Source: a virus
IMG/VR virus record: IMGVR_UViG_3300008259_003217
Location: 62,001 to 126,000 of that record
Direction: 5' to 3' (one strand)
Length of the DNA: 64,000 bases
Below, in pieces: positions 1 to 64,000 of the stretch. Position 1 is the stretch's first letter, and every line of letters starts with the position of its first letter. The translations under genes and the position numbers were made by a program. The notes below the pieces were generated by a model. The model saw nothing but the letters and a program-made list of their open reading frames with translations, was not told the DNA's origin and ran no database searches.

Positions 1-3000
1 CTTAATTTATACCCATTTAAATCGGCAGCGTTTTTATTTTTAAATAGTTTACCATTATCAACTCTTAGGGAGAAATATAAAAACTTTGATGATACAAACA
101 ATAGTACAACTGATTTAGATTATTTAATATCCACATTTAAAAAGTTTGGAGCGGTACATAAATTACCATACGCTTGGGTATTAAAGTACGGATCAATTTG
201 GCACAGATATAAAACATGGAATGAAACTGGGGTTGATATACTAGATGAGGTGTGGAAAGATTTTGATTATAAGTTTAGTTATAACCCATACACACCATCA
301 GCTACATCAAAAACCTTTACCGTTAATATTGAAAACACACCAACAAAAATTGTTCTACAAGATGAAATATTGAATTTAACAAAAACTAACACGATAATAA
401 ATACGGGATTTTACCCACAATTAATTGACGACTTTAACACATTTTTTCAAGGAACCAGATTATTTTCTGGAACAACCCAAGTAATTGGTAAGGGTAAAGT
501 GAGTGGTACAACATTTACAGTTAGTGAGATAAATGTAAACGAATTACTTACAGGATCAACAATTGTTCTTTCTGGGGTTACTACTGGGTTTACAATCGTA
601 AATCAAATTTCTGGACCAGCAAATGGGATTGGTGAATATACAATTAACACAACTTTACCAGACATCGAACAAAAATCCTTTTATGTTACAAATTTAAGTG
701 TTGACCCATATCAAGACACAAACTTACAGGGTTTAATTGATACTGGTGGTATAATATTAACAAATACACAAGATACAAAAATTCTAGAGGAAATTGGATT
801 TGACCCGAATGATCCATTACGAACATTAAAATTAACACCTTGGAGTGTTTTAGCTAAAAAAAGTGAAACAGAATACTATGTGTTACCATCGTTTGGAACT
901 ACTGTTAGTCAAATTAAAGGTGAACTATTTAAAGTTGGTAAAATGAAATTTGAGGTTGTCGACAATACTTCACTTTACAACGGATCGGTTAGGTTATTCT
1001 GGGGAGCACCTAATTTTGGGTTTTTTGATAATAGTAGGGTTGTTAAATCATCACCAGATAGTTACTTTAAACATATATTATCCGGTCAGTCAATACAACA
1101 AAATTTTTTAATTGACGGTGACGTTAACAACTATACAAAAATTAGTGAAATTTTTACAACCTTTGAAAAAGGTATATTAGATTTATTTGAATCAGAATTT
1201 TTAAATTTCAGTAGAAGTGTATATGATTATAAACAAACAATAAGTCCAACCCAAACAACCGAAACTGAAACTGAAATCACAAATAAAAATTTCCAACAGT
1301 TAATGAGAAAAATGTTTGTGGTAAAAAAACCAACCGGTACTACTGGGGATTTAATAATTTCTGAAACAGTATCAAACCAAAAGCTAACCTTTGAATCCTA
1401 CTTTAAACAATTTATTGAGTATGACACGGTTTTAAAAATCGGAAACCCAACAATGTTCAATAGACGGGTATTCTATACATTCTCAAATAAGTTTTTTGTG
1501 GACCCGATTAGTTATTTGGGGTACAACCAAACAACACCTGGATTTTTACCAACAAGTGGTGGAACAATAACTTTAGCTCAATCCAAATCAATATATCCAG
1601 AAACATGGAAAGATTTGGAATTATATGTTGGTTTCTCAGAAATACCTGAATTACAATATAAAGATTCCGGATCATACATCACAGATTTTTTTGTTGATTT
1701 AAATGTACAATTTAATTCAAAAAATATTATTGATTTCGCACCGATTATTAAAATATACGCAACACAAAAATTAAAAGACCCGACATTAGATTATATTAAA
1801 TTTTATGATTTAATGAATAAATATTTAGATTCATCTGAGAAATATTTAAATGATTCACTTGAAGTACTTATGACCTCAGTTAGAAAAGATTTACCAGGTG
1901 TGGTGACGATATCAATTGAAGACCAAAGTAAATTTAAGGAATATCAAGGTGAACAAACTAGATTTGAATTATGGGAATTATTTAAAACATTAAATGATAC
2001 TTGGATAGCTGGGGGTGATTTTAAAACAAAAACTTTGTTTGAGGATGTTATGTTGGTTGATAGAGCTAGTAGAGATATTGGTGATAAAATACTCGTAGAC
2101 ATCTTTAAGATTAAAACACTAATTGACAATGACAATGTAAAAATAAATCTATTGGATGTGGTAACAACCATACTAACGGAGAATAATTTTATACATTTCA
2201 TGTTACCGGCTTATGTTAATTTTTATAATGTACAGGACGTTGTTAAAAACCCAATACCTAGATCGGAGGGTAGTTTGGAATTTGCTAATTCATTATTTGG
2301 TACATTCTTAAATGTTGATTATAGAAAATCATCACCAAAGTTTTTATGTATGTACGCTTCAAAACCAAGTGAACATTTGGACATGAAAGAGAATATTGAT
2401 TACAGGTTTAGAAATGACGCTTTTGATTTACGTAGAGCTAGTGATAATCCATTAGTTGAAAACCAAATAAATAAAACTAATTGGGCCACATCAAATAAAG
2501 TAGTTGGATTTAACGTAGACGTTGGTCCACAAAACCAACAAATATTTAAAGAATTTAGTGTATCACAGGATCCAGGTAAACCAACAAGTGAATCAATCGC
2601 AGCTATTGATAATATGGCAAACCAAAATAGAAACAGAACATCGACAACTCAAAGTAATTCATTGTATAACATTTACAAAAACAGAAGTTATAGTTGTTCA
2701 GTTGAAATGATGGGGAACGCACTAATCCAACCGATGATGTATTTTAATTTAAGATACGTACCAATGTTTAGTGGTCCTTATATGATAACAAAAGTTTTAC
2801 ATAGGATTAGTGAAAATGGATTTGACACTTCGTTTGAGGGTATACGTCAACCTTTCTACAGTATACCAAAGATAGACAATTTCATTCAGTCATTAACAAA
2901 AAACATCGTATCAAAAATTAGGGAGGAGATTAAAGAAAGTTATAATAGATCAAAATTGGACCCTAACAACGTGTTATTCCAAAAAGATACCATATTGGGT

Positions 3001-3642
3001 AATATAGGAACCAAGGAGACATTAACAACTAACCAAGACTGCTCAGATAAGTTGTTACCACAATACGGTTTATATGTTAATTTAACAAGTCCAACATTAA
3101 CCAAGGTAACGTTTAAAGATGTGTTTGATAAAATTATAAATAAATTGGAAGATTTAAAATTTAAAGATGATACAACAAACAATTTATTTTACCTAGAAAA
3201 CGGAGCCTCTTTCATGTTCAGTGCTATGTACGCTGATACTGGAGTGTCTACCGGTTTCGAAGCTTATGAAAATAATTTTTCAACAATAAATCTAACTGAG
3301 TTTTATGGTGGTGATTTAACATCATACATGACAACTAAATATTTTTGTGTTACTCGAGGTAATTCACAAACAACAAACATACCCGTGGCTCAATTTGAAA
3401 CCTTGGATAAATTCTTAGACTTTTTTGTGGCTAAATTTAGTGGAAAAATAGTTTCATTAACCAAAGAAATAAATTCGTCAGCAACACCAGCTATTGATAC
3501 ACTACTCAAGTATTACGTATTAGAATGGCCAATAAAACAAAATGACGATGTCTTAACCCTATTAACTGAGGACGATAAGGTTAAAATACAAGCTAGAATC
3601 CAAGAAGGATTATTGAAATTCCAAGAACTATATAAAAAGTAA
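1..3642 (+). CDS. Baseplate hub-like tail protein (5' end outside window)
   Basis: The reading frame is open from the first base, so the gene starts upstream; a GTG at 250 is internal. The visible product is over 1200 residues. An early stretch (about 480-700 nt) has the SGTT/LSGVTTG/GIGEYTI pattern of a small beta module common in phage fibre proteins. A segment at about 2700-2860 (MGNALIQPMMYFNL, then GPYMITKVLHRIS and GFDTSFEG) resembles the C-terminal part of gpD/gp27-type hub proteins, where a beta domain ends in G-Y-x-I-x-x-V-x-H-x-I-S. This suggests a central hub or spike-holder of the contractile baseplate. The last 300 residues match nothing I recognise. It is followed by two small genes and lies about 10 kb from gp25/gp6 homologues. 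Structural role fairly sure; exact part not. Confidence 0.6.
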   Translation, partial: LNLYPFKSAAFLFLNSLPLSTLREKYKNFDDTNNSTTDLDYLISTFKKFGAVHKLPYAWVLKYGSIWHRYKTWNETGVDILDEVWKDFDYKFSYNPYTPSATSKTFTVNIENTPTKIVLQDEILNLTKTNTIINTGFYPQLIDDFNTFFQGTRLFSGTTQVIGKGKVSGTTFTVSEINVNELLTGSTIVLSGVTTGFTIVNQISGPANGIGEYTINTTLPDIEQKSFYVTNLSVDPYQDTNLQGLIDTGGIILTNTQDTKILEEIGFDPNDPLRTLKLTPWSVLAKKSETEYYVLPSFGTTVSQIKGELFKVGKMKFEVVDNTSLYNGSVRLFWGAPNFGFFDNSRVVKSSPDSYFKHILSGQSIQQNFLIDGDVNNYTKISEIFTTFEKGILDLFESEFLNFSRSVYDYKQTISPTQTTETETEITNKNFQQLMRKMFVVKKPTGTTGDLIISETVSNQKLTFESYFKQFIEYDTVLKIGNPTMFNRRVFYTFSNKFFVDPISYLGYNQTTPGFLPTSGGTITLAQSKSIYPETWKDLELYVGFSEIPELQYKDSGSYITDFFVDLNVQFNSKNIIDFAPIIKIYATQKLKDPTLDYIKFYDLMNKYLDSSEKYLNDSLEVLMTSVRKDLPGVVTISIEDQSKFKEYQGEQTRFELWELFKTLNDTWIAGGDFKTKTLFEDVMLVDRASRDIGDKILVDIFKIKTLIDNDNVKINLLDVVTTILTENNFIHFMLPAYVNFYNVQDVVKNPIPRSEGSLEFANSLFGTFLNVDYRKSSPKFLCMYASKPSEHLDMKENIDYRFRNDAFDLRRASDNPLVENQINKTNWATSNKVVGFNVDVGPQNQQIFKEFSVSQDPGKPTSESIAAIDNMANQNRNRTSTTQSNSLYNIYKNRSYSCSVEMMGNALIQPMMYFNLRYVPMFSGPYMITKVLHRISENGFDTSFEGIRQPFYSIPKIDNFIQSLTKNIVSKIREEIKESYNRSKLDPNNVLFQKDTILGNIGTKETLTTNQDCSDKLLPQYGLYVNLTSPTLTKVTFKDVFDKIINKLEDLKFKDDTTNNLFYLENGASFMFSAMYADTGVSTGFEAYENNFSTINLTEFYGGDLTSYMTTKYFCVTRGNSQTTNIPVAQFETLDKFLDFFVAKFSGKIVSLTKEINSSATPAIDTLLKYYVLEWPIKQNDDVLTLLTEDDKVKIQARIQEGLLKFQELYKK

Positions 3643-3660
3643 TTTTATCAGCAATTGATA

Positions 3661-3672
3661 TATTTATATATA
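3661..3672 (+). promoter_or_regulatory. Late-like TATTTAT box
   Basis: TATTTATATATA lies 15 nt before the start codon at 3687. It matches the 5' half of the TATTTATNAATA box seen upstream of several virion genes here. The very AT-rich surroundings make this copy weak. Confidence 0.3.
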
Positions 3673-3686
3673 TAAAAAACAATATT

Positions 3687-3914
3687 ATGAGTAATACAAA
3701 ATTAATTTTAGATAACTACCTTGGAAAAAATACTAGAATCAGTGAAAAGGATTCTGGTAATGGGTATAAAGAAGTTTGTGATTTAGATACCGGTGATTGT
3801 TACACCTTAAGAATGAAAGACGGACTAATTGAGAGAGTTGACAATACTATGAATAAATTTAAAAAAATTCAAGTTGAGACTACTACAGGAATTAAACAAT
3901 TATTAAACGGATAA
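3687..3914 (+). CDS. Small protein of unknown function (75 aa)
   Basis: Not recognised. A short soluble protein with a CDLDTGDCYTLRMKDG stretch that looks like a beta-hairpin, followed by a lysine-rich tail. It sits between the hub-like gene and an acidic proline/alanine-rich gene, only 1 nt before the latter's start, so the two are probably co-translated. The start ATG is preceded by an A-rich leader (aaaaaacaatatt) without a Shine-Dalgarno sequence, as for most genes here. A virion-assembly role is only an inference from position. Confidence 0.6.
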   Translation: MSNTKLILDNYLGKNTRISEKDSGNGYKEVCDLDTGDCYTLRMKDGLIERVDNTMNKFKKIQVETTTGIKQLLNG

Positions 3915-3915
3915 A

Positions 3916-4611
3916 ATGAGAATAGACGAAAAAATAATCAAGGAAATCGAAAGGTACAATACTATTAATAAATATATTGTCGAACAAGCTGAATTAGACT
4001 CGGCAGCAGCTCCTGTTGACGAACCAGTTGATTTACCACCACCAGCTGAACCTGGAGGAGCTGACCCAGCAGCTGGAGCACCCCCAGTAACACCTGGAGG
4101 AGTACCACCACCAGCGGCACCACCAGCACCATCTGGACCAGAAGCTGTGGATGTCTCAAAAGATCCTGATGTTGAAGAGTTAGGTAAAAGTGAAGATGAA
4201 GGTGAGGAGGGTGATACTGAAGAACTAGATATTACAGACTTAGTGGACACACAAAAAACGATGTCCGACAAACAAGAAGAATATTTTGATAACCTATTTA
4301 ACCAATTGAGTTCCCTAGAGTCAAAATTAGGTGAGATGGACAACTTAGTTAACAAAATAAATGATTTAGAAACTAAATTAGAAAAATATAGACCAAAAAC
4401 ACCCCAAGAAAAATTAGAATTAAGGTCATTGGATTCCGGACCATTCCAACAGAAACTATCTGATTTCTTTGTTGACAAACAAGACGAAATGGAAAAGTCA
4501 GGTAAAAATGAATACGTACTAACAACTGATGATGTTGAGGATTTTTCTAGTAAAGAAATTGGGGATAGTTTTGATCCTAGTCCCGAAGATGAATTTAACA
4601 AATTTAAATAA
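3916..4611 (+). CDS. Acidic Pro/Ala-rich virion-associated protein with N-terminal LxE-type site
   Basis: 231 residues. The N-terminus (about 1-25) is a short amphipathic helix ending in YIVE (I21-V22-E23), like the (I/L)-x-E site cut by T4-type prohead proteases. Next comes a Pro/Ala/Gly-rich low-complexity stretch (about 35-75), an acidic stretch (about 80-110), a predicted coiled coil (about 115-155, with LFNQLSSLESKLGEMDNLV) and an acidic tail. This composition suits a prohead core, scaffold or internal head protein rather than an enzyme. The gene is closed by a clear terminator that starts 9 nt after its stop. Family not recognised; the long open frame on the opposite strand is a shadow of the biased composition. 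Confidence 0.6.
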   Translation: MRIDEKIIKEIERYNTINKYIVEQAELDSAAAPVDEPVDLPPPAEPGGADPAAGAPPVTPGGVPPPAAPPAPSGPEAVDVSKDPDVEELGKSEDEGEEGDTEELDITDLVDTQKTMSDKQEEYFDNLFNQLSSLESKLGEMDNLVNKINDLETKLEKYRPKTPQEKLELRSLDSGPFQQKLSDFFVDKQDEMEKSGKNEYVLTTDDVEDFSSKEIGDSFDPSPEDEFNKFK

Positions 4612-4620
4612 TTTAATAGA

Positions 4621-4647
4621 ATGGGATCAAAAGTCCCATTTTTTTTT
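4621..4647 (+). terminator. Rho-independent terminator
   Basis: Stem ATGGGA (4621-4626) pairs with TCCCAT (4634-4639) around a 7-nt loop, followed by a run of T to 4647. It ends the structural unit and separates it from the ssb promoter just downstream. Confidence 0.85.
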
Positions 4648-4657
4648 ACTCAGCTAC

Positions 4658-4686
4658 TTGACAACCCAATTTATTTAACTTATACT
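4658..4686 (+). promoter_or_regulatory. Consensus sigma70-type promoter for ssb
   Basis: TTGACA (4658-4663), a 17-nt spacer, then TATACT (4681-4686), 30 nt before the ATG at 4717 and directly after a terminator. The -35 is followed by ACC, as in the promoter at 57264. Confidence 0.75.
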
Positions 4687-4716
4687 TTCTATTGTAAACT
4701 TTTAATTATATATTTT

Positions 4717-5577
4717 ATGGCGACAAATGTCTTAGACGCAGTACTAGCACAGTACGAACAATCAAAACAAAGTGGTTCTTCCTCCACTTCAAAAATGTCT
4801 CAGGAAGAGAGAATGAAAAAGTATTTCGCAGCTATCTTAAAAGATACCGAAAAACAAGGTCAAAGAAGAATTAGAATTCTACCAACAAGTGACGGATCTT
4901 CACCCTTCAAAGAAGTATGGTTTCACGAAATCCAAGTGGATGGTAAATATCAGAAATTTTACGATCCAGGAAAGAATGACAACGAACGTTCACCTTTGAA
5001 TGAGGTTTATGAAACTTTAATGTCAACCGGTAGAGATTCCGATAAAGAATTGGCAAAACAGTATAAAGCACGTAAGTTTTATATTGTTAAAGTTATCGAC
5101 CGTGATAACGAACAAGACGGAGTTAAATTCTGGAGATTCAAACACAACTACAAACAAGAAGGAATCCTAGATAAAATCATTCCAATTTGGAAAGCTAAGG
5201 GTGATATCACAAATCCAGAAAATGGTAGAGATTTAATCCTTGAGTTGACCAAAGCTAAAACTCCAAAGGGAGGGGTTTATACAGTAATCCAAACAATTAT
5301 GTATGACGACCCAAGTTCTATCAGTTCAGATTCTGATGAAACTGAAGGATGGGTTAATAATGAATTAACTTGGGAGGACGTATACTCTAAAAAACCAGTT
5401 GAGTATCTTGAAGCTATCTCAAGAGGTGAGACACCAAGATGGGATTCCGACGCTGGTAAATATGTATATTCCAACGACATTGAGGAAACTACAACAATTG
5501 GTGGTGGATCAAAATCGATTAATGAAGTTGAGGATCCACAAACGAATGACGACACTGACGAGGAGTTACCGTTTTAA
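4717..5577 (+). CDS. gp32-like single-stranded DNA-binding protein
   Basis: 286 residues. Coats single-stranded DNA in replication and recombination. The core (RRIRILPTSD, VWFHEIQVDGKYQKF, ARKFYIVKVIDRD, FWRFKHNYKQ) follows the T4 gp32 OB-fold pattern. The C-terminus is a long acidic tail ending DDTDEELPF, the acidic-plus-PF tip that SSB proteins use to recruit partners. There is no cysteine at all, so the zinc ribbon of T4 gp32 is missing; a proline/asparagine loop (YDPGKNDNERSP) stands where it would be. I chose the ATG at 4717 because the frame continues upstream only through the terminator and promoter. It has its own strong promoter, as expected for an abundant protein, and heads the unit with uvsX and the helicase. 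Confidence 0.85.
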   Translation: MATNVLDAVLAQYEQSKQSGSSSTSKMSQEERMKKYFAAILKDTEKQGQRRIRILPTSDGSSPFKEVWFHEIQVDGKYQKFYDPGKNDNERSPLNEVYETLMSTGRDSDKELAKQYKARKFYIVKVIDRDNEQDGVKFWRFKHNYKQEGILDKIIPIWKAKGDITNPENGRDLILELTKAKTPKGGVYTVIQTIMYDDPSSISSDSDETEGWVNNELTWEDVYSKKPVEYLEAISRGETPRWDSDAGKYVYSNDIEETTTIGGGSKSINEVEDPQTNDDTDEELPF

Positions 5578-5586
5578 TTTTTAACA

Positions 5587-5625
5587 AACTTGGACATTCG
5601 ATTAAAATGGGTGTCCAAGTTTTAT
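5587..5625 (+). terminator. Terminator-like hairpin after ssb
   Basis: AACTTGGACA (5587-5596) pairs perfectly with TGTCCAAGTT (5612-5621) around a 15-nt loop and is followed by a short T stretch. It sits directly after the ssb stop and may let ssb be expressed above its downstream neighbours. Confidence 0.7.
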
Positions 5626-5636
5626 AATGGAAAAAA

Positions 5637-6287
5637 ATGAGAGTATTGTGTTTTACCCCAAGTTTAAATAGGTATAAAATGTTAAGAGGATGTGTACAAG
5701 ACATAAATAGTCAAACGTACCAGGATATATTTCACTCGGTGAATATTACGATGGAAAGATCAACACATCAAAAAAACTACATCCAAAAAATATTTGACGA
5801 CGTTAAGACCGATAAAAATAGTTTCACATATACTCTAAACCAACACCAACATACAAACCATATCAATACAATCTTAGCTGTAGAAAATTATGAAGAATAT
5901 GACATTTTTGTGAAAATAGATGATGATGACATATATAAAAAAGACTACATAATGAATATAGTTAATTTCTTTAAAGAAAATGATGTGGATGTTTTATCAT
6001 CAACAATAAGGTATCAGTTAAATGGTAATGTTATGAGATTAGTAAACGCTCATAATTTAGGAGCCAACCCTGAAAATTGTGATTTTAAAATCCCAGCGAC
6101 ATTCGCTTTTAACCTTAAGAGTCTTAATTTAATAAAAGATTTATCAAAAATTTATGCTTTTGAGGACAATATGTGGAGGGATGTTTGGTGTGAAAATAAA
6201 TGTAAAATATGTGAAATAGACAACACCGAAAATATAATTTGGAATATACACGGAAAAAATACAACGACATCTAACTTTTTAATTTAA
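5637..6287 (+). CDS. Family 2-like glycosyltransferase
   Basis: 216 residues. The N-terminus MRVLCFTPSLNRYKML, with a downstream INSQTYQD, is the usual opening of GT-A fold family 2 glycosyltransferases. An acidic metal-binding cluster IDDDD (residues 94-98) follows a hydrophobic strand (YDIFVKI), as in the DxD motif that holds the nucleotide-sugar. A conserved-looking tryptophan/aspartate region (DNMWRDVWCE) lies near 180. The substrate cannot be read from the sequence. It stands alone between ssb and uvsX; possible roles are sugar addition to phage DNA, to virion fibres, or to host surface glycans. There is no membrane segment. Confidence 0.7.
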   Translation: MRVLCFTPSLNRYKMLRGCVQDINSQTYQDIFHSVNITMERSTHQKNYIQKIFDDVKTDKNSFTYTLNQHQHTNHINTILAVENYEEYDIFVKIDDDDIYKKDYIMNIVNFFKENDVDVLSSTIRYQLNGNVMRLVNAHNLGANPENCDFKIPATFAFNLKSLNLIKDLSKIYAFEDNMWRDVWCENKCKICEIDNTENIIWNIHGKNTTTSNFLI

Positions 6288-6298
6288 AAAACAAATAT

Positions 6299-7306
6299 AT
6301 GGCAATAAAGAAAAACGATTTTAGTGGTATTAAGAAGAAATTCTCAACATCAGCTAAATACAAACCACAAAGATTCTTCGATCTTGGAGAAGCCTTTTTA
6401 GACGCGGTTGGGTTACCTGGTCCAGCGATGGGACACATTAATATGTTCCTGGGTCATAGTGACACAGGTAAGACAACCGCCTTAGTTAAAACAGCCGTCG
6501 ACGCTCAAAAAAAGGGAATTTTACCAGTGTTCATTATTACTGAACAAAAATGGAGTTTTGATCACGCTAAACTTATGGGGTTTGAATGTGAAGAAGTTGT
6601 TGACACTGATACCGGTGAGTTGGAGTGGGATGGATTTTACATTTTTAACAACAACTTTGATTATATCGAACAAATTACGGATTACATTAACGACTTATTA
6701 GATTCACAAGAAAAGGGTGAATTAGATTATTCACTATGTATCATGTGGGATTCTGTTGGCTCAGTTCCTTGTAAAATGACATATGAAGGTAAAGGTGGTA
6801 AACAACATAACGCTTCGGTTTTAGCTGATAAAATTGGTATGGGCATCAATCAACGTATTTCAGGAAGTCGTAAGTCCGACTCAAAATATGAGAACACATT
6901 AATTATTGTTAACCAACCTTGGGTTGAATTACCGGATAATCCATTCGGACAACCAAAAATTAAAGCTAAAGGTGGTGAAGCGATTTGGTTAAATTCCTCA
7001 TTGGTGTTCTTATATGGGAATCAAAAAGGAGCTGGAACAACTAAAATCACGGCAACCAAAGACAAAAGAACTGTTAAGTTTGCTTCAAGAACTAAAGTGT
7101 CTGTAATGAAAAATCACATAAATGGTCTTGGATATGAGGATGGTAAGATAATAGTTACCCCACATGGATTCTTACCAGGAAAAGATACTACAGAAGAGAA
7201 GACATCGATTGAACAATATAAGAAAGAATACGCTGACTATTGGAAAGAAGTTATTGGTGTTGAGGGAGATTTTGATTTGAAAACTGAAAAAGAAGAAACT
7301 GAATGA
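6299..7306 (+). CDS. uvsX: UvsX/RecA-type recombinase
   Basis: 335 residues. Forms filaments on single-stranded DNA and performs strand exchange, coupling recombination to replication in T4-like phages. Walker A is GHSDTGKTT (52-60) and Walker B is LCIMWD (146-151). The DNA-binding loop region NASVLADKIGMGINQRISG and the strand LIIVNQPWVE follow in the usual order. The acidic C-terminus is also typical. The gene overlaps the next by an ATGA junction, so the two are translationally coupled. Partners in the window are the gp32-like protein just upstream and the gp46/gp47 nuclease. High confidence in the family. Confidence 0.9.
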   Translation: MAIKKNDFSGIKKKFSTSAKYKPQRFFDLGEAFLDAVGLPGPAMGHINMFLGHSDTGKTTALVKTAVDAQKKGILPVFIITEQKWSFDHAKLMGFECEEVVDTDTGELEWDGFYIFNNNFDYIEQITDYINDLLDSQEKGELDYSLCIMWDSVGSVPCKMTYEGKGGKQHNASVLADKIGMGINQRISGSRKSDSKYENTLIIVNQPWVELPDNPFGQPKIKAKGGEAIWLNSSLVFLYGNQKGAGTTKITATKDKRTVKFASRTKVSVMKNHINGLGYEDGKIIVTPHGFLPGKDTTEEKTSIEQYKKEYADYWKEVIGVEGDFDLKTEKEETE

Positions 7307-8439
7307 TGGAAATCAAATTAACCCACGAGGAAGTTATGGGTATGGTAGAAACCCTAAATAGTTTTTACAGCAAAGTACCAACAATTCAAGATTACTTTCT
7401 TGAAAGAAAAAAAGAAAAAATTGTAAATATCGATGTTGAACATTGGAGTAAACAATTATTTAATGATCACACATTAGAACCAAAGGACATGGACATAGTT
7501 GTTGATGTTGTTGATCAAAATACATTAAATAATTTAGCACAGATAACCATTAGTTTACCCTTGGAATCACAAATAGGAAGACAAGTTACACTGGGAGTTA
7601 AAGAAGGTAAGTCCGGTAAATACTTAGGGTTTATCAAAATAGCTTCACCGGTATTGTCAATAAAACCTAGAAATGATTTTTTTGGTGAGACGTTACGAGC
7701 TACCCACGTAAACAGACACATGGTTAACGGAGCTATAATTGTACCAACACAACCGTTTGGTTTTAATTGTTTAGGTGGTAAATTATTAGCTTTGATATGT
7801 AGTTCACATTTAGTTGTGGATATGTTCAACGAAAAGTATGGTGACAAAATGGATTTATGTTTTCTTGAGACCACATCATTATATGGGAACATAAAAAGTT
7901 CATCACAATACGATGGACTTGAACCATACATTAGATACAATGGTATGACTGAGTCCGACCTATTTTTATTCCCAAGTGATGAAATTTACATGGAACTTAG
8001 GAATTATTTGAGACCAATATATGGTAAAGAAGAATGGAATGGGATGTTAGTTGATCCAGTACCATCAGCACCAAAAATGAGGGAGTACTCTAAAATAATC
8101 CAAATAATTAAAGCTCACCTAAAAGAGTTAGATCCGGAAGAGTTTACAAAGTTTAATGAGTTTGTTAAATGTTGTATGAAGACAAAAACAAAAAAGAGGT
8201 ATTATTATACCAATTTTGGTTATTCAAACATTAAGGAACACATTTTATCCAACGGAGAAATTAAATTGGAAAAAAAGGAAAACTTTGAAAAACACAAACT
8301 AGAACACTTAATTGAAGTTTGGAGAAAAAAGGCTCAAAAAAGATGGGAAAAACTTAATTCTGAAATGAGACTTAAGGAAAACCTGGAAGTTTATTCATTG
8401 GAAAAGATCCAGAATATGGATTATGAAATTATTAGATAG
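7303..8439 (+). CDS. DUF4338/DruA-like protein
   Basis: 378 residues. The central part (about 135-235), with VNRHMVNGAII, a hydrophobic strand GGKLLALICSSH, FNEKYGDKMDLCFLETTSLYG and a following SSQYDGL, resembles the DUF4338 (DruA) family. That family is known from Druantia anti-phage systems and also occurs in phages, with unknown activity. The C-terminal 100 residues are lysine-rich and helical, possibly nucleic-acid binding. The gene is coupled to uvsX through ATGA and followed by the FEN nuclease, so a role in phage DNA metabolism is more likely than defence. The start could be 7303 or the adjacent ATG at 7306. Assignment is by motif reading only. Confidence 0.5.
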   Translation: MMEIKLTHEEVMGMVETLNSFYSKVPTIQDYFLERKKEKIVNIDVEHWSKQLFNDHTLEPKDMDIVVDVVDQNTLNNLAQITISLPLESQIGRQVTLGVKEGKSGKYLGFIKIASPVLSIKPRNDFFGETLRATHVNRHMVNGAIIVPTQPFGFNCLGGKLLALICSSHLVVDMFNEKYGDKMDLCFLETTSLYGNIKSSSQYDGLEPYIRYNGMTESDLFLFPSDEIYMELRNYLRPIYGKEEWNGMLVDPVPSAPKMREYSKIIQIIKAHLKELDPEEFTKFNEFVKCCMKTKTKKRYYYTNFGYSNIKEHILSNGEIKLEKKENFEKHKLEHLIEVWRKKAQKRWEKLNSEMRLKENLEVYSLEKIQNMDYEIIR

Positions 8440-8465
8440 ATGTCAAACCACGTAATTATGTATGA

Positions 8466-9482
8466 ATGTCAAAAACTTTATTAGTAGATGGTAATAACCT
8501 ATTAAAGATAGGATTTCACGGAGTAAAAGACTTTTTCAATAAAGGACAACATGTTGGTGGTATATGGCACTTTCTAAACACGTTAAGAAAATTTCTAGAG
8601 GAAGAAAACTACACCAAGGTAGTCGTTTTTTGGGACAGTGAAACCAGTACATCACAGAGAAGGATACTTTACCCAAAGTATAAGTTAAATCGAAAGATAC
8701 CAGATGAGGTTGATTTTAAGGAAGTTTCCTTTGGCCAACAAAAACAAAGAGTAAAACAATATCTTGAGGAGATGTTTGTTAGACAAATTGAAGTTGGTCA
8801 TTGTGAAGCTGACGATCTAATCGCTTATTATTGTCAAATATCACTTGATGAGGATAAAACAATATTTTCCGGTGACAGGGATCTAACCCAGTTAATCTCC
8901 GAAAAAGTTAGGATCTATTCACCAAATACAAAACAGTTTTATAAACTGGGTGATAAGATAAAAATGTATGATATTGAAATACCACACTACAATATTAAAA
9001 CTTATAAAATCTTAGCTGGTGATACTTCAGACAATATTGATGGGATATTTTACCTGGGTGAAAAAACTTTTGTAAAATTATTTCCTGAGATACTTGAAAA
9101 TGAAATTTCTTTTACCGATATTTTAAACAAAGGTGAAGAACTGATAAAAGAACAAAAAGATAGTGTTGTTTTACAGAACTTACTAAGTGGAAAAACAAGG
9201 GAGGGGATATATGGTGATGAGTTCTTTGTGGTAAATAAAAAATTAGTGGATTTATCTGAACCACTAATAAGTGATGAAGGTAAAGAACTGGTAGAATCTT
9301 ATTGTAAGGAATCATTAGATCCCAACGGTAGAGGACACAGAAATCTAATTAAAATGATGATGGAAGACGGGTTCTTCAAATACCTACCGAAAGGTGATGA
9401 CGCTTGGGTTAAATTTTTAAAACCATTTTTAAAACTTTCAAGGAAAGAAAAAACTAAATACAGAAATAAAACAAATAAATAA
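8466..9482 (+). CDS. FEN-type 5'-3' exonuclease / T4 RNase H-like
   Basis: 338 residues. Removes RNA primers and 5' flaps during lagging-strand synthesis. All family motifs are in order: LLVDGNNLL (D8), VVFWDSE (D57), the metal cluster CEADDLIAYY (E114, D116, D117), SGDRDLTQL (D137, D139) and the helix-hairpin-helix entrance AGDTSDNIDGI (D186, D189) followed by LGEKTFVKLF. Length matches T4 Rnh (about 305) and phage flap nucleases. It sits between the DUF4338 gene and the helicase unit. The stop lies inside a tandem AAAT tract that leads into the next gene. Confidence 0.87.
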   Translation: MSKTLLVDGNNLLKIGFHGVKDFFNKGQHVGGIWHFLNTLRKFLEEENYTKVVVFWDSETSTSQRRILYPKYKLNRKIPDEVDFKEVSFGQQKQRVKQYLEEMFVRQIEVGHCEADDLIAYYCQISLDEDKTIFSGDRDLTQLISEKVRIYSPNTKQFYKLGDKIKMYDIEIPHYNIKTYKILAGDTSDNIDGIFYLGEKTFVKLFPEILENEISFTDILNKGEELIKEQKDSVVLQNLLSGKTREGIYGDEFFVVNKKLVDLSEPLISDEGKELVESYCKESLDPNGRGHRNLIKMMMEDGFFKYLPKGDDAWVKFLKPFLKLSRKEKTKYRNKTNK

Positions 9483-9492
9483 ATAAATAAAT
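9473..9492 (+). repeat. (AAAT)5 microsatellite before a start codon
   Basis: Five perfect AAAT units span the last codons of the FEN gene and end exactly at the ATG at 9493. Slippage here would change the leader length of the downstream gene. It may equally be a simple A-rich initiation context. Confidence 0.6.
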
Positions 9493-9942
9493 ATGAAAAA
9501 TCAAGAAGTAACGAAAGTTGAATTTTTATTAATGTGTAACGATAACATTGTAGTTCAACGATATTTTAATGTTAAGGGATTCAACAAAAACGCACACAAA
9601 TCTATTGAGTTCTACGAATATATTGACAGATTGTGTAATAAACTACAGTATGATTTAAAAATGAGAAGTGTAGTTTATATGTTGGACAATCAGTTTGAAA
9701 TTACTGAAAATCCTGAGATATTAAACACGTCAATAACGGATGGTGATGAGAACTTTAACATATACATTAAGTTGGACGATATGACAATTTGTCAGAGAAC
9801 ATTCGACGCTAAAGTATACCCACCAAAGGTAAGATATACCGTAGACCTACGACCAAAGTTAAAATCCATATTGGGTGACCTTACTGACATTTTTTCTGGT
9901 AAGAAATTTAATTATTTTTATCCGCAATTTATCGAGAATTAA
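9493..9942 (+). CDS. Hypothetical protein upstream of helicase
   Basis: 149 residues, not recognised. Alternating hydrophobic strands (VEFLLMCNDNIVVQRYF, FNIYIKLDDMTICQRTF) suggest a mixed alpha/beta soluble fold with two similar strand-loop-strand units ending in VQRYF and CQRTF, possibly an internal duplication. No signal peptide or membrane segment. The position between the primer-removal nuclease and the DnaB helicase suggests a replication accessory role, such as a helicase-loading or clamp-related factor, but nothing in the sequence proves it. Confidence 0.6.
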   Translation: MKNQEVTKVEFLLMCNDNIVVQRYFNVKGFNKNAHKSIEFYEYIDRLCNKLQYDLKMRSVVYMLDNQFEITENPEILNTSITDGDENFNIYIKLDDMTICQRTFDAKVYPPKVRYTVDLRPKLKSILGDLTDIFSGKKFNYFYPQFIEN

Positions 9943-9945
9943 TAC

Positions 9946-9957
9946 TATTTATCAATA
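9946..9957 (+). promoter_or_regulatory. Late-like box upstream of dnaB
   Basis: TATTTATCAATA, 18 nt before the helicase ATG at 9976. It matches the TATTTATNAATA motif shared with virion genes, although the helicase would be expected to be early, so this copy may be coincidental or a second promoter. Confidence 0.35.
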
Positions 9958-9975
9958 CTAAAGTAATAAAAAAAT

Positions 9976-11367
9976 ATGGCGACTAACAAAAATTTTGAAT
10001 ATCTAGGTAACACTTTTCAACTACAACTACTTAATCAAATAATTTTAGACAAAGACTTTTCTGTGTCGATAATAGATGTACTTAATACAAATTATTTTGA
10101 AAACCAATACTTCAAAATAATCATCCAAATGGTCAAAGAGTATCATATAAAGTACGATCATACACCATCCTTTGAGACACTAGAACAAATAACAAAGTCT
10201 GAGTTACAAAATCAAATGGCTTCTAAAATAGTCTTGGATACAATATCTAAGATTAAAGAAGCTCCATTGGACGGATCTAATTTTGTTCAAGAGAAAGCAC
10301 TTAAATTCTGTAAACAACAAGAACTACAGAAAGTGATGAAAAAAGCCCAGAAAATTATCGATGGTGGGGAATTTGAAAACTACGTCACACTGGAAGAAAT
10401 GGTAAAAGAGGCTTTAATGGTTGGTTCAAAAGACACATCAATGTTAGATGTCTTTTCAAACATAGACCAAGTTCTTGAAGAAGATTACAGACACCCGATC
10501 CCAATGGGAATACCAGGTATTGATAGACTGTTAAAAGGTGGATTAGCTAAAGGTGAAATTGGTGTAATTTTAGCACCAACCGGAGTTGGTAAATCCACAA
10601 TATTAACAAAGATATCAAACCACGCTTTTAACTTAGGAAAAAACGTACTTCAAATATTTTTTGAGGACAATCCAAAAGTGATCCAACGAAAACACTTTAC
10701 ACTTTGGACAAAAATACACCCAGATGAATTGTCTGAACGTAAAGAGGAAGTAATTAGTAAAGTTAAAAAGATTGAAGAGACAATGGACAACAGATTGGAG
10801 TTAAAAAAACTACCCTCTGACACTAAAACTATGTCACAGATAAAGAATGAGATCAGAAAATTAATATCTGATGGTATGAGGGTTGATATGGTGGTTTTAG
10901 ACTATATAGATTGTGTTGTTCCGGATAAAAACTTAGGTGACGAATGGAAAAGTGAAGGATCGGTTATGAGAGCTTTCGAGGCTATGTGTCACGAACTAAA
11001 CATTGTTGGATGGACAGCTACACAAGGGAATAGATCATCGATTTCTTCTGAAGTGGTAACTACCGACCAAATGGGTGGATCAATTAAAAAGGCACAGGTA
11101 GGTCACGTAATAATCTCAGTAGCTAAGACACTACAACAAAAAGAAATGAAGTTAGCGACAATAGCCATAACAAAATCAAGAATTGGTGATGATGGAGTGG
11201 TTTTCGAGAACTGTAAATTTGATAACGCTATGATTGAAATCGACACTGAAAGTTCAATGACCTTTTTAGGGTTGGAAGAACAAAAAGAAGAGAGACAACG
11301 ATTAAGGGTTAAAGAGTTAATGGAAAAAAGAAAACAAAACAATAACACCAATAATACAATAAATTAA
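9976..11367 (+). CDS. DnaB/gp41-type replicative helicase
   Basis: 463 residues. Hexameric 5'-3' helicase unwinding DNA at the fork. The N-terminal helical domain (about 1-150) is followed by the RecA-like motor: linker region IPMGIPGIDRLLKGGL, Walker A APTGVGKST (200-208), Walker B MVVLDYID (about 303-310), then GWTATQGNRSS and ITKSRIGDDG, which correspond to DnaB motifs H3 and H4 with the arginine-finger region. Length equals T4 gp41 (475). The C-terminus is a short asparagine-rich tail. Its primase partner is at 41569, unusually far away. Followed at 18 nt by the ribonucleotide reductase gene. Confidence 0.9.
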   Translation: MATNKNFEYLGNTFQLQLLNQIILDKDFSVSIIDVLNTNYFENQYFKIIIQMVKEYHIKYDHTPSFETLEQITKSELQNQMASKIVLDTISKIKEAPLDGSNFVQEKALKFCKQQELQKVMKKAQKIIDGGEFENYVTLEEMVKEALMVGSKDTSMLDVFSNIDQVLEEDYRHPIPMGIPGIDRLLKGGLAKGEIGVILAPTGVGKSTILTKISNHAFNLGKNVLQIFFEDNPKVIQRKHFTLWTKIHPDELSERKEEVISKVKKIEETMDNRLELKKLPSDTKTMSQIKNEIRKLISDGMRVDMVVLDYIDCVVPDKNLGDEWKSEGSVMRAFEAMCHELNIVGWTATQGNRSSISSEVVTTDQMGGSIKKAQVGHVIISVAKTLQQKEMKLATIAITKSRIGDDGVVFENCKFDNAMIEIDTESSMTFLGLEEQKEERQRLRVKELMEKRKQNNNTNNTIN

Positions 11368-11385
11368 ATAAAAAAATTTTAAATC

Positions 11386-13245
11386 ATGGATGTATCACAA
11401 AGAATATTAAGTGACATTACTGTTTACATGAAGTACGCTAAATTCTTACCAGAGAAAAATAGAAGAGAAACCTGGGACGAATTAGTTACACGAAATAAAG
11501 AAATGCACCAAAAGAAATACCCTAAAATCAAAGATGAGATCGAAGAGGTGTATAAAATGGTGTATGATAAAAAAATATTACCTTCGATGAGGTCATTACA
11601 ATTTGGTGGAAAACCTATTGAGATATCACCAAATAGGGTCTACAATTGTGCTTATTTACCGATTGACCACACAGACGCTTTCGCTGAAACAATGTTCTTA
11701 TTGTTAGGTGGTACCGGTGTAGGGTTTTCAGTACAAAAACACCACGTAGATAAATTATCGGAGATTAAAAAACCAAATCCAAGTAGAACCAGAAGATATT
11801 TGATTGGTGATTCAATTGAAGGGTGGGCTGACGCTATTAAAGTATTAATGGAGTCATACTTTGGATCTAAATCGTCAACACCAATATTTGATTTTTCAGA
11901 TATTAGACAAAAAGGGTCTTTATTAGTAACATCAGGTGGTAAAGCACCAGGACCACAACCATTGAAAGATTGTATACACAATATTACAAAAGTTTTGGAA
12001 AATAAAACTGATGGAAGTAGGTTAACACCGATTGAAACACATGACATCGTTTGTCATATCGCTGACGCGGTACTAGCTGGTGGGATTAGAAGAGCCGCTC
12101 TTATTTCACTATTTTCAGCTGATGATGATGAAATGATCTCTTGTAAATCTGGAAACTGGTGGGAGTCGAATCCACAAAGAGGTAGAGCTAATAACTCAGC
12201 GGTATTACTTAGACATAAGGTAACACAAGAATACTTTATGGGTCTTTGGAAACGAATTGAGTTATCCGGAGCTGGTGAACCAGGAATTTATTTATCAAAC
12301 GATAAAGATTGGGGGACAAACCCATGTTGTGAAATCGGTCTTAGACCATATCAATTTTGTAACCTATGTGAGGTTAACGCTTCTGATATTGAATCACAAG
12401 AAGACTTTGAAAAAAGAGTTAAAGGAGCTGCTTTCATTGGTACACTACAGGCTGGATACACAGATTTCCATTACTTAAGAGATGTTTGGAAAAGAACAAC
12501 TGAGAAAGACGCTCTTATTGGGATTGGTATGACAGGTATTGGATCTGGAGTGGTATTAGGTTACGATATGAAATTAGCCGCTGAAGCTGTTAAAGAGGAA
12601 AATCAAAGGGTAGCTAACCTAATTGGTATTAACAAATCAGCTAGAACAACAACGGTTAAACCATCCGGAACCTCATCATTAGTCTTAGGAACATCTTCTG
12701 GTATTCACGCTTGGCACAATGATTTCTACTTAAGAAGAATCCGAGTTGGTAAAAATGAATCAATATACCAACACTTAGTGACAAATCACCCAGAGTTAGT
12801 TGAAGATGAATATTTCAGACCACATGATACCGCGGTAATAACAATCCCACAGAAAGCACCTGAAGGGTCAATTTTAAGACATGAGTCAGTATTCCAAATG
12901 TTGGAACGAGTTAAGAAGGTATCACAAGAGTGGGTAAGAACTGGACATAGAAGTGGTCAAAACACTCATAATGTTTCGGCAACTGTTTCTATCAAAGATG
13001 ATGAATGGGATTTAGTTGGTGATTGGATGTGGAAAAATAGAAAGTTCTATAACGGATTGTCAGTTTTACCATACAATGGTGGAACATACACACAAGCACC
13101 TTTTGAAGATTGTACTGAAGAGGATTTTGAAAGATTGGTAATTACATTAAAAGATGTTGATCTAACAAAAGTAATCGAACTACAAGATAACACTGACCTT
13201 AGAGGTGAAGCCGCTTGTGCTGGTGGAGCTTGTGAAATCGTTTAA
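11386..13245 (+). CDS. nrdJ: Class II adenosylcobalamin-dependent ribonucleoside-triphosphate reductase (RTPR-like)
   Basis: 619 residues. Converts ribonucleotides to deoxyribonucleotides using coenzyme B12, without oxygen dependence. Features: a substrate-site cysteine in VYNCAY (C88), the glycine-rich GGTGVGFSV, the active-site loop NPCCEIGL (N312-L319) followed by CNLCEVN, and TVKPSGTSS near the end of the barrel. The C-terminus CAGGACEIV carries the CxxxxC pair (C611, C616) that passes reducing power in the monomeric Lactobacillus-type RTPR. It is shorter than that enzyme (about 740). No small-subunit gene is needed or seen. A partial gene at the window end may encode the thioredoxin partner. 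The host must supply or import cobalamin. Confidence 0.9.
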   Translation: MDVSQRILSDITVYMKYAKFLPEKNRRETWDELVTRNKEMHQKKYPKIKDEIEEVYKMVYDKKILPSMRSLQFGGKPIEISPNRVYNCAYLPIDHTDAFAETMFLLLGGTGVGFSVQKHHVDKLSEIKKPNPSRTRRYLIGDSIEGWADAIKVLMESYFGSKSSTPIFDFSDIRQKGSLLVTSGGKAPGPQPLKDCIHNITKVLENKTDGSRLTPIETHDIVCHIADAVLAGGIRRAALISLFSADDDEMISCKSGNWWESNPQRGRANNSAVLLRHKVTQEYFMGLWKRIELSGAGEPGIYLSNDKDWGTNPCCEIGLRPYQFCNLCEVNASDIESQEDFEKRVKGAAFIGTLQAGYTDFHYLRDVWKRTTEKDALIGIGMTGIGSGVVLGYDMKLAAEAVKEENQRVANLIGINKSARTTTVKPSGTSSLVLGTSSGIHAWHNDFYLRRIRVGKNESIYQHLVTNHPELVEDEYFRPHDTAVITIPQKAPEGSILRHESVFQMLERVKKVSQEWVRTGHRSGQNTHNVSATVSIKDDEWDLVGDWMWKNRKFYNGLSVLPYNGGTYTQAPFEDCTEEDFERLVITLKDVDLTKVIELQDNTDLRGEAACAGGACEIV

Positions 13246-13248
13246 CAG

Positions 13249-13329
13249 ATGAAAGTTACCTGGGGAAACAACGTTACTTTAACTTACCAAGTTTTATTAG
13301 CGTACTATAATCTAAGAAAAAAGAATTAA
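13249..13329 (+). CDS. Possible 26-aa microprotein
   Basis: ATG at 13249 opens 26 codons (MKVTWGNNVTLTYQVLLAYY then NLRKKN) and the stop lies 1 nt before the ATG of the DUF5522 gene. It fills the whole gap between nrdJ and that gene, and the junction looks like translational coupling. No ribosome binding site and no recognisable family; it could be a leader rather than a functional peptide. Confidence 0.3.
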   Translation: MKVTWGNNVTLTYQVLLAYYNLRKKN

Positions 13330-13330
13330 G

Positions 13331-13561
13331 ATGACAGTTAACTCATCAAACGATTGGATACAACAGTTATATGTTCGGGAGATCACCAAAAAGACTCCCG
13401 AACCTGACTTTTATAAGGATAAGTTTGGTAATATTGTAATGACAGAATCATTCCACATAAAACGAGGAAAGTGTTGTGGATCCGGTTGTAAACACTGTCC
13501 TTACGAACCATTATACCAAAAAGGAAGTACTAATTTAAAGGAATCACTGAGAAATCAGTGA
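13331..13561 (+). CDS. DUF5522-like cysteine-rich protein
   Basis: 76 residues. The core MTESFHIKRGKCCGSGCKHC then PYEP matches the small DUF5522 family common in Bacteroidetes genomes, whose signature is RGxCCGxGCxHCPY. Four cysteines (C48, C49, C53, C56) and histidines H42 and H55 suggest a metal site. Molecular function is unknown. A phage copy next to nrdJ points to acquisition from a Bacteroidetes host; a link to redox or metal handling is speculative. The stop codon lies inside the stem of the following terminator. Confidence 0.7.
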   Translation: MTVNSSNDWIQQLYVREITKKTPEPDFYKDKFGNIVMTESFHIKRGKCCGSGCKHCPYEPLYQKGSTNLKESLRNQ

Positions 13562-13569
13562 TTTTTTTT
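13542..13569 (+). terminator. Rho-independent terminator overlapping the DUF5522 stop
   Basis: AATCACTGA (13542-13550), loop GAAA, TCAGTGATT (13555-13563), then a T run to 13569. A perfect 9-bp stem closed by a GNRA-type tetraloop. It separates the replication unit from the tail unit. Confidence 0.9.
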
Positions 13570-13594
13570 ATTTATATAAAATATCTGAATACTA

Positions 13595-13606
13595 TATTTA
13601 TTAGAT
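13595..13606 (+). promoter_or_regulatory. Late-like box directly before gp25
   Basis: TATTTATTAGAT abuts the gp25 ATG at 13607. It fits the TATTTAT half of the late-like motif, but a promoter this close would give a nearly leaderless mRNA. Confidence 0.3.
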
Positions 13607-14065
13607 ATGTCTAACGGTATAACATATGGTATAACATTTCCCTTTAGGGATTCTTTTGTTGGGAGGTATCTTGACGCTTCAGATACTATTGATGAAGAAA
13701 TTAGAAATAATCTAATTCATCTTTTATTAACTAGAAAGGGTAGTAGATATTTTTTACCAGATTTTGGTACAAGATTATATGAATATATATTTGAACCATT
13801 GGATGGACCAACATTTAGTGATATTGAGTTTGAGATTAGAGATTCGGTTGAAAAATACATACCAGGTATACTTATAACAAACATAAAAATAACTGACGCT
13901 TCGTTAGGTTTGGAAGACAAAGGTACTTATATTACGGATTCTGGTGAGAGAGAATTTAAGGTAACCAATATAGGTGATAGAGAACACACCGCTAAAGTTA
14001 GAATAGACTATAGAATAACCAATCAAGCTTTAGAAAGCAGTGATTTTGTAATTATTAACATATAA
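13607..14065 (+). CDS. GPW/gp25 family baseplate wedge protein
   Basis: 152 residues, the usual size for gp25. It builds the contractile sheath-baseplate interface. Typical family features are an N-terminal FPFRDS, the helix EEIRNNLIHLLLTRKGSRYFLPDFGTR cut here into LLLTRKGSRYFLPDFGTRLY as the core, EYIFEPLDG, and a C-terminal strand pair ending VRIDYRITN. The GSRxxxPDFGxxL signature is intact. It opens the tail gene block after a terminator and is followed at 1 nt by the gp6-like gene, as in many contractile tail operons. Confidence 0.88.
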   Translation: MSNGITYGITFPFRDSFVGRYLDASDTIDEEIRNNLIHLLLTRKGSRYFLPDFGTRLYEYIFEPLDGPTFSDIEFEIRDSVEKYIPGILITNIKITDASLGLEDKGTYITDSGEREFKVTNIGDREHTAKVRIDYRITNQALESSDFVIINI

Positions 14066-14066
14066 C

Positions 14067-15905
14067 ATGGCTGAAAAGAAAATATCGTACACAACAAGGG
14101 ATTTCCAGGGGATAAGAACTGAGTTGATTAATTTTACTAGAACTTATTATCCAGACCTAATTCAAAATTTTAACGACGCTGGTATTTTTTCAGTGATGTT
14201 AGATTTAAATGCTGCGGTAACCGACAACCTACAATTTCAAATTGATAGAAGTATCCAAGAAACAGTTTTACAATACGCTCAACAAAAATCTTCAGTATAT
14301 AACATAGCTAGAACATATGGTTTAAAAATCCCAGGACAAAGACCATCAGTCGCTTTGGTTGATTTCTCAATACAGGTTCCAGCTTTTGGGGACAGTGAAG
14401 ATTTAAGATATTGTGGTATTTTAAGAAGGGGATCTCAGGTTAGTGGAGCTGGACAACCATTTGAAACGGTATATGATATAGACTTTTCATCACCAGTTAA
14501 CTCTGAAGGATCACCAAATAGATTGAAAGTACCTAATTTTAACTCAGATGGGTCATTAAGTAATTACACCATAACAAAACGAGAAGTTGTTGTTAATGGT
14601 ATAACAAAGGTATTTAAAAGAATTATAACCGCTAACGATGTTAGACCATTCTTTGAGTTATTTTTACCAGAAAAAAACGTATTAGGTGTTACTAGTGTAT
14701 TACTCAAAGACGGTACACAATATAACACGATACCCCAACCACAAGAATTTTTAGGGTTAGATAATAGATGGTACGAAGTAAAAGCTTTAGCTGAGGACAG
14801 AGTCTTTATTGAGGACCCAACCAAAGTTTCTGACCAACCAGGGGTTAAAGTTGGGAAATATATAACTACTAACACAAAATTTGTTACCGAATATACACCT
14901 GAAGGATTTTTAAAAATGACATTTGGTGGGGGTAGTGTTTCAGCTGAAGAACAATTACGGGAGTTTGCTAGAAATGGAGCTTATTTTGATCTAAATAAGT
15001 ACTCAAATAACCTAGGATTGGGATCAGCTTTAAAATCAAACTCAACTTTATTTATACAGTATAGAATAGGTGGTGGACAAGCGACAAATTTAGGTTCTAA
15101 TGTGATCACACAAATAGGAACCGTCTCATTCTCCGTTAACGGTCCATCTGATAGTGAGAATAGATTGGTAATAAACTCATTAAAATGTAATAATGTTACC
15201 GCAGCTATTGGTGGATCTAACCAACCAACAGTTGAGGAGGTTAGACAATATGTATCATTTAACTTTGCGGCACAAAACAGAGCGGTAACGATTAATGATT
15301 ACGAATCTATTTTAAGAACAATGCCATCACAATTTGGTGCTCCAGCTAAGGTATCGGTATTGGAGGAAAATAATAAAATTAAAATAAAAATGTTATCATA
15401 CGACACCGAAGGTAATCTAACTGATAACATATCGAACACAATAAAATCAAACGTAGCTAATTACTTATCTAACTATCGAATGATAAATGATTACATTTCT
15501 ATAGAATCAGCTAGTCCAATAGATCTTAGTATTGAAGTTGACGTTGTTCTAGACTCAACACAAAACCAAGGGTCTTTAATTAGTAAAACAATAGATATTA
15601 TTAGTTCGTATTTTAGTCCATTAAACCAACAATTAGGTAGAAACATTAATGTGTCTGAAATTAGACGACTAATACAAAGTGAAAACGGGGTGATTAGTAT
15701 TTCCGATATTAGATTCTTTAATAAAGTTGGGGGTCAATATTCATCAAACCAAACGTCACAGAGATATTCCAACCCAACAACAAAACAAATAGAATTGGTA
15801 GCTGATACTATTTTCGCTGAACCAAGTCAAATTTATCAAATAAGATACCCAAATAAGGATATATCTGTCAGAGTTCTTAATTTTAAGAACATTAATTTCT
15901 CTTGA
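14067..15905 (+). CDS. gp6-like (gpJ family) baseplate wedge protein
   Basis: 612 residues. Baseplate wedge component linking the hub to the outer ring. The opening SYTTRDFQGIRTELINFTRT and the following NDAGIFSVMLDLNAAVTDNL are characteristic of T4 gp6/phage baseplate J proteins. A later segment NRAVTINDYESILR with IKMLSYD is the conserved J-family region, followed by PIDLSIEVDVVL and the helix-strand GRNINVSEIRRLIQS. Length is close to T4 gp6 (660). The start is 1 nt after gp25, indicating coupling. Confidence is high because of motif and neighbour agreement. Confidence 0.87.
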   Translation: MAEKKISYTTRDFQGIRTELINFTRTYYPDLIQNFNDAGIFSVMLDLNAAVTDNLQFQIDRSIQETVLQYAQQKSSVYNIARTYGLKIPGQRPSVALVDFSIQVPAFGDSEDLRYCGILRRGSQVSGAGQPFETVYDIDFSSPVNSEGSPNRLKVPNFNSDGSLSNYTITKREVVVNGITKVFKRIITANDVRPFFELFLPEKNVLGVTSVLLKDGTQYNTIPQPQEFLGLDNRWYEVKALAEDRVFIEDPTKVSDQPGVKVGKYITTNTKFVTEYTPEGFLKMTFGGGSVSAEEQLREFARNGAYFDLNKYSNNLGLGSALKSNSTLFIQYRIGGGQATNLGSNVITQIGTVSFSVNGPSDSENRLVINSLKCNNVTAAIGGSNQPTVEEVRQYVSFNFAAQNRAVTINDYESILRTMPSQFGAPAKVSVLEENNKIKIKMLSYDTEGNLTDNISNTIKSNVANYLSNYRMINDYISIESASPIDLSIEVDVVLDSTQNQGSLISKTIDIISSYFSPLNQQLGRNINVSEIRRLIQSENGVISISDIRFFNKVGGQYSSNQTSQRYSNPTTKQIELVADTIFAEPSQIYQIRYPNKDISVRVLNFKNINFS

Positions 15906-15955
15906 TAATTTATTTTTTTATATTTAGGACTATTTTTTGAAAATAGGAAATAAAC

Positions 15956-15967
15956 TATTTATCAAAA
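15956..15967 (+). promoter_or_regulatory. Late-like box upstream of the 1916-aa tail gene
   Basis: TATTTATCAAAA, 9 nt before the ATG at 15977, in a 71-nt AT-rich gap. Partial match to TATTTATNAATA. Confidence 0.35.
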
Positions 15968-15976
15968 AAAGACTTA

Positions 15977-18900
15977 ATGCCTAAATCATATAGAATACGA
16001 ACACAAGTAGGTGTTGACAAATACATTAATCTCAAGTTAGAACAAGACTTTGAAACCTTGGAGATCTTATCATTAAAGATTAACCAAAGTGATATATACA
16101 CAAGAATTTGTTCTGATTATGGGGTCATTGTTGGTCGAGTATTTGTTAATGGGGGTTATGGGTTACCAAACGCTAAAGTATCTTTATTTATCCCGATAGA
16201 AGATTTGGATGAATTAAATCCGGTGGTTTCTGAACTATATCCGTATAAAACATTATCAACATTAAATGAAAACGGGTATAGGTATAATTTATTACCGAAA
16301 GAACCATCATATCCAGGACACTCAGCCACCGGGACATTTCCAACAAAGGAAGAAGTTCTTATTGATCAAACAACTATAGAAGTTTATGACAAATACTACA
16401 AATTTACGGTAAAAACAAACGATAGTGGTGACTACATGATATTCGGTGTACCAACAGGTAGTCAAACCATTTTCATGGATATAGATTTATCCGATATGGG
16501 TTGTTTTTCTTTGTCACCACAAGATTTAATACGTACGGGTCAAGCTAACGAAACCCAATTAAACGGTACAACATTTAAAACGTCAACAGATTTAAATGAA
16601 TTACCACAGATAAAGACATTAAATAAAATTGTTGAGGTCTCACCACTATGGGGTGAAGAAGACGTTTGTCAAATTGGTATCACCAGAGTTGATTTTGACT
16701 TAACAACTGAAAGTAGTGTTAAAATTGAACCAACCTCTATTTTTATGGGGTCAATAGTGTCAACATCAAATGATGACTATTTAAGTACTGGGTGTGTACC
16801 AAAATTGGACATGGGGAATCTTTGTGATTTAGTTTCCGGTCCAGGACAAATTCTATCAATACGACAAACAATAAATGTTGATGAGTTTGGGGATCCGATA
16901 CTAGAACAATATATTCTAGAAAATGATGGTAAAATTATTGATGAAAACGGAACGTGGTTAGCTAATCTACCAATGAACTTAGATTACATAACAACAGACG
17001 AGTTCGGTAATCAAGTAATTTCAAACGACCCAAGTGTTGGAATACCAACAAAATCAAAATATAGATTTAAGATTAAATGGCAAAATGAAACCGGGAATAA
17101 CAATAATTTTATTCGAGCTAATTACCTTGTACCAAACATTAGAGAATATGGATGGGACAACACTAGTTCAGATCCGAGTAACATAGTTCTAATACCTTAC
17201 GTTTCAAATATACCAGTACCCGATTATGAGGATAGTTTAACAATTGTTGGATCTGGTGACCTATTGGGACCTGTGGTGACATCAAACGTATTGACATTTA
17301 GTGTATTTATACAATCTAACCCACTATCAAGTCAGTCACCATACCTAGGGGACCCAAACTTGGGAATTACCGGATTAACAAACAATAATGTCGTAAATAT
17401 TATTTTTACACCAATAGACCCAACATTACCAGCTACAATAACATATCCTGGGGGTTCATTAGGACCTACAACATTCTCAATACCACCTAATACAATATCC
17501 ACGGTTTGGGGAGCGTTTACCCAACAAGGTGGTTTAGTGAGTGACACAACAACAAATGTACAATCATATATTGTGGAAATAGGACCATCTGGTTTAGGTC
17601 CATGGACATTATATTCAGGTAGTTTAAACTCAATTCCTGTTAATGTTGGTGAATTTGTAAGAATAACACCTACAGCTGTTGATATAAGTCAACCACAACA
17701 GGTTGTATATAGTTTTGGAAATCAAAATTATTTTAATTACATAAGATCATACGCTTTTAGTTTAGATTGGGATGACTATGTGGACAAAAATGTGGCTATA
17801 AACTGTGAGGATACATTTTATCAATTCCACTATAATAAAGTTTATACAGTATCGTCATTTATTGATAGGTACAAGAAAGGTAAAAATAAAGATAGACATT
17901 TGGGTATTAAAGAAATTACAGATAGACGGTGTCAAACTGAAAATAATAAATTCCCAGTAAACGACCTACAAAGAAATTTTGATTTTATTGAGTTTGTTGT
18001 ACAATTGCTTTTAAATATATTGACACTACCAATGATTGTGTTAATAACAATAGCTCATTTTGTGATAGTTTCTTGGCCTGTTTTAAAATGGTTGGTATCG
18101 ATTGGTATACCAATATGGTTAGGGTATCAAATCGCTCAAGCGATTGGAACCGCGATATACTCATTCCCAGCGGTGTTCATTGTAATACCACAAATAATCG
18201 CAGCTATTTTATATATTGCGTTATTAGTATTTTTTATTGTATATATAATACCTAGATTAGTTAACTGGAACACATTTAACAGAATTGGATTACCAATGTT
18301 AACATATCCAGATTGTGACGCTTGTCCGTGTGACCCATTATTAGCTAATTTAAATGAACCTGAAGACGACCTTGGTCAGGGAATTGTTGATACAAATAAT
18401 TCATTTTTAGCTGATACAACAGCCTCATACAACTACCAAAACCCAGAATTGGGGTGTAACCCAAGAAATCCGTATCAGAATCGTATTGATGAAGATGACC
18501 CAGGAGTCTCATTTGACGCTGCGGCACAATTCTACCAACTATTTTCTGGTATCGACAGACTAGGTAACCCACGTAGAGGTGTTACAGCTTTTTTAACAAA
18601 AAAAGGTACACCACCATCAGAATGGGGGTATCCAATTACCGAACATTGGCCAAACAAATTAAATAGATTTAACCTTAGAGATAAGTTTTTTTCAGGTAAA
18701 AACTTCATTAGAACTTACGTTAATAACGCTGATGATTACTTTGAGGATCAACCCTTGGTAATTGTCGTCGATTGGAATATGTATAACGCTTTCCAACCGG
18801 GAGAGATGATAACGTTCCAAAACCCAAGAATGTCTGGGGACATCCATAGAATTACAGGATTAACGGACTCAACTGGGGGTACACTTTATAATGAGTTTAA

Positions 18901-21727
18901 TTGTAGATCAATAACTGGGACAACATTACCACCTGGGGTACACGGTGTGAACATCGACTACGCGAATAGATTTTACGTTCCAGGAGACCCAACTCAACCA
19001 GCTAATAAAACAATAACAGTACCTATAAGTGCGAATACCGAAAATGGTAGTTATAGATTCCCAGCTGACATGGAGTATTTCCAAGTTATTACCGGTATGT
19101 CAATATCAAATTATCTGTCCATGTCTAACGAAATTAGTTCTGGTTTTTTCCCTAGAGAATATTTAAATCACATTGTTAAATGGAGATACGAACAATATCA
19201 AGGTAATAATGAATATGAACAACAAGCAAAAGCTTTAGATAATTTTTTTGACGGTCAAAATTTGGGTGTTATAATATTAACTAGAGGGGTTGATCCATAT
19301 ACCGATAGACAACTAATTAAATATGAATTAGGGACCTTATTCGGAAAAGCTGCAAATCAAGTTTCGGTGACTGGTTATTATAAACTAAATTATCCTATAC
19401 GAAGATATACCACAGGTAGTAATTTTACACCAGCTAGACATAATGTACCAACAAATGTAAATTATTTATCGTCGGGTAATGGTGGCAGAAGTCAATACCA
19501 CAAGTCTTTTAGTTTTACACCAGATTCCACATTGTTTAATCAATACACAAATAGTGGGTCCACATTACCGTATTACTACTCATCACTTGATTTTGAAAAT
19601 TCAGGCCTTGAAATGAGACACGTATTACCGTATTTTTCGGGACCATTACTCGCTGACACATCGGTCCAACCATATACCGGAATTGAACCTAATTATATTG
19701 ATGGGTTTAACTCAATTGATTGGTCAACGGGAGCGGAATATGATGTATTACCTTACAGAGGGGTAACTTCGGAGGTTTTATCCAATACGACAATTGGACC
19801 TATTGGGGTTTGTGGTGGTACGGCAGACGCTTGGGACGAAAGTCAATACCCAACCAAATTTATGTATGTGGGTGGTGGATCGTTCCTATCAACTTTCGGT
19901 AGTTATTTAGGTGACATTTCAGCGGAAGCTGATAATAACGGTGTTTGGTCAAATGATAATCAATCTGGTTACGCTATAAATCCACCAATAGCTGATGGAT
20001 TGAGATCCGGATCCTCCAATTACAAAGCCCAAACAAATACAATTTGGTATCTTTGTTCTCCAGCCTACATTAGTTATTACGACATACCATCAACTAGTTG
20101 TCCTAGTCCTTATTTGAATTGTAATACAAGTTCAGTTAAAGGTATTAATTTTAATGATAGATTTGGTATTGTTATGAGAAGTGATAGATTACCAACGTCA
20201 ACCAATTTGGAGAGCAAAGGCCCGTATATACCAGGTTATAACGGTGACCCGTACACTAGATTTGTTTTACATGAAAACAACTCTTTCATGTATTATAAAA
20301 TACCAGATGAAGGGATTTGTGATACAATATTCCAATACCAACTACAGTCAGACGACCCAAATAATATATTAGTTGATTCAGGTATACCAGAATCGTTAGC
20401 TGGTAGTTTAACATGTGAAGGTATGACTGAATTATCATGTTACGATGGTTACGGGACTGGTTTTACGGTAAATGAAACATGTGCTGATAATGATAAAGTA
20501 ATTAATGGATGTTATTATTTATTGAACGAACCATATGTCAGTAGTATCGGTTCTGACATTGAATTATTTTTGGAATGGAAAGCTAGATTTAGAATAATGT
20601 ACGCAGCTTGTCGTGGAGTATTTTCACACATGTTCCAAAATAATTGGGTTAACGGAACACTATACATGCCGACATTTAATAAGTTGACATTATATGATGA
20701 ATTTGGTGAATTTACAGACTACAAATATTGTGAAGAGATAATAAACTATAATACAGCTAGTAATAGTTTCTTTTATCGATCTACCCCATATAGAATATCC
20801 CCAGCTGTTGGGTTTATTGGGTCACAAAGTACCAGTCCATCCGATAATTCGGTAAATAATAGACAGATAAAAACACCAACAACCATCATGGATTTGGGTA
20901 AAAGGGATGAATTCATATCCTACATATGCTCAAATCCGGAATTTAGTGGGGAATACTTATCAGATACACTAACAAGCTCATCATACAATGATTCATCATT
21001 AGTATTACAGTTGGGTATAATATCTAGACTCGTTAACTCAACGTGGCTACAACAGATCTTTAATACAAATGACGCTTCAGTACAACAATATTTTTCAAGA
21101 ACAGGTTCTAGAATTGATGGTGATATCGCTCAGTCAATGTCAATAAATTCTGAATACCAAATAAACCCATTTGTTGGATCGAACTACCCAGATCAGTTTA
21201 TTTGGGTTGGGGTTGACTCGGCTAATAAACCGGTTTTTGGTGTATTTTACAATACTAGTGAGGATCAATACAAAAACAGGAGAGCTTTGTCACCCGGATA
21301 TAAAATTTATAATTTTTCACCCTTATTACAGGATCTAATACCATATAATAGTACACAAGAAGTTCCACTATACCGTTGGACACTAAATGATAATAACACT
21401 ATTTTTGGTAATGAATTTAACAATTGGGACACATCCTGGGTTTTGGGGTCAAGTAGGTTACCATCAAGAAAATACCAATCACTGGACACAAGTAATAACG
21501 TCTCACCATTTAACTATTTTCAAACATCTACTATGACAGCAGTACCACCAAATTTACAGTATGGTTTTATTACTAATATTGATTCTTCTGGTAATCCAGT
21601 AATAAATGGAACACCATTACAAAATAAATTTATAGTGGGAGCTCCATACCATTTTTACTTTGGTTTAAAAAACGGTAAAACAGCTGTGAATAGATTTATA
21701 AAATTATATGTAAATATTATCGACTAA
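15977..21727 (+). CDS. Giant tail/baseplate structural protein with internal hydrophobic block
   Basis: 1916 residues, the largest product here. Residues about 40-200 (YGVIVGRVFVNGGYGLPNAK, then NDSGDYMIFGVPTG) resemble a carboxypeptidase-regulatory-like beta sandwich as found in fibre and adhesin proteins. A second beta-rich region spans about 430-580. Residues about 668-762 contain three or four long hydrophobic helices (FVVQLLLNILTLPMIVLITI; IIAAILYIALLVFFIVYIIP), followed by a cysteine knot-like PDCDACPCD near 780. The rest is aromatic- and asparagine-rich, typical of beta-structured virion proteins. It follows gp6 and precedes five more structural genes. Peripheral baseplate or tail-tip role is inferred; transmembrane-like helices in a virion protein are unusual and might enter the host membrane. 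Confidence 0.6.
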   Translation: MPKSYRIRTQVGVDKYINLKLEQDFETLEILSLKINQSDIYTRICSDYGVIVGRVFVNGGYGLPNAKVSLFIPIEDLDELNPVVSELYPYKTLSTLNENGYRYNLLPKEPSYPGHSATGTFPTKEEVLIDQTTIEVYDKYYKFTVKTNDSGDYMIFGVPTGSQTIFMDIDLSDMGCFSLSPQDLIRTGQANETQLNGTTFKTSTDLNELPQIKTLNKIVEVSPLWGEEDVCQIGITRVDFDLTTESSVKIEPTSIFMGSIVSTSNDDYLSTGCVPKLDMGNLCDLVSGPGQILSIRQTINVDEFGDPILEQYILENDGKIIDENGTWLANLPMNLDYITTDEFGNQVISNDPSVGIPTKSKYRFKIKWQNETGNNNNFIRANYLVPNIREYGWDNTSSDPSNIVLIPYVSNIPVPDYEDSLTIVGSGDLLGPVVTSNVLTFSVFIQSNPLSSQSPYLGDPNLGITGLTNNNVVNIIFTPIDPTLPATITYPGGSLGPTTFSIPPNTISTVWGAFTQQGGLVSDTTTNVQSYIVEIGPSGLGPWTLYSGSLNSIPVNVGEFVRITPTAVDISQPQQVVYSFGNQNYFNYIRSYAFSLDWDDYVDKNVAINCEDTFYQFHYNKVYTVSSFIDRYKKGKNKDRHLGIKEITDRRCQTENNKFPVNDLQRNFDFIEFVVQLLLNILTLPMIVLITIAHFVIVSWPVLKWLVSIGIPIWLGYQIAQAIGTAIYSFPAVFIVIPQIIAAILYIALLVFFIVYIIPRLVNWNTFNRIGLPMLTYPDCDACPCDPLLANLNEPEDDLGQGIVDTNNSFLADTTASYNYQNPELGCNPRNPYQNRIDEDDPGVSFDAAAQFYQLFSGIDRLGNPRRGVTAFLTKKGTPPSEWGYPITEHWPNKLNRFNLRDKFFSGKNFIRTYVNNADDYFEDQPLVIVVDWNMYNAFQPGEMITFQNPRMSGDIHRITGLTDSTGGTLYNEFNCRSITGTTLPPGVHGVNIDYANRFYVPGDPTQPANKTITVPISANTENGSYRFPADMEYFQVITGMSISNYLSMSNEISSGFFPREYLNHIVKWRYEQYQGNNEYEQQAKALDNFFDGQNLGVIILTRGVDPYTDRQLIKYELGTLFGKAANQVSVTGYYKLNYPIRRYTTGSNFTPARHNVPTNVNYLSSGNGGRSQYHKSFSFTPDSTLFNQYTNSGSTLPYYYSSLDFENSGLEMRHVLPYFSGPLLADTSVQPYTGIEPNYIDGFNSIDWSTGAEYDVLPYRGVTSEVLSNTTIGPIGVCGGTADAWDESQYPTKFMYVGGGSFLSTFGSYLGDISAEADNNGVWSNDNQSGYAINPPIADGLRSGSSNYKAQTNTIWYLCSPAYISYYDIPSTSCPSPYLNCNTSSVKGINFNDRFGIVMRSDRLPTSTNLESKGPYIPGYNGDPYTRFVLHENNSFMYYKIPDEGICDTIFQYQLQSDDPNNILVDSGIPESLAGSLTCEGMTELSCYDGYGTGFTVNETCADNDKVINGCYYLLNEPYVSSIGSDIELFLEWKARFRIMYAACRGVFSHMFQNNWVNGTLYMPTFNKLTLYDEFGEFTDYKYCEEIINYNTASNSFFYRSTPYRISPAVGFIGSQSTSPSDNSVNNRQIKTPTTIMDLGKRDEFISYICSNPEFSGEYLSDTLTSSSYNDSSLVLQLGIISRLVNSTWLQQIFNTNDASVQQYFSRTGSRIDGDIAQSMSINSEYQINPFVGSNYPDQFIWVGVDSANKPVFGVFYNTSEDQYKNRRALSPGYKIYNFSPLLQDLIPYNSTQEVPLYRWTLNDNNTIFGNEFNNWDTSWVLGSSRLPSRKYQSLDTSNNVSPFNYFQTSTMTAVPPNLQYGFITNIDSSGNPVINGTPLQNKFIVGAPYHFYFGLKNGKTAVNRFIKLYVNIID

Positions 21728-21728
21728 T

Positions 21729-23474
21729 ATGGGTGTAGAAACAACAACAAATATAATACTTGGTAGTCTTAGATATGCCACATCACCGAATGTTAATGAT
21801 GAAATTGATATTTCGTTAACACAAAACACCAAAGAAATTGTTGATTTTGATCGTATTGTTGATCTAAATCTTGAAACCGTATATGATAATGAAAGACAAG
21901 AATCAACTGTATTCAGACCATCAACCAAGTTTATAGTGGTCTTTAAAAATGAATTTAGTGGTAGTACAACTTACACACCGTATAAAAACAATCTATACTA
22001 CACAAACCCAATCAATAACGCTTCATCACAATTATTATCATCAAGTCCAAATACAGTCCCATGGGAAGGTTACCCACAGTACCAAGAGTTTGATTTTATT
22101 AGAACTGATAACAATGTTGTTGGGTATACAGTACCACCAAATAACCATATAGATTTTCTAAATAAAAGTGCCACAACATATAATTGGACACACTACATGA
22201 GTTATCCATTTAAAAATGATCATACAAAACAAATGTACGCTGTTGATTATGACACAACAACATCTTGGTCATGGGTGGTTAGTGATGGAATACCATATTT
22301 AATTACATTGGGTAGTGATCTTAATGGACGACATATACGATTTAGATCCCCAGTAAAACACGGACTAAGTGTGGGTGAATACGTTAAATTACCAATAACA
22401 TATAATGGGGAATCCACATTTAAAGTGACTAAATTGGGTGATTTTGGGTATGGTAGTGATGAATATATTTTTAACATTAGAAATGTAGGATTTACCGGTA
22501 CAACCTTCCTGACTAACAACTCGGGTACTTTTAAAAGAGTGATAAGTAAGACAAATGAAAATGAAACAACATCAAAATATTATGTTAGAGTTCACAAAAT
22601 TATAACAAATAGTAATGAATCTGTTTTAGTTAAATCCGGATTTGAACAAAACATCTTTAAGAATACCATTAAAGATGAGATAGCTATTCTAACCCCCAAT
22701 AATAAACAAAGAAGCTCAACTAAAGAAGGATCCCAATCGTATACATTATCATTTAATGTTGATATAGATATAAACCCACTTAGAGATAATCAAAATAGAC
22801 CGATCAGTCAATTATATTTCACGACAATCTGGAAAGGATTTTTTGGGTGGACAAGGAAACTAAAACAAGGTTGGGAGTTTAATATCCCACTAGTTAATAG
22901 TCAACCAAGTTCTTGGTGGGATGAATTTAACACCCTATCCAATACCACAATATCTGAAAGTACTTACACATCGGAAACCATACCATCACAAGGACCATTT
23001 TTTTATAATAAAGATGTAATTTCGGGGGACACACTTGATGGGGATTTTTGTGAGTGGAACGATTACCAACAAACAGAAAGATTAATATCCAGATATTGTC
23101 ATAAAATAAAATTTAACAATAATTGGTTTTACCTGACCAACGATAACTTCCAGACAAATCAGTTTGGGTATTATTATTACCCCCACAACCCAATAATTAT
23201 TAGGGAATTTTCAGACTACGTGGAGGAAAGTCAGGATCAAAACATTGTTGGACTACCAGACTACAGCTTCTATTCAAATTTATCTAATGGTTTTAGGTGG
23301 AGAGATTTGTATCCGTACGGGTTTATTGACCAAAATAATATTGGTGTTGATTACCCATTTACAAATGGAAAACATTACCCATTTGTTAACACAATTTTTA
23401 GAATAATTCCGGAAGGAACCAATGTTAAAAATATAAACGAAATTCAAGACCCATTAATAGATGATTGTGAATAA
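21729..23474 (+). CDS. Tail/baseplate structural protein, unknown family
   Basis: 581 residues, not recognised. Beta-rich and asparagine/threonine/tyrosine-rich throughout, like its neighbours. N-terminal part NIILGSLRYATSPNVNDEID is followed by strands; a middle GFTGTTFLTNNSGTF loop resembles beta-turn modules of fibre proteins. No signal peptide or membrane helix. It starts 1 nt after the giant protein and overlaps the next gene by 14 nt, so it belongs to one late operon. A baseplate or tail-fibre connector role is inferred from position only. Confidence 0.6.
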   Translation: MGVETTTNIILGSLRYATSPNVNDEIDISLTQNTKEIVDFDRIVDLNLETVYDNERQESTVFRPSTKFIVVFKNEFSGSTTYTPYKNNLYYTNPINNASSQLLSSSPNTVPWEGYPQYQEFDFIRTDNNVVGYTVPPNNHIDFLNKSATTYNWTHYMSYPFKNDHTKQMYAVDYDTTTSWSWVVSDGIPYLITLGSDLNGRHIRFRSPVKHGLSVGEYVKLPITYNGESTFKVTKLGDFGYGSDEYIFNIRNVGFTGTTFLTNNSGTFKRVISKTNENETTSKYYVRVHKIITNSNESVLVKSGFEQNIFKNTIKDEIAILTPNNKQRSSTKEGSQSYTLSFNVDIDINPLRDNQNRPISQLYFTTIWKGFFGWTRKLKQGWEFNIPLVNSQPSSWWDEFNTLSNTTISESTYTSETIPSQGPFFYNKDVISGDTLDGDFCEWNDYQQTERLISRYCHKIKFNNNWFYLTNDNFQTNQFGYYYYPHNPIIIREFSDYVEESQDQNIVGLPDYSFYSNLSNGFRWRDLYPYGFIDQNNIGVDYPFTNGKHYPFVNTIFRIIPEGTNVKNINEIQDPLIDDCE

Positions 23475-24303
23475 ATATAAAATTTTAAGGGATAATATTG
23501 ATAACCAAATAAATATACCAATTGAAATGAATTGGGATTTTATGGGTAGGGATCAAAGTGTTGAGGAATACGAAACCGAAATGGTCAAGGAAGTTATTGG
23601 TATAGCTAAAGATTTTGAAACGGTCAGGTTTAGTCATGACGAGTGGAATTTTGTTTTATCCACACCCATTTTTACTATTAATAAAAAAGCTACACAAATA
23701 TACCACAATTTTAATTTTTATAAGGATCTACAACCAATAACCGCCACAACGGTCACACCAACTGATTGGGGGACCAGTTACATTTATGAGGACTTTAGTC
23801 CACAAGAAATATATTACTTTAAAAAACCATTTACCAAGTCATTTTTTAAATTGGATTTATATGATACTAATGACGAAAAAAACCAAAAAATATATTTGAC
23901 GATAATAATACCAGTACAACAAGGTCTAACCGAGTCGGTATCAATTAACCCACTACAACCAAACGTAGATATAAAAAAACCACAATTTGTTTTAGATTAT
24001 GTTGGTGATAAGGAAGGATTTTTTATTTATTGGTTAAGAGACAGGTCTTACATTAATATCGATGAGTTTTATATGTCAGCTAAATTTTTTGACGCTAAAT
24101 TGGGTACATTTATTAGAATGACTAACAAACCACAAAGTTTAATAACACCAAATAAATTTAATTTTGATAATGGTCAATATTTTTATTATAAGGTTAAGTT
24201 AAATTATGATGAAAAAACATACCAAGTTTTTAGAACTGATAACAACACTAGATGTGGAATACTGATAAACCAGATTAATTGGTATGAATACGTAAACCCA
24301 TAA
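23461..24303 (+). CDS. Tail/baseplate structural protein, unknown family
   Basis: 280 residues, not recognised. Contains FYMSAKFFDAKLGTFIRMTN, a pattern of strand-loop-strand with many aromatics, and YEDFSPQEIYYFKKPFTKSF followed by LDLYDT. Overlaps the previous gene by 14 nt and precedes the next by 1 nt, which points to strictly coordinated translation with other virion proteins. No enzymatic motif was found. Confidence 0.6.
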   Translation: MIVNKYKILRDNIDNQINIPIEMNWDFMGRDQSVEEYETEMVKEVIGIAKDFETVRFSHDEWNFVLSTPIFTINKKATQIYHNFNFYKDLQPITATTVTPTDWGTSYIYEDFSPQEIYYFKKPFTKSFFKLDLYDTNDEKNQKIYLTIIIPVQQGLTESVSINPLQPNVDIKKPQFVLDYVGDKEGFFIYWLRDRSYINIDEFYMSAKFFDAKLGTFIRMTNKPQSLITPNKFNFDNGQYFYYKVKLNYDEKTYQVFRTDNNTRCGILINQINWYEYVNP

Positions 24304-24304
24304 T

Positions 24305-25366
24305 ATGGAAGAACAAAAGTATTATTTTAAAATATCACCTGAAAATATAAAGGGTGATTTAATTACGGTAACATATACCGGTGATGGTGAAACGTTTTAC
24401 ACTATTGACCCATGTTGTTTGTTTACAGCTTCGACCACCGAATATCTAACCGGAACCACCGGTGTATATACTGGTATGACCAACATATTAAGTGGGGGTA
24501 CTGGAGGTACATCATTATTGACCGGATTAACCATACCAATAATGTTCACCCAAACAGCTATTGACATTGGGTACTACTCAACATTTGACGGAGCTGTATT
24601 ACAGAAAGATGTTATTCAAAACTTTTTGTTTTCAGGATCCACAATGTCCCCAACCACATATTCCCTATATAATACATCAGACTTAGAATTTAAAAAGTTT
24701 TTGGAATTGGTGACATATGTTATTGACTGGGCGGTATCTAAAACGGTAACAGTACCATTTACAAATATTGTACCTTTTAACCCACAGGGAACCGCTACAT
24801 TTACCCCATCAGGTGGTAATTGGTCTGGAACCCCAATAAGTTATGATTATATATTTACAGGGGACTCAAATACAAATATAAATGACTTTGTAAGTAGTAA
24901 TTACATATCTGTACCATTTCTCGTTACTGGATACACAGAATCAACAGTTAATGACTTAATACAGTATGGACCCAAGTATAATCTATATGGGGGTAAATTT
25001 AAATTGGGTATTCCAGTAACTGGAACATCAGGTAATGTTGGGATATATTGGGGACCGGACCCAAGTGGATCATATACCGCTTACACCATAAGTGATATTG
25101 ATTATTATGACTACGAGGATGGAACTACATTATACATTACACAATCATCTGGATTGACGTTAAATGACATGATATTGTCAGCGATTACAAAGAATGAAAG
25201 TTACCTTAACATCATTGACCAACCAGAGGTTCAAACAAACGTGTATGTTGATAGGGGTAAGTTGACCGCTCTTGAATATATTGAAAGACTGGGGGAGGTA
25301 GATAATCTGGGTGACTTAGTTAAATACGGTTATGGGTTTTTCAAAGTTAAAAATGACTATAATTAG
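24305..25366 (+). CDS. Tail/baseplate structural protein, threonine/glycine-rich
   Basis: 353 residues, not recognised. The first third is Thr/Gly-rich with a repeated TG(T/M) pattern (TEYLTGTTGVYTGMTN) typical of beta-helical or fibre linkers. A middle region has GKFKLGIPVTGTSGNVGIYW, and the C-terminus (IIDQPEVQTNVYVDRGKLTA, LEYIERLGEVDNLGDL) looks like an interaction helix used to dock into a baseplate. The last codons and stop lie within a 23-bp sequence that recurs exactly at 57276. A late-like promoter follows immediately. Confidence 0.6.
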   Translation: MEEQKYYFKISPENIKGDLITVTYTGDGETFYTIDPCCLFTASTTEYLTGTTGVYTGMTNILSGGTGGTSLLTGLTIPIMFTQTAIDIGYYSTFDGAVLQKDVIQNFLFSGSTMSPTTYSLYNTSDLEFKKFLELVTYVIDWAVSKTVTVPFTNIVPFNPQGTATFTPSGGNWSGTPISYDYIFTGDSNTNINDFVSSNYISVPFLVTGYTESTVNDLIQYGPKYNLYGGKFKLGIPVTGTSGNVGIYWGPDPSGSYTAYTISDIDYYDYEDGTTLYITQSSGLTLNDMILSAITKNESYLNIIDQPEVQTNVYVDRGKLTALEYIERLGEVDNLGDLVKYGYGFFKVKNDYN

Positions 25367-25369
25367 TAT
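25347..25369 (+). repeat. 23-bp exact repeat, copy 1
   Basis: A 23-bp sequence beginning TTAAAAATGACTATAATTAG is identical to 57276-57298. Here it covers the end of the 353-aa gene including its TAG stop; at 57276 it includes the TATAAT of a consensus promoter. Confidence 0.85.
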
Positions 25370-25378
25370 TTATAAATA
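25367..25378 (+). promoter_or_regulatory. T4-late-like promoter TATTTATAAATA
   Basis: TATTTATAAATA contains TATAAATA, the T4 late promoter consensus, 24 nt before the GTG start at 25403. The same 12 bases, also preceded by AG, occur at 51373 before the membrane/lysis genes. Confidence 0.6.
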
Positions 25379-25402
25379 AACTAAAATTAAAACAAATTAA
25401 TT

Positions 25403-26311
25403 GTGGCAACAGGTAATTACGGAACAATAAGAAGTGCGGATGTTAGTCCAGACGACGTTGAGATTATATTGAATTATACTCCTAGTAGGGATGATACCGA
25501 CAACTTCATATTACAAAAATTGGACGCTAGTACCATTTTGAGACCATATTTTCATAATAATTTAACAGGTGGGAACACTAATGTTGAGATATTGGGTGGA
25601 TTATATAATTTAAAATTACCAGCTGACGTGTTTAATAGATTGGGTATCTACACACTTTACATTAGACCAGCTGAAATTAGAACGGTAATAACCGATTGTG
25701 GAATATTATCATCTTTACCGAATGTAAAAGGTTTGGTTATTGATTTAAATAACGTACCCACACAATATAGGAATAAATTTATTAATCAAGGTTTGGTTGG
25801 GTTTAGAGTTGAGTACTTAAATTCCGACGGTACAAAAATCCCTAATTTTTTTAGAATTATAACCTCATCATTTTATTGTGAACCGGTCTATCAAAATTTA
25901 ACAAACACGTCACAAAAATCAATTAGATATCGATATGTTGAGGGTACCACAAATTTAGTATTCTGTACCTTATCACCATCATCATCACCAACTAACAAAC
26001 CTAACGCTACACCATTTATTGGTCAACCAGATCAAAACATCATAATAACAAATACATTTTTTAACCCAATAACGACGGAAATTGAAATAGTTGAACACGA
26101 TATATCAACATTAGCTATCGCTATGTTCGGTAATCAAACGAAATCTATTGATGACGGGATCTACACGATGTACGATAAAAATAACAATATTTACAAACAA
26201 TACAACCTTTATGAGATTAGAGATCAATTTAACGACCTACTTTATGAGGTTAGACAGGATAGAGGGGGTAATATTGATTTTAGTAAAAGTTTTTCTAATA
26301 TAATTCCGTAA
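25403..26311 (+). CDS. Structural protein, unknown family (GTG start)
   Basis: 302 residues, not recognised. Initiates at GTG (MATGNYGTIRSADVSPDDVE), 24 nt after a T4-late-like promoter. The chain reads as beta-strands with short turns (GGLYNLKLPADVFNRLGIYT, LYIRPAEIRTVITDCGIL) and ends with a short tail RQDRGGNIDFSKSFSN. The 1-nt overlap with the next gene (TAATG) couples it to the large baseplate protein. Baseplate or tail-fibre attachment is inferred from context. Confidence 0.6.
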   Translation: MATGNYGTIRSADVSPDDVEIILNYTPSRDDTDNFILQKLDASTILRPYFHNNLTGGNTNVEILGGLYNLKLPADVFNRLGIYTLYIRPAEIRTVITDCGILSSLPNVKGLVIDLNNVPTQYRNKFINQGLVGFRVEYLNSDGTKIPNFFRIITSSFYCEPVYQNLTNTSQKSIRYRYVEGTTNLVFCTLSPSSSPTNKPNATPFIGQPDQNIIITNTFFNPITTEIEIVEHDISTLAIAMFGNQTKSIDDGIYTMYDKNNNIYKQYNLYEIRDQFNDLLYEVRQDRGGNIDFSKSFSNIIP

Positions 26312-29300
26312 TGGCTATAAAAAAATATACTTGTCCACCACAATTACCAAGCGGGGAAGGTTCGTTTTCGGACAACTTGGTTGGGTTCCAGTTAGTAGCT
26401 GGAGGTGGTTTAACACAAGCTAATTTTGAATTTACCACTGCGTTAAGTGAGAAAAAAGATAGGACGTTCACAATAGGAGCTTTCTCCGACCCAATATCAC
26501 TAAATTCAATGAATATCGATAGTGTTGAGGAGTCTAGAACAATACTAGCTAAAAATTTTAGAGTTTATCCAAATTTTGATTTATCACAAGTTAGTAACTT
26601 CACACTATATGGGTCACTAAGTAAAAGAATGTCAGTTTCGATAACAAAAATAATAAATTACTTCCCAGCTGCTTTACAAGTATATAGCCAACAACCAAAT
26701 TTTGGTACATATTACAGTGCTTTTAACATTGTTTATGATCAAGTTGAAAACGAAACAACTTTCGATATTAATTTAGATAATTTATATAACACATTTGATA
26801 TTGATTACACAACAAACGCAGATAGAAACTTTGAGTTAAAGGAAATAGAAGTATCACCACTTAGGAACTTCACAAAAAATTACCTAAAATATTCACTATT
26901 TTTTTATGATAATGAATACCCAATAGTTTATTACTCACCGATTGACCCATCAGCTGACACAAAACTAACTGTTGTTGTTCTTGGAAATCCTTTTTCTGGT
27001 AATACAACAATTACAGACCCATACAATTTAAGACCAAATAAGTTAACCACAAATAAATCATTTAACGAAGATTTTGATGAGGTTGAAAAATTCTTACTAA
27101 ACAGAATGGTTGTACCAGAGTATACCGCGACATTCATACTACCTAAAGAGAATGATGACGGATCTTTTAGTATAACAAATGAAATTTTAACATTCCCCAA
27201 GGAAGGTCCATGGAACTTAGATATTAAAACTAGAAAGTTTGACGAATATTTAGGTAAACTAAATGAATACACAAATTTATTAGATGAGTATAGAACAAAC
27301 TTAATCTCTAGATTTTTAACCACCGGAGCTTTAAAGGAATTTGACACCTCGGATCAAAAATTTGAAAAACTATTACAGATATACGGTAGAAGTTTTGATG
27401 AAACAAAAATGTTTATATCAGCTCTATCAAATATGAATTCAGTTAATTATAATATTGGTAATGATATTCCATCACAATTGTTAAAGAATTTAGCACAAAC
27501 ACTAGGTTGGAAAACAAATATATCACCAATAAGTAATGATGAACTTTTAAACTCAGTATTTAACACTGGGTCAAATGAATTTACTGGATGGTCAAGAGGT
27601 ATGACACCAGACGAACTTAATTACCAATACTACAGGAATTTAATTTTAAATTCGGCTTATTTATTCAAATCTAAAGGAACCAGAAAGTCAATTGAAATTT
27701 TATTAAGACTAGTAGGAGCTCCAGAAGCTTTAGTTGAATTTAATGAACATGTTTACTTAGCTGATCAAAAAATTGACATGGATGAATTCGGTGTACAGTA
27801 CGCTAAAATTTCCGGTGGAACTTATGTCCAGGAATTACCAGTATTGGACACCACAGATATATTCTCGATCATGGGAGTTAAATATACCGGATTTACAACT
27901 TCATTGATTAGTTCAGACGTACAGACAACTATTTTAGATTACCCGATTAATGAAAATGGTTACCCGACAAACCCACAATTTTCCGAAAATTTCTTCTTCC
28001 AAAAAGGGGGTGGTTGGTTTGAGTCTACACCACAACATAGAATGCCAGAACAGGTGGATCTAACAAATAGTGTTTTTACCGGATCTAATCCGAATTACCA
28101 AACAATACTACAACCATTTAATTATGGTGAAGAATATTTAAATCGATATAGGGATTTTCCATATATGGATCTAGGATTTAGACTTAGAAAAACAATAGAT
28201 AATAATAAAAGTTGGTCAAATGATGTTGGTCCATTAAGAAATACTAGTGATGGTAACTTTAACGCTTATTACATAGCTTATGACGAAAACTTGGTGTTAA
28301 ATGTTAAAAATGTGGATATATTTCTAAACCCGTCACAAGGTTTGGTTTATGACGTATGGTCAATGTCAAGAAAATATAACTACCCAATCCCAGAGGAAGG
28401 ATTAAACTACATCCAACCGACGTACTGTAATCCGAATCCAAACACACCATATCCACAAAGAGGTGGTATTGATTGGACTGAAATAATCCCAAAACCAAAA
28501 CAAAAAACATTCTTTGAGTTCGCTCAAACATTTTGGAAAAATACGATAAATGTTAGGAATAGACAATATATTAACGACGGTAAAACCGGGGGGTACCCAA
28601 CACTACAGTCTATATATTGGAGATACCTAGAATCACAGGAATCTATAAATGTTCCTAATGATAATTTTACGTATAGAACCATGATAGACTATGTTAATGG
28701 TTTAGGTGACTACTGGTTAAGATTAGTAGAACAAATGGTACCAGCTACAACATTATGGAATGGGGGGGTTAGGTTGGAAAACTCAATATTCCACAGACAA
28801 AAATTTGTTTGGAGACGACAAGCTGGATGTCAATTATTACCAGTACCATGTAACTCATGTAAGATTACGGGACAAATATTTGTTTATGATTGTCCGACAC
28901 AATTTATTGAGTGTGGGTTATATCCTTGGAGTAATAATAGTTTGACAACATCATTTGGGGTTGTATTATCGGACACACTTAACACATACGCCATCAACAA
29001 TGGGTTGGATTTAAATAATGACTGTGTTTTATCAACACTGGAGACTAATTGGTATGTTGACATTAGAATTGGTGGTGTTATATTAAATGTATACCCATTC
29101 TATATTGGGTATGGATTAACTTATTCAAGTAGTATACCAACAAATCAACAGTGGGTTTCCGCTCTAAGTGAAGCACTTGATGAATTACAGGATTCCGGAT
29201 TAAGTTATTTCATTGACCAAACAAAGGAAACGGTTTCGGTGTATAATAATAACTGTATACCAATTGACCCAACAGACACAATTGAAATTAATGTCGGTAT

Positions 29301-29328
29301 AAACTTTAATATATTATGTAATAACTAA
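26311..29328 (+). CDS. Baseplate protein with tail-protein-I-like segment
   Basis: 1005 residues. A central region (about 430-490: YYRNLILNSAYLFKSKGTRK, then SIEILLRLVGAPEALVEF) resembles phage tail protein I and related baseplate components, where a kSKGTr-xx-i-xx-LL motif precedes a short helix. Another helix-rich part is YGRSFDETKMFISALSNMNS. The C-terminal 95 residues (from 29050) form a small beta/alpha module that has a recognisable copy at the C-terminus of the next gene's product. Cysteines near 860-900 (CNSCKITG, DCPTQFIEC) may form a metal or disulfide site. Likely a wedge or fibre-docking protein. Confidence 0.65.
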   Translation: MAIKKYTCPPQLPSGEGSFSDNLVGFQLVAGGGLTQANFEFTTALSEKKDRTFTIGAFSDPISLNSMNIDSVEESRTILAKNFRVYPNFDLSQVSNFTLYGSLSKRMSVSITKIINYFPAALQVYSQQPNFGTYYSAFNIVYDQVENETTFDINLDNLYNTFDIDYTTNADRNFELKEIEVSPLRNFTKNYLKYSLFFYDNEYPIVYYSPIDPSADTKLTVVVLGNPFSGNTTITDPYNLRPNKLTTNKSFNEDFDEVEKFLLNRMVVPEYTATFILPKENDDGSFSITNEILTFPKEGPWNLDIKTRKFDEYLGKLNEYTNLLDEYRTNLISRFLTTGALKEFDTSDQKFEKLLQIYGRSFDETKMFISALSNMNSVNYNIGNDIPSQLLKNLAQTLGWKTNISPISNDELLNSVFNTGSNEFTGWSRGMTPDELNYQYYRNLILNSAYLFKSKGTRKSIEILLRLVGAPEALVEFNEHVYLADQKIDMDEFGVQYAKISGGTYVQELPVLDTTDIFSIMGVKYTGFTTSLISSDVQTTILDYPINENGYPTNPQFSENFFFQKGGGWFESTPQHRMPEQVDLTNSVFTGSNPNYQTILQPFNYGEEYLNRYRDFPYMDLGFRLRKTIDNNKSWSNDVGPLRNTSDGNFNAYYIAYDENLVLNVKNVDIFLNPSQGLVYDVWSMSRKYNYPIPEEGLNYIQPTYCNPNPNTPYPQRGGIDWTEIIPKPKQKTFFEFAQTFWKNTINVRNRQYINDGKTGGYPTLQSIYWRYLESQESINVPNDNFTYRTMIDYVNGLGDYWLRLVEQMVPATTLWNGGVRLENSIFHRQKFVWRRQAGCQLLPVPCNSCKITGQIFVYDCPTQFIECGLYPWSNNSLTTSFGVVLSDTLNTYAINNGLDLNNDCVLSTLETNWYVDIRIGGVILNVYPFYIGYGLTYSSSIPTNQQWVSALSEALDELQDSGLSYFIDQTKETVSVYNNNCIPIDPTDTIEINVGINFNILCNN

Positions 29329-31520
29329 TGGGATTCATTTCAATATATAACTTATCCGTAACCGGGGACTGTACCAACAGTGGTTTAGGAGCGGTATCAT
29401 TTGATATAGCTGGGGATAGCCCAACGTTCACTGTGTACGAAGCTACAACAACTGGGTTATTACCAACATCTGTTGGTGTGACCGGTTATTCAGCTAATAA
29501 TCTAACTGGGTTTAGTTATTTTGTATACATACAAGACGCTACACCAGATCCACCAAGTATATATGGGTTTAACATTTCCAGTGGTATAACCGTAAGTCTA
29601 TCATCCAGTGGTAGTACATGTGGGAATGACAACGGATCTATAACCGCTACAACACAATCAGTTTTTGGGTCTAACAGTTATACCCTATATGATATATCAG
29701 GTAATGTTTTAGATGTTAAAAATGGTGGTACGTTTGCGGTATTTGACCCAGTTTCAGCTGACACATATTATGTCACAGTAAGTGATGAGGGTGGATGTTC
29801 CGGAACAAGTGAAACCGTATTAGTATACACATCAAATACCCTTAATTTTGGAACATATGTTGTTGATAACTATGGTTGTTCTGGAATACCAAATGGTAAA
29901 ATATATATAACTGGGGTTACAGGCACACCACCATACACATATAGTTGTATTGGTCAAACCGGATCAACAATTACCGGACTAACAGAAGGGTTTTACCCAG
30001 TTACAGTTACGGATTCACTTGGTTGTTCCGTAACTAATATTACAGGTGTTGGAAAAGTAGATAATGTGAGTATTGGGTTAATAACAGCTACCCAACCCAG
30101 TTGCTTTGGTAGTGATGGTGACGTGACAGTACAGTTATTGGGTGGAACCGGACCATTCTTCTACTCAGGATCCAACGGGGAAAACATAATATCATTCTCA
30201 ACATCATATACATTCACAAATGTGTCGTCAGGTGTATTTAATGTGTTTGTCCAGGATTCTGGATTTTGTGCAACATCTGGATCAACAAACGTCATTACCA
30301 CCAATAGTTTTAGTGTGACAAATATCACGGTAACAAATTCTTTTTGTAGTAATTTAGACGGGTCTATAAGTGTTACACTAAATTCTGGTGTACCATCCGG
30401 AACATATAGTTACCAATTAATCGATTCCTCTGGGAATACTGTATTTGACATTAATGAAAATACAATATTTAACTATAACGGATTATCCAGTGGAATTTAT
30501 ACATTGATAATTGATGATGGTGTTTGTACATATACCGAAATAATTGAAATTAAAAATGTTGACAAATTTAGAGTCAACACCACCGTAACAAATACAACCT
30601 GTGGACTTAATAATGGGTCAGTTAAAATAATAGCTACAACTGGGGGGATTATCCCATATACATACCAAGTTGTTGGACCAACTAGTAGTCCCGTTACATA
30701 CCCATACCAAGTGTCAAACACCTTTAACGGGTTAGCACCTGGAACATACACCGCTTATGTTTTAGACTCAGTTGGATGTATTCAAACAACCAATTTCTAC
30801 GTTAACCCAAGTCAAAATGTATTTTTCACTCTATTACCGTTTGATCCGGTAACAGGTAATGATGGTCAAATATCAACGATGATAACCAGTGGTTCACCAC
30901 CGTTTACATATCTTTGGTCACCAGGTGGTCAAACAACACCATCAATAAATAACCTATCAGCGGGTACATATACCCTACAAGTAGTTGATTCGGACGGATG
31001 TTCACTGACTAAATCAGTGATTTTAAAAGGTACTAAATTGGTATCATCATATGAAACATATACGGTTTGTGAAAAAGTTTTTAAAAACACCGGACAATTA
31101 GGTAAACGGGGGATATTACAAATGTTTAATGAAGGTTTTTATGATCTAACTTTGAACGACTATGGATGTATTATCAACTCAGCTCAATTTATTGTTGAGG
31201 TTAAAATTGACGACAGCGTGATTGAAAATACGTTCTACACCTCATCTGGAATTACAGATTACCCAACCGAATTACAATATCTAGATACTGTTAGACAAAC
31301 TTTACAACAATTCCCAGGTGTTGGTAATGTTGATTTTGATGTAAATAATAATGAAATTATAATATATAACGATTGTGCCGAAATCCAAGAATCTTGTCAA
31401 CCATATTCATTTAACCAATACGATGGGTCTAATTTTATTATTAACTTGAAAATAGTTTATGATATATCATGTATTGATTGTGGACTACCACCAATAACCA
31501 CCACAACGACAATTCCATAA
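29328..31520 (+). CDS. SprB-repeat adhesin-like tail protein
   Basis: 730 residues containing about six tandem SprB-type repeats of 70-80 residues: each begins with a C-G-x-N-x-G-S pattern (TTCGLNNGSVKI; PSCFGSDGDVTV) and ends in G-x-Y-x-V-x-V-x-D-x-x-G-C (GTYTLQVVDSDGC). SprB repeats are known from gliding-motility adhesins and other surface proteins of Bacteroidetes. The C-terminal about 95 residues (from 31185) match the C-terminal module of the preceding protein, and the chain ends in a TTTTTIP linker motif that recurs in later fibre genes. Inferred role: long receptor-binding or adhesin fibre borrowed from the host. Overlaps both neighbours by 1 nt. Confidence 0.78.
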   Translation: MGFISIYNLSVTGDCTNSGLGAVSFDIAGDSPTFTVYEATTTGLLPTSVGVTGYSANNLTGFSYFVYIQDATPDPPSIYGFNISSGITVSLSSSGSTCGNDNGSITATTQSVFGSNSYTLYDISGNVLDVKNGGTFAVFDPVSADTYYVTVSDEGGCSGTSETVLVYTSNTLNFGTYVVDNYGCSGIPNGKIYITGVTGTPPYTYSCIGQTGSTITGLTEGFYPVTVTDSLGCSVTNITGVGKVDNVSIGLITATQPSCFGSDGDVTVQLLGGTGPFFYSGSNGENIISFSTSYTFTNVSSGVFNVFVQDSGFCATSGSTNVITTNSFSVTNITVTNSFCSNLDGSISVTLNSGVPSGTYSYQLIDSSGNTVFDINENTIFNYNGLSSGIYTLIIDDGVCTYTEIIEIKNVDKFRVNTTVTNTTCGLNNGSVKIIATTGGIIPYTYQVVGPTSSPVTYPYQVSNTFNGLAPGTYTAYVLDSVGCIQTTNFYVNPSQNVFFTLLPFDPVTGNDGQISTMITSGSPPFTYLWSPGGQTTPSINNLSAGTYTLQVVDSDGCSLTKSVILKGTKLVSSYETYTVCEKVFKNTGQLGKRGILQMFNEGFYDLTLNDYGCIINSAQFIVEVKIDDSVIENTFYTSSGITDYPTELQYLDTVRQTLQQFPGVGNVDFDVNNNEIIIYNDCAEIQESCQPYSFNQYDGSNFIINLKIVYDISCIDCGLPPITTTTTIP

Positions 31521-31822
31521 TGACACAAGTTATTATAACAAATATAACCGGTTTGGGACCAAACTATATGATCTACGTCTGTAATGTTTTTGGTGATGAC
31601 TGTATTTCATTGGATAATTTGACTAGTACGGTACCACCAATAGTTAGTTATATTTTACCACCATCTTTTGACACCGCACCAGCTATCGGTTTAAAAATTA
31701 TCACAAGTGACGGTTGTGAAAGATTCCATATTTTGTATTGTGAAAACTTTGACCCAGAAAAACTATTCCAAGACGGTACTGAGTTTTATTTTATGTCTGG
31801 GGATATTTATGACTTCCAGTAA
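31520..31822 (+). CDS. Small fibre-associated module protein
   Basis: 100 residues. The ATG at 31520 overlaps the previous stop (TAATG), so I prefer it over an upstream in-frame start inside the adhesin gene. The protein begins MTQVIITNITGLGPNYMIYV and has a central PPxxSYILPPSFD and a C-terminal KIITSDGCE. The 73-residue product of the minus-strand gene at 41248-41469 shows the same layout (GLSPFHIYVC, IPPLF, KVVDTNDCE), so the two are paralogues. Both lie directly before or after adhesin genes; probably a small beta-sandwich tip or connector. Function unknown. Confidence 0.6.
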   Translation: MTQVIITNITGLGPNYMIYVCNVFGDDCISLDNLTSTVPPIVSYILPPSFDTAPAIGLKIITSDGCERFHILYCENFDPEKLFQDGTEFYFMSGDIYDFQ

Positions 31823-31835
31823 TATTTATAAAATA
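31823..31835 (+). promoter_or_regulatory. Late-like promoter for tail fibre gene
   Basis: TATTTATAAAATA, 8 nt before the fibre ATG at 31844, a one-base-longer version of the T4-late-like box. Confidence 0.45.
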
Positions 31836-31843
31836 AAAATAAC

Positions 31844-33052
31844 ATGGCTTTTTTAACTGACCAAACATTAGCTTCTGGTGTAACATTAAACGATCTTATA
31901 CACATCGTAATACCAACCGACATATCACAAGGAAACCCAGCTGGATCCTCATATAAAGCTACAATTGAACAAGTAATATCCGGATTTACCGGAACAACAT
32001 TATATGAAGTTGGACCCGGAACGGACTCAACACAACGAATTGGGACATCATCAGACTCATCCGGTAATTGTTCTGTCGTTAGTGGTGGTATCAGTAATAC
32101 TGTATTAGGTTTAGCTGGATTTGTTGGTGGAGGTGGATTTAACACCGTCAGTGGGGACAGATCCGTGATAACCGGTGGTGGTGGATCATGTCCAGCGTTG
32201 GGTAATAAAACTTTATGTAATTATAATTTTATTGGTGGTGGTATACAAAATGTTGTTAATGGTACTTTTTCATCAATTGTTGGTGGGGGGTCAATATTAC
32301 TGGCTAACGGGAATATAATAAACTCTTGCTATTCGACAATAGTCGGAGGGTGTAGAAACGTGATAAATCATAACTTTTCAACAGTAATCGGAAGTAACAT
32401 ATCAACACAATCAGCTTGTACGGTACATATAAATAATTTATTGATAAAGAATACACCACCACAGGACCAAACCGCTACCGATTATTTAGTTAGGGATACC
32501 ATATCTGGAATGGTAAAATATAAAACAATTCCTGGACCAACAGTTTTTGGTCTATATGCTCAAACAGGAAATAGTATTACAGTATCTGGCACAACATCAG
32601 AATTAAGTATTATTGGACCTGGTGTGGGTACATTAAACGTTCCAACAAACGGATTTTCTGTTGGTGATTCTTTTGTTGTTAGGGTATCCGGTGACTTAGG
32701 TGCTAACAATGGTGACGATTTAACACTACGAGTAAAATCAGGTTCTGCTGAATTTGGTGTTGTTGGACCACTTAATATGCCAAATGTTACGTCATCACAT
32801 TTTTCTTTTGAAGTAACATTTACTATTAGAGCTGTGGGTACTGCTGGAAATGCAAAAATACAATCTTCGGGTTTCTTTACATTTACACAAAATGCCGGTG
32901 GTACCTTTGAAGGTGATAATTTTAGTACTTTAAATCAAACTACTTTTGATACGACAATCCCAAATCAACTTGACATTACAGCACAGTTCAATTCAACAAA
33001 CGCAGCTAATTTCATTTTTACTGAAATATTAGTTTTAAATAAGATTTATTAG
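31844..33052 (+). CDS. Tail fibre / receptor-binding protein with YadA-head-like repeats
   Basis: 402 residues. After an N-terminal attachment region (MAFLTDQTLASGVTLNDLIH) comes a beta-roll array with units such as SVVSGGISNTV, SVITGGGG, FIGGGIQNVVNGTF, SIVGGGS, TIVGGCRNVI and TVIGSN. This G-G-x-x-N-x-V repeat resembles trimeric autotransporter (YadA-type) head repeats used in phage fibres. The C-terminal domain (about 235-402) is an all-beta jelly-roll-like region (FVVRVSGDLG, FSFEVTFTIRAVG) as in TNF-like receptor-binding tips. It has its own late-like promoter and is followed by a glycosyltransferase. Likely a trimeric fibre recognising the host surface. Confidence 0.7.
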   Translation: MAFLTDQTLASGVTLNDLIHIVIPTDISQGNPAGSSYKATIEQVISGFTGTTLYEVGPGTDSTQRIGTSSDSSGNCSVVSGGISNTVLGLAGFVGGGGFNTVSGDRSVITGGGGSCPALGNKTLCNYNFIGGGIQNVVNGTFSSIVGGGSILLANGNIINSCYSTIVGGCRNVINHNFSTVIGSNISTQSACTVHINNLLIKNTPPQDQTATDYLVRDTISGMVKYKTIPGPTVFGLYAQTGNSITVSGTTSELSIIGPGVGTLNVPTNGFSVGDSFVVRVSGDLGANNGDDLTLRVKSGSAEFGVVGPLNMPNVTSSHFSFEVTFTIRAVGTAGNAKIQSSGFFTFTQNAGGTFEGDNFSTLNQTTFDTTIPNQLDITAQFNSTNAANFIFTEILVLNKIY

Positions 33053-33087
33053 GTTCACTTTGTTCATTTTACAAATATATTTTATTT

Positions 33088-34059
33088 ATGAAAGATATTC
33101 TATTTGTAACGGCACAACCAGATGTCCCATACTTCCATTGGCAATCCAAGGTATATGTTCATAATTTCATACAAAACGGGATTAAACCTGAAAATATTCA
33201 TATAATTTTTGGATTAGTTAACGGTAACCACACACCCTCAGAAGAAGGTGAAAAATTAAGGGACATGGGTGTTAATGTACACTTTTATATTGATGATAGG
33301 GAAAAAAAATCATACATACCCAGTATTAAACCATTTCTAATACATAAATGGATTAAAGAAGATGAAAGTCGAGGTGACTTATTTTTTCTACATGACGCTG
33401 ATATTATTTTCAGAGAACTTCCAGATTTTGATTCATTATTGAAAGATGGTATAACATACATGTCAAATACAATTTCATACATTGGGTATGAGTATATAAT
33501 AAGTTGTTGTCGTAAATACGAAAACCAACACATTAGTACTTACAAAAATGAATTATTTGAGGAAATGGCTGAGGTTGTTGGGATTGACATTAATGTAATA
33601 AAAGATAATCAGGAAAATTCAGGTGGTGGTCAATACTTAATTAAAAATACGAATAGTGATTTGTGGTGTAAAATATATTGTGATTGTACACCACTATACG
33701 ATCAAATGATGGATTACCAAAAAAGATTCCCAATAAACCCAGGTCAAATACAGTTTTGGACAGCGGAAATGTGGTCATTGTTATGGAATTTATGGTTACA
33801 TAATGTTGAGACTAAAGTTACCGATAAGTTAGATTTTTCCTGGGCTACTGACACAATAGAAAAATATGAAAAATCACCAATATTACACATGGCTGGTGTT
33901 ACCGAAAATTTAAAAAGTACAAAATTCTACAAAGGGGATTACATTAATGTCGACCCTTTAGTTAAATTATCGGAAGATATTAGACATTTTGATTATATAG
34001 ATCCGGAAAGTTCCACAATAAAATACATAGAAGTGATGAAGTCATACTTAAAAAAATAA
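33088..34059 (+). CDS. Putative glycosyltransferase (GT-A, DxD) in the fibre cluster
   Basis: 323 residues. N-terminal MKDILFVTAQPDVPYFHWQS and a following alternating strand-helix pattern lead to a metal-binding motif FFLHDADIIF with D103-x-D105. A later GGGQYLIKN stretch and WTAEMWSLLWNLW resemble the acceptor half of GT-A enzymes that trim or add sugars on proteins. No signal peptide or membrane segment, so it would act in the host cytoplasm. It sits inside the tail-fibre block between two adhesin genes, suggesting that it glycosylates virion fibres; this is inference. It does not look like a close relative of the transferase at 5637. Confidence 0.6.
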   Translation: MKDILFVTAQPDVPYFHWQSKVYVHNFIQNGIKPENIHIIFGLVNGNHTPSEEGEKLRDMGVNVHFYIDDREKKSYIPSIKPFLIHKWIKEDESRGDLFFLHDADIIFRELPDFDSLLKDGITYMSNTISYIGYEYIISCCRKYENQHISTYKNELFEEMAEVVGIDINVIKDNQENSGGGQYLIKNTNSDLWCKIYCDCTPLYDQMMDYQKRFPINPGQIQFWTAEMWSLLWNLWLHNVETKVTDKLDFSWATDTIEKYEKSPILHMAGVTENLKSTKFYKGDYINVDPLVKLSEDIRHFDYIDPESSTIKYIEVMKSYLKK

Positions 34060-34068
34060 AAAAACGAT

Positions 34069-34081
34069 TATTTATTAAATA
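34069..34081 (+). promoter_or_regulatory. Late-like box before SprB/PT fibre gene
   Basis: TATTTATTAAATA, 7 nt before the ATG at 34089. Matches TATTTATNAATA with one extra base. Confidence 0.4.
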
Positions 34082-34088
34082 AAACACT

Positions 34089-36035
34089 ATGGGTGCTATA
34101 TGGTCGGTTAAAAATACCGGAACAACAGTTTATAACGGATTTAATTTTGTTGATGGATACGGTACGTCGAAGGTTATTAACCTACAACCAAGTCTGACCT
34201 ATTTTTTATTTTCATTTTCAGTAACATCACCATCACTTGACGTTACTGTATCATTTTATAATAAGACAGACACCACATATTGTTTTAGTGGTTGTTGTGA
34301 TGGGGAACTAATATCCTTTAAGGGGGTAAGTACCTCCCCAGTGTTTAGTTCGGCCACAATTGGACAAACGTATTATTTTAATCAAGCCATATCATCATCA
34401 AACCCAAACCAAAATTTTAGTGGTTGTTTTGAATTGGTTAGTTTTGGTAATAACCAGAGTCCACCAATCTATAGTTGTGATCCAGACCTATATGTGGATG
34501 TGACAACATTATCGTTTGATGAGGTTTTATATTATCATTGTGTATTATGTGAACAATCAAACCCGTGTCCACAACCACCAATATCACCGTCACCCACACC
34601 AACCCCAACACCAACCCCAACACCCACTCAAATACCACATGTAACCACAACCACAACAATACCATATTTTAAACCAAACCCAATACCAATTAAACGAGGT
34701 AATGAGTGTGACGTACTTACATTATATCCCATGGGTGTTAAATGTTTATCGGTAGACCCGTCAACCAATACATCTTTTGATGGTCTATTAACATTGGTAA
34801 TTACAGGTGGAACCCCACCATACCAAATAAATTGGGAAAATGGAAGTGTTAGTACGGTGTTAAGTGATTTAAATGTTGGTGAATATCCAGCAACTGTTAC
34901 CGATTATTATGGTGATTTTATTGTTAGAACAACCTGTATTTTAGAATCACAAGTAACTACAACAACAACACTTATACCTGTAACCACAACAACAACAATA
35001 CCGTTTGGTGAAACCTTATGTTTAACATATATTCAGTCGATAGCAATATTCAATCTAATAACAAACGAATATGAGATTAAAGACACGGTTTATCAAGAAG
35101 TATTATACCCTAATGGATTAATAAATGGTCAACAACAATGGTTATCACTAGGTGGTGATTATGAATTATATTGGAACACAGGAATAACATCCAATTGGAT
35201 TATTGACGGACCATTCCCTGGACAATTCGTAAACTCAAATCCAGTCACACCACCAGTCGTTGGGTGGCAACCAGTTGGAGCGTCAATAATATCCTCAGTA
35301 ATTGTTAATGTGGGTCAGTGTAAACCACTATCAATAATAAACTTCAAAGTAGTTGAAAGTCAACCAATATGTGGTAATGATGGTAGTATAATTATTAACG
35401 CAACGACAGGTGTACCACCATATGAATATTCAATAAATGGAGGAGTGACATATCAATTAGCACCAACATTTATGAACCTATCACCAGGAACTTATTTGAT
35501 CTTTGTAAAAGATTCAACAGGAAGTGTGAGTAACACAACAGCTACATTAGTACCAGCACCAACATCGGTCTATAACCTAACATTATCATTAGATGTAAAT
35601 ACAAATTCATTTACAATATCACTGGATAACCCACTACCAATTGGGACATCAATATCATTTGAATTAAACCAACAAAGTGTATTTAAATATTGGAAAAGAG
35701 CTATTGATCCGGTACCAACATACGATTGTGTGGTGACAGTTAATGGTTATGGTCAATTACCAATAGATTCCGGTACGTCAGCTATAATACCATCATTAAA
35801 TGGTTGTCCACCGTTATTCACTGGTATCCAGGAAATCTATAATAGATCCGGAACATTTGTTATAACCGGAAATAACACCATAACTGGAACATATACCGAC
35901 GACATTTTAACACCAAATATTGGGTTCTGTAAAGGAAACAATTTGAGTATGTCTTTATCCATCGGTACGGTAGATGTTACCAATTGTGATTGTTGTGAAA
36001 TTTTGGTCAATAATCCACCTAAAAAGATATTCTAA
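34089..36035 (+). CDS. Multi-domain tail fibre/adhesin with Pro-Thr hinge and SprB repeats
   Basis: 648 residues. An N-terminal beta domain (about 1-155, with FSGCCDGELISFKGV) is joined by a (PT)n hinge (about 166-180) and a VTTTTTIP linker to an SprB-like repeat (TGGTPPYQINWENG ... GEYPATVTDYYGD), another TTTTT linker pair, a beta domain, and a second SprB-like repeat (CGNDGSIIINATTGVPPYEY ... GTYLIFVKDSTG). The C-terminus ends in a Cys-rich TNCDCCEI. The domain-linker-domain design is that of an extended surface adhesin. Probably part of the virion host-recognition apparatus together with its neighbours. Confidence 0.68.
   Translation: MGAIWSVKNTGTTVYNGFNFVDGYGTSKVINLQPSLTYFLFSFSVTSPSLDVTVSFYNKTDTTYCFSGCCDGELISFKGVSTSPVFSSATIGQTYYFNQAISSSNPNQNFSGCFELVSFGNNQSPPIYSCDPDLYVDVTTLSFDEVLYYHCVLCEQSNPCPQPPISPSPTPTPTPTPTPTQIPHVTTTTTIPYFKPNPIPIKRGNECDVLTLYPMGVKCLSVDPSTNTSFDGLLTLVITGGTPPYQINWENGSVSTVLSDLNVGEYPATVTDYYGDFIVRTTCILESQVTTTTTLIPVTTTTTIPFGETLCLTYIQSIAIFNLITNEYEIKDTVYQEVLYPNGLINGQQQWLSLGGDYELYWNTGITSNWIIDGPFPGQFVNSNPVTPPVVGWQPVGASIISSVIVNVGQCKPLSIINFKVVESQPICGNDGSIIINATTGVPPYEYSINGGVTYQLAPTFMNLSPGTYLIFVKDSTGSVSNTTATLVPAPTSVYNLTLSLDVNTNSFTISLDNPLPIGTSISFELNQQSVFKYWKRAIDPVPTYDCVVTVNGYGQLPIDSGTSAIIPSLNGCPPLFTGIQEIYNRSGTFVITGNNTITGTYTDDILTPNIGFCKGNNLSMSLSIGTVDVTNCDCCEILVNNPPKKIF
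34586..34629 (+). repeat. Pro-Thr coding repeat (PT hinge)
   Basis: Tandem CCAACA/CCCACA-type hexamers encoding alternating Pro and Thr. Related hexamer tracts occur at 36784 and, on the other strand, at 40107 and elsewhere, giving short homologies between fibre genes. Confidence 0.75.
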
Positions 36036-36049
36036 ATATTTATTCGTAA

Positions 36050-38668
36050 ATGGCGTACATAATTAAAAATACAAGTGGTTTGGTAAATACCAGAGTAACA
36101 GATACCGGTAGACAGAAACTATCCCAGGGCAACTTCAATATAAAGTATTTCCAAATCGGTGATAGTGAAATATCGTACAACAAACTACCAGAGTTATATA
36201 ACTACCCCAATAGTTATGTACTTGAACCACCATTTAACACACAAAATAGTACAGGTATTCCACAATCAACAAAACACAGTATAAAATATCCATATTTTGT
36301 TGACGGTACTAGTGGGAATACATATGGTATACCATATATGGATTCGGTGGTTGATTCTGTGTATAACAGAGCACCATTAAGAGGATTTTTTACCGGGAAC
36401 ACAACAGCTGACACAATTAGTTGGAGTGCTTTAACTAGTGATAGGTATGTTATAAGTGCAAACTACGTTGTTGACATGTCAAAACTCGACGGGTCAAATA
36501 CTATTGATGTCATATACTCTGGTTGTAATACAACAAACATTAAAAAACCAAGTGTTGGTGATATAATAACTATTTTTTATGATGGAAAGTCATCATATAA
36601 CTGTGAATGTACAAATTTACCAGTACCCACACCAAGTCCAACACCGACAATAGACTCATGTAACATTTTAACAGAATTAACTGAGAATCTAATGACCGAA
36701 AATGACGATAATTTAATTTATTGTGATGAATCATCATTAGGTATTGGAAATGGGGGTGGAAATGGTTTAGGATCACCCGAAACATCACCAACACCAACAC
36801 CCACACCAACACCCACACCAAGTTCAACAAAAGATTACCCTTGTATATCACCTTCCCCAACACCTACACCAACCAAAACACCTTGTTTGTCACCAAGTCC
36901 AAGACCTGTGTGTCCACCAGAACCAGAAGTTAGTTGTTTAGTGTCATTAAATTCATGTTATCCAATCCTAACCTATAAAATAGTTGGTGTTTGTGGTAAT
37001 AAGTTAACTTTAGATAGACCAACACCAAATTTACTTGGGTTATTACCTGGATGTATCGCTAGAACGTTGATATACCCACCAAATATGACGACTTTATATG
37101 ACAGTGTAACACCTAGACCACACTGGAGTACGGACGCTATTAATTTTGAAACTGTTTGTGATATTGATGAGTTTGATGTTAAAATTTGGAATATGAATAT
37201 TCCATGGACGGAGAATCCAGCTGGATTAAATTATAACACTTTTGAGGATTATACCAAGTTTGGATCGATTGATTACATAGGTACAAAAGAGTATTTGGGT
37301 TATAACTCTAGTTTGGGACAGTCAGATACAAGTAGAACATTTTATTATAATTCATTTGATGAGATTATTGAGGTTAAACCAGAAGAACAAAAATGTGTCT
37401 CAATAGTACACTACACCAACCAGACCATAGATTTATTTTATGGTGAAAAGTTTGCGTTGGAACCATACGACCCAACAAACCCACAGGACACTACCGGTCA
37501 AGCTAGGAATTTTAAATTCCATGTTCCGTGGTTAATGTGGCACAAAAACCCTGAATGTTGTTTTGGTGAAACTTTTTGGGTTGACCCACCTGGATTTGAT
37601 GATAAAGACCTATTTAAGGTACAATACATTAAATCCAAGAAGAATTCAGATATGAATCAACCAGGAATTAGATATTACCATTTATGGGACACAAACCCTA
37701 ATTCTGATGGTATACCAAATAGAGTTGGTAAAGTATTCCCAGACAATAAAATGGTGGTAATTGATGACGAAGAGTTGGTAGCTGCTATGTCATACAAATC
37801 AAATAGGAATTGGACACTACCAGCACCACAAATATCACTAATAACACCAAATACATGCGATATAACAACTAGTTTAACTGGTATTATTACAGGTAGTAGT
37901 CAAACGTTGTATGTTACATATAGGTTATCAAACACTGTGGACTTCACAAACTCCCTACACTGTAATTATTACTCAAAAATAACAGAAAGTAACATATGTA
38001 CTCCAGAAACTTCAAAAAACGTAGCGATTAGATTTGGTGGGGAATTCCAATGTTTAACACAACCTGACTATGTACCAGTCACCACCACAACAACAATTAA
38101 TCCTGTTGTCACCGAAACAACAACAATTTGTCCAACAACCTGTGACATTCCAAACGGATATTACGCTGATACATTTGAAATTATATGTCAATTAGTACCT
38201 ACAGGTCAAAGACCTGATTCATCACTTTGGAAAATAATTGATTATACATCAGCGATTTCAGATCAATTCTTAAATGGGTATGTTACGGAGACTTCACTTA
38301 CCGGGACTACATTTATAATTACACCCGAATTATATAACACAGCACCGTATTATAACCTAAATGATTATGTTGAATTGGTACCTAACGGAACGACCGGTTT
38401 GAATTTAAATTTTGGTGATGAATATTATTTTTACGGATCACTGGAGTCAGACATTCAAGCCACAATTTACGAGATGAGGTATAAGATAAATCTGAATGAT
38501 ACTGAATTCCAAAACACAACAAACCCAACCTGGACCCCAGGAACCAAATCTTATATTACCGAAATAGCTCTATTGGATGAGAATAAAGATATACTTGTTA
38601 TGTCGAAACTACAATCACCAACACTAAGAACCGGTATACAACAGTATTTGGTTAAAATAGATTTTTAA
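36050..38668 (+). CDS. Tail-collar-fibre-like protein with large inserted domains
   Basis: 872 residues. The N-terminus (NTRVTDTGRQKLSQGNFNIK, YFQIGDSEI) looks like the start of phage tail-collar fibre domains (TxxGRxxL ... xxxIGDG), and the very C-terminus (SYITEIALLDENKDILVMSK) looks like the conserved end of the same domain (xEIGLxDxxxxL). Between them lie (PT)n and PSPTPTPT hinges (about 187-290), a large beta domain (about 300-660, with FHVPWLMWHKNPECCFGETF) and a TTTTTIN linker near 690. This suggests one fibre domain expanded by insertions. A TATTTAT box lies only 2 nt before the ATG. Likely host-recognition fibre. Confidence 0.62.
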   Translation: MAYIIKNTSGLVNTRVTDTGRQKLSQGNFNIKYFQIGDSEISYNKLPELYNYPNSYVLEPPFNTQNSTGIPQSTKHSIKYPYFVDGTSGNTYGIPYMDSVVDSVYNRAPLRGFFTGNTTADTISWSALTSDRYVISANYVVDMSKLDGSNTIDVIYSGCNTTNIKKPSVGDIITIFYDGKSSYNCECTNLPVPTPSPTPTIDSCNILTELTENLMTENDDNLIYCDESSLGIGNGGGNGLGSPETSPTPTPTPTPTPSSTKDYPCISPSPTPTPTKTPCLSPSPRPVCPPEPEVSCLVSLNSCYPILTYKIVGVCGNKLTLDRPTPNLLGLLPGCIARTLIYPPNMTTLYDSVTPRPHWSTDAINFETVCDIDEFDVKIWNMNIPWTENPAGLNYNTFEDYTKFGSIDYIGTKEYLGYNSSLGQSDTSRTFYYNSFDEIIEVKPEEQKCVSIVHYTNQTIDLFYGEKFALEPYDPTNPQDTTGQARNFKFHVPWLMWHKNPECCFGETFWVDPPGFDDKDLFKVQYIKSKKNSDMNQPGIRYYHLWDTNPNSDGIPNRVGKVFPDNKMVVIDDEELVAAMSYKSNRNWTLPAPQISLITPNTCDITTSLTGIITGSSQTLYVTYRLSNTVDFTNSLHCNYYSKITESNICTPETSKNVAIRFGGEFQCLTQPDYVPVTTTTTINPVVTETTTICPTTCDIPNGYYADTFEIICQLVPTGQRPDSSLWKIIDYTSAISDQFLNGYVTETSLTGTTFIITPELYNTAPYYNLNDYVELVPNGTTGLNLNFGDEYYFYGSLESDIQATIYEMRYKINLNDTEFQNTTNPTWTPGTKSYITEIALLDENKDILVMSKLQSPTLRTGIQQYLVKIDF
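36784..36831 (+). repeat. Pro-Thr coding repeat (PT hinge)
   Basis: ACACCAACACCC-type tandem units encoding alternating Thr and Pro; a second, less regular tract continues to about 36905. Same composition as the hinge in the preceding fibre gene. Confidence 0.75.
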
Positions 38669-38721
38669 TAAATTATTCATTTTTTTTCGATATATATTAT
38701 TTTTAAATTAAAAAGAATATT

Positions 38722-39324
38722 ATGTCAAAAAGTATTAAGAATAGTCCGAAGGTTTTGGGACTAGATATATCAACAAAAACGATAGGTTGGGCTCTATTTG
38801 AGATAAAAACACAAGAGTTGTTGGAGTTGACACACGTATCACCAAGACCAAAACCGGTACCCGACGATAAGTTAAAAGAATTGATACTTAAATCTGAAAT
38901 ATTCTCAGAAAAATTAAAAGAATATAAAAATTTGGGAATTGTTAAAGTTATAATTGAGGAACCATTATTAAATTCTAACAATATATATACAATTCAGACA
39001 CTATTAAGGTTTAATAGTTTCATCTTTAAAGAAATATATAATATATTAGGTATCATACCAGAATTTATATCGACATATAACTCAAGAAAATTCGCGTTCC
39101 CGGAATTAGTACAAGAAAACGACAAAAAGAAATTCGTCTTATTTGGTGGGTTACCTAAAGATATTGATAAAAAAATGATCATTTGGGAACATGTGGCTAA
39201 AAGAGAACCACAAATAAGGTGGTTATACACTAAAAACAACACACTAAAAAAGGAAAATTTCGACCAGACAGACGCTTACACTTGTGTTCTAGGATATATG
39301 AAGTCCAATGAGATTTGGAAATAA
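38722..39324 (+). CDS. RuvC-like Holliday junction resolvase
   Basis: 200 residues with RNase H-fold RuvC motifs: strand 1 LGLDISTKTIGWAL (D15), the second acidic motif VIIEEPLL (E79/E80), and a C-terminal helix FDQTDAYTCVLGYM (D181, D184). Resolves branched DNA before packaging, a job done in T4 by the unrelated gp49. Between these motifs is a fairly long insertion (about 85-175) compared with bacterial RuvC. It is the last rightward gene before the convergent adhesin genes and ends at a strong hairpin. High confidence for fold, moderate for biological role. Confidence 0.8.
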   Translation: MSKSIKNSPKVLGLDISTKTIGWALFEIKTQELLELTHVSPRPKPVPDDKLKELILKSEIFSEKLKEYKNLGIVKVIIEEPLLNSNNIYTIQTLLRFNSFIFKEIYNILGIIPEFISTYNSRKFAFPELVQENDKKKFVLFGGLPKDIDKKMIIWEHVAKREPQIRWLYTKNNTLKKENFDQTDAYTCVLGYMKSNEIWK

Positions 39325-39350
39325 TATCGTCTAAAATAATGATAATTTGA

Positions 39351-39380
39351 AATATCGTCTTTTTAGACGATATTTTTTTT
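39351..39380 (+). terminator. Rho-independent terminator between convergent genes
   Basis: AATATCGTCT (39351-39360), loop TTTT, AGACGATATT (39365-39374), then T to 39381. The T run overlaps the stop codon of the minus-strand adhesin gene. A second copy of the left arm lies at 39323-39332 and could pair with the same right arm. Confidence 0.88.
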
Positions 39381-41248
39381 TATATTGGCCCACCATCGAT
39401 TATTGTCCATCCTTTTGTTAGGATTAGATAATTTCTAGCAGCTACAACTACCGGTACATTATTATATTGTGATGTACCAGCATCAAAGTATGTACCCACC
39501 GATAATGAGGAACCTAAAGAAGCCCAACCTATTAAGAGTGAACTATAATTAGTCGGTGTTAAATTTATACCAGTACCAGGACCACCACCGTTACCCCAGT
39601 CTATAATATCTAGACCTGAGATGTCCCAAGACCCAACGTTATTAATATTAGTAACTGAAGTACCCTGAAACATATTCCAAAGGGAACCGATATTTCCAGT
39701 TGAAATAGCAAGAGGAATATTAGGAACACCAATAGTTGATGACATATCCAAATTGTCAGCACCAAGTAAGTTATCATTCTCAGTAGGTATAAATCCACAC
39801 CAAGAGTCGATACTTAATATTTTTATTTCATCACTACTACCAACACCAAAGTTTAAACCAACCACAGACCCACCAGGGTTCGCGTAAATTTTTAATTGGT
39901 AAATATCACCAATTGGGTAGATATGAGCTACATGTGACCCACCACCAAATACATCAGTACTACCATCACCCCACTCAACGGTTACGTCAACCCAACCCGG
40001 TGTGTTAGGGAATTTAAATCTATTTCCAGGGCTTGTCGATGGATTTGTTATCCTTGTATCAATTGTCATCATAAACATACATGGTGGTGGTGTTTGACTA
40101 GGAGTAATTGTTGGGGTTTGTGTTTGTGTCATTGTTGGGGTTGGTGTCATTGTCCTTGTCGGTGTCGGTGTTGGTGTTGTCGGATAACAGTTAACACCTG
40201 TTGGATCCCAAGATATGTTAGATGGACCGGAAGGTTCTTTTTTGGTACATATTGTTATTGATCCATTTGGACCGATTGATTGTGTGATTAATTCTCCAGA
40301 AATACAATCGTGGTATTGGAATGAAGATTCAAACGGTATTGTGTTAGATACTATTAACTCAAGACACACCGGAAGTGTTGTTGATGGTGTTGGTGTCATT
40401 GTTTGTGTAACTGTCGGTGTCGGTGTCGGTGTTGAATCCGGAACACAAACAATACAATTACCCTCACTAGATGGTCCAAATACCGATATAATAGTAATTT
40501 GATCAACACCGATTATATTGTCAACCAATCCGGTAAATGTCGCACATACTGAAACACTATTAACGTTCATCTTATACACTGTACCAATTGTTAGAATATC
40601 CCCAGTTGGTAAAAATACAGATTCTGATGTGATATATTTTTGACCCGTATAACAATCAACAAATTCACTACTATTTGGACAACGCATTAACTCATCTAAA
40701 GTATTAAAAATTACCTGACCATTAAAATTACAAGGCCTTGTAATTTCTGGTGTAACTGTTGGGGTTGGTGTTGGGGTTGGTGTTGGAGTCGAGGTTATGT
40801 AGGAAACTGTTAAATTAATACCAAAACCACCACATAAATCCGTCTCTGTTGGTGTTGGTGTGTTTGTTGGTGTGACAGTTGGGGTAGCGGTCGGTGTTGG
40901 TGTAACAGGTACAAAACAATTTAATATTGAATCAAAATCAAGAATACTACAATTAACTGTCGGTGTTGGTGTCGGTGTCAAACAAACGCCACTACCATTA
41001 AAAAAGGATGGATCAAAATCGGGACACAATGAAGTTGAACCCAATGGACCAAATTGATCACAAATTGAACCACCAAGTACTGTTGATAAACACCACTTTG
41101 TTTCACCAGTTAAATAGTACATGTAATATGTTGGTGTTGTGTTACCAGTTAAGTATGAATATGTATCATATGTACCAGCATTAGTATAATTCCCACTATA
41201 TGGGTAACCAGGTACGTATATACAATATGGTCCACAAGATACAGACAT
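39380..41248 (-). CDS. Multi-domain Pro-Thr-linked adhesin with BspA/DUF285-like C-terminus
   Basis: 622 residues, on the minus strand. Five or more PT-rich hinges (TPTPTPTPTPT, TPTPTATPTVTPTNTPTPT) separate short cysteine-containing domains that repeat the same plan (STLCPDFDPSFFNGS; NCSILDFDSILNCF). A PKD-like segment has VTVEWGDGSTDVF. The C-terminus (MFQGTSVTNINNVGSWDISG ... NYSSLLIGWASLG ... ARNYLILTKGWTIIDGG) matches BspA/DUF285-type surface proteins. Likely a fibre or adhesin in the virion. I chose ATG at 41248, which overlaps the preceding TGA by 1 nt, over a TTG one codon upstream. Opposite orientation to nearly everything else in the window; a late-like promoter lies ahead of the two-gene unit. 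Confidence 0.68.
   Translation of the reverse strand: MSVSCGPYCIYVPGYPYSGNYTNAGTYDTYSYLTGNTTPTYYMYYLTGETKWCLSTVLGGSICDQFGPLGSTSLCPDFDPSFFNGSGVCLTPTPTPTVNCSILDFDSILNCFVPVTPTPTATPTVTPTNTPTPTETDLCGGFGINLTVSYITSTPTPTPTPTPTVTPEITRPCNFNGQVIFNTLDELMRCPNSSEFVDCYTGQKYITSESVFLPTGDILTIGTVYKMNVNSVSVCATFTGLVDNIIGVDQITIISVFGPSSEGNCIVCVPDSTPTPTPTVTQTMTPTPSTTLPVCLELIVSNTIPFESSFQYHDCISGELITQSIGPNGSITICTKKEPSGPSNISWDPTGVNCYPTTPTPTPTRTMTPTPTMTQTQTPTITPSQTPPPCMFMMTIDTRITNPSTSPGNRFKFPNTPGWVDVTVEWGDGSTDVFGGGSHVAHIYPIGDIYQLKIYANPGGSVVGLNFGVGSSDEIKILSIDSWCGFIPTENDNLLGADNLDMSSTIGVPNIPLAISTGNIGSLWNMFQGTSVTNINNVGSWDISGLDIIDWGNGGGPGTGINLTPTNYSSLLIGWASLGSSLSVGTYFDAGTSQYNNVPVVVAARNYLILTKGWTIIDGGPI
40107..40185 (-). repeat. 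Pro-Thr coding repeat in the adhesin gene
   Basis: GGTGTTGGTGTC-type units (minus-strand CCAACACC) encoding TPTPT. Similar tracts lie at about 40387-40433, 40756-40790, 40848-40910 and 40958-40982. Confidence 0.7.
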
Positions 41249-41469
41249 CAAATTAAAACGGTTTGTTTAATTTCACAATCATTTGTGTCGACTACTTTTA
41301 CGACAACATTTGATAGTGATGAAAATAATGGTGGTATACCTATTTGATATGGAATATCAATTGGTGTCACCGTATTAACATAAATACAAGATGTAAAACC
41401 GGTATCACAGACGTATATGTGAAATGGTGATAAACCTGAAACTGATGTTAATGTAATACTGGTTGGCAT
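41248..41469 (-). CDS. Small fibre-associated module protein (paralogue)
   Basis: 73 residues on the minus strand (MPTSITLTSVSGLSPFHIYV). It shares its layout with the 100-residue product of 31520-31822: an IT-x-x-x-GL opening, IYVC, a proline-rich middle (IPYQIGIPPLF) and a VVDTNDCE end. Directly coupled to the adhesin gene downstream by a TGATG overlap. Its plus-strand paralogue directly follows the SprB adhesin gene, so a conserved structural partnership with adhesins is likely. Function unknown. Confidence 0.6.
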   Translation of the reverse strand: MPTSITLTSVSGLSPFHIYVCDTGFTSCIYVNTVTPIDIPYQIGIPPLFSSLSNVVVKVVDTNDCEIKQTVLI

Positions 41470-41484
41470 TAATACTATTTGTGT

Positions 41485-41496
41485 TTATAATAAATA
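41485..41496 (-). promoter_or_regulatory. Late-like box for minus-strand adhesin unit
   Basis: On the minus strand TATTTATTATAA lies 15 nt before the ATG at 41469. The match to TATTTATNAATA is imperfect at the end, but position and orientation fit. Confidence 0.45.
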
Positions 41497-41508
41497 TAGA
41501 AATAAGAA

Positions 41509-41525
41509 AAAACTTGTGAAGTTTT
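41509..41525. promoter_or_regulatory. Small inverted repeat overlapping the primase promoter
   Basis: AAAACTT / AAGTTTT around a GTG loop (41509-41515, 41519-41525). It overlaps the -35 TTTG of the promoter at 41523, so it could be an operator; it may also be a short terminator-like hairpin. Confidence 0.35.
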
Positions 41526-41554
41526 GTTTTATTGGAATTAAATATATATTTTTG
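41523..41554 (+). promoter_or_regulatory. Bacteroidetes-type promoter for primase
   Basis: TTTG (41523-41526), 20-nt spacer, TATTTTTG (41547-41554), 14 nt before the ATG at 41569. Fits the Bacteroidetes consensus TTTG-N19/21-TAnnTTTG. Confidence 0.7.
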
Positions 41555-41568
41555 TAAAAAACTTTAAA

Positions 41569-42471
41569 ATGGTTGATGAACAAGAAGCTATAGTTGATTT
41601 ATTAATGGAAGTTCTTGGTGACTATGGACTACACTATGAAAACAAAGGTCAAATATCGTTTAATTGTCCTGTTTGTGATGATGGGAGAGACAAACACAAC
41701 CTGGAGGTAAATTACATTACGGGGGTATATAAATGCTGGTCCTGTGGTGATAGTGAAGACACTCACGGGTCATTAAACAAGTTATTTTCTAAATATGGGG
41801 ATAAATCCCATAAAAAATTATATGGTATTTTAAGACCGGAGAGTATTGTTCCAGTAAAGAAAAAATACCAAAAAATGGTATTACCCGAATCATACACAAA
41901 GTTTAGTGAATCAAACCCGGTATACCCAGTTAGACGACAAGCGTACAATTATTTAAAAAATAGGGGGATAACAGATGAAATAATTGAAAAATATAATATT
42001 GGTTTTTGTGACCAAGGTAGTCATTCCGGTAGAATAATTGTCCCGTCATACGATAAAAAGGGAAATTTAAACTACTATATCGCTAGAAGTTGGGACCCAA
42101 GAACTAAATTTAAATATAAGAACCCAGAAGCTGAAAAAGATAAGATCATCTTCAACGAGAGACTAATCGACTGGAAAAAAGATATATACCTGGTTGAGGG
42201 GGTATTCGATGGGTTTTTTCTAGACAACTCAATACCCATGTTAGGTAAACACATGTCGGAGTTATTATTTGAAAAAATATACGAAAAAGCTGAAGGTAAT
42301 GTGATAATCGCTTTAGATGGTGACGCTTTTAACAACGCGGTTAAATTATATAGACAATTAAACGGAGGTAAACTGTACGAAAAGATAAAAATAGTGAAGT
42401 TACCACAAGATAAAGACGTTTGTGATCTTGGGGGTAATATAGAAGAATACTTTATACAAATTAAAGATTAA
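41569..42471 (+). CDS. DNA primase (zinc-binding plus TOPRIM)
   Basis: 300 residues. Makes RNA primers for lagging-strand synthesis with the DnaB helicase. An N-terminal zinc ribbon has CPVC (C33, C36) and CWSC (C56, C59). The TOPRIM core has IYLVEGVFDG (E210) and VIIALDGDAFNNA (D250, D252). Between them IGFCDQGSHSGRIIVPSYD and NYYIARSWDP match the RNA-polymerase basic region of DnaG-type primases. Compact, as for T4 gp61 (342). It leads a rightward unit under its own host-type promoter, 30 kb away from the helicase. The next gene starts 2 nt later. Confidence 0.88.
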   Translation: MVDEQEAIVDLLMEVLGDYGLHYENKGQISFNCPVCDDGRDKHNLEVNYITGVYKCWSCGDSEDTHGSLNKLFSKYGDKSHKKLYGILRPESIVPVKKKYQKMVLPESYTKFSESNPVYPVRRQAYNYLKNRGITDEIIEKYNIGFCDQGSHSGRIIVPSYDKKGNLNYYIARSWDPRTKFKYKNPEAEKDKIIFNERLIDWKKDIYLVEGVFDGFFLDNSIPMLGKHMSELLFEKIYEKAEGNVIIALDGDAFNNAVKLYRQLNGGKLYEKIKIVKLPQDKDVCDLGGNIEEYFIQIKD

Positions 42472-42473
42472 AT

Positions 42474-43370
42474 ATGGAAATAGAAAAAATAGCTGAAGAA
42501 ATTAGAGAAATTCTAAATAAAAAAAGGGAAGAACTCCAATTGACCTTTGAAGAAGAAGAACATAAATATACAATGGTTGATCTGGACGGTAATTTAAGAA
42601 CTGATTTCCCATCAGTATCCAAGGTTATGAAGTTATTCTACGATGAGTTCCCGTCGGAAGAAAAAGCTTATGAAATGTCCGGTGGTGATCCAGACAAAAC
42701 TGAAAGATTATTAAATGAGTGGGCTGAGAAAGGTAGAAAATCAACAAATATGGGATCCAGGGTACATTATTTCCTTGAGGAACACGTCCTAAAAGAATTT
42801 AATATTAGTAAGGAAGTTAGACAACCAATATTTGACTGTGACGCTCAACAAATAATCGTTAGTGACACAATGATAATAGCTGGTAAAGAATATATCAAGT
42901 TACTACAAGATAGGGGGTGTGTTTTACTTGACACCGAAATAGTACTTGGTCACCCAGAACTTGGATATACAGGACAACCGGATAAGGTGTGGTTGGTCGT
43001 TAGTACTAAGGGTGAGATTGGAATATTAATCACTGACTGGAAAACAAACCAAGAAAAAAACTTCTTAACCCAAAGGTATACAAAACCAATGAAATATCCG
43101 TTTGTGTATTTACCAAACAACGCACTTGGACACTATAAAACCCAATTACCACTGTATGGTAAATTAATATTGAAAATGTTGGAGGGGTCAAAGTATGAAA
43201 ACGTAAAACTACTTGGGTGTATCATTGTTAGATTAACCGAGGACCGTAAATATGTGGAATATAGGGTTGATAAATCAACAATTGACCTAATCCTTAATAT
43301 GGATATTAAATCTAATTTGACAAAGTCAAAAAAAAGTAATATAATTAGTAAAACAAATAAACATGAGTAA
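42474..43370 (+). CDS. PD-(D/E)XK nuclease (RecB/Cas4-like)
   Basis: 298 residues. Conserved nuclease elements in order: GSRVHYFLE (H98), E155 in LLDTEIVLG, GYTGQPDKVWLV (D170), ITDWKTNQ (D188, K190), and the C-terminal YKTQLPLYGKL (Y221, Q224), which is the QxxxY-type motif of RecB-family nucleases. It could process DNA ends in recombination or degrade host DNA. An N-terminal FPSVSKVM segment is also common in this group. No iron-sulfur cysteines are evident, unlike Cas4. Placed between primase and small genes leading to the gp47/gp46 nuclease. Confidence 0.8.
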   Translation: MEIEKIAEEIREILNKKREELQLTFEEEEHKYTMVDLDGNLRTDFPSVSKVMKLFYDEFPSEEKAYEMSGGDPDKTERLLNEWAEKGRKSTNMGSRVHYFLEEHVLKEFNISKEVRQPIFDCDAQQIIVSDTMIIAGKEYIKLLQDRGCVLLDTEIVLGHPELGYTGQPDKVWLVVSTKGEIGILITDWKTNQEKNFLTQRYTKPMKYPFVYLPNNALGHYKTQLPLYGKLILKMLEGSKYENVKLLGCIIVRLTEDRKYVEYRVDKSTIDLILNMDIKSNLTKSKKSNIISKTNKHE

Positions 43371-43545
43371 TAAAGAAACAAATGGGAGTATTAGTTTAAA
43401 TATGATTTTATTCCTAATATTCCTAGTTCTAAAATTAACCGGACACATTGATTGGTCCTGGTGGTGGGTAACCTCCCCATTATGGATTGGGGCCTTGTTA
43501 TTCATAATAATAGTAATAGTAATCCAAGCAATTTTTAATAAATAG
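43363..43545 (+). CDS. Small two-helix membrane protein (Tmemb_185A-like)
   Basis: 60 residues with two hydrophobic segments (MILFLIFLVLKLTGHI and LWIGALLFIIIVIVIQAI) separated by DWSWWWVTSPL. The LKLTG-x-I-x-WSWWWV pattern is that of small phage membrane proteins often annotated as transmembrane Fragile-X-F (Tmemb_185A). Function unknown; acts in the inner membrane. Overlaps the nuclease gene by 8 nt. A holin-like role is possible but the location is not in the lysis cassette. Confidence 0.6.
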   Translation: MSNKETNGSISLNMILFLIFLVLKLTGHIDWSWWWVTSPLWIGALLFIIIVIVIQAIFNK

Positions 43546-43547
43546 AT

Positions 43548-43763
43548 ATGAAAAAGTTAGTTTTTAATACGACAGATAAATTTGTCATACTTTTTTCCGA
43601 CATGGAAGAAACAAAAGAAATTTTAAGAATAAGTAATACACCAACAGTAAAAGCTTGCCCTGAAGGGTTTTATGAGGTTATGGTTAAACACCCAATGAGC
43701 AGTACAAACATACCCCACGTAAGAATACCGATTAATGAGGTAATAATGTTTATTGAAATGTAA
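43548..43763 (+). CDS. Small hypothetical protein
   Basis: 71 residues, not recognised. Mixed strands and helices (KLVFNTTDKFVILFSDMEET; ACPEGFYEVMVKHP), no membrane segment. Starts 2 nt after the membrane protein. One of a run of small genes between the nuclease and gp47. Confidence 0.55.
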   Translation: MKKLVFNTTDKFVILFSDMEETKEILRISNTPTVKACPEGFYEVMVKHPMSSTNIPHVRIPINEVIMFIEM

Positions 43764-43774
43764 TAATAACAAAT

Positions 43775-43990
43775 ATGGATGATATAATAAGACCAAAGAT
43801 TGATCTCAGACAACAAGAGACAATTAAATGTGAAAAGTGTGAGAGTAAATTCTTTAAAGAAGTCACAATGTTAAAGAAAGTACCTAAATTATTAACCGGA
43901 AGTCCAGAAGACACCCTAGTACCATTTCCAACCTACATGTGTAATGATTGTGGTCATGTCAATACAGACTTTGAATTATTTGTGGACTAA
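43775..43990 (+). CDS. Small zinc-ribbon protein
   Basis: 71 residues with two CxxC knuckles, CEKC (C19, C22) and CNDC (C56, C59), spaced 33 residues apart: a zinc ribbon. Such small phage proteins may bind nucleic acid or RNA polymerase. It sits among replication and recombination genes and overlaps the next small gene by 1 nt (TAATG). Specific role not determinable. Confidence 0.6.
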   Translation: MDDIIRPKIDLRQQETIKCEKCESKFFKEVTMLKKVPKLLTGSPEDTLVPFPTYMCNDCGHVNTDFELFVD

Positions 43991-44136
43991 TGGAGATAGG
44001 TAAAATGACAATATCCCAAGCTATGCCATATCTAGATACTATATCTAAGACATATGGATTGAGATTAAACAGATCCAGGGAGTTTAAACTAGCTAGATTA
44101 ATATTAGTAAACCTTTATAATCGAGAATTAAATTAA
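43990..44136 (+). CDS. 48-aa basic hypothetical protein
   Basis: ATG at 43990 overlaps the previous stop by 1 nt and opens 48 codons (MEIGKMTISQAMPYLDTISK ... RLNRSREFKLARLILVNLYN). It fills the gap between the zinc-ribbon gene and 44143 and has a composition like neighbouring genes. Helical and basic; a helix-turn-helix-like MTISQAMPYLDTIS is possible. No family recognised. Confidence 0.5.
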   Translation: MEIGKMTISQAMPYLDTISKTYGLRLNRSREFKLARLILVNLYNRELN

Positions 44137-44142
44137 AAAAAC

Positions 44143-44343
44143 ATGGGAAAAAAATTAGTATGGTTTGAATCTTATACAACAATTTGTAAGTATTCTGCCG
44201 AGTTAACAGATGAGGAAGCTAAACTTTTTGAAGAAGATGAAGAAAAGTTTTACGAAGAAGTTGATTTCAGGGGGGACCAAGAATTGGAGTGGGATAAAAT
44301 CGAAAATGAAGATGAATATGATTTTAATATTGAGGAGGATTAA
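44143..44343 (+). CDS. Small acidic hypothetical protein
   Basis: 66 residues, very acidic (SAELTDEEAKLFEEDEEKFY; ENEDEYDFNIEED). Could mimic DNA or regulate a basic partner, but nothing specific is recognised. ATG preceded by aattaaaaaaac, a typical A-rich start here. Confidence 0.5.
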   Translation: MGKKLVWFESYTTICKYSAELTDEEAKLFEEDEEKFYEEVDFRGDQELEWDKIENEDEYDFNIEED

Positions 44344-44345
44344 AT

Positions 44346-44591
44346 ATGACACACAAAGAATTTTATATATGGTTAGATGGATTTATGACCAATAGACGTT
44401 GGACAGTTATACAACAGAGTGATATTGAAACCATTCAAGAAAAAATGAGAGAAGTAAAAGACGTTGATCCTTTCTTCCCAAACCCATCAACAATAATTCC
44501 TCGTAGATTTGAACCAATACCTGTATCAGTAAACCCATTTAAAGAAGATGGACACGATGATTTAGGAGCACCACCAAAAATTGTAATGTAA
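44346..44591 (+). CDS. Small conserved-looking phage protein
   Basis: 81 residues. KEFYIWLDGFM ... QQSDIETIQEKM is a helix pair that I associate with small phage proteins of unknown function; the second half is proline-rich and likely disordered. Overlaps the gp47 start by 1 nt (TAATG), so it is co-translated with the recombination nuclease. Confidence 0.55.
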   Translation: MTHKEFYIWLDGFMTNRRWTVIQQSDIETIQEKMREVKDVDPFFPNPSTIIPRRFEPIPVSVNPFKEDGHDDLGAPPKIVM

Positions 44592-45370
44592 TGATAAAAA
44601 AACTTGTACACTTTTCTGATTTACACATCAGATTATTTAAGGACCATGATCTATATCGGTCAATTTTAACAGAAATGTTTAAACAATGGGGTGAAACAAC
44701 CCCAGATAGAATTGTTTTTACCGGTGATCTAGTCCACTCCAAAAATCAAATGACACCAGAGTTAATTGAGATGGTTAGTTGGGTTTTAACGGAGTGTTCT
44801 AAAATTTGTAAAACAATCATTATCCCAGGTAATCACGATTTTTTAGTGAATAACATTGAAAGGTTGGACGCTTTAACACCAATAATTGACTCACTTAAAG
44901 ATGATAATATTGTATATTATAAAGATAGGGGTGTTTATGAGGATGATAATATTAGCTGGTGTGTTTATTCACAATACCAAGGGAATATCCCACCAGATCT
45001 TAGTGAAGCTAAAGGAATTAAAATAGGGTTATTTCACGGACCAATATCCGGGTTAAAAACAGACCTTGGATTTGAGTTTGGTGAAGAAGCTTATGATGTT
45101 GAAAAGTTTGATGGTCTTGAAACCGTACTTTGTGGCGACATACATAAAAGAGCTGAGTTTCAGTTTGGAACTGGTAAAGGGTATATGATTGGATCCACAG
45201 TCCAAAACAATATTGGTGAAAGTATTGGAAGACACGGGTTTGGTATGTACGACATCGAAACGAAGGAATACACATATACCGACCTATTTAATCCTAAACC
45301 ATTCCTTAAATTTTTTATAACATCATACGAAGACTTGGAAAATGGATCAGAAGTTCTCAAAAATATTTGA
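44591..45370 (+). CDS. gp47/SbcD-type recombination nuclease subunit
   Basis: 259 residues. Metallophosphoesterase that, with the gp46/SbcC ATPase, resects DNA ends for recombination-dependent replication. Signature motifs: SDLHI (D10, H12), TGDLVHS (D46, H49), GNHDF (80-84), LFHGP (H149) and CGDIHK (D183, H185). Shorter than T4 gp47 (339), mainly lacking a C-terminal capping region. The partner ATPase lies 1.3 kb downstream, separated by three small genes. Confidence is high. Confidence 0.88.
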   Translation: MIKKLVHFSDLHIRLFKDHDLYRSILTEMFKQWGETTPDRIVFTGDLVHSKNQMTPELIEMVSWVLTECSKICKTIIIPGNHDFLVNNIERLDALTPIIDSLKDDNIVYYKDRGVYEDDNISWCVYSQYQGNIPPDLSEAKGIKIGLFHGPISGLKTDLGFEFGEEAYDVEKFDGLETVLCGDIHKRAEFQFGTGKGYMIGSTVQNNIGESIGRHGFGMYDIETKEYTYTDLFNPKPFLKFFITSYEDLENGSEVLKNI

Positions 45371-45965
45371 TAAAAAAACCCTGGAATCAATATCTAAATA
45401 TTGTGGAACAAATAATATTTTAGACGTTGATAAGTTTGTTTTTAAATGTTTTAAACAAGGGTTTGATATTGAAAGATACGGTTTTCTGGGTGAAAGTAAT
45501 CAAACTGAAGTAAAGGAGGTTGAAGTTATTAAATATGTTGATCGTGAGGTTATAAAGGAAGTTCCGACCCCCCCTACGGAAGTCGAAGTTATCAAATATG
45601 TAGATAGAGAGGTAATTAAAGAGATAAAAGTGGAAGTTCCTGTCGAAAAAATAGTATATATTTACGACAAAAAAACTGAAAATGAACTAGATGAAAGTAT
45701 AACTAAAATGAAAGAAGAAATGTCTAAAAAAGATGAACAATTAGATGAACTTAGACGTAATTTAGACATTTTAAAAGAAACACCAAAAGAAAATACCGAG
45801 GAAACAAAGATGTTACAGGAAACACTACAAAAGTTAAGAAAGGAAATTAACGATAAAAACAAACAAATTCAAGAATTAGAAAAAATAAACAAAGATCTCA
45901 CGGATGAATCAAGTAAAAAAATAGCGGTTTATCTTAGGGGATCAAATATAAATCAAAAAATATAA
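45342..45965 (+). CDS. Coiled-coil protein with VIKYVDREVIKEV repeats
   Basis: 207 residues. A folded N-terminal part (about 1-50) is followed by two copies of EVEVIKYVDREVIKE with a PTPPT spacer, then EVPVEKIVYIYD, and a long coiled coil (about 110-195). Similar V-E-V-P-V repeats occur in the C-terminus of the membrane protein at 51398. It overlaps gp47 by 29 nt. Perhaps a scaffold or tether in recombination complexes; function unknown. Confidence 0.55.
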   Translation: MDQKFSKIFDKKTLESISKYCGTNNILDVDKFVFKCFKQGFDIERYGFLGESNQTEVKEVEVIKYVDREVIKEVPTPPTEVEVIKYVDREVIKEIKVEVPVEKIVYIYDKKTENELDESITKMKEEMSKKDEQLDELRRNLDILKETPKENTEETKMLQETLQKLRKEINDKNKQIQELEKINKDLTDESSKKIAVYLRGSNINQKI

Positions 45966-45966
45966 C

Positions 45967-46347
45967 ATGGAATTAATTATTTTTATTTTAGCCGCTTACG
46001 GAATGACAACAATATTGGTGTATGGATCAATATTTAACGGATTAAGAAACAAAATCCATAATTGGGGTAATAACAGATACGCTCCATTTCAGTACCTGGG
46101 TGAATTCCTATCGGGACTAATACAATGTGTTTTGTGTACCTCTACTTGGGTTGGATTTTTTCTATCATTAACTTTTTTTTCACCGGTAACACATTTTATT
46201 GGACATAATGAATTTTTTTATGTATTCTTTGATGGAATGTTATCAGCTGGATCAGTTTGGGCTTTAAATTCGATCATTGAATGGTTTGAAGAAAATAGAC
46301 CAGTGAGGGAAATGACAAATAATAACAACGAAACAATAAACGATTAA
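45967..46347 (+). CDS. Integral membrane protein, DUF1360-like
   Basis: 126 residues with three hydrophobic segments (LIIFILAAYGMTTILVYGSI; WVGFFLSLTFF; FFDGMLSAGSVWALNSII). The motif LIQCVLCTSTWVGF resembles the C-x-x-C-x-x-x-W-x-x-F signature of DUF1360 membrane proteins. Function unknown. Placed between gp47 and gp46 without obvious link to recombination. Confidence 0.55.
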   Translation: MELIIFILAAYGMTTILVYGSIFNGLRNKIHNWGNNRYAPFQYLGEFLSGLIQCVLCTSTWVGFFLSLTFFSPVTHFIGHNEFFYVFFDGMLSAGSVWALNSIIEWFEENRPVREMTNNNNETIND

Positions 46348-46358
46348 AAATAAATAAA

Positions 46359-46712
46359 ATGGGTAAGAAAGCTAAAGAACACAAAAGAAAAGTTGAAAAA
46401 AGAAACAGAAAAATCGAACAAGAAAAGTATATGATGAAAAAACAAATTGATAAACTTTTTGAACAACGATTGGATGGTATGAATACTCCTGATTTAAGTG
46501 TAAAACTAGGTGATAAAGACTTACCGTTTAGTTTGGTTGAAGACTCCGGTATTTTTCCAAATACAAAACTAAACGATGAGTTGAATAATTTGGATTTTAC
46601 TGATTCAAATAACGACGAAACAATAGACATCGAAGTTATTGAAAACGAACCAACACACGACAGCGCTGGGTTCACAATTGAAGATAGAAATGACACAACT
46701 GGATCTATTTAA
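46359..46712 (+). CDS. Small charged hypothetical protein
   Basis: 117 residues. The first 45 residues are strongly basic and helical (KAKEHKRKVEKRNRKIEQEK), the rest acidic. Such bipolar small proteins may bind nucleic acid. It overlaps the gp46 start by 23 nt. Not recognised. Confidence 0.5.
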   Translation: MGKKAKEHKRKVEKRNRKIEQEKYMMKKQIDKLFEQRLDGMNTPDLSVKLGDKDLPFSLVEDSGIFPNTKLNDELNNLDFTDSNNDETIDIEVIENEPTHDSAGFTIEDRNDTTGSI

Positions 46713-49071
46713 TCCACCAAAACAATTTAATTACGATATAATGATAAATGAATTAGATTTTTCAAAGTTTGAGAACCCAACAATACAAGTTGTTTGGGAA
46801 GATTTACCCGAGAATTTTACTCAAGATAAAATTAAAGGGGTTAAACATTATTTTCAGAAAAAATATAACACAACAAATGTGAATGTGTTGACAAAGTCCA
46901 AAGCAGTACAGGACGACACCCAACAAACGGTTGATGTATCCTTAAATGTTACTGATGTTAATTATCAGTTGGATTTATTGAAAAAATTCTTGGAGTCTAA
47001 GAACTATGATGATTATATTGATGATGTAATATCAATCAACAGAATGGTTGAAAATAAAATGTCGGAGGAAGAAATTGATAACACACAATTTAAAAAGTGG
47101 TACATTAGAAAAATTGAATTTTCAAATTTCCTATCTTACGGTGAAAACCAGGTTATGGATTTTGACAAATGTAACGGTGTTGTAGTTGTCGAGTCTGATC
47201 CACCTAATTTTGGTGGTAAAACAGTACTTTCAGTTGATTTATTGTTATTCTTATTTTTTAATGAGACAACAAAAACAACAAAAGCTGAGGAGATATTTAA
47301 TAGGTTTACAAATCACGATAAAGTCACGGTAAAGGGTGAGGTAACAATTGATGGTGAGGATTACTTAATCGTTCGTACAATCGAAAGAAAGATGTCAAAA
47401 AAGGGTGACTGGAATGTAAAAACCGATCTAGACTTCTTTAAAAGACTTTCTGATGGTCAATTACAAAATTTTACTGGGGAACAAAGAAGAGAAACTGAAA
47501 CCTTTATTAAAAATTCTATCGGGACTAAGGATGATTTTTTAATGACCATATTGACTACCGCTACTAACCTGGAGGAACTCCTGGAATCAAAACCAACAGC
47601 TAGAGGTCAAGTATTATCTAGGTTTATGGGTTTAGAGTTTTTAAAAAGGAAGGAGGAAGTTGGTAAAGAAATTTACTCAGAGTTTAGTAAGTCTAAAATG
47701 TCAAACGTATACAATACTGAGGAGTTAAAAACAGACATTGAAAATAATTCGAATAAGATTTCCGAATTAAAGAATGATATAGTAACTTTGTCGTCAGAAT
47801 TATTAGACATTGAAGATAGATTGACAACTGGTAGAAAATATCGTGACGACATGTTAAAGAAAAAACATACCATAGATACTGAAATTAGTATGTTGAATCC
47901 AACAAAAACAGATGAGGAGATCTCACAATTAAAGACCCAAAAAAGTGGATTTATTGTAAAAATCTCTGAATTAAATGTTGTTGAACCAAAAGAATTTTAT
48001 CATGAGGATAAACACGATGAAATTAAAGATGAAATGAAGACCACAAATGGAGAGCTAGTATCTTCTCAAAACAAAGTACAAGAAATTGAAAATTTGATTA
48101 AAAAGTATGGTGACGGGATTCAATGTGAACATTGTGGGATCAAATTAATGGAAGCTGCTTTAACAAAGAAAAAGATTGATGAATTATCTGATTGGGAAAT
48201 TAAAGTTGACAAACTATCAAAAAAATGGAAAGATCTTGAGGTTAAAGAAAAATCCTACACACAACTTAAAAAAGACTTTGATGAATATGAGAAAAACAAA
48301 CTAATCAAAGAAAAGTATGAATTAAGTGTTGAAAGTTGTGATTTAAAAATTGAAACCTTAAATGATAAGATTAGTAGGTGGAACGATGTTCAGGATAAAA
48401 TAAAGGAAAATCAACAGATTGATACACAAATAATAAAAGCTGACCTTAAAATTGAACAACTTGAAGGTGATAAAAAGGTTAAAACCCAAGAAATCACAAA
48501 TAAGGAGTATCAAATAAAGTCATCTGATGAGAAAATTGATAATTACTCAAAGATTATAATCAAAATATCTGAGGAAGAGGAAAAGGATAAGATCTACAAG
48601 ATGTACCTGGAAGCTTTTGGTAAAAACGGGTTGTCTAAAATGATTATGAAAACAATGATGCCATTAATTAATTCAGAATTACAAAGATTAATGGAAGACA
48701 GTTCATACTTTAAATTGGAGATTAGAATAAATGATAAAAATGAAGTTGAGTTTGTAATGATTGATAATGGGACCGGAATTGAAAAATTAATGGTATCTGG
48801 GTCTGGATATGAACGAACAATAGCTTCATTAGCTTTAAGATCCGTTTTAAGTAAGATATGTAGTTTACCAAAACCAAATATCGTTGTGTTTGATGAGGTA
48901 TTTGGTAAAATATCTAACGATAACCTGGAGATGGTATCTGAATTTTTTGTCAAAATAAAAGAATACTTTGAAAAAATATTTGTCATCACCCATAACCCAA
49001 TGGTTGGACAATGGGCTGATACAATTGTAAAAATTAAAAAAGTTGATAATGTGTCAAAAATAATGATGTAA
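46690..49071 (+). CDS. gp46/SbcC-type ATPase with N-terminal clamp-binding motif
   Basis: 793 residues from ATG 46690; an upstream in-frame TTG at 46639 would add residues inside the previous gene. Partner of gp47 in DNA end processing. Walker A NFGGKT (173-178), coiled-coil arms, zinc-hook CEHC (C479, C482), ABC signature VSGSGYERT (about 702) and Walker B IVVFDEVFG (731-739) are all present. Unusual are about 140 extra residues before the ATPase core, beginning MTQLDLFNPPK: QLDLF is the canonical bacterial sliding-clamp binding peptide QL(S/D)LF. This suggests recruitment to a beta-type or phage clamp. Larger than T4 gp46 (560). Confidence 0.88.
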   Translation: MTQLDLFNPPKQFNYDIMINELDFSKFENPTIQVVWEDLPENFTQDKIKGVKHYFQKKYNTTNVNVLTKSKAVQDDTQQTVDVSLNVTDVNYQLDLLKKFLESKNYDDYIDDVISINRMVENKMSEEEIDNTQFKKWYIRKIEFSNFLSYGENQVMDFDKCNGVVVVESDPPNFGGKTVLSVDLLLFLFFNETTKTTKAEEIFNRFTNHDKVTVKGEVTIDGEDYLIVRTIERKMSKKGDWNVKTDLDFFKRLSDGQLQNFTGEQRRETETFIKNSIGTKDDFLMTILTTATNLEELLESKPTARGQVLSRFMGLEFLKRKEEVGKEIYSEFSKSKMSNVYNTEELKTDIENNSNKISELKNDIVTLSSELLDIEDRLTTGRKYRDDMLKKKHTIDTEISMLNPTKTDEEISQLKTQKSGFIVKISELNVVEPKEFYHEDKHDEIKDEMKTTNGELVSSQNKVQEIENLIKKYGDGIQCEHCGIKLMEAALTKKKIDELSDWEIKVDKLSKKWKDLEVKEKSYTQLKKDFDEYEKNKLIKEKYELSVESCDLKIETLNDKISRWNDVQDKIKENQQIDTQIIKADLKIEQLEGDKKVKTQEITNKEYQIKSSDEKIDNYSKIIIKISEEEEKDKIYKMYLEAFGKNGLSKMIMKTMMPLINSELQRLMEDSSYFKLEIRINDKNEVEFVMIDNGTGIEKLMVSGSGYERTIASLALRSVLSKICSLPKPNIVVFDEVFGKISNDNLEMVSEFFVKIKEYFEKIFVITHNPMVGQWADTIVKIKKVDNVSKIMM

Positions 49072-49072
49072 T

Positions 49073-49576
49073 ATGAAACATTTACTATTCGTGTATCCAC
49101 ATAATATTAGAAATACACAAGATTTAGCTGAAGAGATTTGTGATGTTTTATTGGGATTCTCAAACTCCAAAAACATTAAATACACTTACGGACCAAAATA
49201 TATAGTAATACATTTTAGTACTGACCCAAGTGAGTTGTCCGAATTAGAGGACGTGTTATTAATCTATGGTAAACAAGTAGAGATTGACTTTACGTATTTC
49301 ATAGTACAAGCTAATGACGGGTTCAGAACTAATATCTCATCAGAAATTAAAAACTATTTAAATGACATCCAGAGTGATGAAAAATCATTACACGAATATA
49401 AATCACTTGTTGGTGAATTTTTTTTAGAAGAATTGAGTGGATTTACTAAAATTGTAAATAACATGGAGTCTAAATTAAGTGTGGACGAGATTCTAGATAA
49501 AATAAGTCAGTATGGTATGGAATCATTAACTAAACAAGAATTAAATAAACTAAACAATCAGTCAAAAAGGGGATAA
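49073..49576 (+). CDS. Hypothetical protein coupled to gp46
   Basis: 167 residues, starting 1 nt after gp46. N-terminal MKHLLFVYPHNIRNTQDLAE reads as an alpha/beta domain. The C-terminus VDEILDKISQYGMESLTKQE then LNKLNNQSK resembles a short helical tail found at the end of Bacteroidetes rhomboid proteins (LDKI-x-x-x-G-x-x-SL-x-x-x-E). Function unknown; position between gp46 and sigma suggests recombination or transcription. Confidence 0.55.
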   Translation: MKHLLFVYPHNIRNTQDLAEEICDVLLGFSNSKNIKYTYGPKYIVIHFSTDPSELSELEDVLLIYGKQVEIDFTYFIVQANDGFRTNISSEIKNYLNDIQSDEKSLHEYKSLVGEFFLEELSGFTKIVNNMESKLSVDEILDKISQYGMESLTKQELNKLNNQSKRG

Positions 49577-49582
49577 CGAAAT

Positions 49583-50383
49583 ATGAAGGAAAAAAATGGG
49601 GGTATACCAATTAATCAAGAAGAACTTTATTATTATTTAAAAGACATCAGGAAACTTAAAGTAATGACCCCAGATAGGGAAAAAGAATTAGCTGTAAAGA
49701 TGAAATTAGAGTCGACAACTAAATACGAAAGGGATAAAATTGAGGAAGAACTGTTACTCGGTAATTTACGATTTGTAATTACGGTAGCTAAGAAATACCA
49801 AAACCAGGGTATGGATCTCCAAGATTTAATAGCTGAAGGTAACTTTGGGTTAATGAAAGCTATTAAAAACTTTGATTGGGGTAAGGATCTTAGATTTATA
49901 TCGTACGCGGTTTGGTGGGTTAAACAAAGTATTATCCAGTCATTAAATGATAACGCTAGAACCATAAGACTCCCGGTTAATATTGTTCAGGATTTACAAA
50001 AAGCTAAAAAAGAAGTTGAAAACTCCGGTAAAAAAATGGATGACAAATTCACATCACTACCATCAATTATTGATCTAAATATGTCGATAAATAGTGAAGG
50101 TGATACGTTGATCGATGTTATTGTTAACAATGACGCGGAGTCACCAGATTCCATTTTCAACACTAAAGATCAATTAAAGGATAAAATGATGTCAATTCTA
50201 AATATTCTAGATGATAGAGAAAGAGTTATTGTTGAAGATTATTACGGATTAACAGGAACACCAAGAACGTTAGAAGATATTGGATCTGACTTTAATCTAA
50301 CAAAAGAAAGAGTTAGACAAATTAAAGATAAAGCTTTGCGTAGACTTAGAAACGAAAGTTCAGAATTATTTGATTATTTATAA
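49583..50383 (+). CDS. RpoD-like sigma factor (Bacteroidetes type)
   Basis: 266 residues, similar in size to the compact Bacteroidetes RpoD. Region 1.2/2 runs through LLLGNLRFVITVAKKYQNQG, DLIAEGNFGLMKAIKNFDWG and FISYAVWWVKQSI (about 55-125); region 3 follows; region 4 helix-turn-helix is LEDIGSDFNLTKERVRQIKD near 230-250. It should direct host RNA polymerase to phage promoters. Region 2.4 (SYAVWWVKQSI) resembles that of primary sigma factors, so it could read host-like promoters or the late-like box. One of few genes here with a purine-rich upstream (aaaaaggggataacgaaat). It is not a small gp55-type late factor. Confidence 0.88.
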   Translation: MKEKNGGIPINQEELYYYLKDIRKLKVMTPDREKELAVKMKLESTTKYERDKIEEELLLGNLRFVITVAKKYQNQGMDLQDLIAEGNFGLMKAIKNFDWGKDLRFISYAVWWVKQSIIQSLNDNARTIRLPVNIVQDLQKAKKEVENSGKKMDDKFTSLPSIIDLNMSINSEGDTLIDVIVNNDAESPDSIFNTKDQLKDKMMSILNILDDRERVIVEDYYGLTGTPRTLEDIGSDFNLTKERVRQIKDKALRRLRNESSELFDYL

Positions 50384-50388
50384 AAATA

Positions 50389-50419
50389 TTTGGAAATTAA
50401 AAAAAAACCATTATCTTTG
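50389..50419 (+). promoter_or_regulatory. Bacteroidetes-type promoter
   Basis: TTTG (50389-50392), 19-nt spacer, TATCTTTG (50412-50419), 22 nt before the ATG at 50442. The spacer holds an A tract followed by CC, shared with the promoters at 50956 and 62773. Confidence 0.75.
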
Positions 50420-50441
50420 GTTAAATATTTAAAATTTAGTC

Positions 50442-50657
50442 ATGGTAAAAGGTCAAAAATTTATAGCAACTCAGGACACTTATATTCTGTACACGTTTAA
50501 AAATGGTGGTGGTATTAATGGTCGTAAAGTAAAAAAGGGTGAGGAAGTAACCTTCTTAACTCAGTCTATTGAGATTGGTACCCGTTGTGTAACGTTCTAT
50601 GAAACTCTATATAAGGTACCTATGGATTATTTTACAAAATTATTCATCAAAAAATAA
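50442..50657 (+). CDS. Small hypothetical protein
   Basis: 71 residues, not recognised. Beta-rich with an SH3-like feel (KGQKFIATQDTYILYTFKNG; KKGEEVTFLTQ). Leads a set of three small genes after sigma, under a host-type promoter, which suggests early expression. Confidence 0.55.
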   Translation: MVKGQKFIATQDTYILYTFKNGGGINGRKVKKGEEVTFLTQSIEIGTRCVTFYETLYKVPMDYFTKLFIKK

Positions 50658-50661
50658 TATT

Positions 50662-50952
50662 ATGTCTTTTTTCGATCAAATAGTTTTTGAACCACACCAG
50701 GTTGGTGAGGGGAAACAAGGTAAGTTGTTTTTACCAAATGGGTACGGTATTTCTGTCGTTAGGTTTAAAATACCAGGATCAACAAGATACGGATCTTATT
50801 GTGATGGAAACACCTGGGAAGTGGCAATAATTAAAGGGACACCGGATAATTGGGATATTACTTATGACACACAGTTTACTAATGATGTTTTAGGGTATCA
50901 AACCGAAGATGATATTAATGAGATTTTAAAAAAACTTAGAAGAATTCATTAA
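50662..50952 (+). CDS. Small hypothetical protein
   Basis: 96 residues from ATG 50662, which is preceded by aaaaataatatt; the frame remains open upstream but that part lies within the previous gene. Contains GKLFLPNGYGISVVRFKIPG, WEVAIIKG and a C-terminal helix. Resembles small phage beta proteins; unknown function. Confidence 0.55.
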   Translation: MSFFDQIVFEPHQVGEGKQGKLFLPNGYGISVVRFKIPGSTRYGSYCDGNTWEVAIIKGTPDNWDITYDTQFTNDVLGYQTEDDINEILKKLRRIH

Positions 50953-50955
50953 AAA

Positions 50956-50987
50956 TTTGGCCAGTTAAAAAAAAACCTATATATTTG
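50956..50987 (+). promoter_or_regulatory. Bacteroidetes-type promoter
   Basis: TTTG (50956-50959), 20-nt spacer with A tract and CC, TATATTTG (50980-50987), 30 nt before the ATG at 51018. Confidence 0.75.
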
Positions 50988-51017
50988 TTTTATATTTATT
51001 AATTTAATTTTTTGTTT

Positions 51018-51251
51018 ATGTCTGATTTACGTAGAAAAGTTGAGGTTAACTATGATATTCTTAAGGAAGGTATCAGAAAAAAAAGATTAACCATTGATGA
51101 GATTGACCACATGACTTGTGAATTAATCACGTTCTTAGCTATATTAACCGATAGGGGTTTTACCCATATTAATCAGACCGAATCCGTGGATAGGTACAAA
51201 GATAGAGTCTGGAATATCGTCGAAAAAGCCGGACTATTACCTGAGTTGTAA
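51018..51251 (+). CDS. Small helical hypothetical protein
   Basis: 77 residues from ATG 51018 (a TTG two codons upstream is less likely). All-helical (MSDLRRKVEVNYDILKEGIR; DEIDHMTCELITFLAI). Not recognised. Transcribed from its own promoter and closed by a terminator, forming a single-gene unit typical of early host-takeover genes. Confidence 0.55.
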   Translation: MSDLRRKVEVNYDILKEGIRKKRLTIDEIDHMTCELITFLAILTDRGFTHINQTESVDRYKDRVWNIVEKAGLLPEL

Positions 51252-51279
51252 ATTTGGTATCTCCCTATATTTCTAATTA

Positions 51280-51306
51280 CCCTACGATTATTCGTGGGGT
51301 TTTTTA
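51280..51306 (+). terminator. Rho-independent terminator
   Basis: CCCTACGA (51280-51287), loop TTAT, TCGTGGGG (51292-51299, one G-T pair) and a T run to 51306. Confidence 0.85.
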
Positions 51307-51372
51307 TTTTAATCCAATTAACACGGAACCCAGTTAGAAGTAGTGACATATTCAAATAAATGTCTATAATAG

Positions 51373-51384
51373 TATTTATAAATA
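51373..51384 (+). promoter_or_regulatory. T4-late-like promoter TATTTATAAATA
   Basis: Identical 12-mer to 25367-25378, 13 nt before the ATG at 51398 and downstream of a terminator, so it probably drives the membrane protein and lysis genes. Confidence 0.6.
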
Positions 51385-51397
51385 GACAACAATTGAT

Positions 51398-52576
51398 ATG
51401 AAAGAAAAATTTTTACCTTGGTTTTTATTGTTTTGTGCTCTTGGTTTATCTGGTACAGCGGCTTATTATAGTGTTATAGGGTTATCTGTGGTATTTTCTG
51501 GAGTAGCTATACCGGTTATAATTATGGGATCATTTTTGGAAATATCCAAAATAGCTATCGCGACTTATCTACACGACAAATGGAAACAAACTTATGGTGT
51601 TTTGAAAATATACATGACCATAGCTTTAGTTACCCTATCAATAATTACATCACTTGGTATATATGGACTATTAAGTACCGGATTCCAGGGAAATATATCA
51701 AAACTTGAAATTAGTGAAAAACAAATAAAAAATGTTGAAGTTAAGAAAAAAAGATTTGAGGAAATAAAAAGTGAATTAAATCGAGAAAAAACAATACTTG
51801 ATGGGGACATCACCAAATTACGGGATGGATTATCGACAAATACAACAACTCAATCGGTGGATAGAAAAACCGGACAGGTAATAACAAAAGCTAATAACGC
51901 AAACCGTAAAACTTTTGAATCCCAATTAAAAGAAGCTCAAACAAGACGTGATGAATTGTCAAAAAAAGTTGATGGGTATAATGACAGTATTACAAAACTT
52001 GACGTTGAGATATTAAATATGGAATCCCAAGAGTTGTCGGGAAGTGAACTTGGAGTGATAAAATATGTGAGTGAGATGTTAGATTGGGATATAAAAAAAA
52101 CTGCTAACTTTTTTATATTAATCCTTATATTTGTGTTTGATCCATTGGCAATTACCTTGGTAATTGCGACAAATCAAGCTTTTAAAGGAAAAAGAAAAGA
52201 CGAAGATACTCCACAACTACCCCACAACTACCCCACAACCACCCCCCAAGTTACCATACAAGATACCGACCAAGTACCGACTAAGTTACCTACAAGCTCC
52301 GACCAAGCTGAACCAATAATAATTGAAAAAATTGTTGAGGTTCCGGTAGAGGTTATTAGAGAAGTTGAAAAAATTGTTGAAGTTCCAGTAGATCGAATAG
52401 TTGAGGTTGAAAAAATTGTTGAGGTTCCAGTAGACCGGATAGTTGAAATTGAAAAAATAGTTGAGATCCCAGTTGAGGTCCAACCAACCACACCAGACGA
52501 AAATTTATTCGATGAGAATAGATTCTTCAAGGATGAACAACAAGTTAAACGTTTAACATATACCAAAAATGTATGA
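51398..52576 (+). CDS. Membrane protein with periplasmic coiled coil and VEVPV repeats
   Basis: 392 residues. Three N-terminal hydrophobic segments (WFLLFCALGLSGTAAYYSVI; VFSGVAIPVIIMGSFLEISK; IYMTIALVTLSIITSLGIYG), a coiled-coil region (about 105-210), a fourth hydrophobic segment (FFILILIFVFDPLAITLVIA), a Pro/Thr-rich linker, then tandem EKIVEVPV(E/D) repeats (about 310-365) and an acidic tail. The N-terminal AAYYSVIGL with MGSFLEISK is a pattern I associate with a widespread phage membrane protein of unknown role. Lying directly ahead of the amidase (ATGA overlap), it may serve in lysis or membrane remodelling. Confidence 0.62.
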   Translation: MKEKFLPWFLLFCALGLSGTAAYYSVIGLSVVFSGVAIPVIIMGSFLEISKIAIATYLHDKWKQTYGVLKIYMTIALVTLSIITSLGIYGLLSTGFQGNISKLEISEKQIKNVEVKKKRFEEIKSELNREKTILDGDITKLRDGLSTNTTTQSVDRKTGQVITKANNANRKTFESQLKEAQTRRDELSKKVDGYNDSITKLDVEILNMESQELSGSELGVIKYVSEMLDWDIKKTANFFILILIFVFDPLAITLVIATNQAFKGKRKDEDTPQLPHNYPTTTPQVTIQDTDQVPTKLPTSSDQAEPIIIEKIVEVPVEVIREVEKIVEVPVDRIVEVEKIVEVPVDRIVEIEKIVEIPVEVQPTTPDENLFDENRFFKDEQQVKRLTYTKNV

Positions 52577-53169
52577 TTGACATTATTGACATATATACTA
52601 CGGATCAAGGTGAGGTAAATAACAATAAAAATAAAATAATTTTAACTCACACCGGTAGGAATTCAATAAACTATATACAGTCATTAAAATACAGGAATAA
52701 TAAAAAATACAAAAAAATACCAAACTTCGTAATAACTAGGGACGGTAAAATCATCCAGACATTAAGTCCAGAAAAATACCTAAAATATTTTTCATTGGAT
52801 AAGATGAATAAGGAGTCCGTGGTGGTATCACTGGAAAACCTAGGTTGGTTAGAAAAAGTACCACTTAAAAATTCATACATTAATTGGATTGGTGATATTT
52901 ATAATGGGGACATTTTTGAAAGAAAGTGGAGAGATTATATTTTTTGGCAACCATACACAACAGAACAAATGGAATCTTGTGTTTTATTGTGTAAAAAATT
53001 GTCAGAAGATATGTCAATAAAACTTAAATGTATTGGACACAATACAAAAATAAATGGAGCTGAAAGACATGAGGGTATTTTAACTAAAAGTAATTTTGAG
53101 TTATATAATACTGATCTTAGTCCAGCTTTTAATTTTGAATGGTTTGTAAAAAAAATTGAAGATGAATAG
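52573..53169 (+). CDS. N-acetylmuramoyl-L-alanine amidase-like endolysin
   Basis: 198 residues. Would cut the bond between muramic acid and the stem peptide of peptidoglycan. The order of features fits the Amidase_2 family: LTHTGRNSI (H26), NFVITRDGKIIQTLSP, VVVSLENLGWL, YTTEQMESCVLLCKKL, KCIGHNTKING (H near 157) and a C-terminal DLSPAFNFEWF. No signal peptide, so release needs a holin. It overlaps the membrane protein upstream (ATGA) and the next gene by 8 nt; spanin-like genes follow 0.6 kb later, making a lysis cassette. Confidence 0.75.
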   Translation: MIDIIDIYTTDQGEVNNNKNKIILTHTGRNSINYIQSLKYRNNKKYKKIPNFVITRDGKIIQTLSPEKYLKYFSLDKMNKESVVVSLENLGWLEKVPLKNSYINWIGDIYNGDIFERKWRDYIFWQPYTTEQMESCVLLCKKLSEDMSIKLKCIGHNTKINGAERHEGILTKSNFELYNTDLSPAFNFEWFVKKIEDE

Positions 53170-53758
53170 ACAAGATGAAATTAGGGATTTACTTAAAGCT
53201 TCTAGAAAGTTATTAACTAATGAATCATTAAATGAGGAATTTACACGTATTAAATCAACCTACGGTATTATAAGTGAGGATCTGGACGATATGGACCGAA
53301 AACCGACAGGTTATGAAACAGCTGAAGTTTCTGATGAGGAAATTGAAGATAACGATGAAAAAAAATCAAAAACCGACAAGACTAGGGGATTTAAAATATC
53401 TGGTGGGATAATGATCCTACACTCAAAAGATAAGTCTCAATTACAGTTAACAAGTGACGATAAGAAAGCTTTCCAAGACAGTATGAACGAGTTCAGAACT
53501 GATGTTAGTGAACTAGTTGAATTCAACAAACTTAATGTTTATGATAATAATGTTGAATGGTCAGGTAAGATAACTGAAATGGACCTAGACTTCTTTTTCT
53601 CAATTGGTGAGTCAACAGGTGTCTATATAAATTCTGAAATGTCAAAAGTTGATGAACCTTTTATTGAAACATTAAAAAAAATACAAACTTTTTATGAAAA
53701 ATTTAAGTCAAAATGGAGTAAGGTTTTGGCTGACAGAAAAAAACTATCAGAACTATGA
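53162..53758 (+). CDS. Putative internal virion or lysis-associated protein
   Basis: 198 residues from ATG 53162 (an alternative TTG at 53156 would add two). N-terminal amphipathic helix (MNRQDEIRDLLKASRKLLTN) followed by SLNE, an (L/I)-x-E-type site; an acidic linker (about 60-75); then a folded domain (GFKISGGIMILHSKDKSQLQ; EWSGKITEMDLDFFFSIGES). The N-terminus resembles other gene products here that may carry capsid-targeting leaders. No enzymatic motif. Confidence 0.5.
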   Translation: MNRQDEIRDLLKASRKLLTNESLNEEFTRIKSTYGIISEDLDDMDRKPTGYETAEVSDEEIEDNDEKKSKTDKTRGFKISGGIMILHSKDKSQLQLTSDDKKAFQDSMNEFRTDVSELVEFNKLNVYDNNVEWSGKITEMDLDFFFSIGESTGVYINSEMSKVDEPFIETLKKIQTFYEKFKSKWSKVLADRKKLSEL

Positions 53759-54108
53759 AAGAATTTTTAATTAAAAATTATAAAGAAATATTATTAATTG
53801 TATTCAGTTGTACAATTGTATTTATTTTGACAAAGTTATATAGTCAAACCACCGACAACAGTGAGTTAATTAAATATAAATTAGAACAACTTGATAAAAA
53901 TATTAATGAAGTAAATCAAAGACAAAAAGAACTGGACAAATTGATCGTAACGTATAAAAAAGATATATCAAAAATAGACTCTACAATCAACAACATTAGA
54001 GTTGAGAAAAAAACTATAAACAACTACTACGATAAAAAATCCCAGGATATTAAAAACGCTAACGCTAAACAGGTGGATAGCCTGTTTAAAACAAGATACA
54101 AATACTAA
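53755..54108 (+). CDS. i-spanin-like membrane coiled-coil protein
   Basis: 117 residues. One N-terminal transmembrane helix (EILLIVFSCTIVFILTKLYS) followed by a long charged coiled coil (about 38-100), the layout of inner-membrane spanins (Rz type) that bridge to the outer membrane in the last lysis step. Starts by ATGA overlap and lies downstream of the amidase. Next gene is a candidate partner. Confidence 0.6.
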   Translation: MKEFLIKNYKEILLIVFSCTIVFILTKLYSQTTDNSELIKYKLEQLDKNINEVNQRQKELDKLIVTYKKDISKIDSTINNIRVEKKTINNYYDKKSQDIKNANAKQVDSLFKTRYKY

Positions 54109-54112
54109 CATT

Positions 54113-54523
54113 ATGAAAAGACTCCTAGCATTTATAATTTTATTCAACACATATACGGTTTTTGGACAATCTGGTGTTGTTGATAGTAATCAGATTTGTT
54201 TGCCGTATACTATAGGAAGACAAATACTATTAGATTTAAATGAATTAGATAGATTACGGGATGAAAGTAAATTAACCAGACTTGAGATAATTGAATTGGA
54301 AAAAAAATCAATAAAACAGGATGGTATTATCGACGTTCTAGAGGAGAAAGATAGTAATAACGTTAAGATAATAAAAATGACTGAGGATAAGTTTAAAATT
54401 GTCAATGAAGAAAATGGAAAACTTAGAGATGATATTAGAAAATTAAAAACAAAAACAACTATTATAGAAATTGTTGGTGCTGCGATACTAACATCAATAA
54501 CCTACATATTTATTTTTAAATAA
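54113..54523 (+). CDS. Secreted coiled-coil protein with C-terminal membrane helix (possible lysis partner)
   Basis: 136 residues. Signal peptide (MKRLLAFIILFNTYTVFGQS, probable cut after G-Q or before), a periplasmic coiled coil (about 40-110) and a C-terminal hydrophobic helix (IVGAAILTSITYIFIF). There is no lipobox cysteine, so it is not a classical o-spanin. A spanin-like role is inferred from the position after the Rz-like gene and from the coiled coil. Confidence 0.55.
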   Translation: MKRLLAFIILFNTYTVFGQSGVVDSNQICLPYTIGRQILLDLNELDRLRDESKLTRLEIIELEKKSIKQDGIIDVLEEKDSNNVKIIKMTEDKFKIVNEENGKLRDDIRKLKTKTTIIEIVGAAILTSITYIFIFK

Positions 54524-54524
54524 A

Positions 54525-55253
54525 ATGGCGTTAACTCAGAGTGATAAAAGAGAGGTTGAATCAATTGTTAAAAAAGAGATAAAAGACTTTTTTGGGTCTA
54601 ATACCTATAAACAATTTGAGGATAAAATTATTGATAGAATATCAAGGGACATTAAACGAGGAAAAATCGAGGGAAAAAAAGAAGGTGATTATTTGAGTTA
54701 CTTAAATGATAGAGGTGACATTGTTAAAATTTTAAAATTGATTAGGGATAAAAAATTGTCCAATCGAACCATTAGGATTAAAATAAAAGAATTTTTAAAG
54801 GATCCAGGGGATATTAATGATTTTCTTTTATCCGTAAAAAACAATACAAAAAAATACAAAAAAGAGGAGACTAAAGAAATCTCCACAAGTAGTGCGGCCG
54901 GAATGTCATACTCCACAAAGTTGTTTAGTGAACCCCAAAAAGTTGAGACCAAGGAGGCTACGTCAACAGCTTCTAGTGGTCAATACTCAACACCCAAGGT
55001 CTGGGCCAAGTCAACAAGTAAAAAAGATTGGAGAGGAAAATCAAAAACACAAATACCGGGAGGAAAATTCGTTCAGGTTAAAAAAAAATGTAAACGTTTT
55101 CCATACTGTAATCAGGGGGATATTAAAGCTCTTAACATATTTGAAAATGAGGTTTTAAATAATGTCATAAACACTGTTTCTGAAAAATACGGTATCGACG
55201 TTGACACAATTAAAACAATTATCCTATCAGAATGGAATAAACGTAATAATTAG
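54525..55253 (+). CDS. Hypothetical basic protein
   Basis: 242 residues, not recognised. Basic N-terminal helical domain (KREVESIVKKEIKDFFGSNT; LNDRGDIVKILKLIRDKKLS), a Ser/Thr-rich low-complexity middle, a cysteine pair (KKKCKRFPYC) and a C-terminal helix. Starts 1 nt after the previous stop. Could be a virion-internal or DNA-binding protein. Confidence 0.5.
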   Translation: MALTQSDKREVESIVKKEIKDFFGSNTYKQFEDKIIDRISRDIKRGKIEGKKEGDYLSYLNDRGDIVKILKLIRDKKLSNRTIRIKIKEFLKDPGDINDFLLSVKNNTKKYKKEETKEISTSSAAGMSYSTKLFSEPQKVETKEATSTASSGQYSTPKVWAKSTSKKDWRGKSKTQIPGGKFVQVKKKCKRFPYCNQGDIKALNIFENEVLNNVINTVSEKYGIDVDTIKTIILSEWNKRNN

Positions 55254-55254
55254 A

Positions 55255-55266
55255 TATTTATTAATA
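55255..55266 (+). promoter_or_regulatory. Late-like promoter TATTTATTAATA
   Basis: Perfect TATTTATNAATA, 10 nt before the ATG at 55277. Confidence 0.5.
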
Positions 55267-55276
55267 AAAATAAAAA

Positions 55277-56752
55277 ATGAGAAAAGACCAATTAAAACGT
55301 AGTATATTTAAAAAACTTTTAAGGGAAAGTATGGAATCAAAAGCTCAGGAAGTTTTAGAAAAAATAATGAACATGAAAGACATTAATCCTGATAATGAAT
55401 TTGATTATACAGCTGAGAGTAAAATGTGTAACGAATGTGGGTTAGGTGAAATGGTTGAGGGTGAGTGTAACGAATGTGGGTATTCAAAAATGTCAATGGA
55501 AGAAGAAAAAACATTATCTAGAAAACAAAAGAATATCGCAAAATTAGCTGAACCTGAAGATGAAATAGACGCTGAGGATCTTAAAGTACTAAGATCTAAA
55601 AAACGAAAAGACATGAAAGAATCTGAAGATATGGATTTTTACAAAGACTCTGATATAATGGGTGGGGAAGTACACTCAAACAGAAGTAGAAAACATGACG
55701 ATGATGAAGAAATTATGTATGAATTAGAAATGGAACGTGAAATTGACGAATCTGATGTTTGGGAAGGTAATGAATTTAGTGGTGAGTTAAATAAAGCTAG
55801 AGAACGTGGCGATGAGTATTTTACTGTTGACGATAGAAAGTATAAAGTTAGAAATGAAAGTTCTGAAAAATTCATACAAAAAGACTCAAGTAAAATGGGG
55901 AAAAAAGGAACTGAAGGTAATTTTAGAAAATGGTGTGAAAGACAAGATTTAACTAATGAAGATGGTGAGGTGACTAAATCATGTATTGACAAAGCTATGA
56001 AATCAAACGACACCAAGGTCATTAAAATGGCTACATTTGCTGCTAATGTTGGTGGATTTTTAGGATCAAATAAAGGTAAGAAAAAGAAAACAGTAAAAGA
56101 ATCAGCTTTATTTACCGAAAGTGAAATTATCTCAATAATTGAAAAAATTGTTAACGAGGAAAAAGATAATATCAAGAAAAGATCACACAAAGGTTTAGAT
56201 ACATACAACAAGATACATAAAGAGTCTGGTAATGAAAATGATGACTATATTAAAGCTCTAACCAAAAAAATGAATGAATATCAAAAACCAGGGTCAAAAA
56301 TTAAATATGATATGAATCCAGAGGAGTTCCCAATGGCTAATGGTGATATGGATAAAAAAGCTTTTGAACTTTCTGATGAGGGTGAAGACTTTAATTATGA
56401 AATTGGTGGATTACAAATACCGGTATCCGATGGGGTTGATCACAATGAAGAGTCAATCAAAAATTATTATCTTGGGTCTAGTAAAACCGGAAATGAACCT
56501 GGTGGAAACGCACTTAAATCAAAAGCCAACGATAGATTTCACAAATTTGAAGAAAGAAAAACATTAAATAAGTTAAAAAACCAATCATATAAAAGGGTAA
56601 CTAGCCCAGTCTTCAATGAAAAACCAGGAACCGAAAAAGGTAAAGGTATGAATATTAAATTGGAATCAGCAGAGGAAAAGAAAGTGGAAAAAATAAATGA
56701 AGAATTTAACAAGATTAAAAATTTAATATCTTACGATAGAAAAACACAATAA
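55277..56752 (+). CDS. Candidate internal virion protein with N-terminal LxE leader and zinc ribbon
   Basis: 491 residues, highly charged. N-terminal basic helix MRKDQLKRSIFKKLLRES with an L15-R16-E17 site like T4 capsid-targeting leaders cut by prohead protease. A zinc ribbon follows (CNEC, C51/C54; CNEC, C64/C67). Region about 195-270 (GTEGNFRKWCERQDLTNEDG; CIDKAMKSNDTKVIKMATFA) is a helical domain with two cysteines that I have seen in phage proteins but cannot name. The rest is Lys/Glu-rich and probably disordered. It has a late-like promoter. Injected or head-internal protein is an inference. Confidence 0.55.
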   Translation: MRKDQLKRSIFKKLLRESMESKAQEVLEKIMNMKDINPDNEFDYTAESKMCNECGLGEMVEGECNECGYSKMSMEEEKTLSRKQKNIAKLAEPEDEIDAEDLKVLRSKKRKDMKESEDMDFYKDSDIMGGEVHSNRSRKHDDDEEIMYELEMEREIDESDVWEGNEFSGELNKARERGDEYFTVDDRKYKVRNESSEKFIQKDSSKMGKKGTEGNFRKWCERQDLTNEDGEVTKSCIDKAMKSNDTKVIKMATFAANVGGFLGSNKGKKKKTVKESALFTESEIISIIEKIVNEEKDNIKKRSHKGLDTYNKIHKESGNENDDYIKALTKKMNEYQKPGSKIKYDMNPEEFPMANGDMDKKAFELSDEGEDFNYEIGGLQIPVSDGVDHNEESIKNYYLGSSKTGNEPGGNALKSKANDRFHKFEERKTLNKLKNQSYKRVTSPVFNEKPGTEKGKGMNIKLESAEEKKVEKINEEFNKIKNLISYDRKTQ

Positions 56753-56777
56753 TTTACATTTACATATCTTTTATTAT

Positions 56778-56811
56778 AATTCTCCATAGATACCCTATGG
56801 AGAATTTTTTT
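56778..56811 (+). terminator. Terminator whose right arm contains a start codon
   Basis: AATTCTCCATAG (56778-56789), loop ATACC, CTATGGAGAATT (56795-56806), then T to 56811. A perfect 12-bp stem with a T run. The ATG of the next gene (56797) lies in the right arm. Confidence 0.8.
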
Positions 56812-57261
56812 AATTACTTATCGAAAAATTTAGATCAAGATGAAGTTGACATCTGGTTTAACGCTAATAATATAATACCGGAAAAACTGGAGTTATATTG
56901 TGATTTCACAATTTCACTATATAATTTGGTGATGGATACTTATTTAGGTGAAAATGTGGATAATGAAACTAAAATAACTTTATCGGATGAGGATAACCAA
57001 AAACATTTTGATTGGTGTTGGAAAAAAACCGTTGATAATTTCTCCAAGGAAGGGTTGGAATTTAATCAAAATGGAGACCATTACGATTATTTTAAATCAT
57101 TTTTTGATGAGATATACTATAAACAAGATAATAAAAATATGAAAGATTCTATTGGTAAATTTTTCTCCGATGTGTTTGATCGTGAAAAACCATTTACTCG
57201 GTCAGATGTGGATATGATATACACCATTTACAAGTCATTAGATAAAAATTTAAATATATAG
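56797..57261 (+). CDS. Hypothetical protein starting inside a terminator hairpin
   Basis: 154 residues, acidic and aromatic-rich, helical (MENFFNYLSKNLDQDEVDIW; FDWCWKKTVDNFSKEGLEF). Not recognised. The only plausible start lies in the right arm of a 12-bp terminator, so an mRNA reading through would have its start codon sequestered. No closer promoter was found by eye. Codon use and composition match true genes here. Confidence 0.55.
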   Translation: MENFFNYLSKNLDQDEVDIWFNANNIIPEKLELYCDFTISLYNLVMDTYLGENVDNETKITLSDEDNQKHFDWCWKKTVDNFSKEGLEFNQNGDHYDYFKSFFDEIYYKQDNKNMKDSIGKFFSDVFDREKPFTRSDVDMIYTIYKSLDKNLNI

Positions 57262-57263
57262 TG

Positions 57264-57292
57264 TTGACAACCAAATTAAAAATGACTATAAT
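57264..57292 (+). promoter_or_regulatory. Perfect sigma70-consensus promoter for the Hc1-like gene
   Basis: TTGACA (57264-57269), 17-nt spacer, TATAAT (57287-57292), 29 nt before the ATG at 57322. Both hexamers match consensus exactly. Confidence 0.8.
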
Positions 57293-57298
57293 TAGTAT
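57276..57298 (+). repeat. 23-bp exact repeat, copy 2
   Basis: Same 23 bases as 25347-25369; this copy includes the TATAAT of the promoter. Confidence 0.85.
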
Positions 57299-57321
57299 CA
57301 ATAAACATTAATTTTTTAAAA

Positions 57322-57492
57322 ATGGAAACTTTAGAGCAAATTAAAACATTAACTGAGTCACTAAACAATGATACTACCAAGTTTTTTGGTGGTAATAAAA
57401 GTGCTGGAACACGAGCTAGAAAAACAGCACAAGAATTGAAAGCGTTATTACAGACGTTGAGAGGTGAAATTTTGGAGACTAAAAAAGCTTAA
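57322..57492 (+). CDS. Hc1-like histone (H1-type) protein
   Basis: 56 residues. The sequence KFFGGNKSAGTRARKTAQEL then KALLQTLRGEI matches the short Hc1/histone H1-like proteins common in Bacteroidetes, whose signature is GNKxAGTRARKxLQEL. It would bind DNA non-specifically in the host cytoplasm. It lies directly behind the strongest promoter in the window and between a terminator-led gene and a membrane protein, so high early expression is likely. Possible roles are host nucleoid remodelling or protection of phage DNA. Confidence 0.78.
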   Translation: METLEQIKTLTESLNNDTTKFFGGNKSAGTRARKTAQELKALLQTLRGEILETKKA

Positions 57493-57499
57493 ATAAATT

Positions 57500-57691
57500 A
57501 TGTTAGGGTTGGAATCAATATTGTTTTTCGTGTTTGTGTTTTCAACCCTAACACTATTTAGGTTATTAATGGTCACATTAATATCACTGTTTAGTTCTAA
57601 CCCAAAAAGTTTAGACATCGGAAACAAAGGTCTAGTATTTTACGGGTTATTACTTTCATATATAATAACATTTTTATTTAAAATACTATGA
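57500..57691 (+). CDS. Small two-helix membrane protein
   Basis: 63 residues with two hydrophobic segments (ILFFVFVFSTLTLFRLLMVT and FYGLLLSYIITFLFKIL) around NPKSLDIGNKG. Lies 7 nt after the histone-like gene and overlaps the next by ATGA. Unknown function. Confidence 0.55.
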   Translation: MLGLESILFFVFVFSTLTLFRLLMVTLISLFSSNPKSLDIGNKGLVFYGLLLSYIITFLFKIL

Positions 57692-58128
57692 GCTTATTCA
57701 AGGAATTCCAACATCTATACCCATACATCCAATCCGTAAGGAAACTCAAAAACTATTTATCATTTGATATTGAGTTCCCACTCACCTGGAAGATACTTAA
57801 AAAGTATGTAAACGAGAAAAATGTGATTGAGAATGATAGTACAAATAAAGGAAGTAGACATTTTTCATTTGTTTGTGAATTTACTGAGGAATCTGTTGAT
57901 GATATAATTAACAGTATAACTCACATCATACAATATAACAAAGATAAAGAAGAAAAAGAAAGGTTATTTAACTCTAAAGTGGATGAGTTAAAAAGTATCT
58001 TTGAAAAACAAAGACTTGATAACCTACAAAACTTAACGTTCCTGTTTGAATCAAACAATAAAAAGATTGAACTAGATGACGATGAAGAAGATGCCGACAC
58101 AACTGGAGAGCCAAGTAGACTGGCTTAA
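57688..58128 (+). CDS. Hypothetical protein
   Basis: 146 residues, not recognised. Begins MSLFKEFQHLYPYIQSVRKL, then a strand-helix core (SFVCEFTEESVDDIINSITH) and a helical acidic tail ending in DDDEEDADTTGEPSRLA. The tail-coding region overlaps the next gene. Member of an early-looking small gene unit that starts at the histone-like gene. Confidence 0.5.
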   Translation: MSLFKEFQHLYPYIQSVRKLKNYLSFDIEFPLTWKILKKYVNEKNVIENDSTNKGSRHFSFVCEFTEESVDDIINSITHIIQYNKDKEEKERLFNSKVDELKSIFEKQRLDNLQNLTFLFESNNKKIELDDDEEDADTTGEPSRLA

Positions 58129-58288
58129 CAGTGAGATTGAAAAAGATAAAGTAGAACTTGAACGAAGTAAGTTAAAATTTATCCAACAGATAAAAAATAT
58201 GGATAGATCTGAAATTCTACCAAAACCAATAGAAATCAAAAAATTAACATTATGGGAGAAAATAATGAAAGTGATAACAAAATCTTAG
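58091..58288 (+). CDS. Small coiled-coil protein
   Basis: 65 residues if started at 58091 (MPTQLESQVDWLNSEIEKDK); in-frame ATGs at 58076 and 58082 also exist. Predicted to be a single coiled coil with a C-terminal LTLWEKIMKVITKS. Overlaps neighbours on both sides (38 nt and 37 nt). Not recognised. Confidence 0.5.
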   Translation: MPTQLESQVDWLNSEIEKDKVELERSKLKFIQQIKNMDRSEILPKPIEIKKLTLWEKIMKVITKS

Positions 58289-58581
58289 AGGAGTTAGCAG
58301 TTGTTACTGATAAAATACAAACAACGTTCCCAAAATCAAAGTCAACAGTAATATTTGAGATGGATGAATATGAGTTTGCTAAAACTAAAACAATATTCAA
58401 CATATTCGACAGTAACCTTAAGAGGTTTAAAATAGATATATCGGAAACAGAAATTGTCTTTCTAAATGGGAGTATCTTCAACGAAGAAGAAAAATCGGAA
58501 GAACCGGAACCAGTAGAAGAACCAGTGGAAGAACCTAAGAGGGTAAGTTGGTTTCGTAAATTATTTCCTACCGGGAAATGA
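58252..58581 (+). CDS. Small acidic hypothetical protein
   Basis: 109 residues. N-terminal helix, a beta-alpha-beta core (STVIFEMDEYEFAKTKTIFN; FKIDISETEIVFLNG), then an acidic EEPEPVEEPVEEP linker ending in WFRKLFPTGK. It ends 21 nt inside the 3' end of the convergent minus-strand gene. Not recognised. Confidence 0.5.
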   Translation: MGENNESDNKILEELAVVTDKIQTTFPKSKSTVIFEMDEYEFAKTKTIFNIFDSNLKRFKIDISETEIVFLNGSIFNEEEKSEEPEPVEEPVEEPKRVSWFRKLFPTGK

Positions 58582-59199
58582 TGTGTATTTACGATACAAT
58601 TTCCTTTTACTAACACCCATATTACTTAATATATCATAAATATACTTTTTTTGTGTCTTACTAGTGTCATAAACTAAAACACAATTTTTATTACCCGAAT
58701 CGATTAAAAATTTCTCGAGTATCTCTAAAAATCTAAAGGATTCTGATTCAGTTTTAAATGTGAAAAGATTTATGGTATCGTCATTTTGAATAGATATTTT
58801 GTTGTTTATTTTTGATATTAGTTTTAATGATCTACTAGAAATATAATCAGTTATGAATTTATTAAATGATATTCTTTTGTTCTTTGAGACATCATAAATT
58901 AACTCCTCCAGTTTAAACGGATTTATTTTTATTATCTTATATTCAGGATCATCGACCTCAGCTTTAAACTGTCTACCAATCTCATCCCTAATGAATACCG
59001 GAGTATGATCCACAGGTTTAAATTCAAGCAAAGACAATTCAAAAGTACAATCAACATTCTCCTCAACAACCTTTTCAAATATAACGTCATTATTTTTAAT
59101 TAATTGATCATAATATTTTTTAGCACGATCAAATCTTTTAAATTTCTTTATTATTTTCTTTCTTTCTTTATTTTTAAAGAGAACAACGATATAATTCAT
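58561..59199 (-). CDS. Hypothetical protein (minus strand)
   Basis: 212 residues on the minus strand, one of the few leftward genes. Lysine-rich (KNKERKKIIKKFKRFDRAKK) with FFINRDEIGRQFKA-like central strands (actual: VFIRDEIGRQFKAEVDDPEY) and a C-terminal NMGVSKRKLYRKYTSFPGRK that might bind nucleic acid. A TATTTATTATAT box lies ahead of the start (59209-59220, minus). Convergent overlap with the 109-aa gene includes a short ATTTCC/GGAAAT hairpin. Not recognised. Confidence 0.55.
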   Translation of the reverse strand: MNYIVVLFKNKERKKIIKKFKRFDRAKKYYDQLIKNNDVIFEKVVEENVDCTFELSLLEFKPVDHTPVFIRDEIGRQFKAEVDDPEYKIIKINPFKLEELIYDVSKNKRISFNKFITDYISSRSLKLISKINNKISIQNDDTINLFTFKTESESFRFLEILEKFLIDSGNKNCVLVYDTSKTQKKYIYDILSNMGVSKRKLYRKYTSFPGRK

Positions 59200-59228
59200 G
59201 TAATAAATATAATAAATAAATAATACAA

Positions 59229-60146
59229 ATGAATACAGAAAACTATTATGATATTTTAGGTGTTAGTGAAAAAGCGACACAAGATGAGATAAAAAAAACC
59301 TATAAAAAGTTAGCTAAGGAAAAACATCCAGATGTTGGTGGTAGTGAGGAAGAGTTTAAAAAAATATCAGTAGCTTACGATATTCTTGGTGATGAACAAA
59401 AAAGGAACCAATATGACATGTCCAGACAAAATCCGTTTGGTGGTGGTTTTCCTGGTTTCGATGAAATGTTTAATATGTTTAATAGGGGTAATCGAAGACA
59501 ACAAGTACATAGTACTGTAATCACAGTTACCGTTGGAACATTAGAATCCTATTTAGGTAAAGTAAAACAATTAAATTTTAAACGAAAATCAAAATGTGAC
59601 CCATGTAATGGAACTGGAGGTGATAAATTAGTTTGTCACGAATGTGGGGGTTCCGGAAACGTCATTAGACAAATGGGGAGTGGTATGTTTATTCAAATGG
59701 TATCTATGACATGTAATACTTGTCGAGGCTCTGGTAAGATTATTAAAAACGCTTGTCACGTTTGTCACGGTACTGGTGATAAAGATGAGATAAAAACAAT
59801 TGACATAAAATTACCACACGGAATTGACGATGGTCAATTTGTTAAAGTACAGGGGTCTGGTGATTTTAGAAACGGAGTGTACGGTGACTTGGTGGTTAGA
59901 GTACAAATAACACCCGAAAATGGGTTCGAAAAGATTTCAAATAACCTAATTTACAATAAAGTATTAAATTTAGATGAAATCCAAAAAGATGATTTTATTG
60001 TACCACACCCGGATGGTGACATGTCAATAAAATTTCCAGACACAATCGACACCTCAAAAGCTCTAAGAGTTAAAAATAAGGGGTTTAAACAACAACCACA
60101 GGGTGATTTGGTAGTAAACTTAATACTTAAGTTCACAAGGACTTAA
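59229..60146 (+). CDS. DnaJ-type (class A) co-chaperone
   Basis: 305 residues. J domain with YYDILGVSEKATQDEIKKTY and HPD (33-35); G/F-rich linker (NPFGGGFPGFDEMFNMF); zinc domain with four CxxCxGxG motifs (CDPCNGTG, CHECGGSG, CNTCRGSG, CHVCHGTG; residues 123-183); C-terminal client-binding part (LPHGIDDGQFVKVQGSGDFR). Stimulates host DnaK. Shorter than bacterial DnaJ (about 375), mainly at the C-terminus. Phage use of DnaJ may help fold tail fibres or take over replication. Flanked by convergent and divergent minus-strand genes. Confidence 0.9.
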   Translation: MNTENYYDILGVSEKATQDEIKKTYKKLAKEKHPDVGGSEEEFKKISVAYDILGDEQKRNQYDMSRQNPFGGGFPGFDEMFNMFNRGNRRQQVHSTVITVTVGTLESYLGKVKQLNFKRKSKCDPCNGTGGDKLVCHECGGSGNVIRQMGSGMFIQMVSMTCNTCRGSGKIIKNACHVCHGTGDKDEIKTIDIKLPHGIDDGQFVKVQGSGDFRNGVYGDLVVRVQITPENGFEKISNNLIYNKVLNLDEIQKDDFIVPHPDGDMSIKFPDTIDTSKALRVKNKGFKQQPQGDLVVNLILKFTRT

Positions 60147-60304
60147 AACATCTCCAATAGGGTCTTAAACAACATTACTGTACCATATATTGAGGATAAT
60201 AAAATATATCCGGAAACTATAACAATACCTATTTGAGTTTTTGTAAATCCTTTATTACATTTACGACATCCATTGACTTCCGTAGCTTTCTTCATTTCTA
60301 TCAT
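60143..60304 (-). CDS. 53-aa small zinc-knuckle membrane protein
   Basis: On the minus strand, ATG at 60304 to TAA at 60143. The protein begins MIEMKKATEVNGCRKCNKGF with one CxxC knuckle, followed by a transmembrane helix (QIGIVIVSGYILLSSIYGTV). It overlaps the dnaJ stop by 4 nt (tail to tail). It accounts for most of the 240-nt gap between dnaJ and the next gene. Composition and clean domain layout support it as real; function unknown. Confidence 0.55.
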   Translation of the reverse strand: MIEMKKATEVNGCRKCNKGFTKTQIGIVIVSGYILLSSIYGTVMLFKTLLEMF

Positions 60305-60330
60305 TTTTTACTAAAAATAAATACATTAAA

Positions 60331-60359
60331 TTGACAAATAAATAAAAAAAGGTTATTAT
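60331..60359 (+). promoter_or_regulatory. Sigma70-type promoter
   Basis: TTGACA (60331-60336), 17-nt spacer, TATTAT (60354-60359), 27 nt before the ATG at 60387. A late-like box follows at 60365. Confidence 0.6.
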
Positions 60360-60364
60360 TAACA

Positions 60365-60376
60365 TATTTATTGATA
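60365..60376 (+). promoter_or_regulatory. Late-like promoter TATTTATTGATA
   Basis: Matches TATTTATNAATA with one mismatch, 10 nt before the ATG at 60387, overlapping the start region expected for the promoter at 60331. The gene may have both early and late control. Confidence 0.45.
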
Positions 60377-60386
60377 AAATACGAAC

Positions 60387-62471
60387 ATGGAGTTAATAAA
60401 GATATTATCCGAAACGGTAGTTAAAAATATTAAAAGAAAAGATCTTTTATCGGAAGCTATGTCTGAAAAAGTTATCAAACAAATGATTGATAAATTTAGT
60501 GGTGAGACAGAGGGGGACCCAAACCCACCAACTGAGGATTATGTTAGAGAACTCATTTCAGATTTTGAAAGATTTAAACAAGCTTTTCCACCGGATAGAA
60601 GAGATATCGTACAATACACATATAACGATTTAAAAACAACAGTAGAGGAGTATAAGAAAAAACAAGAAGCTAAAAAAGCGTCTACAGAAACTTTTAAAGC
60701 TTTTATGGACAAAAATAAAGGAGCGGATATTAATCAAGTTAAGGCTAATTTTAAAGCTTTCGATATGGTTAAAGACGTATTACCAGCAAAAGAACAAAAT
60801 ATTTTAAATTATACCGATGTTGATCTAAATGATCTGATACAAAACCAATTCGTACCATTAATGGTCATGAAGAGAAAAATAAAAGATCTTGAACAAATGG
60901 ATCCTAGAGTATCATCACAGATACTTAAAATGCCAAAAGAAAGACTACAACAGGTATTAAACGATAAGTTTAAAGAGATTGTGGTTAGTGTTGGTTGGAA
61001 AAAATTCGCAACTGAAAATCCAGAATTAACCCCTGAAATTGTCTTACCAAGACTTGAAGCTTACGCCACCGCTTATTCAAAAATACCATTCAACACTAAA
61101 CCGTTAATGTTAATGACATTTGATGAATTCGAACATATTGTTGATGCTTTACCTGTGGACGAAGAGGATGAAACGAAAGTAGGTATTGACCTGGATGATA
61201 TCAAAACAATATATGAAGATGATGAATTATTAGTATTTTTACCAACAATAAAAAATGAATGTATCAGAATTAGAAAAAAATACGCACCTAACTCAAGTTG
61301 GTGTACATCCTGGGATAGAGCGGGTAACTACTATTACAATTACAGATTAAAACAAAATTTAACGTTATATTACGTAATTGATTTAACACAACCAGCAAAC
61401 TATAGAACACACCCAAATCACGCTGGTGTTGTCCTTGTTGATAGATATGGTGATAAAAGATTGGCTGACGCTACTAACTCAGGACGATGGTCCGGAGGTC
61501 AAACAGTTAGTTGGAATGAAATCACCGAAAAGTTCCCACTACTAAAAGGTAAGGAGGATTTATTTAAACCATTACCAATTAGTGATGAGGATAGGGAACA
61601 TATGAATAGAATTGAGAGTGCTAGAGTTAGTACTGACGCTATTAAAGAATTAGGGTCTGAAGCTGAAGCTGAATTGTGGTTAGAATTGGTTGGTCCAGAT
61701 TTGAGTAATAGAAGTGGTGGTTCTGAAATTTACAAGAATCTAACACCAGAACTTAAAAAGAAATACATTGGTTTAAGTTTACCGTTAAACGCTCAAATGG
61801 TTCAGGATTCAGAACCAGATGTAGTCGCTTATTATTTGAGAGAAAAAGTAAAACAATTTGAAAATAAATCATTAAAGGAATTAACCGAGTTAGATATCGC
61901 TCTCATCAATAGTCCGTTAATGAAAAAACACAAAGAAAAAATTAGAGAAATATACACAAAGGAAATTGAATTTGGTATTGACGAACAATTTGGTGGATCA
62001 TCTTTAGAAATAAGTTACCCATCAAACATTAACGCTAAATTTTCCGCTATATTTGGATTGGAAAAATTATTTGCTAGTGTTAAAGATAAAACCAAAATAA
62101 CATATGTTTCACTTGAGAATACAAGTAAGGGATCCCTATATCTTGATTTACCAAACGAGATAGCTCAATTTACCAACTTACAAATGTTAATTGTTGACAA
62201 TTATATCAAATCAATTCCAGAAGCTATCGGACAATGTAAGTTTTTAGTTTTCTTAAACTTATTGAATTGTCCTAGATTGACAAAACTACCAAAATCAATT
62301 GTTAATTTAACTTGTTTGGAGTTTTTATCAACATCCGGATCCGGGATTGATGAAAATAGTATACCTGAATCAGCTAAACAATATTTTATTGAGGATGAAT
62401 TTATGGGTTATGTACAACCTAATTTCCCACCAGAGATGAAACAACACTGTCCAGCAACCTTTGACTTTTAA
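60387..62471 (+). CDS. Leucine-rich-repeat protein with WCTS domain and LxE leader
   Basis: 694 residues. N-terminus MELIKILSETVVKNIKRKDL then LSEA holds (I/L)-x-E sites (L7-S8-E9, L21-S22-E23), like capsid-targeting leaders. After a helical domain (about 25-270) comes PNSSWCTSWDRAGNYYYNYR then LTLYYVIDL (about 301-340), a beta domain with a W-C-T-(S/A) motif seen in large phage proteins but without known activity. The C-terminus (about 565-670) has leucine-rich repeats (LPNEIAQFTNLQMLIVDNYI; LPKSIVNLTCLEFLSTSG). Could be an effector packaged with DNA, or an intracellular regulator. A virion role is inference. Confidence 0.58.
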   Translation: MELIKILSETVVKNIKRKDLLSEAMSEKVIKQMIDKFSGETEGDPNPPTEDYVRELISDFERFKQAFPPDRRDIVQYTYNDLKTTVEEYKKKQEAKKASTETFKAFMDKNKGADINQVKANFKAFDMVKDVLPAKEQNILNYTDVDLNDLIQNQFVPLMVMKRKIKDLEQMDPRVSSQILKMPKERLQQVLNDKFKEIVVSVGWKKFATENPELTPEIVLPRLEAYATAYSKIPFNTKPLMLMTFDEFEHIVDALPVDEEDETKVGIDLDDIKTIYEDDELLVFLPTIKNECIRIRKKYAPNSSWCTSWDRAGNYYYNYRLKQNLTLYYVIDLTQPANYRTHPNHAGVVLVDRYGDKRLADATNSGRWSGGQTVSWNEITEKFPLLKGKEDLFKPLPISDEDREHMNRIESARVSTDAIKELGSEAEAELWLELVGPDLSNRSGGSEIYKNLTPELKKKYIGLSLPLNAQMVQDSEPDVVAYYLREKVKQFENKSLKELTELDIALINSPLMKKHKEKIREIYTKEIEFGIDEQFGGSSLEISYPSNINAKFSAIFGLEKLFASVKDKTKITYVSLENTSKGSLYLDLPNEIAQFTNLQMLIVDNYIKSIPEAIGQCKFLVFLNLLNCPRLTKLPKSIVNLTCLEFLSTSGSGIDENSIPESAKQYFIEDEFMGYVQPNFPPEMKQHCPATFDF

Positions 62472-62477
62472 TTATAT

Positions 62478-62762
62478 ATGAAAAACGTAGACATCGAGAT
62501 TTATATCTCAAATCTAATTAGGTTCTTTGAAACTAACCCAAATGACCTATTAATACTAATTGGTGAAATCCAGAAAGAGGAATTTTACACAAAATTGAGG
62601 GAAAAATCGGAAGATAACCACAAAAAAGGTTTGGATATAATTTTAACCAGGGAACAAATTATTAATATCGTTGTTGAAATGAAAATACCACAAATTAATG
62701 ACCATTCTGAGGTTAGTAAACTGGTAATGAAAACAAAATTTGGTGATATAATAATGAATTAA
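62478..62762 (+). CDS. Small helical hypothetical protein
   Basis: 94 residues, helical (MKNVDIEIYISNLIRFFETN; GEIQKEEFYTKLREKSEDN; ILTREQIINIVVEM). Starts 6 nt after the leucine-rich-repeat gene. Not recognised; perhaps its partner. Confidence 0.5.
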   Translation: MKNVDIEIYISNLIRFFETNPNDLLILIGEIQKEEFYTKLREKSEDNHKKGLDIILTREQIINIVVEMKIPQINDHSEVSKLVMKTKFGDIIMN

Positions 62763-62772
62763 TTTAAAAAAA

Positions 62773-62803
62773 TTTGTTTATACCAAAAAAACCCTTATAT
62801 TTG
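62773..62803 (+). promoter_or_regulatory. Bacteroidetes-type promoter
   Basis: TTTG (62773-62776), 19-nt spacer with A tract and CCC, TATATTTG (62796-62803), 27 nt before the ATG at 62831. Confidence 0.75.
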
Positions 62804-62830
62804 TGTTATTATTAATCTAAATTAAATAAC

Positions 62831-63586
62831 ATGATCTACACCCCAGAATTAATCAAACAAGTAGCTCCATCAGTATTCGCTACATCAGCGTCACCAAAAA
62901 TGACAAGTCGATACAAATTTGTACCGACAGATCAAATCATTGAATTTTTTGATCGTGAAGGGTGGAAAGTATCTTCAGTTAAACAAAGTGGTCGAGGAAT
63001 TCATTCCCTACATGAGTTAAGACTTCGAAATGGTGAATTACCTAAAGTTGGTGATACCCTTGTTGAAGCTGTGATTAGAAACTCACACAACGGTATGTCC
63101 GCTCTATCAATTACATCTGGACTACACCGATTAGTTTGTAGTAACGGATTGATTGTACCCACCTCAGTAGCTGACAGATTTGACGTTAGACATACAGGGT
63201 TTGAGTTCGATGATGTTAAAAAGTTAACTGAGAGCTTCTCCAAAAGACTACCTAGAATCCAACAGTCAATTGATAGAATGATGGAAAGAGAATTAACTCT
63301 AGAAGAAAAGATTGACTTTGCTATGAAATCATCTAAATTTAGATGGAATACCGGATCAAAACCGACAGACTTGGATATTATGGACTTGTTAACACCAAAT
63401 AGATCTGAGGACGAAGGTGATGATCTTTGGAAGGTGTTCAATGTTGTTCAGGAGAAGTTTGTTCGTGGTGGGGTTGGATATAAGTCAAACTCCGGTCGAC
63501 GAACCAAACTTAGAGGTATTAAAAATATCTTACAGAACAATCACATAAACACAAAACTCTGGGAAACCGCTGAGGAAATGATTTAA
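62831..63586 (+). CDS. DUF932-like protein
   Basis: 251 residues. Features of the phage/plasmid DUF932 family: FVPTDQIIEFFDREGWKVSS near the start, HELRLRNGE, EAVIRNSHNGMSALSITSGL and HRLVCSNGLIV. The family is widespread on phages and plasmids and its function is not settled. Transcribed from a host-type promoter, so likely early. Followed by a GC-rich hairpin. Confidence 0.7.
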   Translation: MIYTPELIKQVAPSVFATSASPKMTSRYKFVPTDQIIEFFDREGWKVSSVKQSGRGIHSLHELRLRNGELPKVGDTLVEAVIRNSHNGMSALSITSGLHRLVCSNGLIVPTSVADRFDVRHTGFEFDDVKKLTESFSKRLPRIQQSIDRMMERELTLEEKIDFAMKSSKFRWNTGSKPTDLDIMDLLTPNRSEDEGDDLWKVFNVVQEKFVRGGVGYKSNSGRRTKLRGIKNILQNNHINTKLWETAEEMI

Positions 63587-63592
63587 ATATAA

Positions 63593-63614
63593 GTGGGGGG
63601 GTAAAACCCCCCAC
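63593..63614 (+). terminator. GC-rich hairpin after the DUF932 gene
   Basis: GTGGGGGG (63593-63600) pairs with CCCCCCAC (63607-63614) around GTAAAA. No real T run follows, so it may be an attenuator or mRNA stabiliser rather than a full terminator. The strongest G/C run in this AT-rich window. Confidence 0.6.
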
Positions 63615-63629
63615 CTTTAATCGAATACA

Positions 63630-63950
63630 ATGTTTAAACGAGAAGAAGAATTCATTAAAAAACTTGAGGAGAATACTGGTAAGGTACATTCTGTAATACA
63701 TTACTTAGATCCAGTTAAAATAACTCCAGTTATGTTGATGGAAAGAAAATATACCATTAAACATCTCGATGGATATTCTTTAAACGGTACCATGTATCAC
63801 GATGAAGCTTCGTTTATATCACCATCCGGGTTTCTAATATATTTATCCAAAAGTAGAGATGAGGATATTTATCAAATGAAGATTATTTATAGAACTGATC
63901 AATTTGATGAGGTTAGTCTCTTCATTAAAAATTTAACAAAATTAAAATAA
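63630..63950 (+). CDS. Hypothetical protein
   Basis: 106 residues, not recognised. Reads as a beta-sheet domain (YTIKHLDGYSLNGTMYHDEA; FISPSGFLIYLSKSRDEDIY) after a helical start (MFKREEEFIKKLEENTGKVH). No membrane segment. The next gene starts 1 nt after its stop. Confidence 0.5.
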   Translation: MFKREEEFIKKLEENTGKVHSVIHYLDPVKITPVMLMERKYTIKHLDGYSLNGTMYHDEASFISPSGFLIYLSKSRDEDIYQMKIIYRTDQFDEVSLFIKNLTKLK

Positions 63951-63951
63951 A

Positions 63952-64000
63952 ATGGAAATTAGTAGCGTTGACTTACAGGAAAAAATAAACTCTGGTGAAA
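63952..64000 (+). CDS. Partial gene start, possibly thioredoxin
   Basis: ATG at 63952 opens MEISSVDLQEKINSGE and runs off the window. The opening resembles thioredoxin-family N-termini (a short strand, then a helix with E-x-I-x-S-G). A thioredoxin would suit the RTPR-type reductase at 11386, but 16 residues are too few to be sure. Confidence 0.3.
   Translation, partial: MEISSVDLQEKINSGE

Follow-up and report, generated by a model that had tools for sequence, protein, structure and literature searches.

Introduction

SprB repeats (PF13573) are known from surface adhesins of Bacteroidota, and the locus described here raises the question of what such repeats do in the tail operon of a phage and whether they were taken from the host. 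The window, a stretch of 64,000 nucleotides corresponding to bases 62001-126000 of a 159,868-bp virus record, contains a gene (29328-31520) which an earlier note had described as a tail protein made mostly of about six SprB-type repeats, with further copies in the gene at 34089. The repeats were proposed to act in receptor-binding or cell-attachment fibres and, as such, to be a direct sign of domain capture. In Bacteroidota, SprB and RemA have been put forward as possible receptors for phages (PMC13288928), and the UniProt label "SprB repeat" is already attached to one uncultured-phage homologue; our literature search found no paper discussing that entry, and none on SprB repeats in phages.

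Results

The gene and its repeat units

The open reading frame, with its ATG at 29328 and its stop codon at 31518-31520, encodes a 730-aa protein exactly where the earlier note had placed it. With the Pfam SprB profile, whose curated cut-off is 28 bits for the whole-protein score, this protein reaches 67.8 bits (E 6e-19) and four of its stretches pass alone, while the product of gene 34089 reaches 44.6 bits over two stretches, so that both the family assignment and the further copies were borne out. A six-frame search of the complete 159,868-bp contig returned six SprB matches, exclusively in these two genes, and the same search returned zero matches in 14 control genomes.

The number of repeats had to be revised. 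By alignment, the protein was divided into seven units, each about 80 aa long, whose position-specific profiles were compared with each other and with a bacterial set of 1,150 SprB repeats out of 80 loci (with titles nearly all from Bacteroidota). In this comparison each of the seven proves related to SprB: R3, R4, R6 and R7 match the bacterial profile with probabilities of 99.1-99.6%, R5 with 98%, R1 with 97% and R2, the weakest, with 96-97%. The repeats are thus of the type that had been claimed, and there are seven of them instead of about six. Together with a C-terminal domain and a 12-aa tail they account for the entire protein (Table 1).

Table 1. Features of the SprB locus and of the surrounding tail cluster (window coordinates)
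Feature	Position	Strand	Remarks
Baseplate wedge subunit	13607..14065	+	phrog_261, E 3e-16
Baseplate wedge subunit	14067..15905	+	phrog_219, E 7e-23
Upstream tail/baseplate-region protein	26311..29328	+	1005 aa; C-terminus paralogous to the C-terminal domain of the SprB protein; present in 78/78 relatives
SprB-repeat tail gene	29328..31520	+	730 aa; Pfam SprB 67.8 bits; AlphaFold2 mean pLDDT 80.1; 78/78 relatives syntenic
Unit R1, divergent SprB/Ig-like	29328..29597	+	aa 1-90; probability 97.3 to bacterial SprB profile; all-beta in model
Unit R2, most divergent	29598..29825	+	aa 91-166; probability 96.5 to bacterial SprB profile, 98.1 to R6
Unit R3	29826..30062	+	aa 167-245; probability 99.6 to bacterial SprB profile
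Unit R4	30063..30299	+	aa 246-324; probability 99.2; best SprB Pfam stretch at aa 253-285
Unit R5	30300..30554	+	aa 325-409; probability 98.4
Unit R6	30555..30809	+	aa 410-494; probability 99.2
Unit R7	30810..31031	+	aa 495-568; probability 99.4
C-terminal domain	31032..31481	+	aa 569-718; paralogous to C-terminus of gene 26311; hhalign 97.0%, E 1e-10
12-aa tail GLPPITTTTTIP	31482..31517	+	linker-like stub in window protein
Small gene	31520..31822	+	100 aa; overlaps SprB stop (TAATG); tblastn matches in 47/78 loci, mostly right after the SprB gene
Hypervariable fibre gene	31844..33052	+	N-terminus conserved, rest highly variable
Conserved gene, phrog_4417	33088..34059	+	PHROG match (function not assigned)
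Second SprB gene	34089..36035	+	648 aa; N-terminal domain, TPTPT/TTTTTIP linkers, two SprB units; Pfam SprB 44.6 bits
SprB unit 1 of gene 34089	34683..34937	+	
SprB unit 2 of gene 34089	35328..35582	+	
Tail-region gene with TPTPT linkers	36050..38668	+	

The AlphaFold2 model built from 54 sequences is a chain of all-beta Ig-like units followed by an alpha/beta C-terminal domain, with a mean pLDDT of 80.1 (an earlier model from 11 sequences was poorer, at 66.8). Its top fold matches in the PDB are cryo-EM fragments of GhpA, the grappling-hook protein of Aureispira (E 2e-18), in agreement with the sequence-profile search; over the full length the TM-score against GhpA is low, at 0.19, as would be expected of flexible multi-domain chains, and the similarity is meaningful at the domain level only. 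The paralogy of the C-terminal domain with the C-terminus of the upstream gene 26311 stands well clear of its controls, since the C-termini of seven other genes of the cluster and unit R7 gave hhalign values of 0.1-0.6%.

A conserved family with variable ends

A single-sequence scan of IMG/VR viral contigs yielded 13 relatives, and an alignment scan of the same contigs confirmed 157, of which 80 were kept and 78 loci examined. In every one of the 78 loci a homologue of gene 26311 precedes the SprB match by 2-67 bp, a relative of gene 34089 lies downstream in each of the 52 loci that leave room of more than 7 kb, and SprB scores above the cut-off in 15 of the 15 relatives tested. Residues 1-718 can be aligned end to end in 54 sequences (36-86% identity to the window protein), and none of them is seen to have gained or lost a unit. 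Measured against L019, a relative with 86% identity, the SprB gene has a dN/dS of 0.05, gene 26311 one of 0.04 and gene 34089 one of 0.13, values which are approximate because synonymous sites are near saturation; the value for the SprB gene is comparable to those of the tail neighbours (0.01-0.08) and denotes strong purifying selection.

We also considered a prophage or bacterial version of the gene, but the same alignment found no relative in 84,980 genomes of bacteria and archaea, a scan by two short peptide patterns which distant or degenerate prophage copies could escape. In a collection of 50,697 phage records, a single one matches the window protein (LR756502, 30%) and two match the SprB consensus (LR756502 and LR745206, both uncultured huge phages); no isolate relative was found in this collection, and tail protein 26311 used as a query was also without a match.

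Past residue 718 the family carries a variable extension of 0-514 aa across the 78 loci, exceeding 60 aa (linker and/or tip) in 38 of them. These extensions mostly open with a long Thr/Pro-rich linker, some of the tips are DUF285/BspA repeats (149, 168 and 475 bits), and several tips resemble portions of other genes in related phages. A conserved shaft with a variable distal module is therefore a property seen in the family, the window protein itself having only the 12-aa stub. The possibility that a frameshifted, lost tip follows the SprB stop codon was ruled out, as the downstream frame is a separate conserved 100-aa gene. The DUF285/BspA repeats are fused to the SprB protein through a Thr/Pro linker in the relatives L009, L029 and L070, and similar modules were observed in a minus-strand gene in two other relatives, L088 and L092.

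The tail cluster

The phage encodes a contractile tail (a tail sheath and two baseplate wedge subunits) together with replication genes that include UvsX, DnaB and ribonucleotide reductase, and the tail-operon setting described in the earlier note holds, the SprB gene lying inside the contractile-tail cluster. The gene that overlaps its stop codon (31520-31822) is absent from the list of ATG open reading frames, and its product is possibly an assembly chaperone or a small tip protein. Gene 31844 varies past its N-terminus in all relatives except near-identical ones and is likely a specificity determinant. Gly-rich repeats occur in its hypervariable remainder and, in one relative (L018), the start of this gene is separated from gene 33088 by other sequence of about 7 kb. 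The latter, very conserved amid fibre genes, has an HDADIIF motif reminiscent of glycosyltransferases; such a role, which might involve modification of the Thr/Pro linkers, received no support from the PDB profile search, Pfam or NCBIfam.

Several further observations concern other genes. The tail sheath (G000 45990-49217, L022:5990-9217) is unusually long (1,075 aa), with the sheath domain confined to the C-terminal third, and its nearest records, a 484-kb uncultured phage and Microcystis phage Mel-JY01, are about 30% identical. At 24305-25366, a near-identical contig (L007) and relatives code for about 38 more residues than the window (391 alignment columns vs 353 aa). Behind the baseplate wedge genes, a 1,916-aa gene (15977-21727) has several hydrophobic, membrane-helix-like segments in the middle of its protein, and it gave no matches in Pfam or PHROG.

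Host and origin of the repeats

Bacteroidota signals include TTTG/TAnnTTTG-type promoters and scarce Shine-Dalgarno sites. A Shine-Dalgarno-like 4-mer precedes one of 51 genes here (vs 9.6% of random sites), and TTTG-N18-22-TAnnTTTG is seen 13 times vs 4.7 expected, in several cases just upstream of open reading frames. Based on these expression signals and on the type of repeat, the host probably belongs to the Bacteroidota. The proposed assignment of the repeats to the type found in Bacteroidota adhesins is upheld by a genome survey in which the SprB cut-off was passed in 11 of 61 sampled Bacteroidota genomes vs 1 of 150 genomes from the phylum of a Methylococcales MAG, the single match among the 150 being the seed genome itself, which is possibly mis-binned. 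The contig concerned (L144), labelled as that MAG, carries an SprB-repeat gene and is likely a mis-binned Bacteroidota sequence.

In median scores, each phage unit reaches about 98-120 bits when matched to its own orthologues, and no more than about 54 bits when matched to other units of the phages or to repeats from bacteria. In unit trees, which have low resolution (about 85 columns), most phage units group with their own orthologues, with bacterial repeats interleaved, and these columns do not reject a tree that unites all phage units in a single clade (AU p 0.48). Judged from these comparisons, the common ancestor of the phage family already had all seven units in diverged form, the arrangement being older than the family, which argues against a recent capture from the present host. 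The claim of a direct sign of domain capture could consequently not be sustained: the units are ancestral and resemble their own orthologues far more than they do any repeat from bacteria, leaving recent capture from a host adhesin unsupported, and about 85 columns are too few to give donor or direction. A capture from Bacteroidota as such is plausible.

Discussion

The homology, the unit number, the synteny, the purifying selection, the variability of the tips, the paralogy of the C-terminal domain and the Bacteroidota expression signals were all computed here. As for the role of the protein, we infer its presence in the virion, its position on the tail, a mechanical role and a function in contact, and we consider it reasonably probable that the product of gene 29328 forms the shaft of a tail fibre or whisker, which is built from SprB-type Ig domains and displays exchangeable tips. 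It would be a structural part of the contractile tail, extended at or near the baseplate, in which the seven in-line Ig-like domains may act as a stiff spacer of fixed length and the C-terminal domain, common to the upstream tail protein 26311, would be a probable assembly or oligomerisation interface. In about half of the relatives, a flexible Thr/Pro-rich linker and an exchangeable tip (of DUF285/BspA type, among others) would touch the cell surface or its polysaccharide. Since the window protein has no tip, only a linker stub, contact in this phage would probably be made through the variable fibre of gene 31844 and the second SprB protein (34089).

In the earlier note, receptor binding was assigned to the repeats themselves. 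The fibre part of this proposal fits the anatomy of the locus, but it is the repeats that are conserved, with a fixed unit number and a purifying selection as strong as that on the tail genes around them (dN/dS 0.05), and variability is found in the C-terminal tips and in gene 31844. Because the SprB part is constrained and the variation lies elsewhere, a structural shaft is suggested, with specificity more likely residing in the tips and in gene 31844. That the repeats bind a receptor or attach to the cell, e.g. through glycans or host SprB-type adhesins, therefore seems unlikely to us, even though the gliding machinery has been named a likely phage receptor in Flavobacterium columnare (PMC7345892), Ig-like adhesins are known in gut phages and such modules can mediate adhesion on those of Bacteroidota (PMC13370021), and both the SprB matches and the second SprB gene recur wherever relatives were tested or had room. 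A related scenario, in which SprB-type shafts engage the SprB-type adhesin coat of the host (homotypically or by mimicry) and the Thr/Pro linkers are joints for tip exchange between tail genes, is very doubtful.

Decoration of the head, neck or sheath by an Ig-like whisker, in place of a baseplate fibre, would be in line with the weak profile matches of single Ig units to head decoration and neck-whisker proteins (9occ, 5lxk and 8zvi) and with the only PHROG match, itself weak (phrog_26672, virion structural, E 9e-4), which is classed as head and packaging. We hold it to be improbable, given the fixed place right behind a tail/baseplate-region gene with a common C-terminal domain, and C-terminal tips that vary as in tail fibres. 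Bacterial SprB proteins are secreted adhesins (PMC13288928), and the protein could likewise be conceived as a host-display adhesin or moron cargo, secreted to the surface of the infected cell. We rejected this as extremely unlikely: neither the window protein nor the family has a signal peptide-like, strongly hydrophobic N-terminus (by a simple hydropathy scan, which is not a dedicated predictor), the match to Por_Secre_tail falls inside the protein and under the threshold and is not a C-terminal T9SS sorting domain, and the gene is locked between tail genes in 78 of 78 relatives.

On this reading, the locus would define a tail component that is widespread in an uncultured family of phages, and in which a module of Bacteroidota-adhesin type has become a conserved shaft of virion type, bearing interchangeable tips. 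The gene can serve as a marker for such phages, and the division into shaft and tip predicts which part would set the host range.

Comparison with known systems

With SprB of Flavobacterium and the other PF13573 adhesins of Bacteroidota, the phage protein has the repeat family in common (above the curated cut-off), but it is far shorter, lies in a phage tail operon, and its seven units are strongly diverged from one another and fixed in number. GhpA of Aureispira (PDB 9flp, 9flw, 9fly and others), the best fold match, likewise consists of strings of Ig-like domains; it is, however, a 5,898-aa bacterial surface protein in which no counterpart of the phage C-terminal domain was seen. Modular Ig-like domains are also found on Bacteroidota phages in the BACON/PKD proteins of gut phages, as well as in T4 Hoc (PMC13370021), although these belong to Ig families other than SprB, which that paper does not mention. 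The two huge uncultured phages, LR756502 at 642 kb and LR745206 at 635 kb, have far larger, unannotated genomes, and their likeness is a sequence match that we do not take as orthology. A further counterpart is A0A6J5LD72 of an uncultured Caudovirales phage (BFVD/UniProt), a member of the same family with a full-length match in fold and sequence (31% identity, E 1e-57), for which "SprB repeat" is a database name only. One repeat family apparently serves cell-surface machines as well as phage tails.
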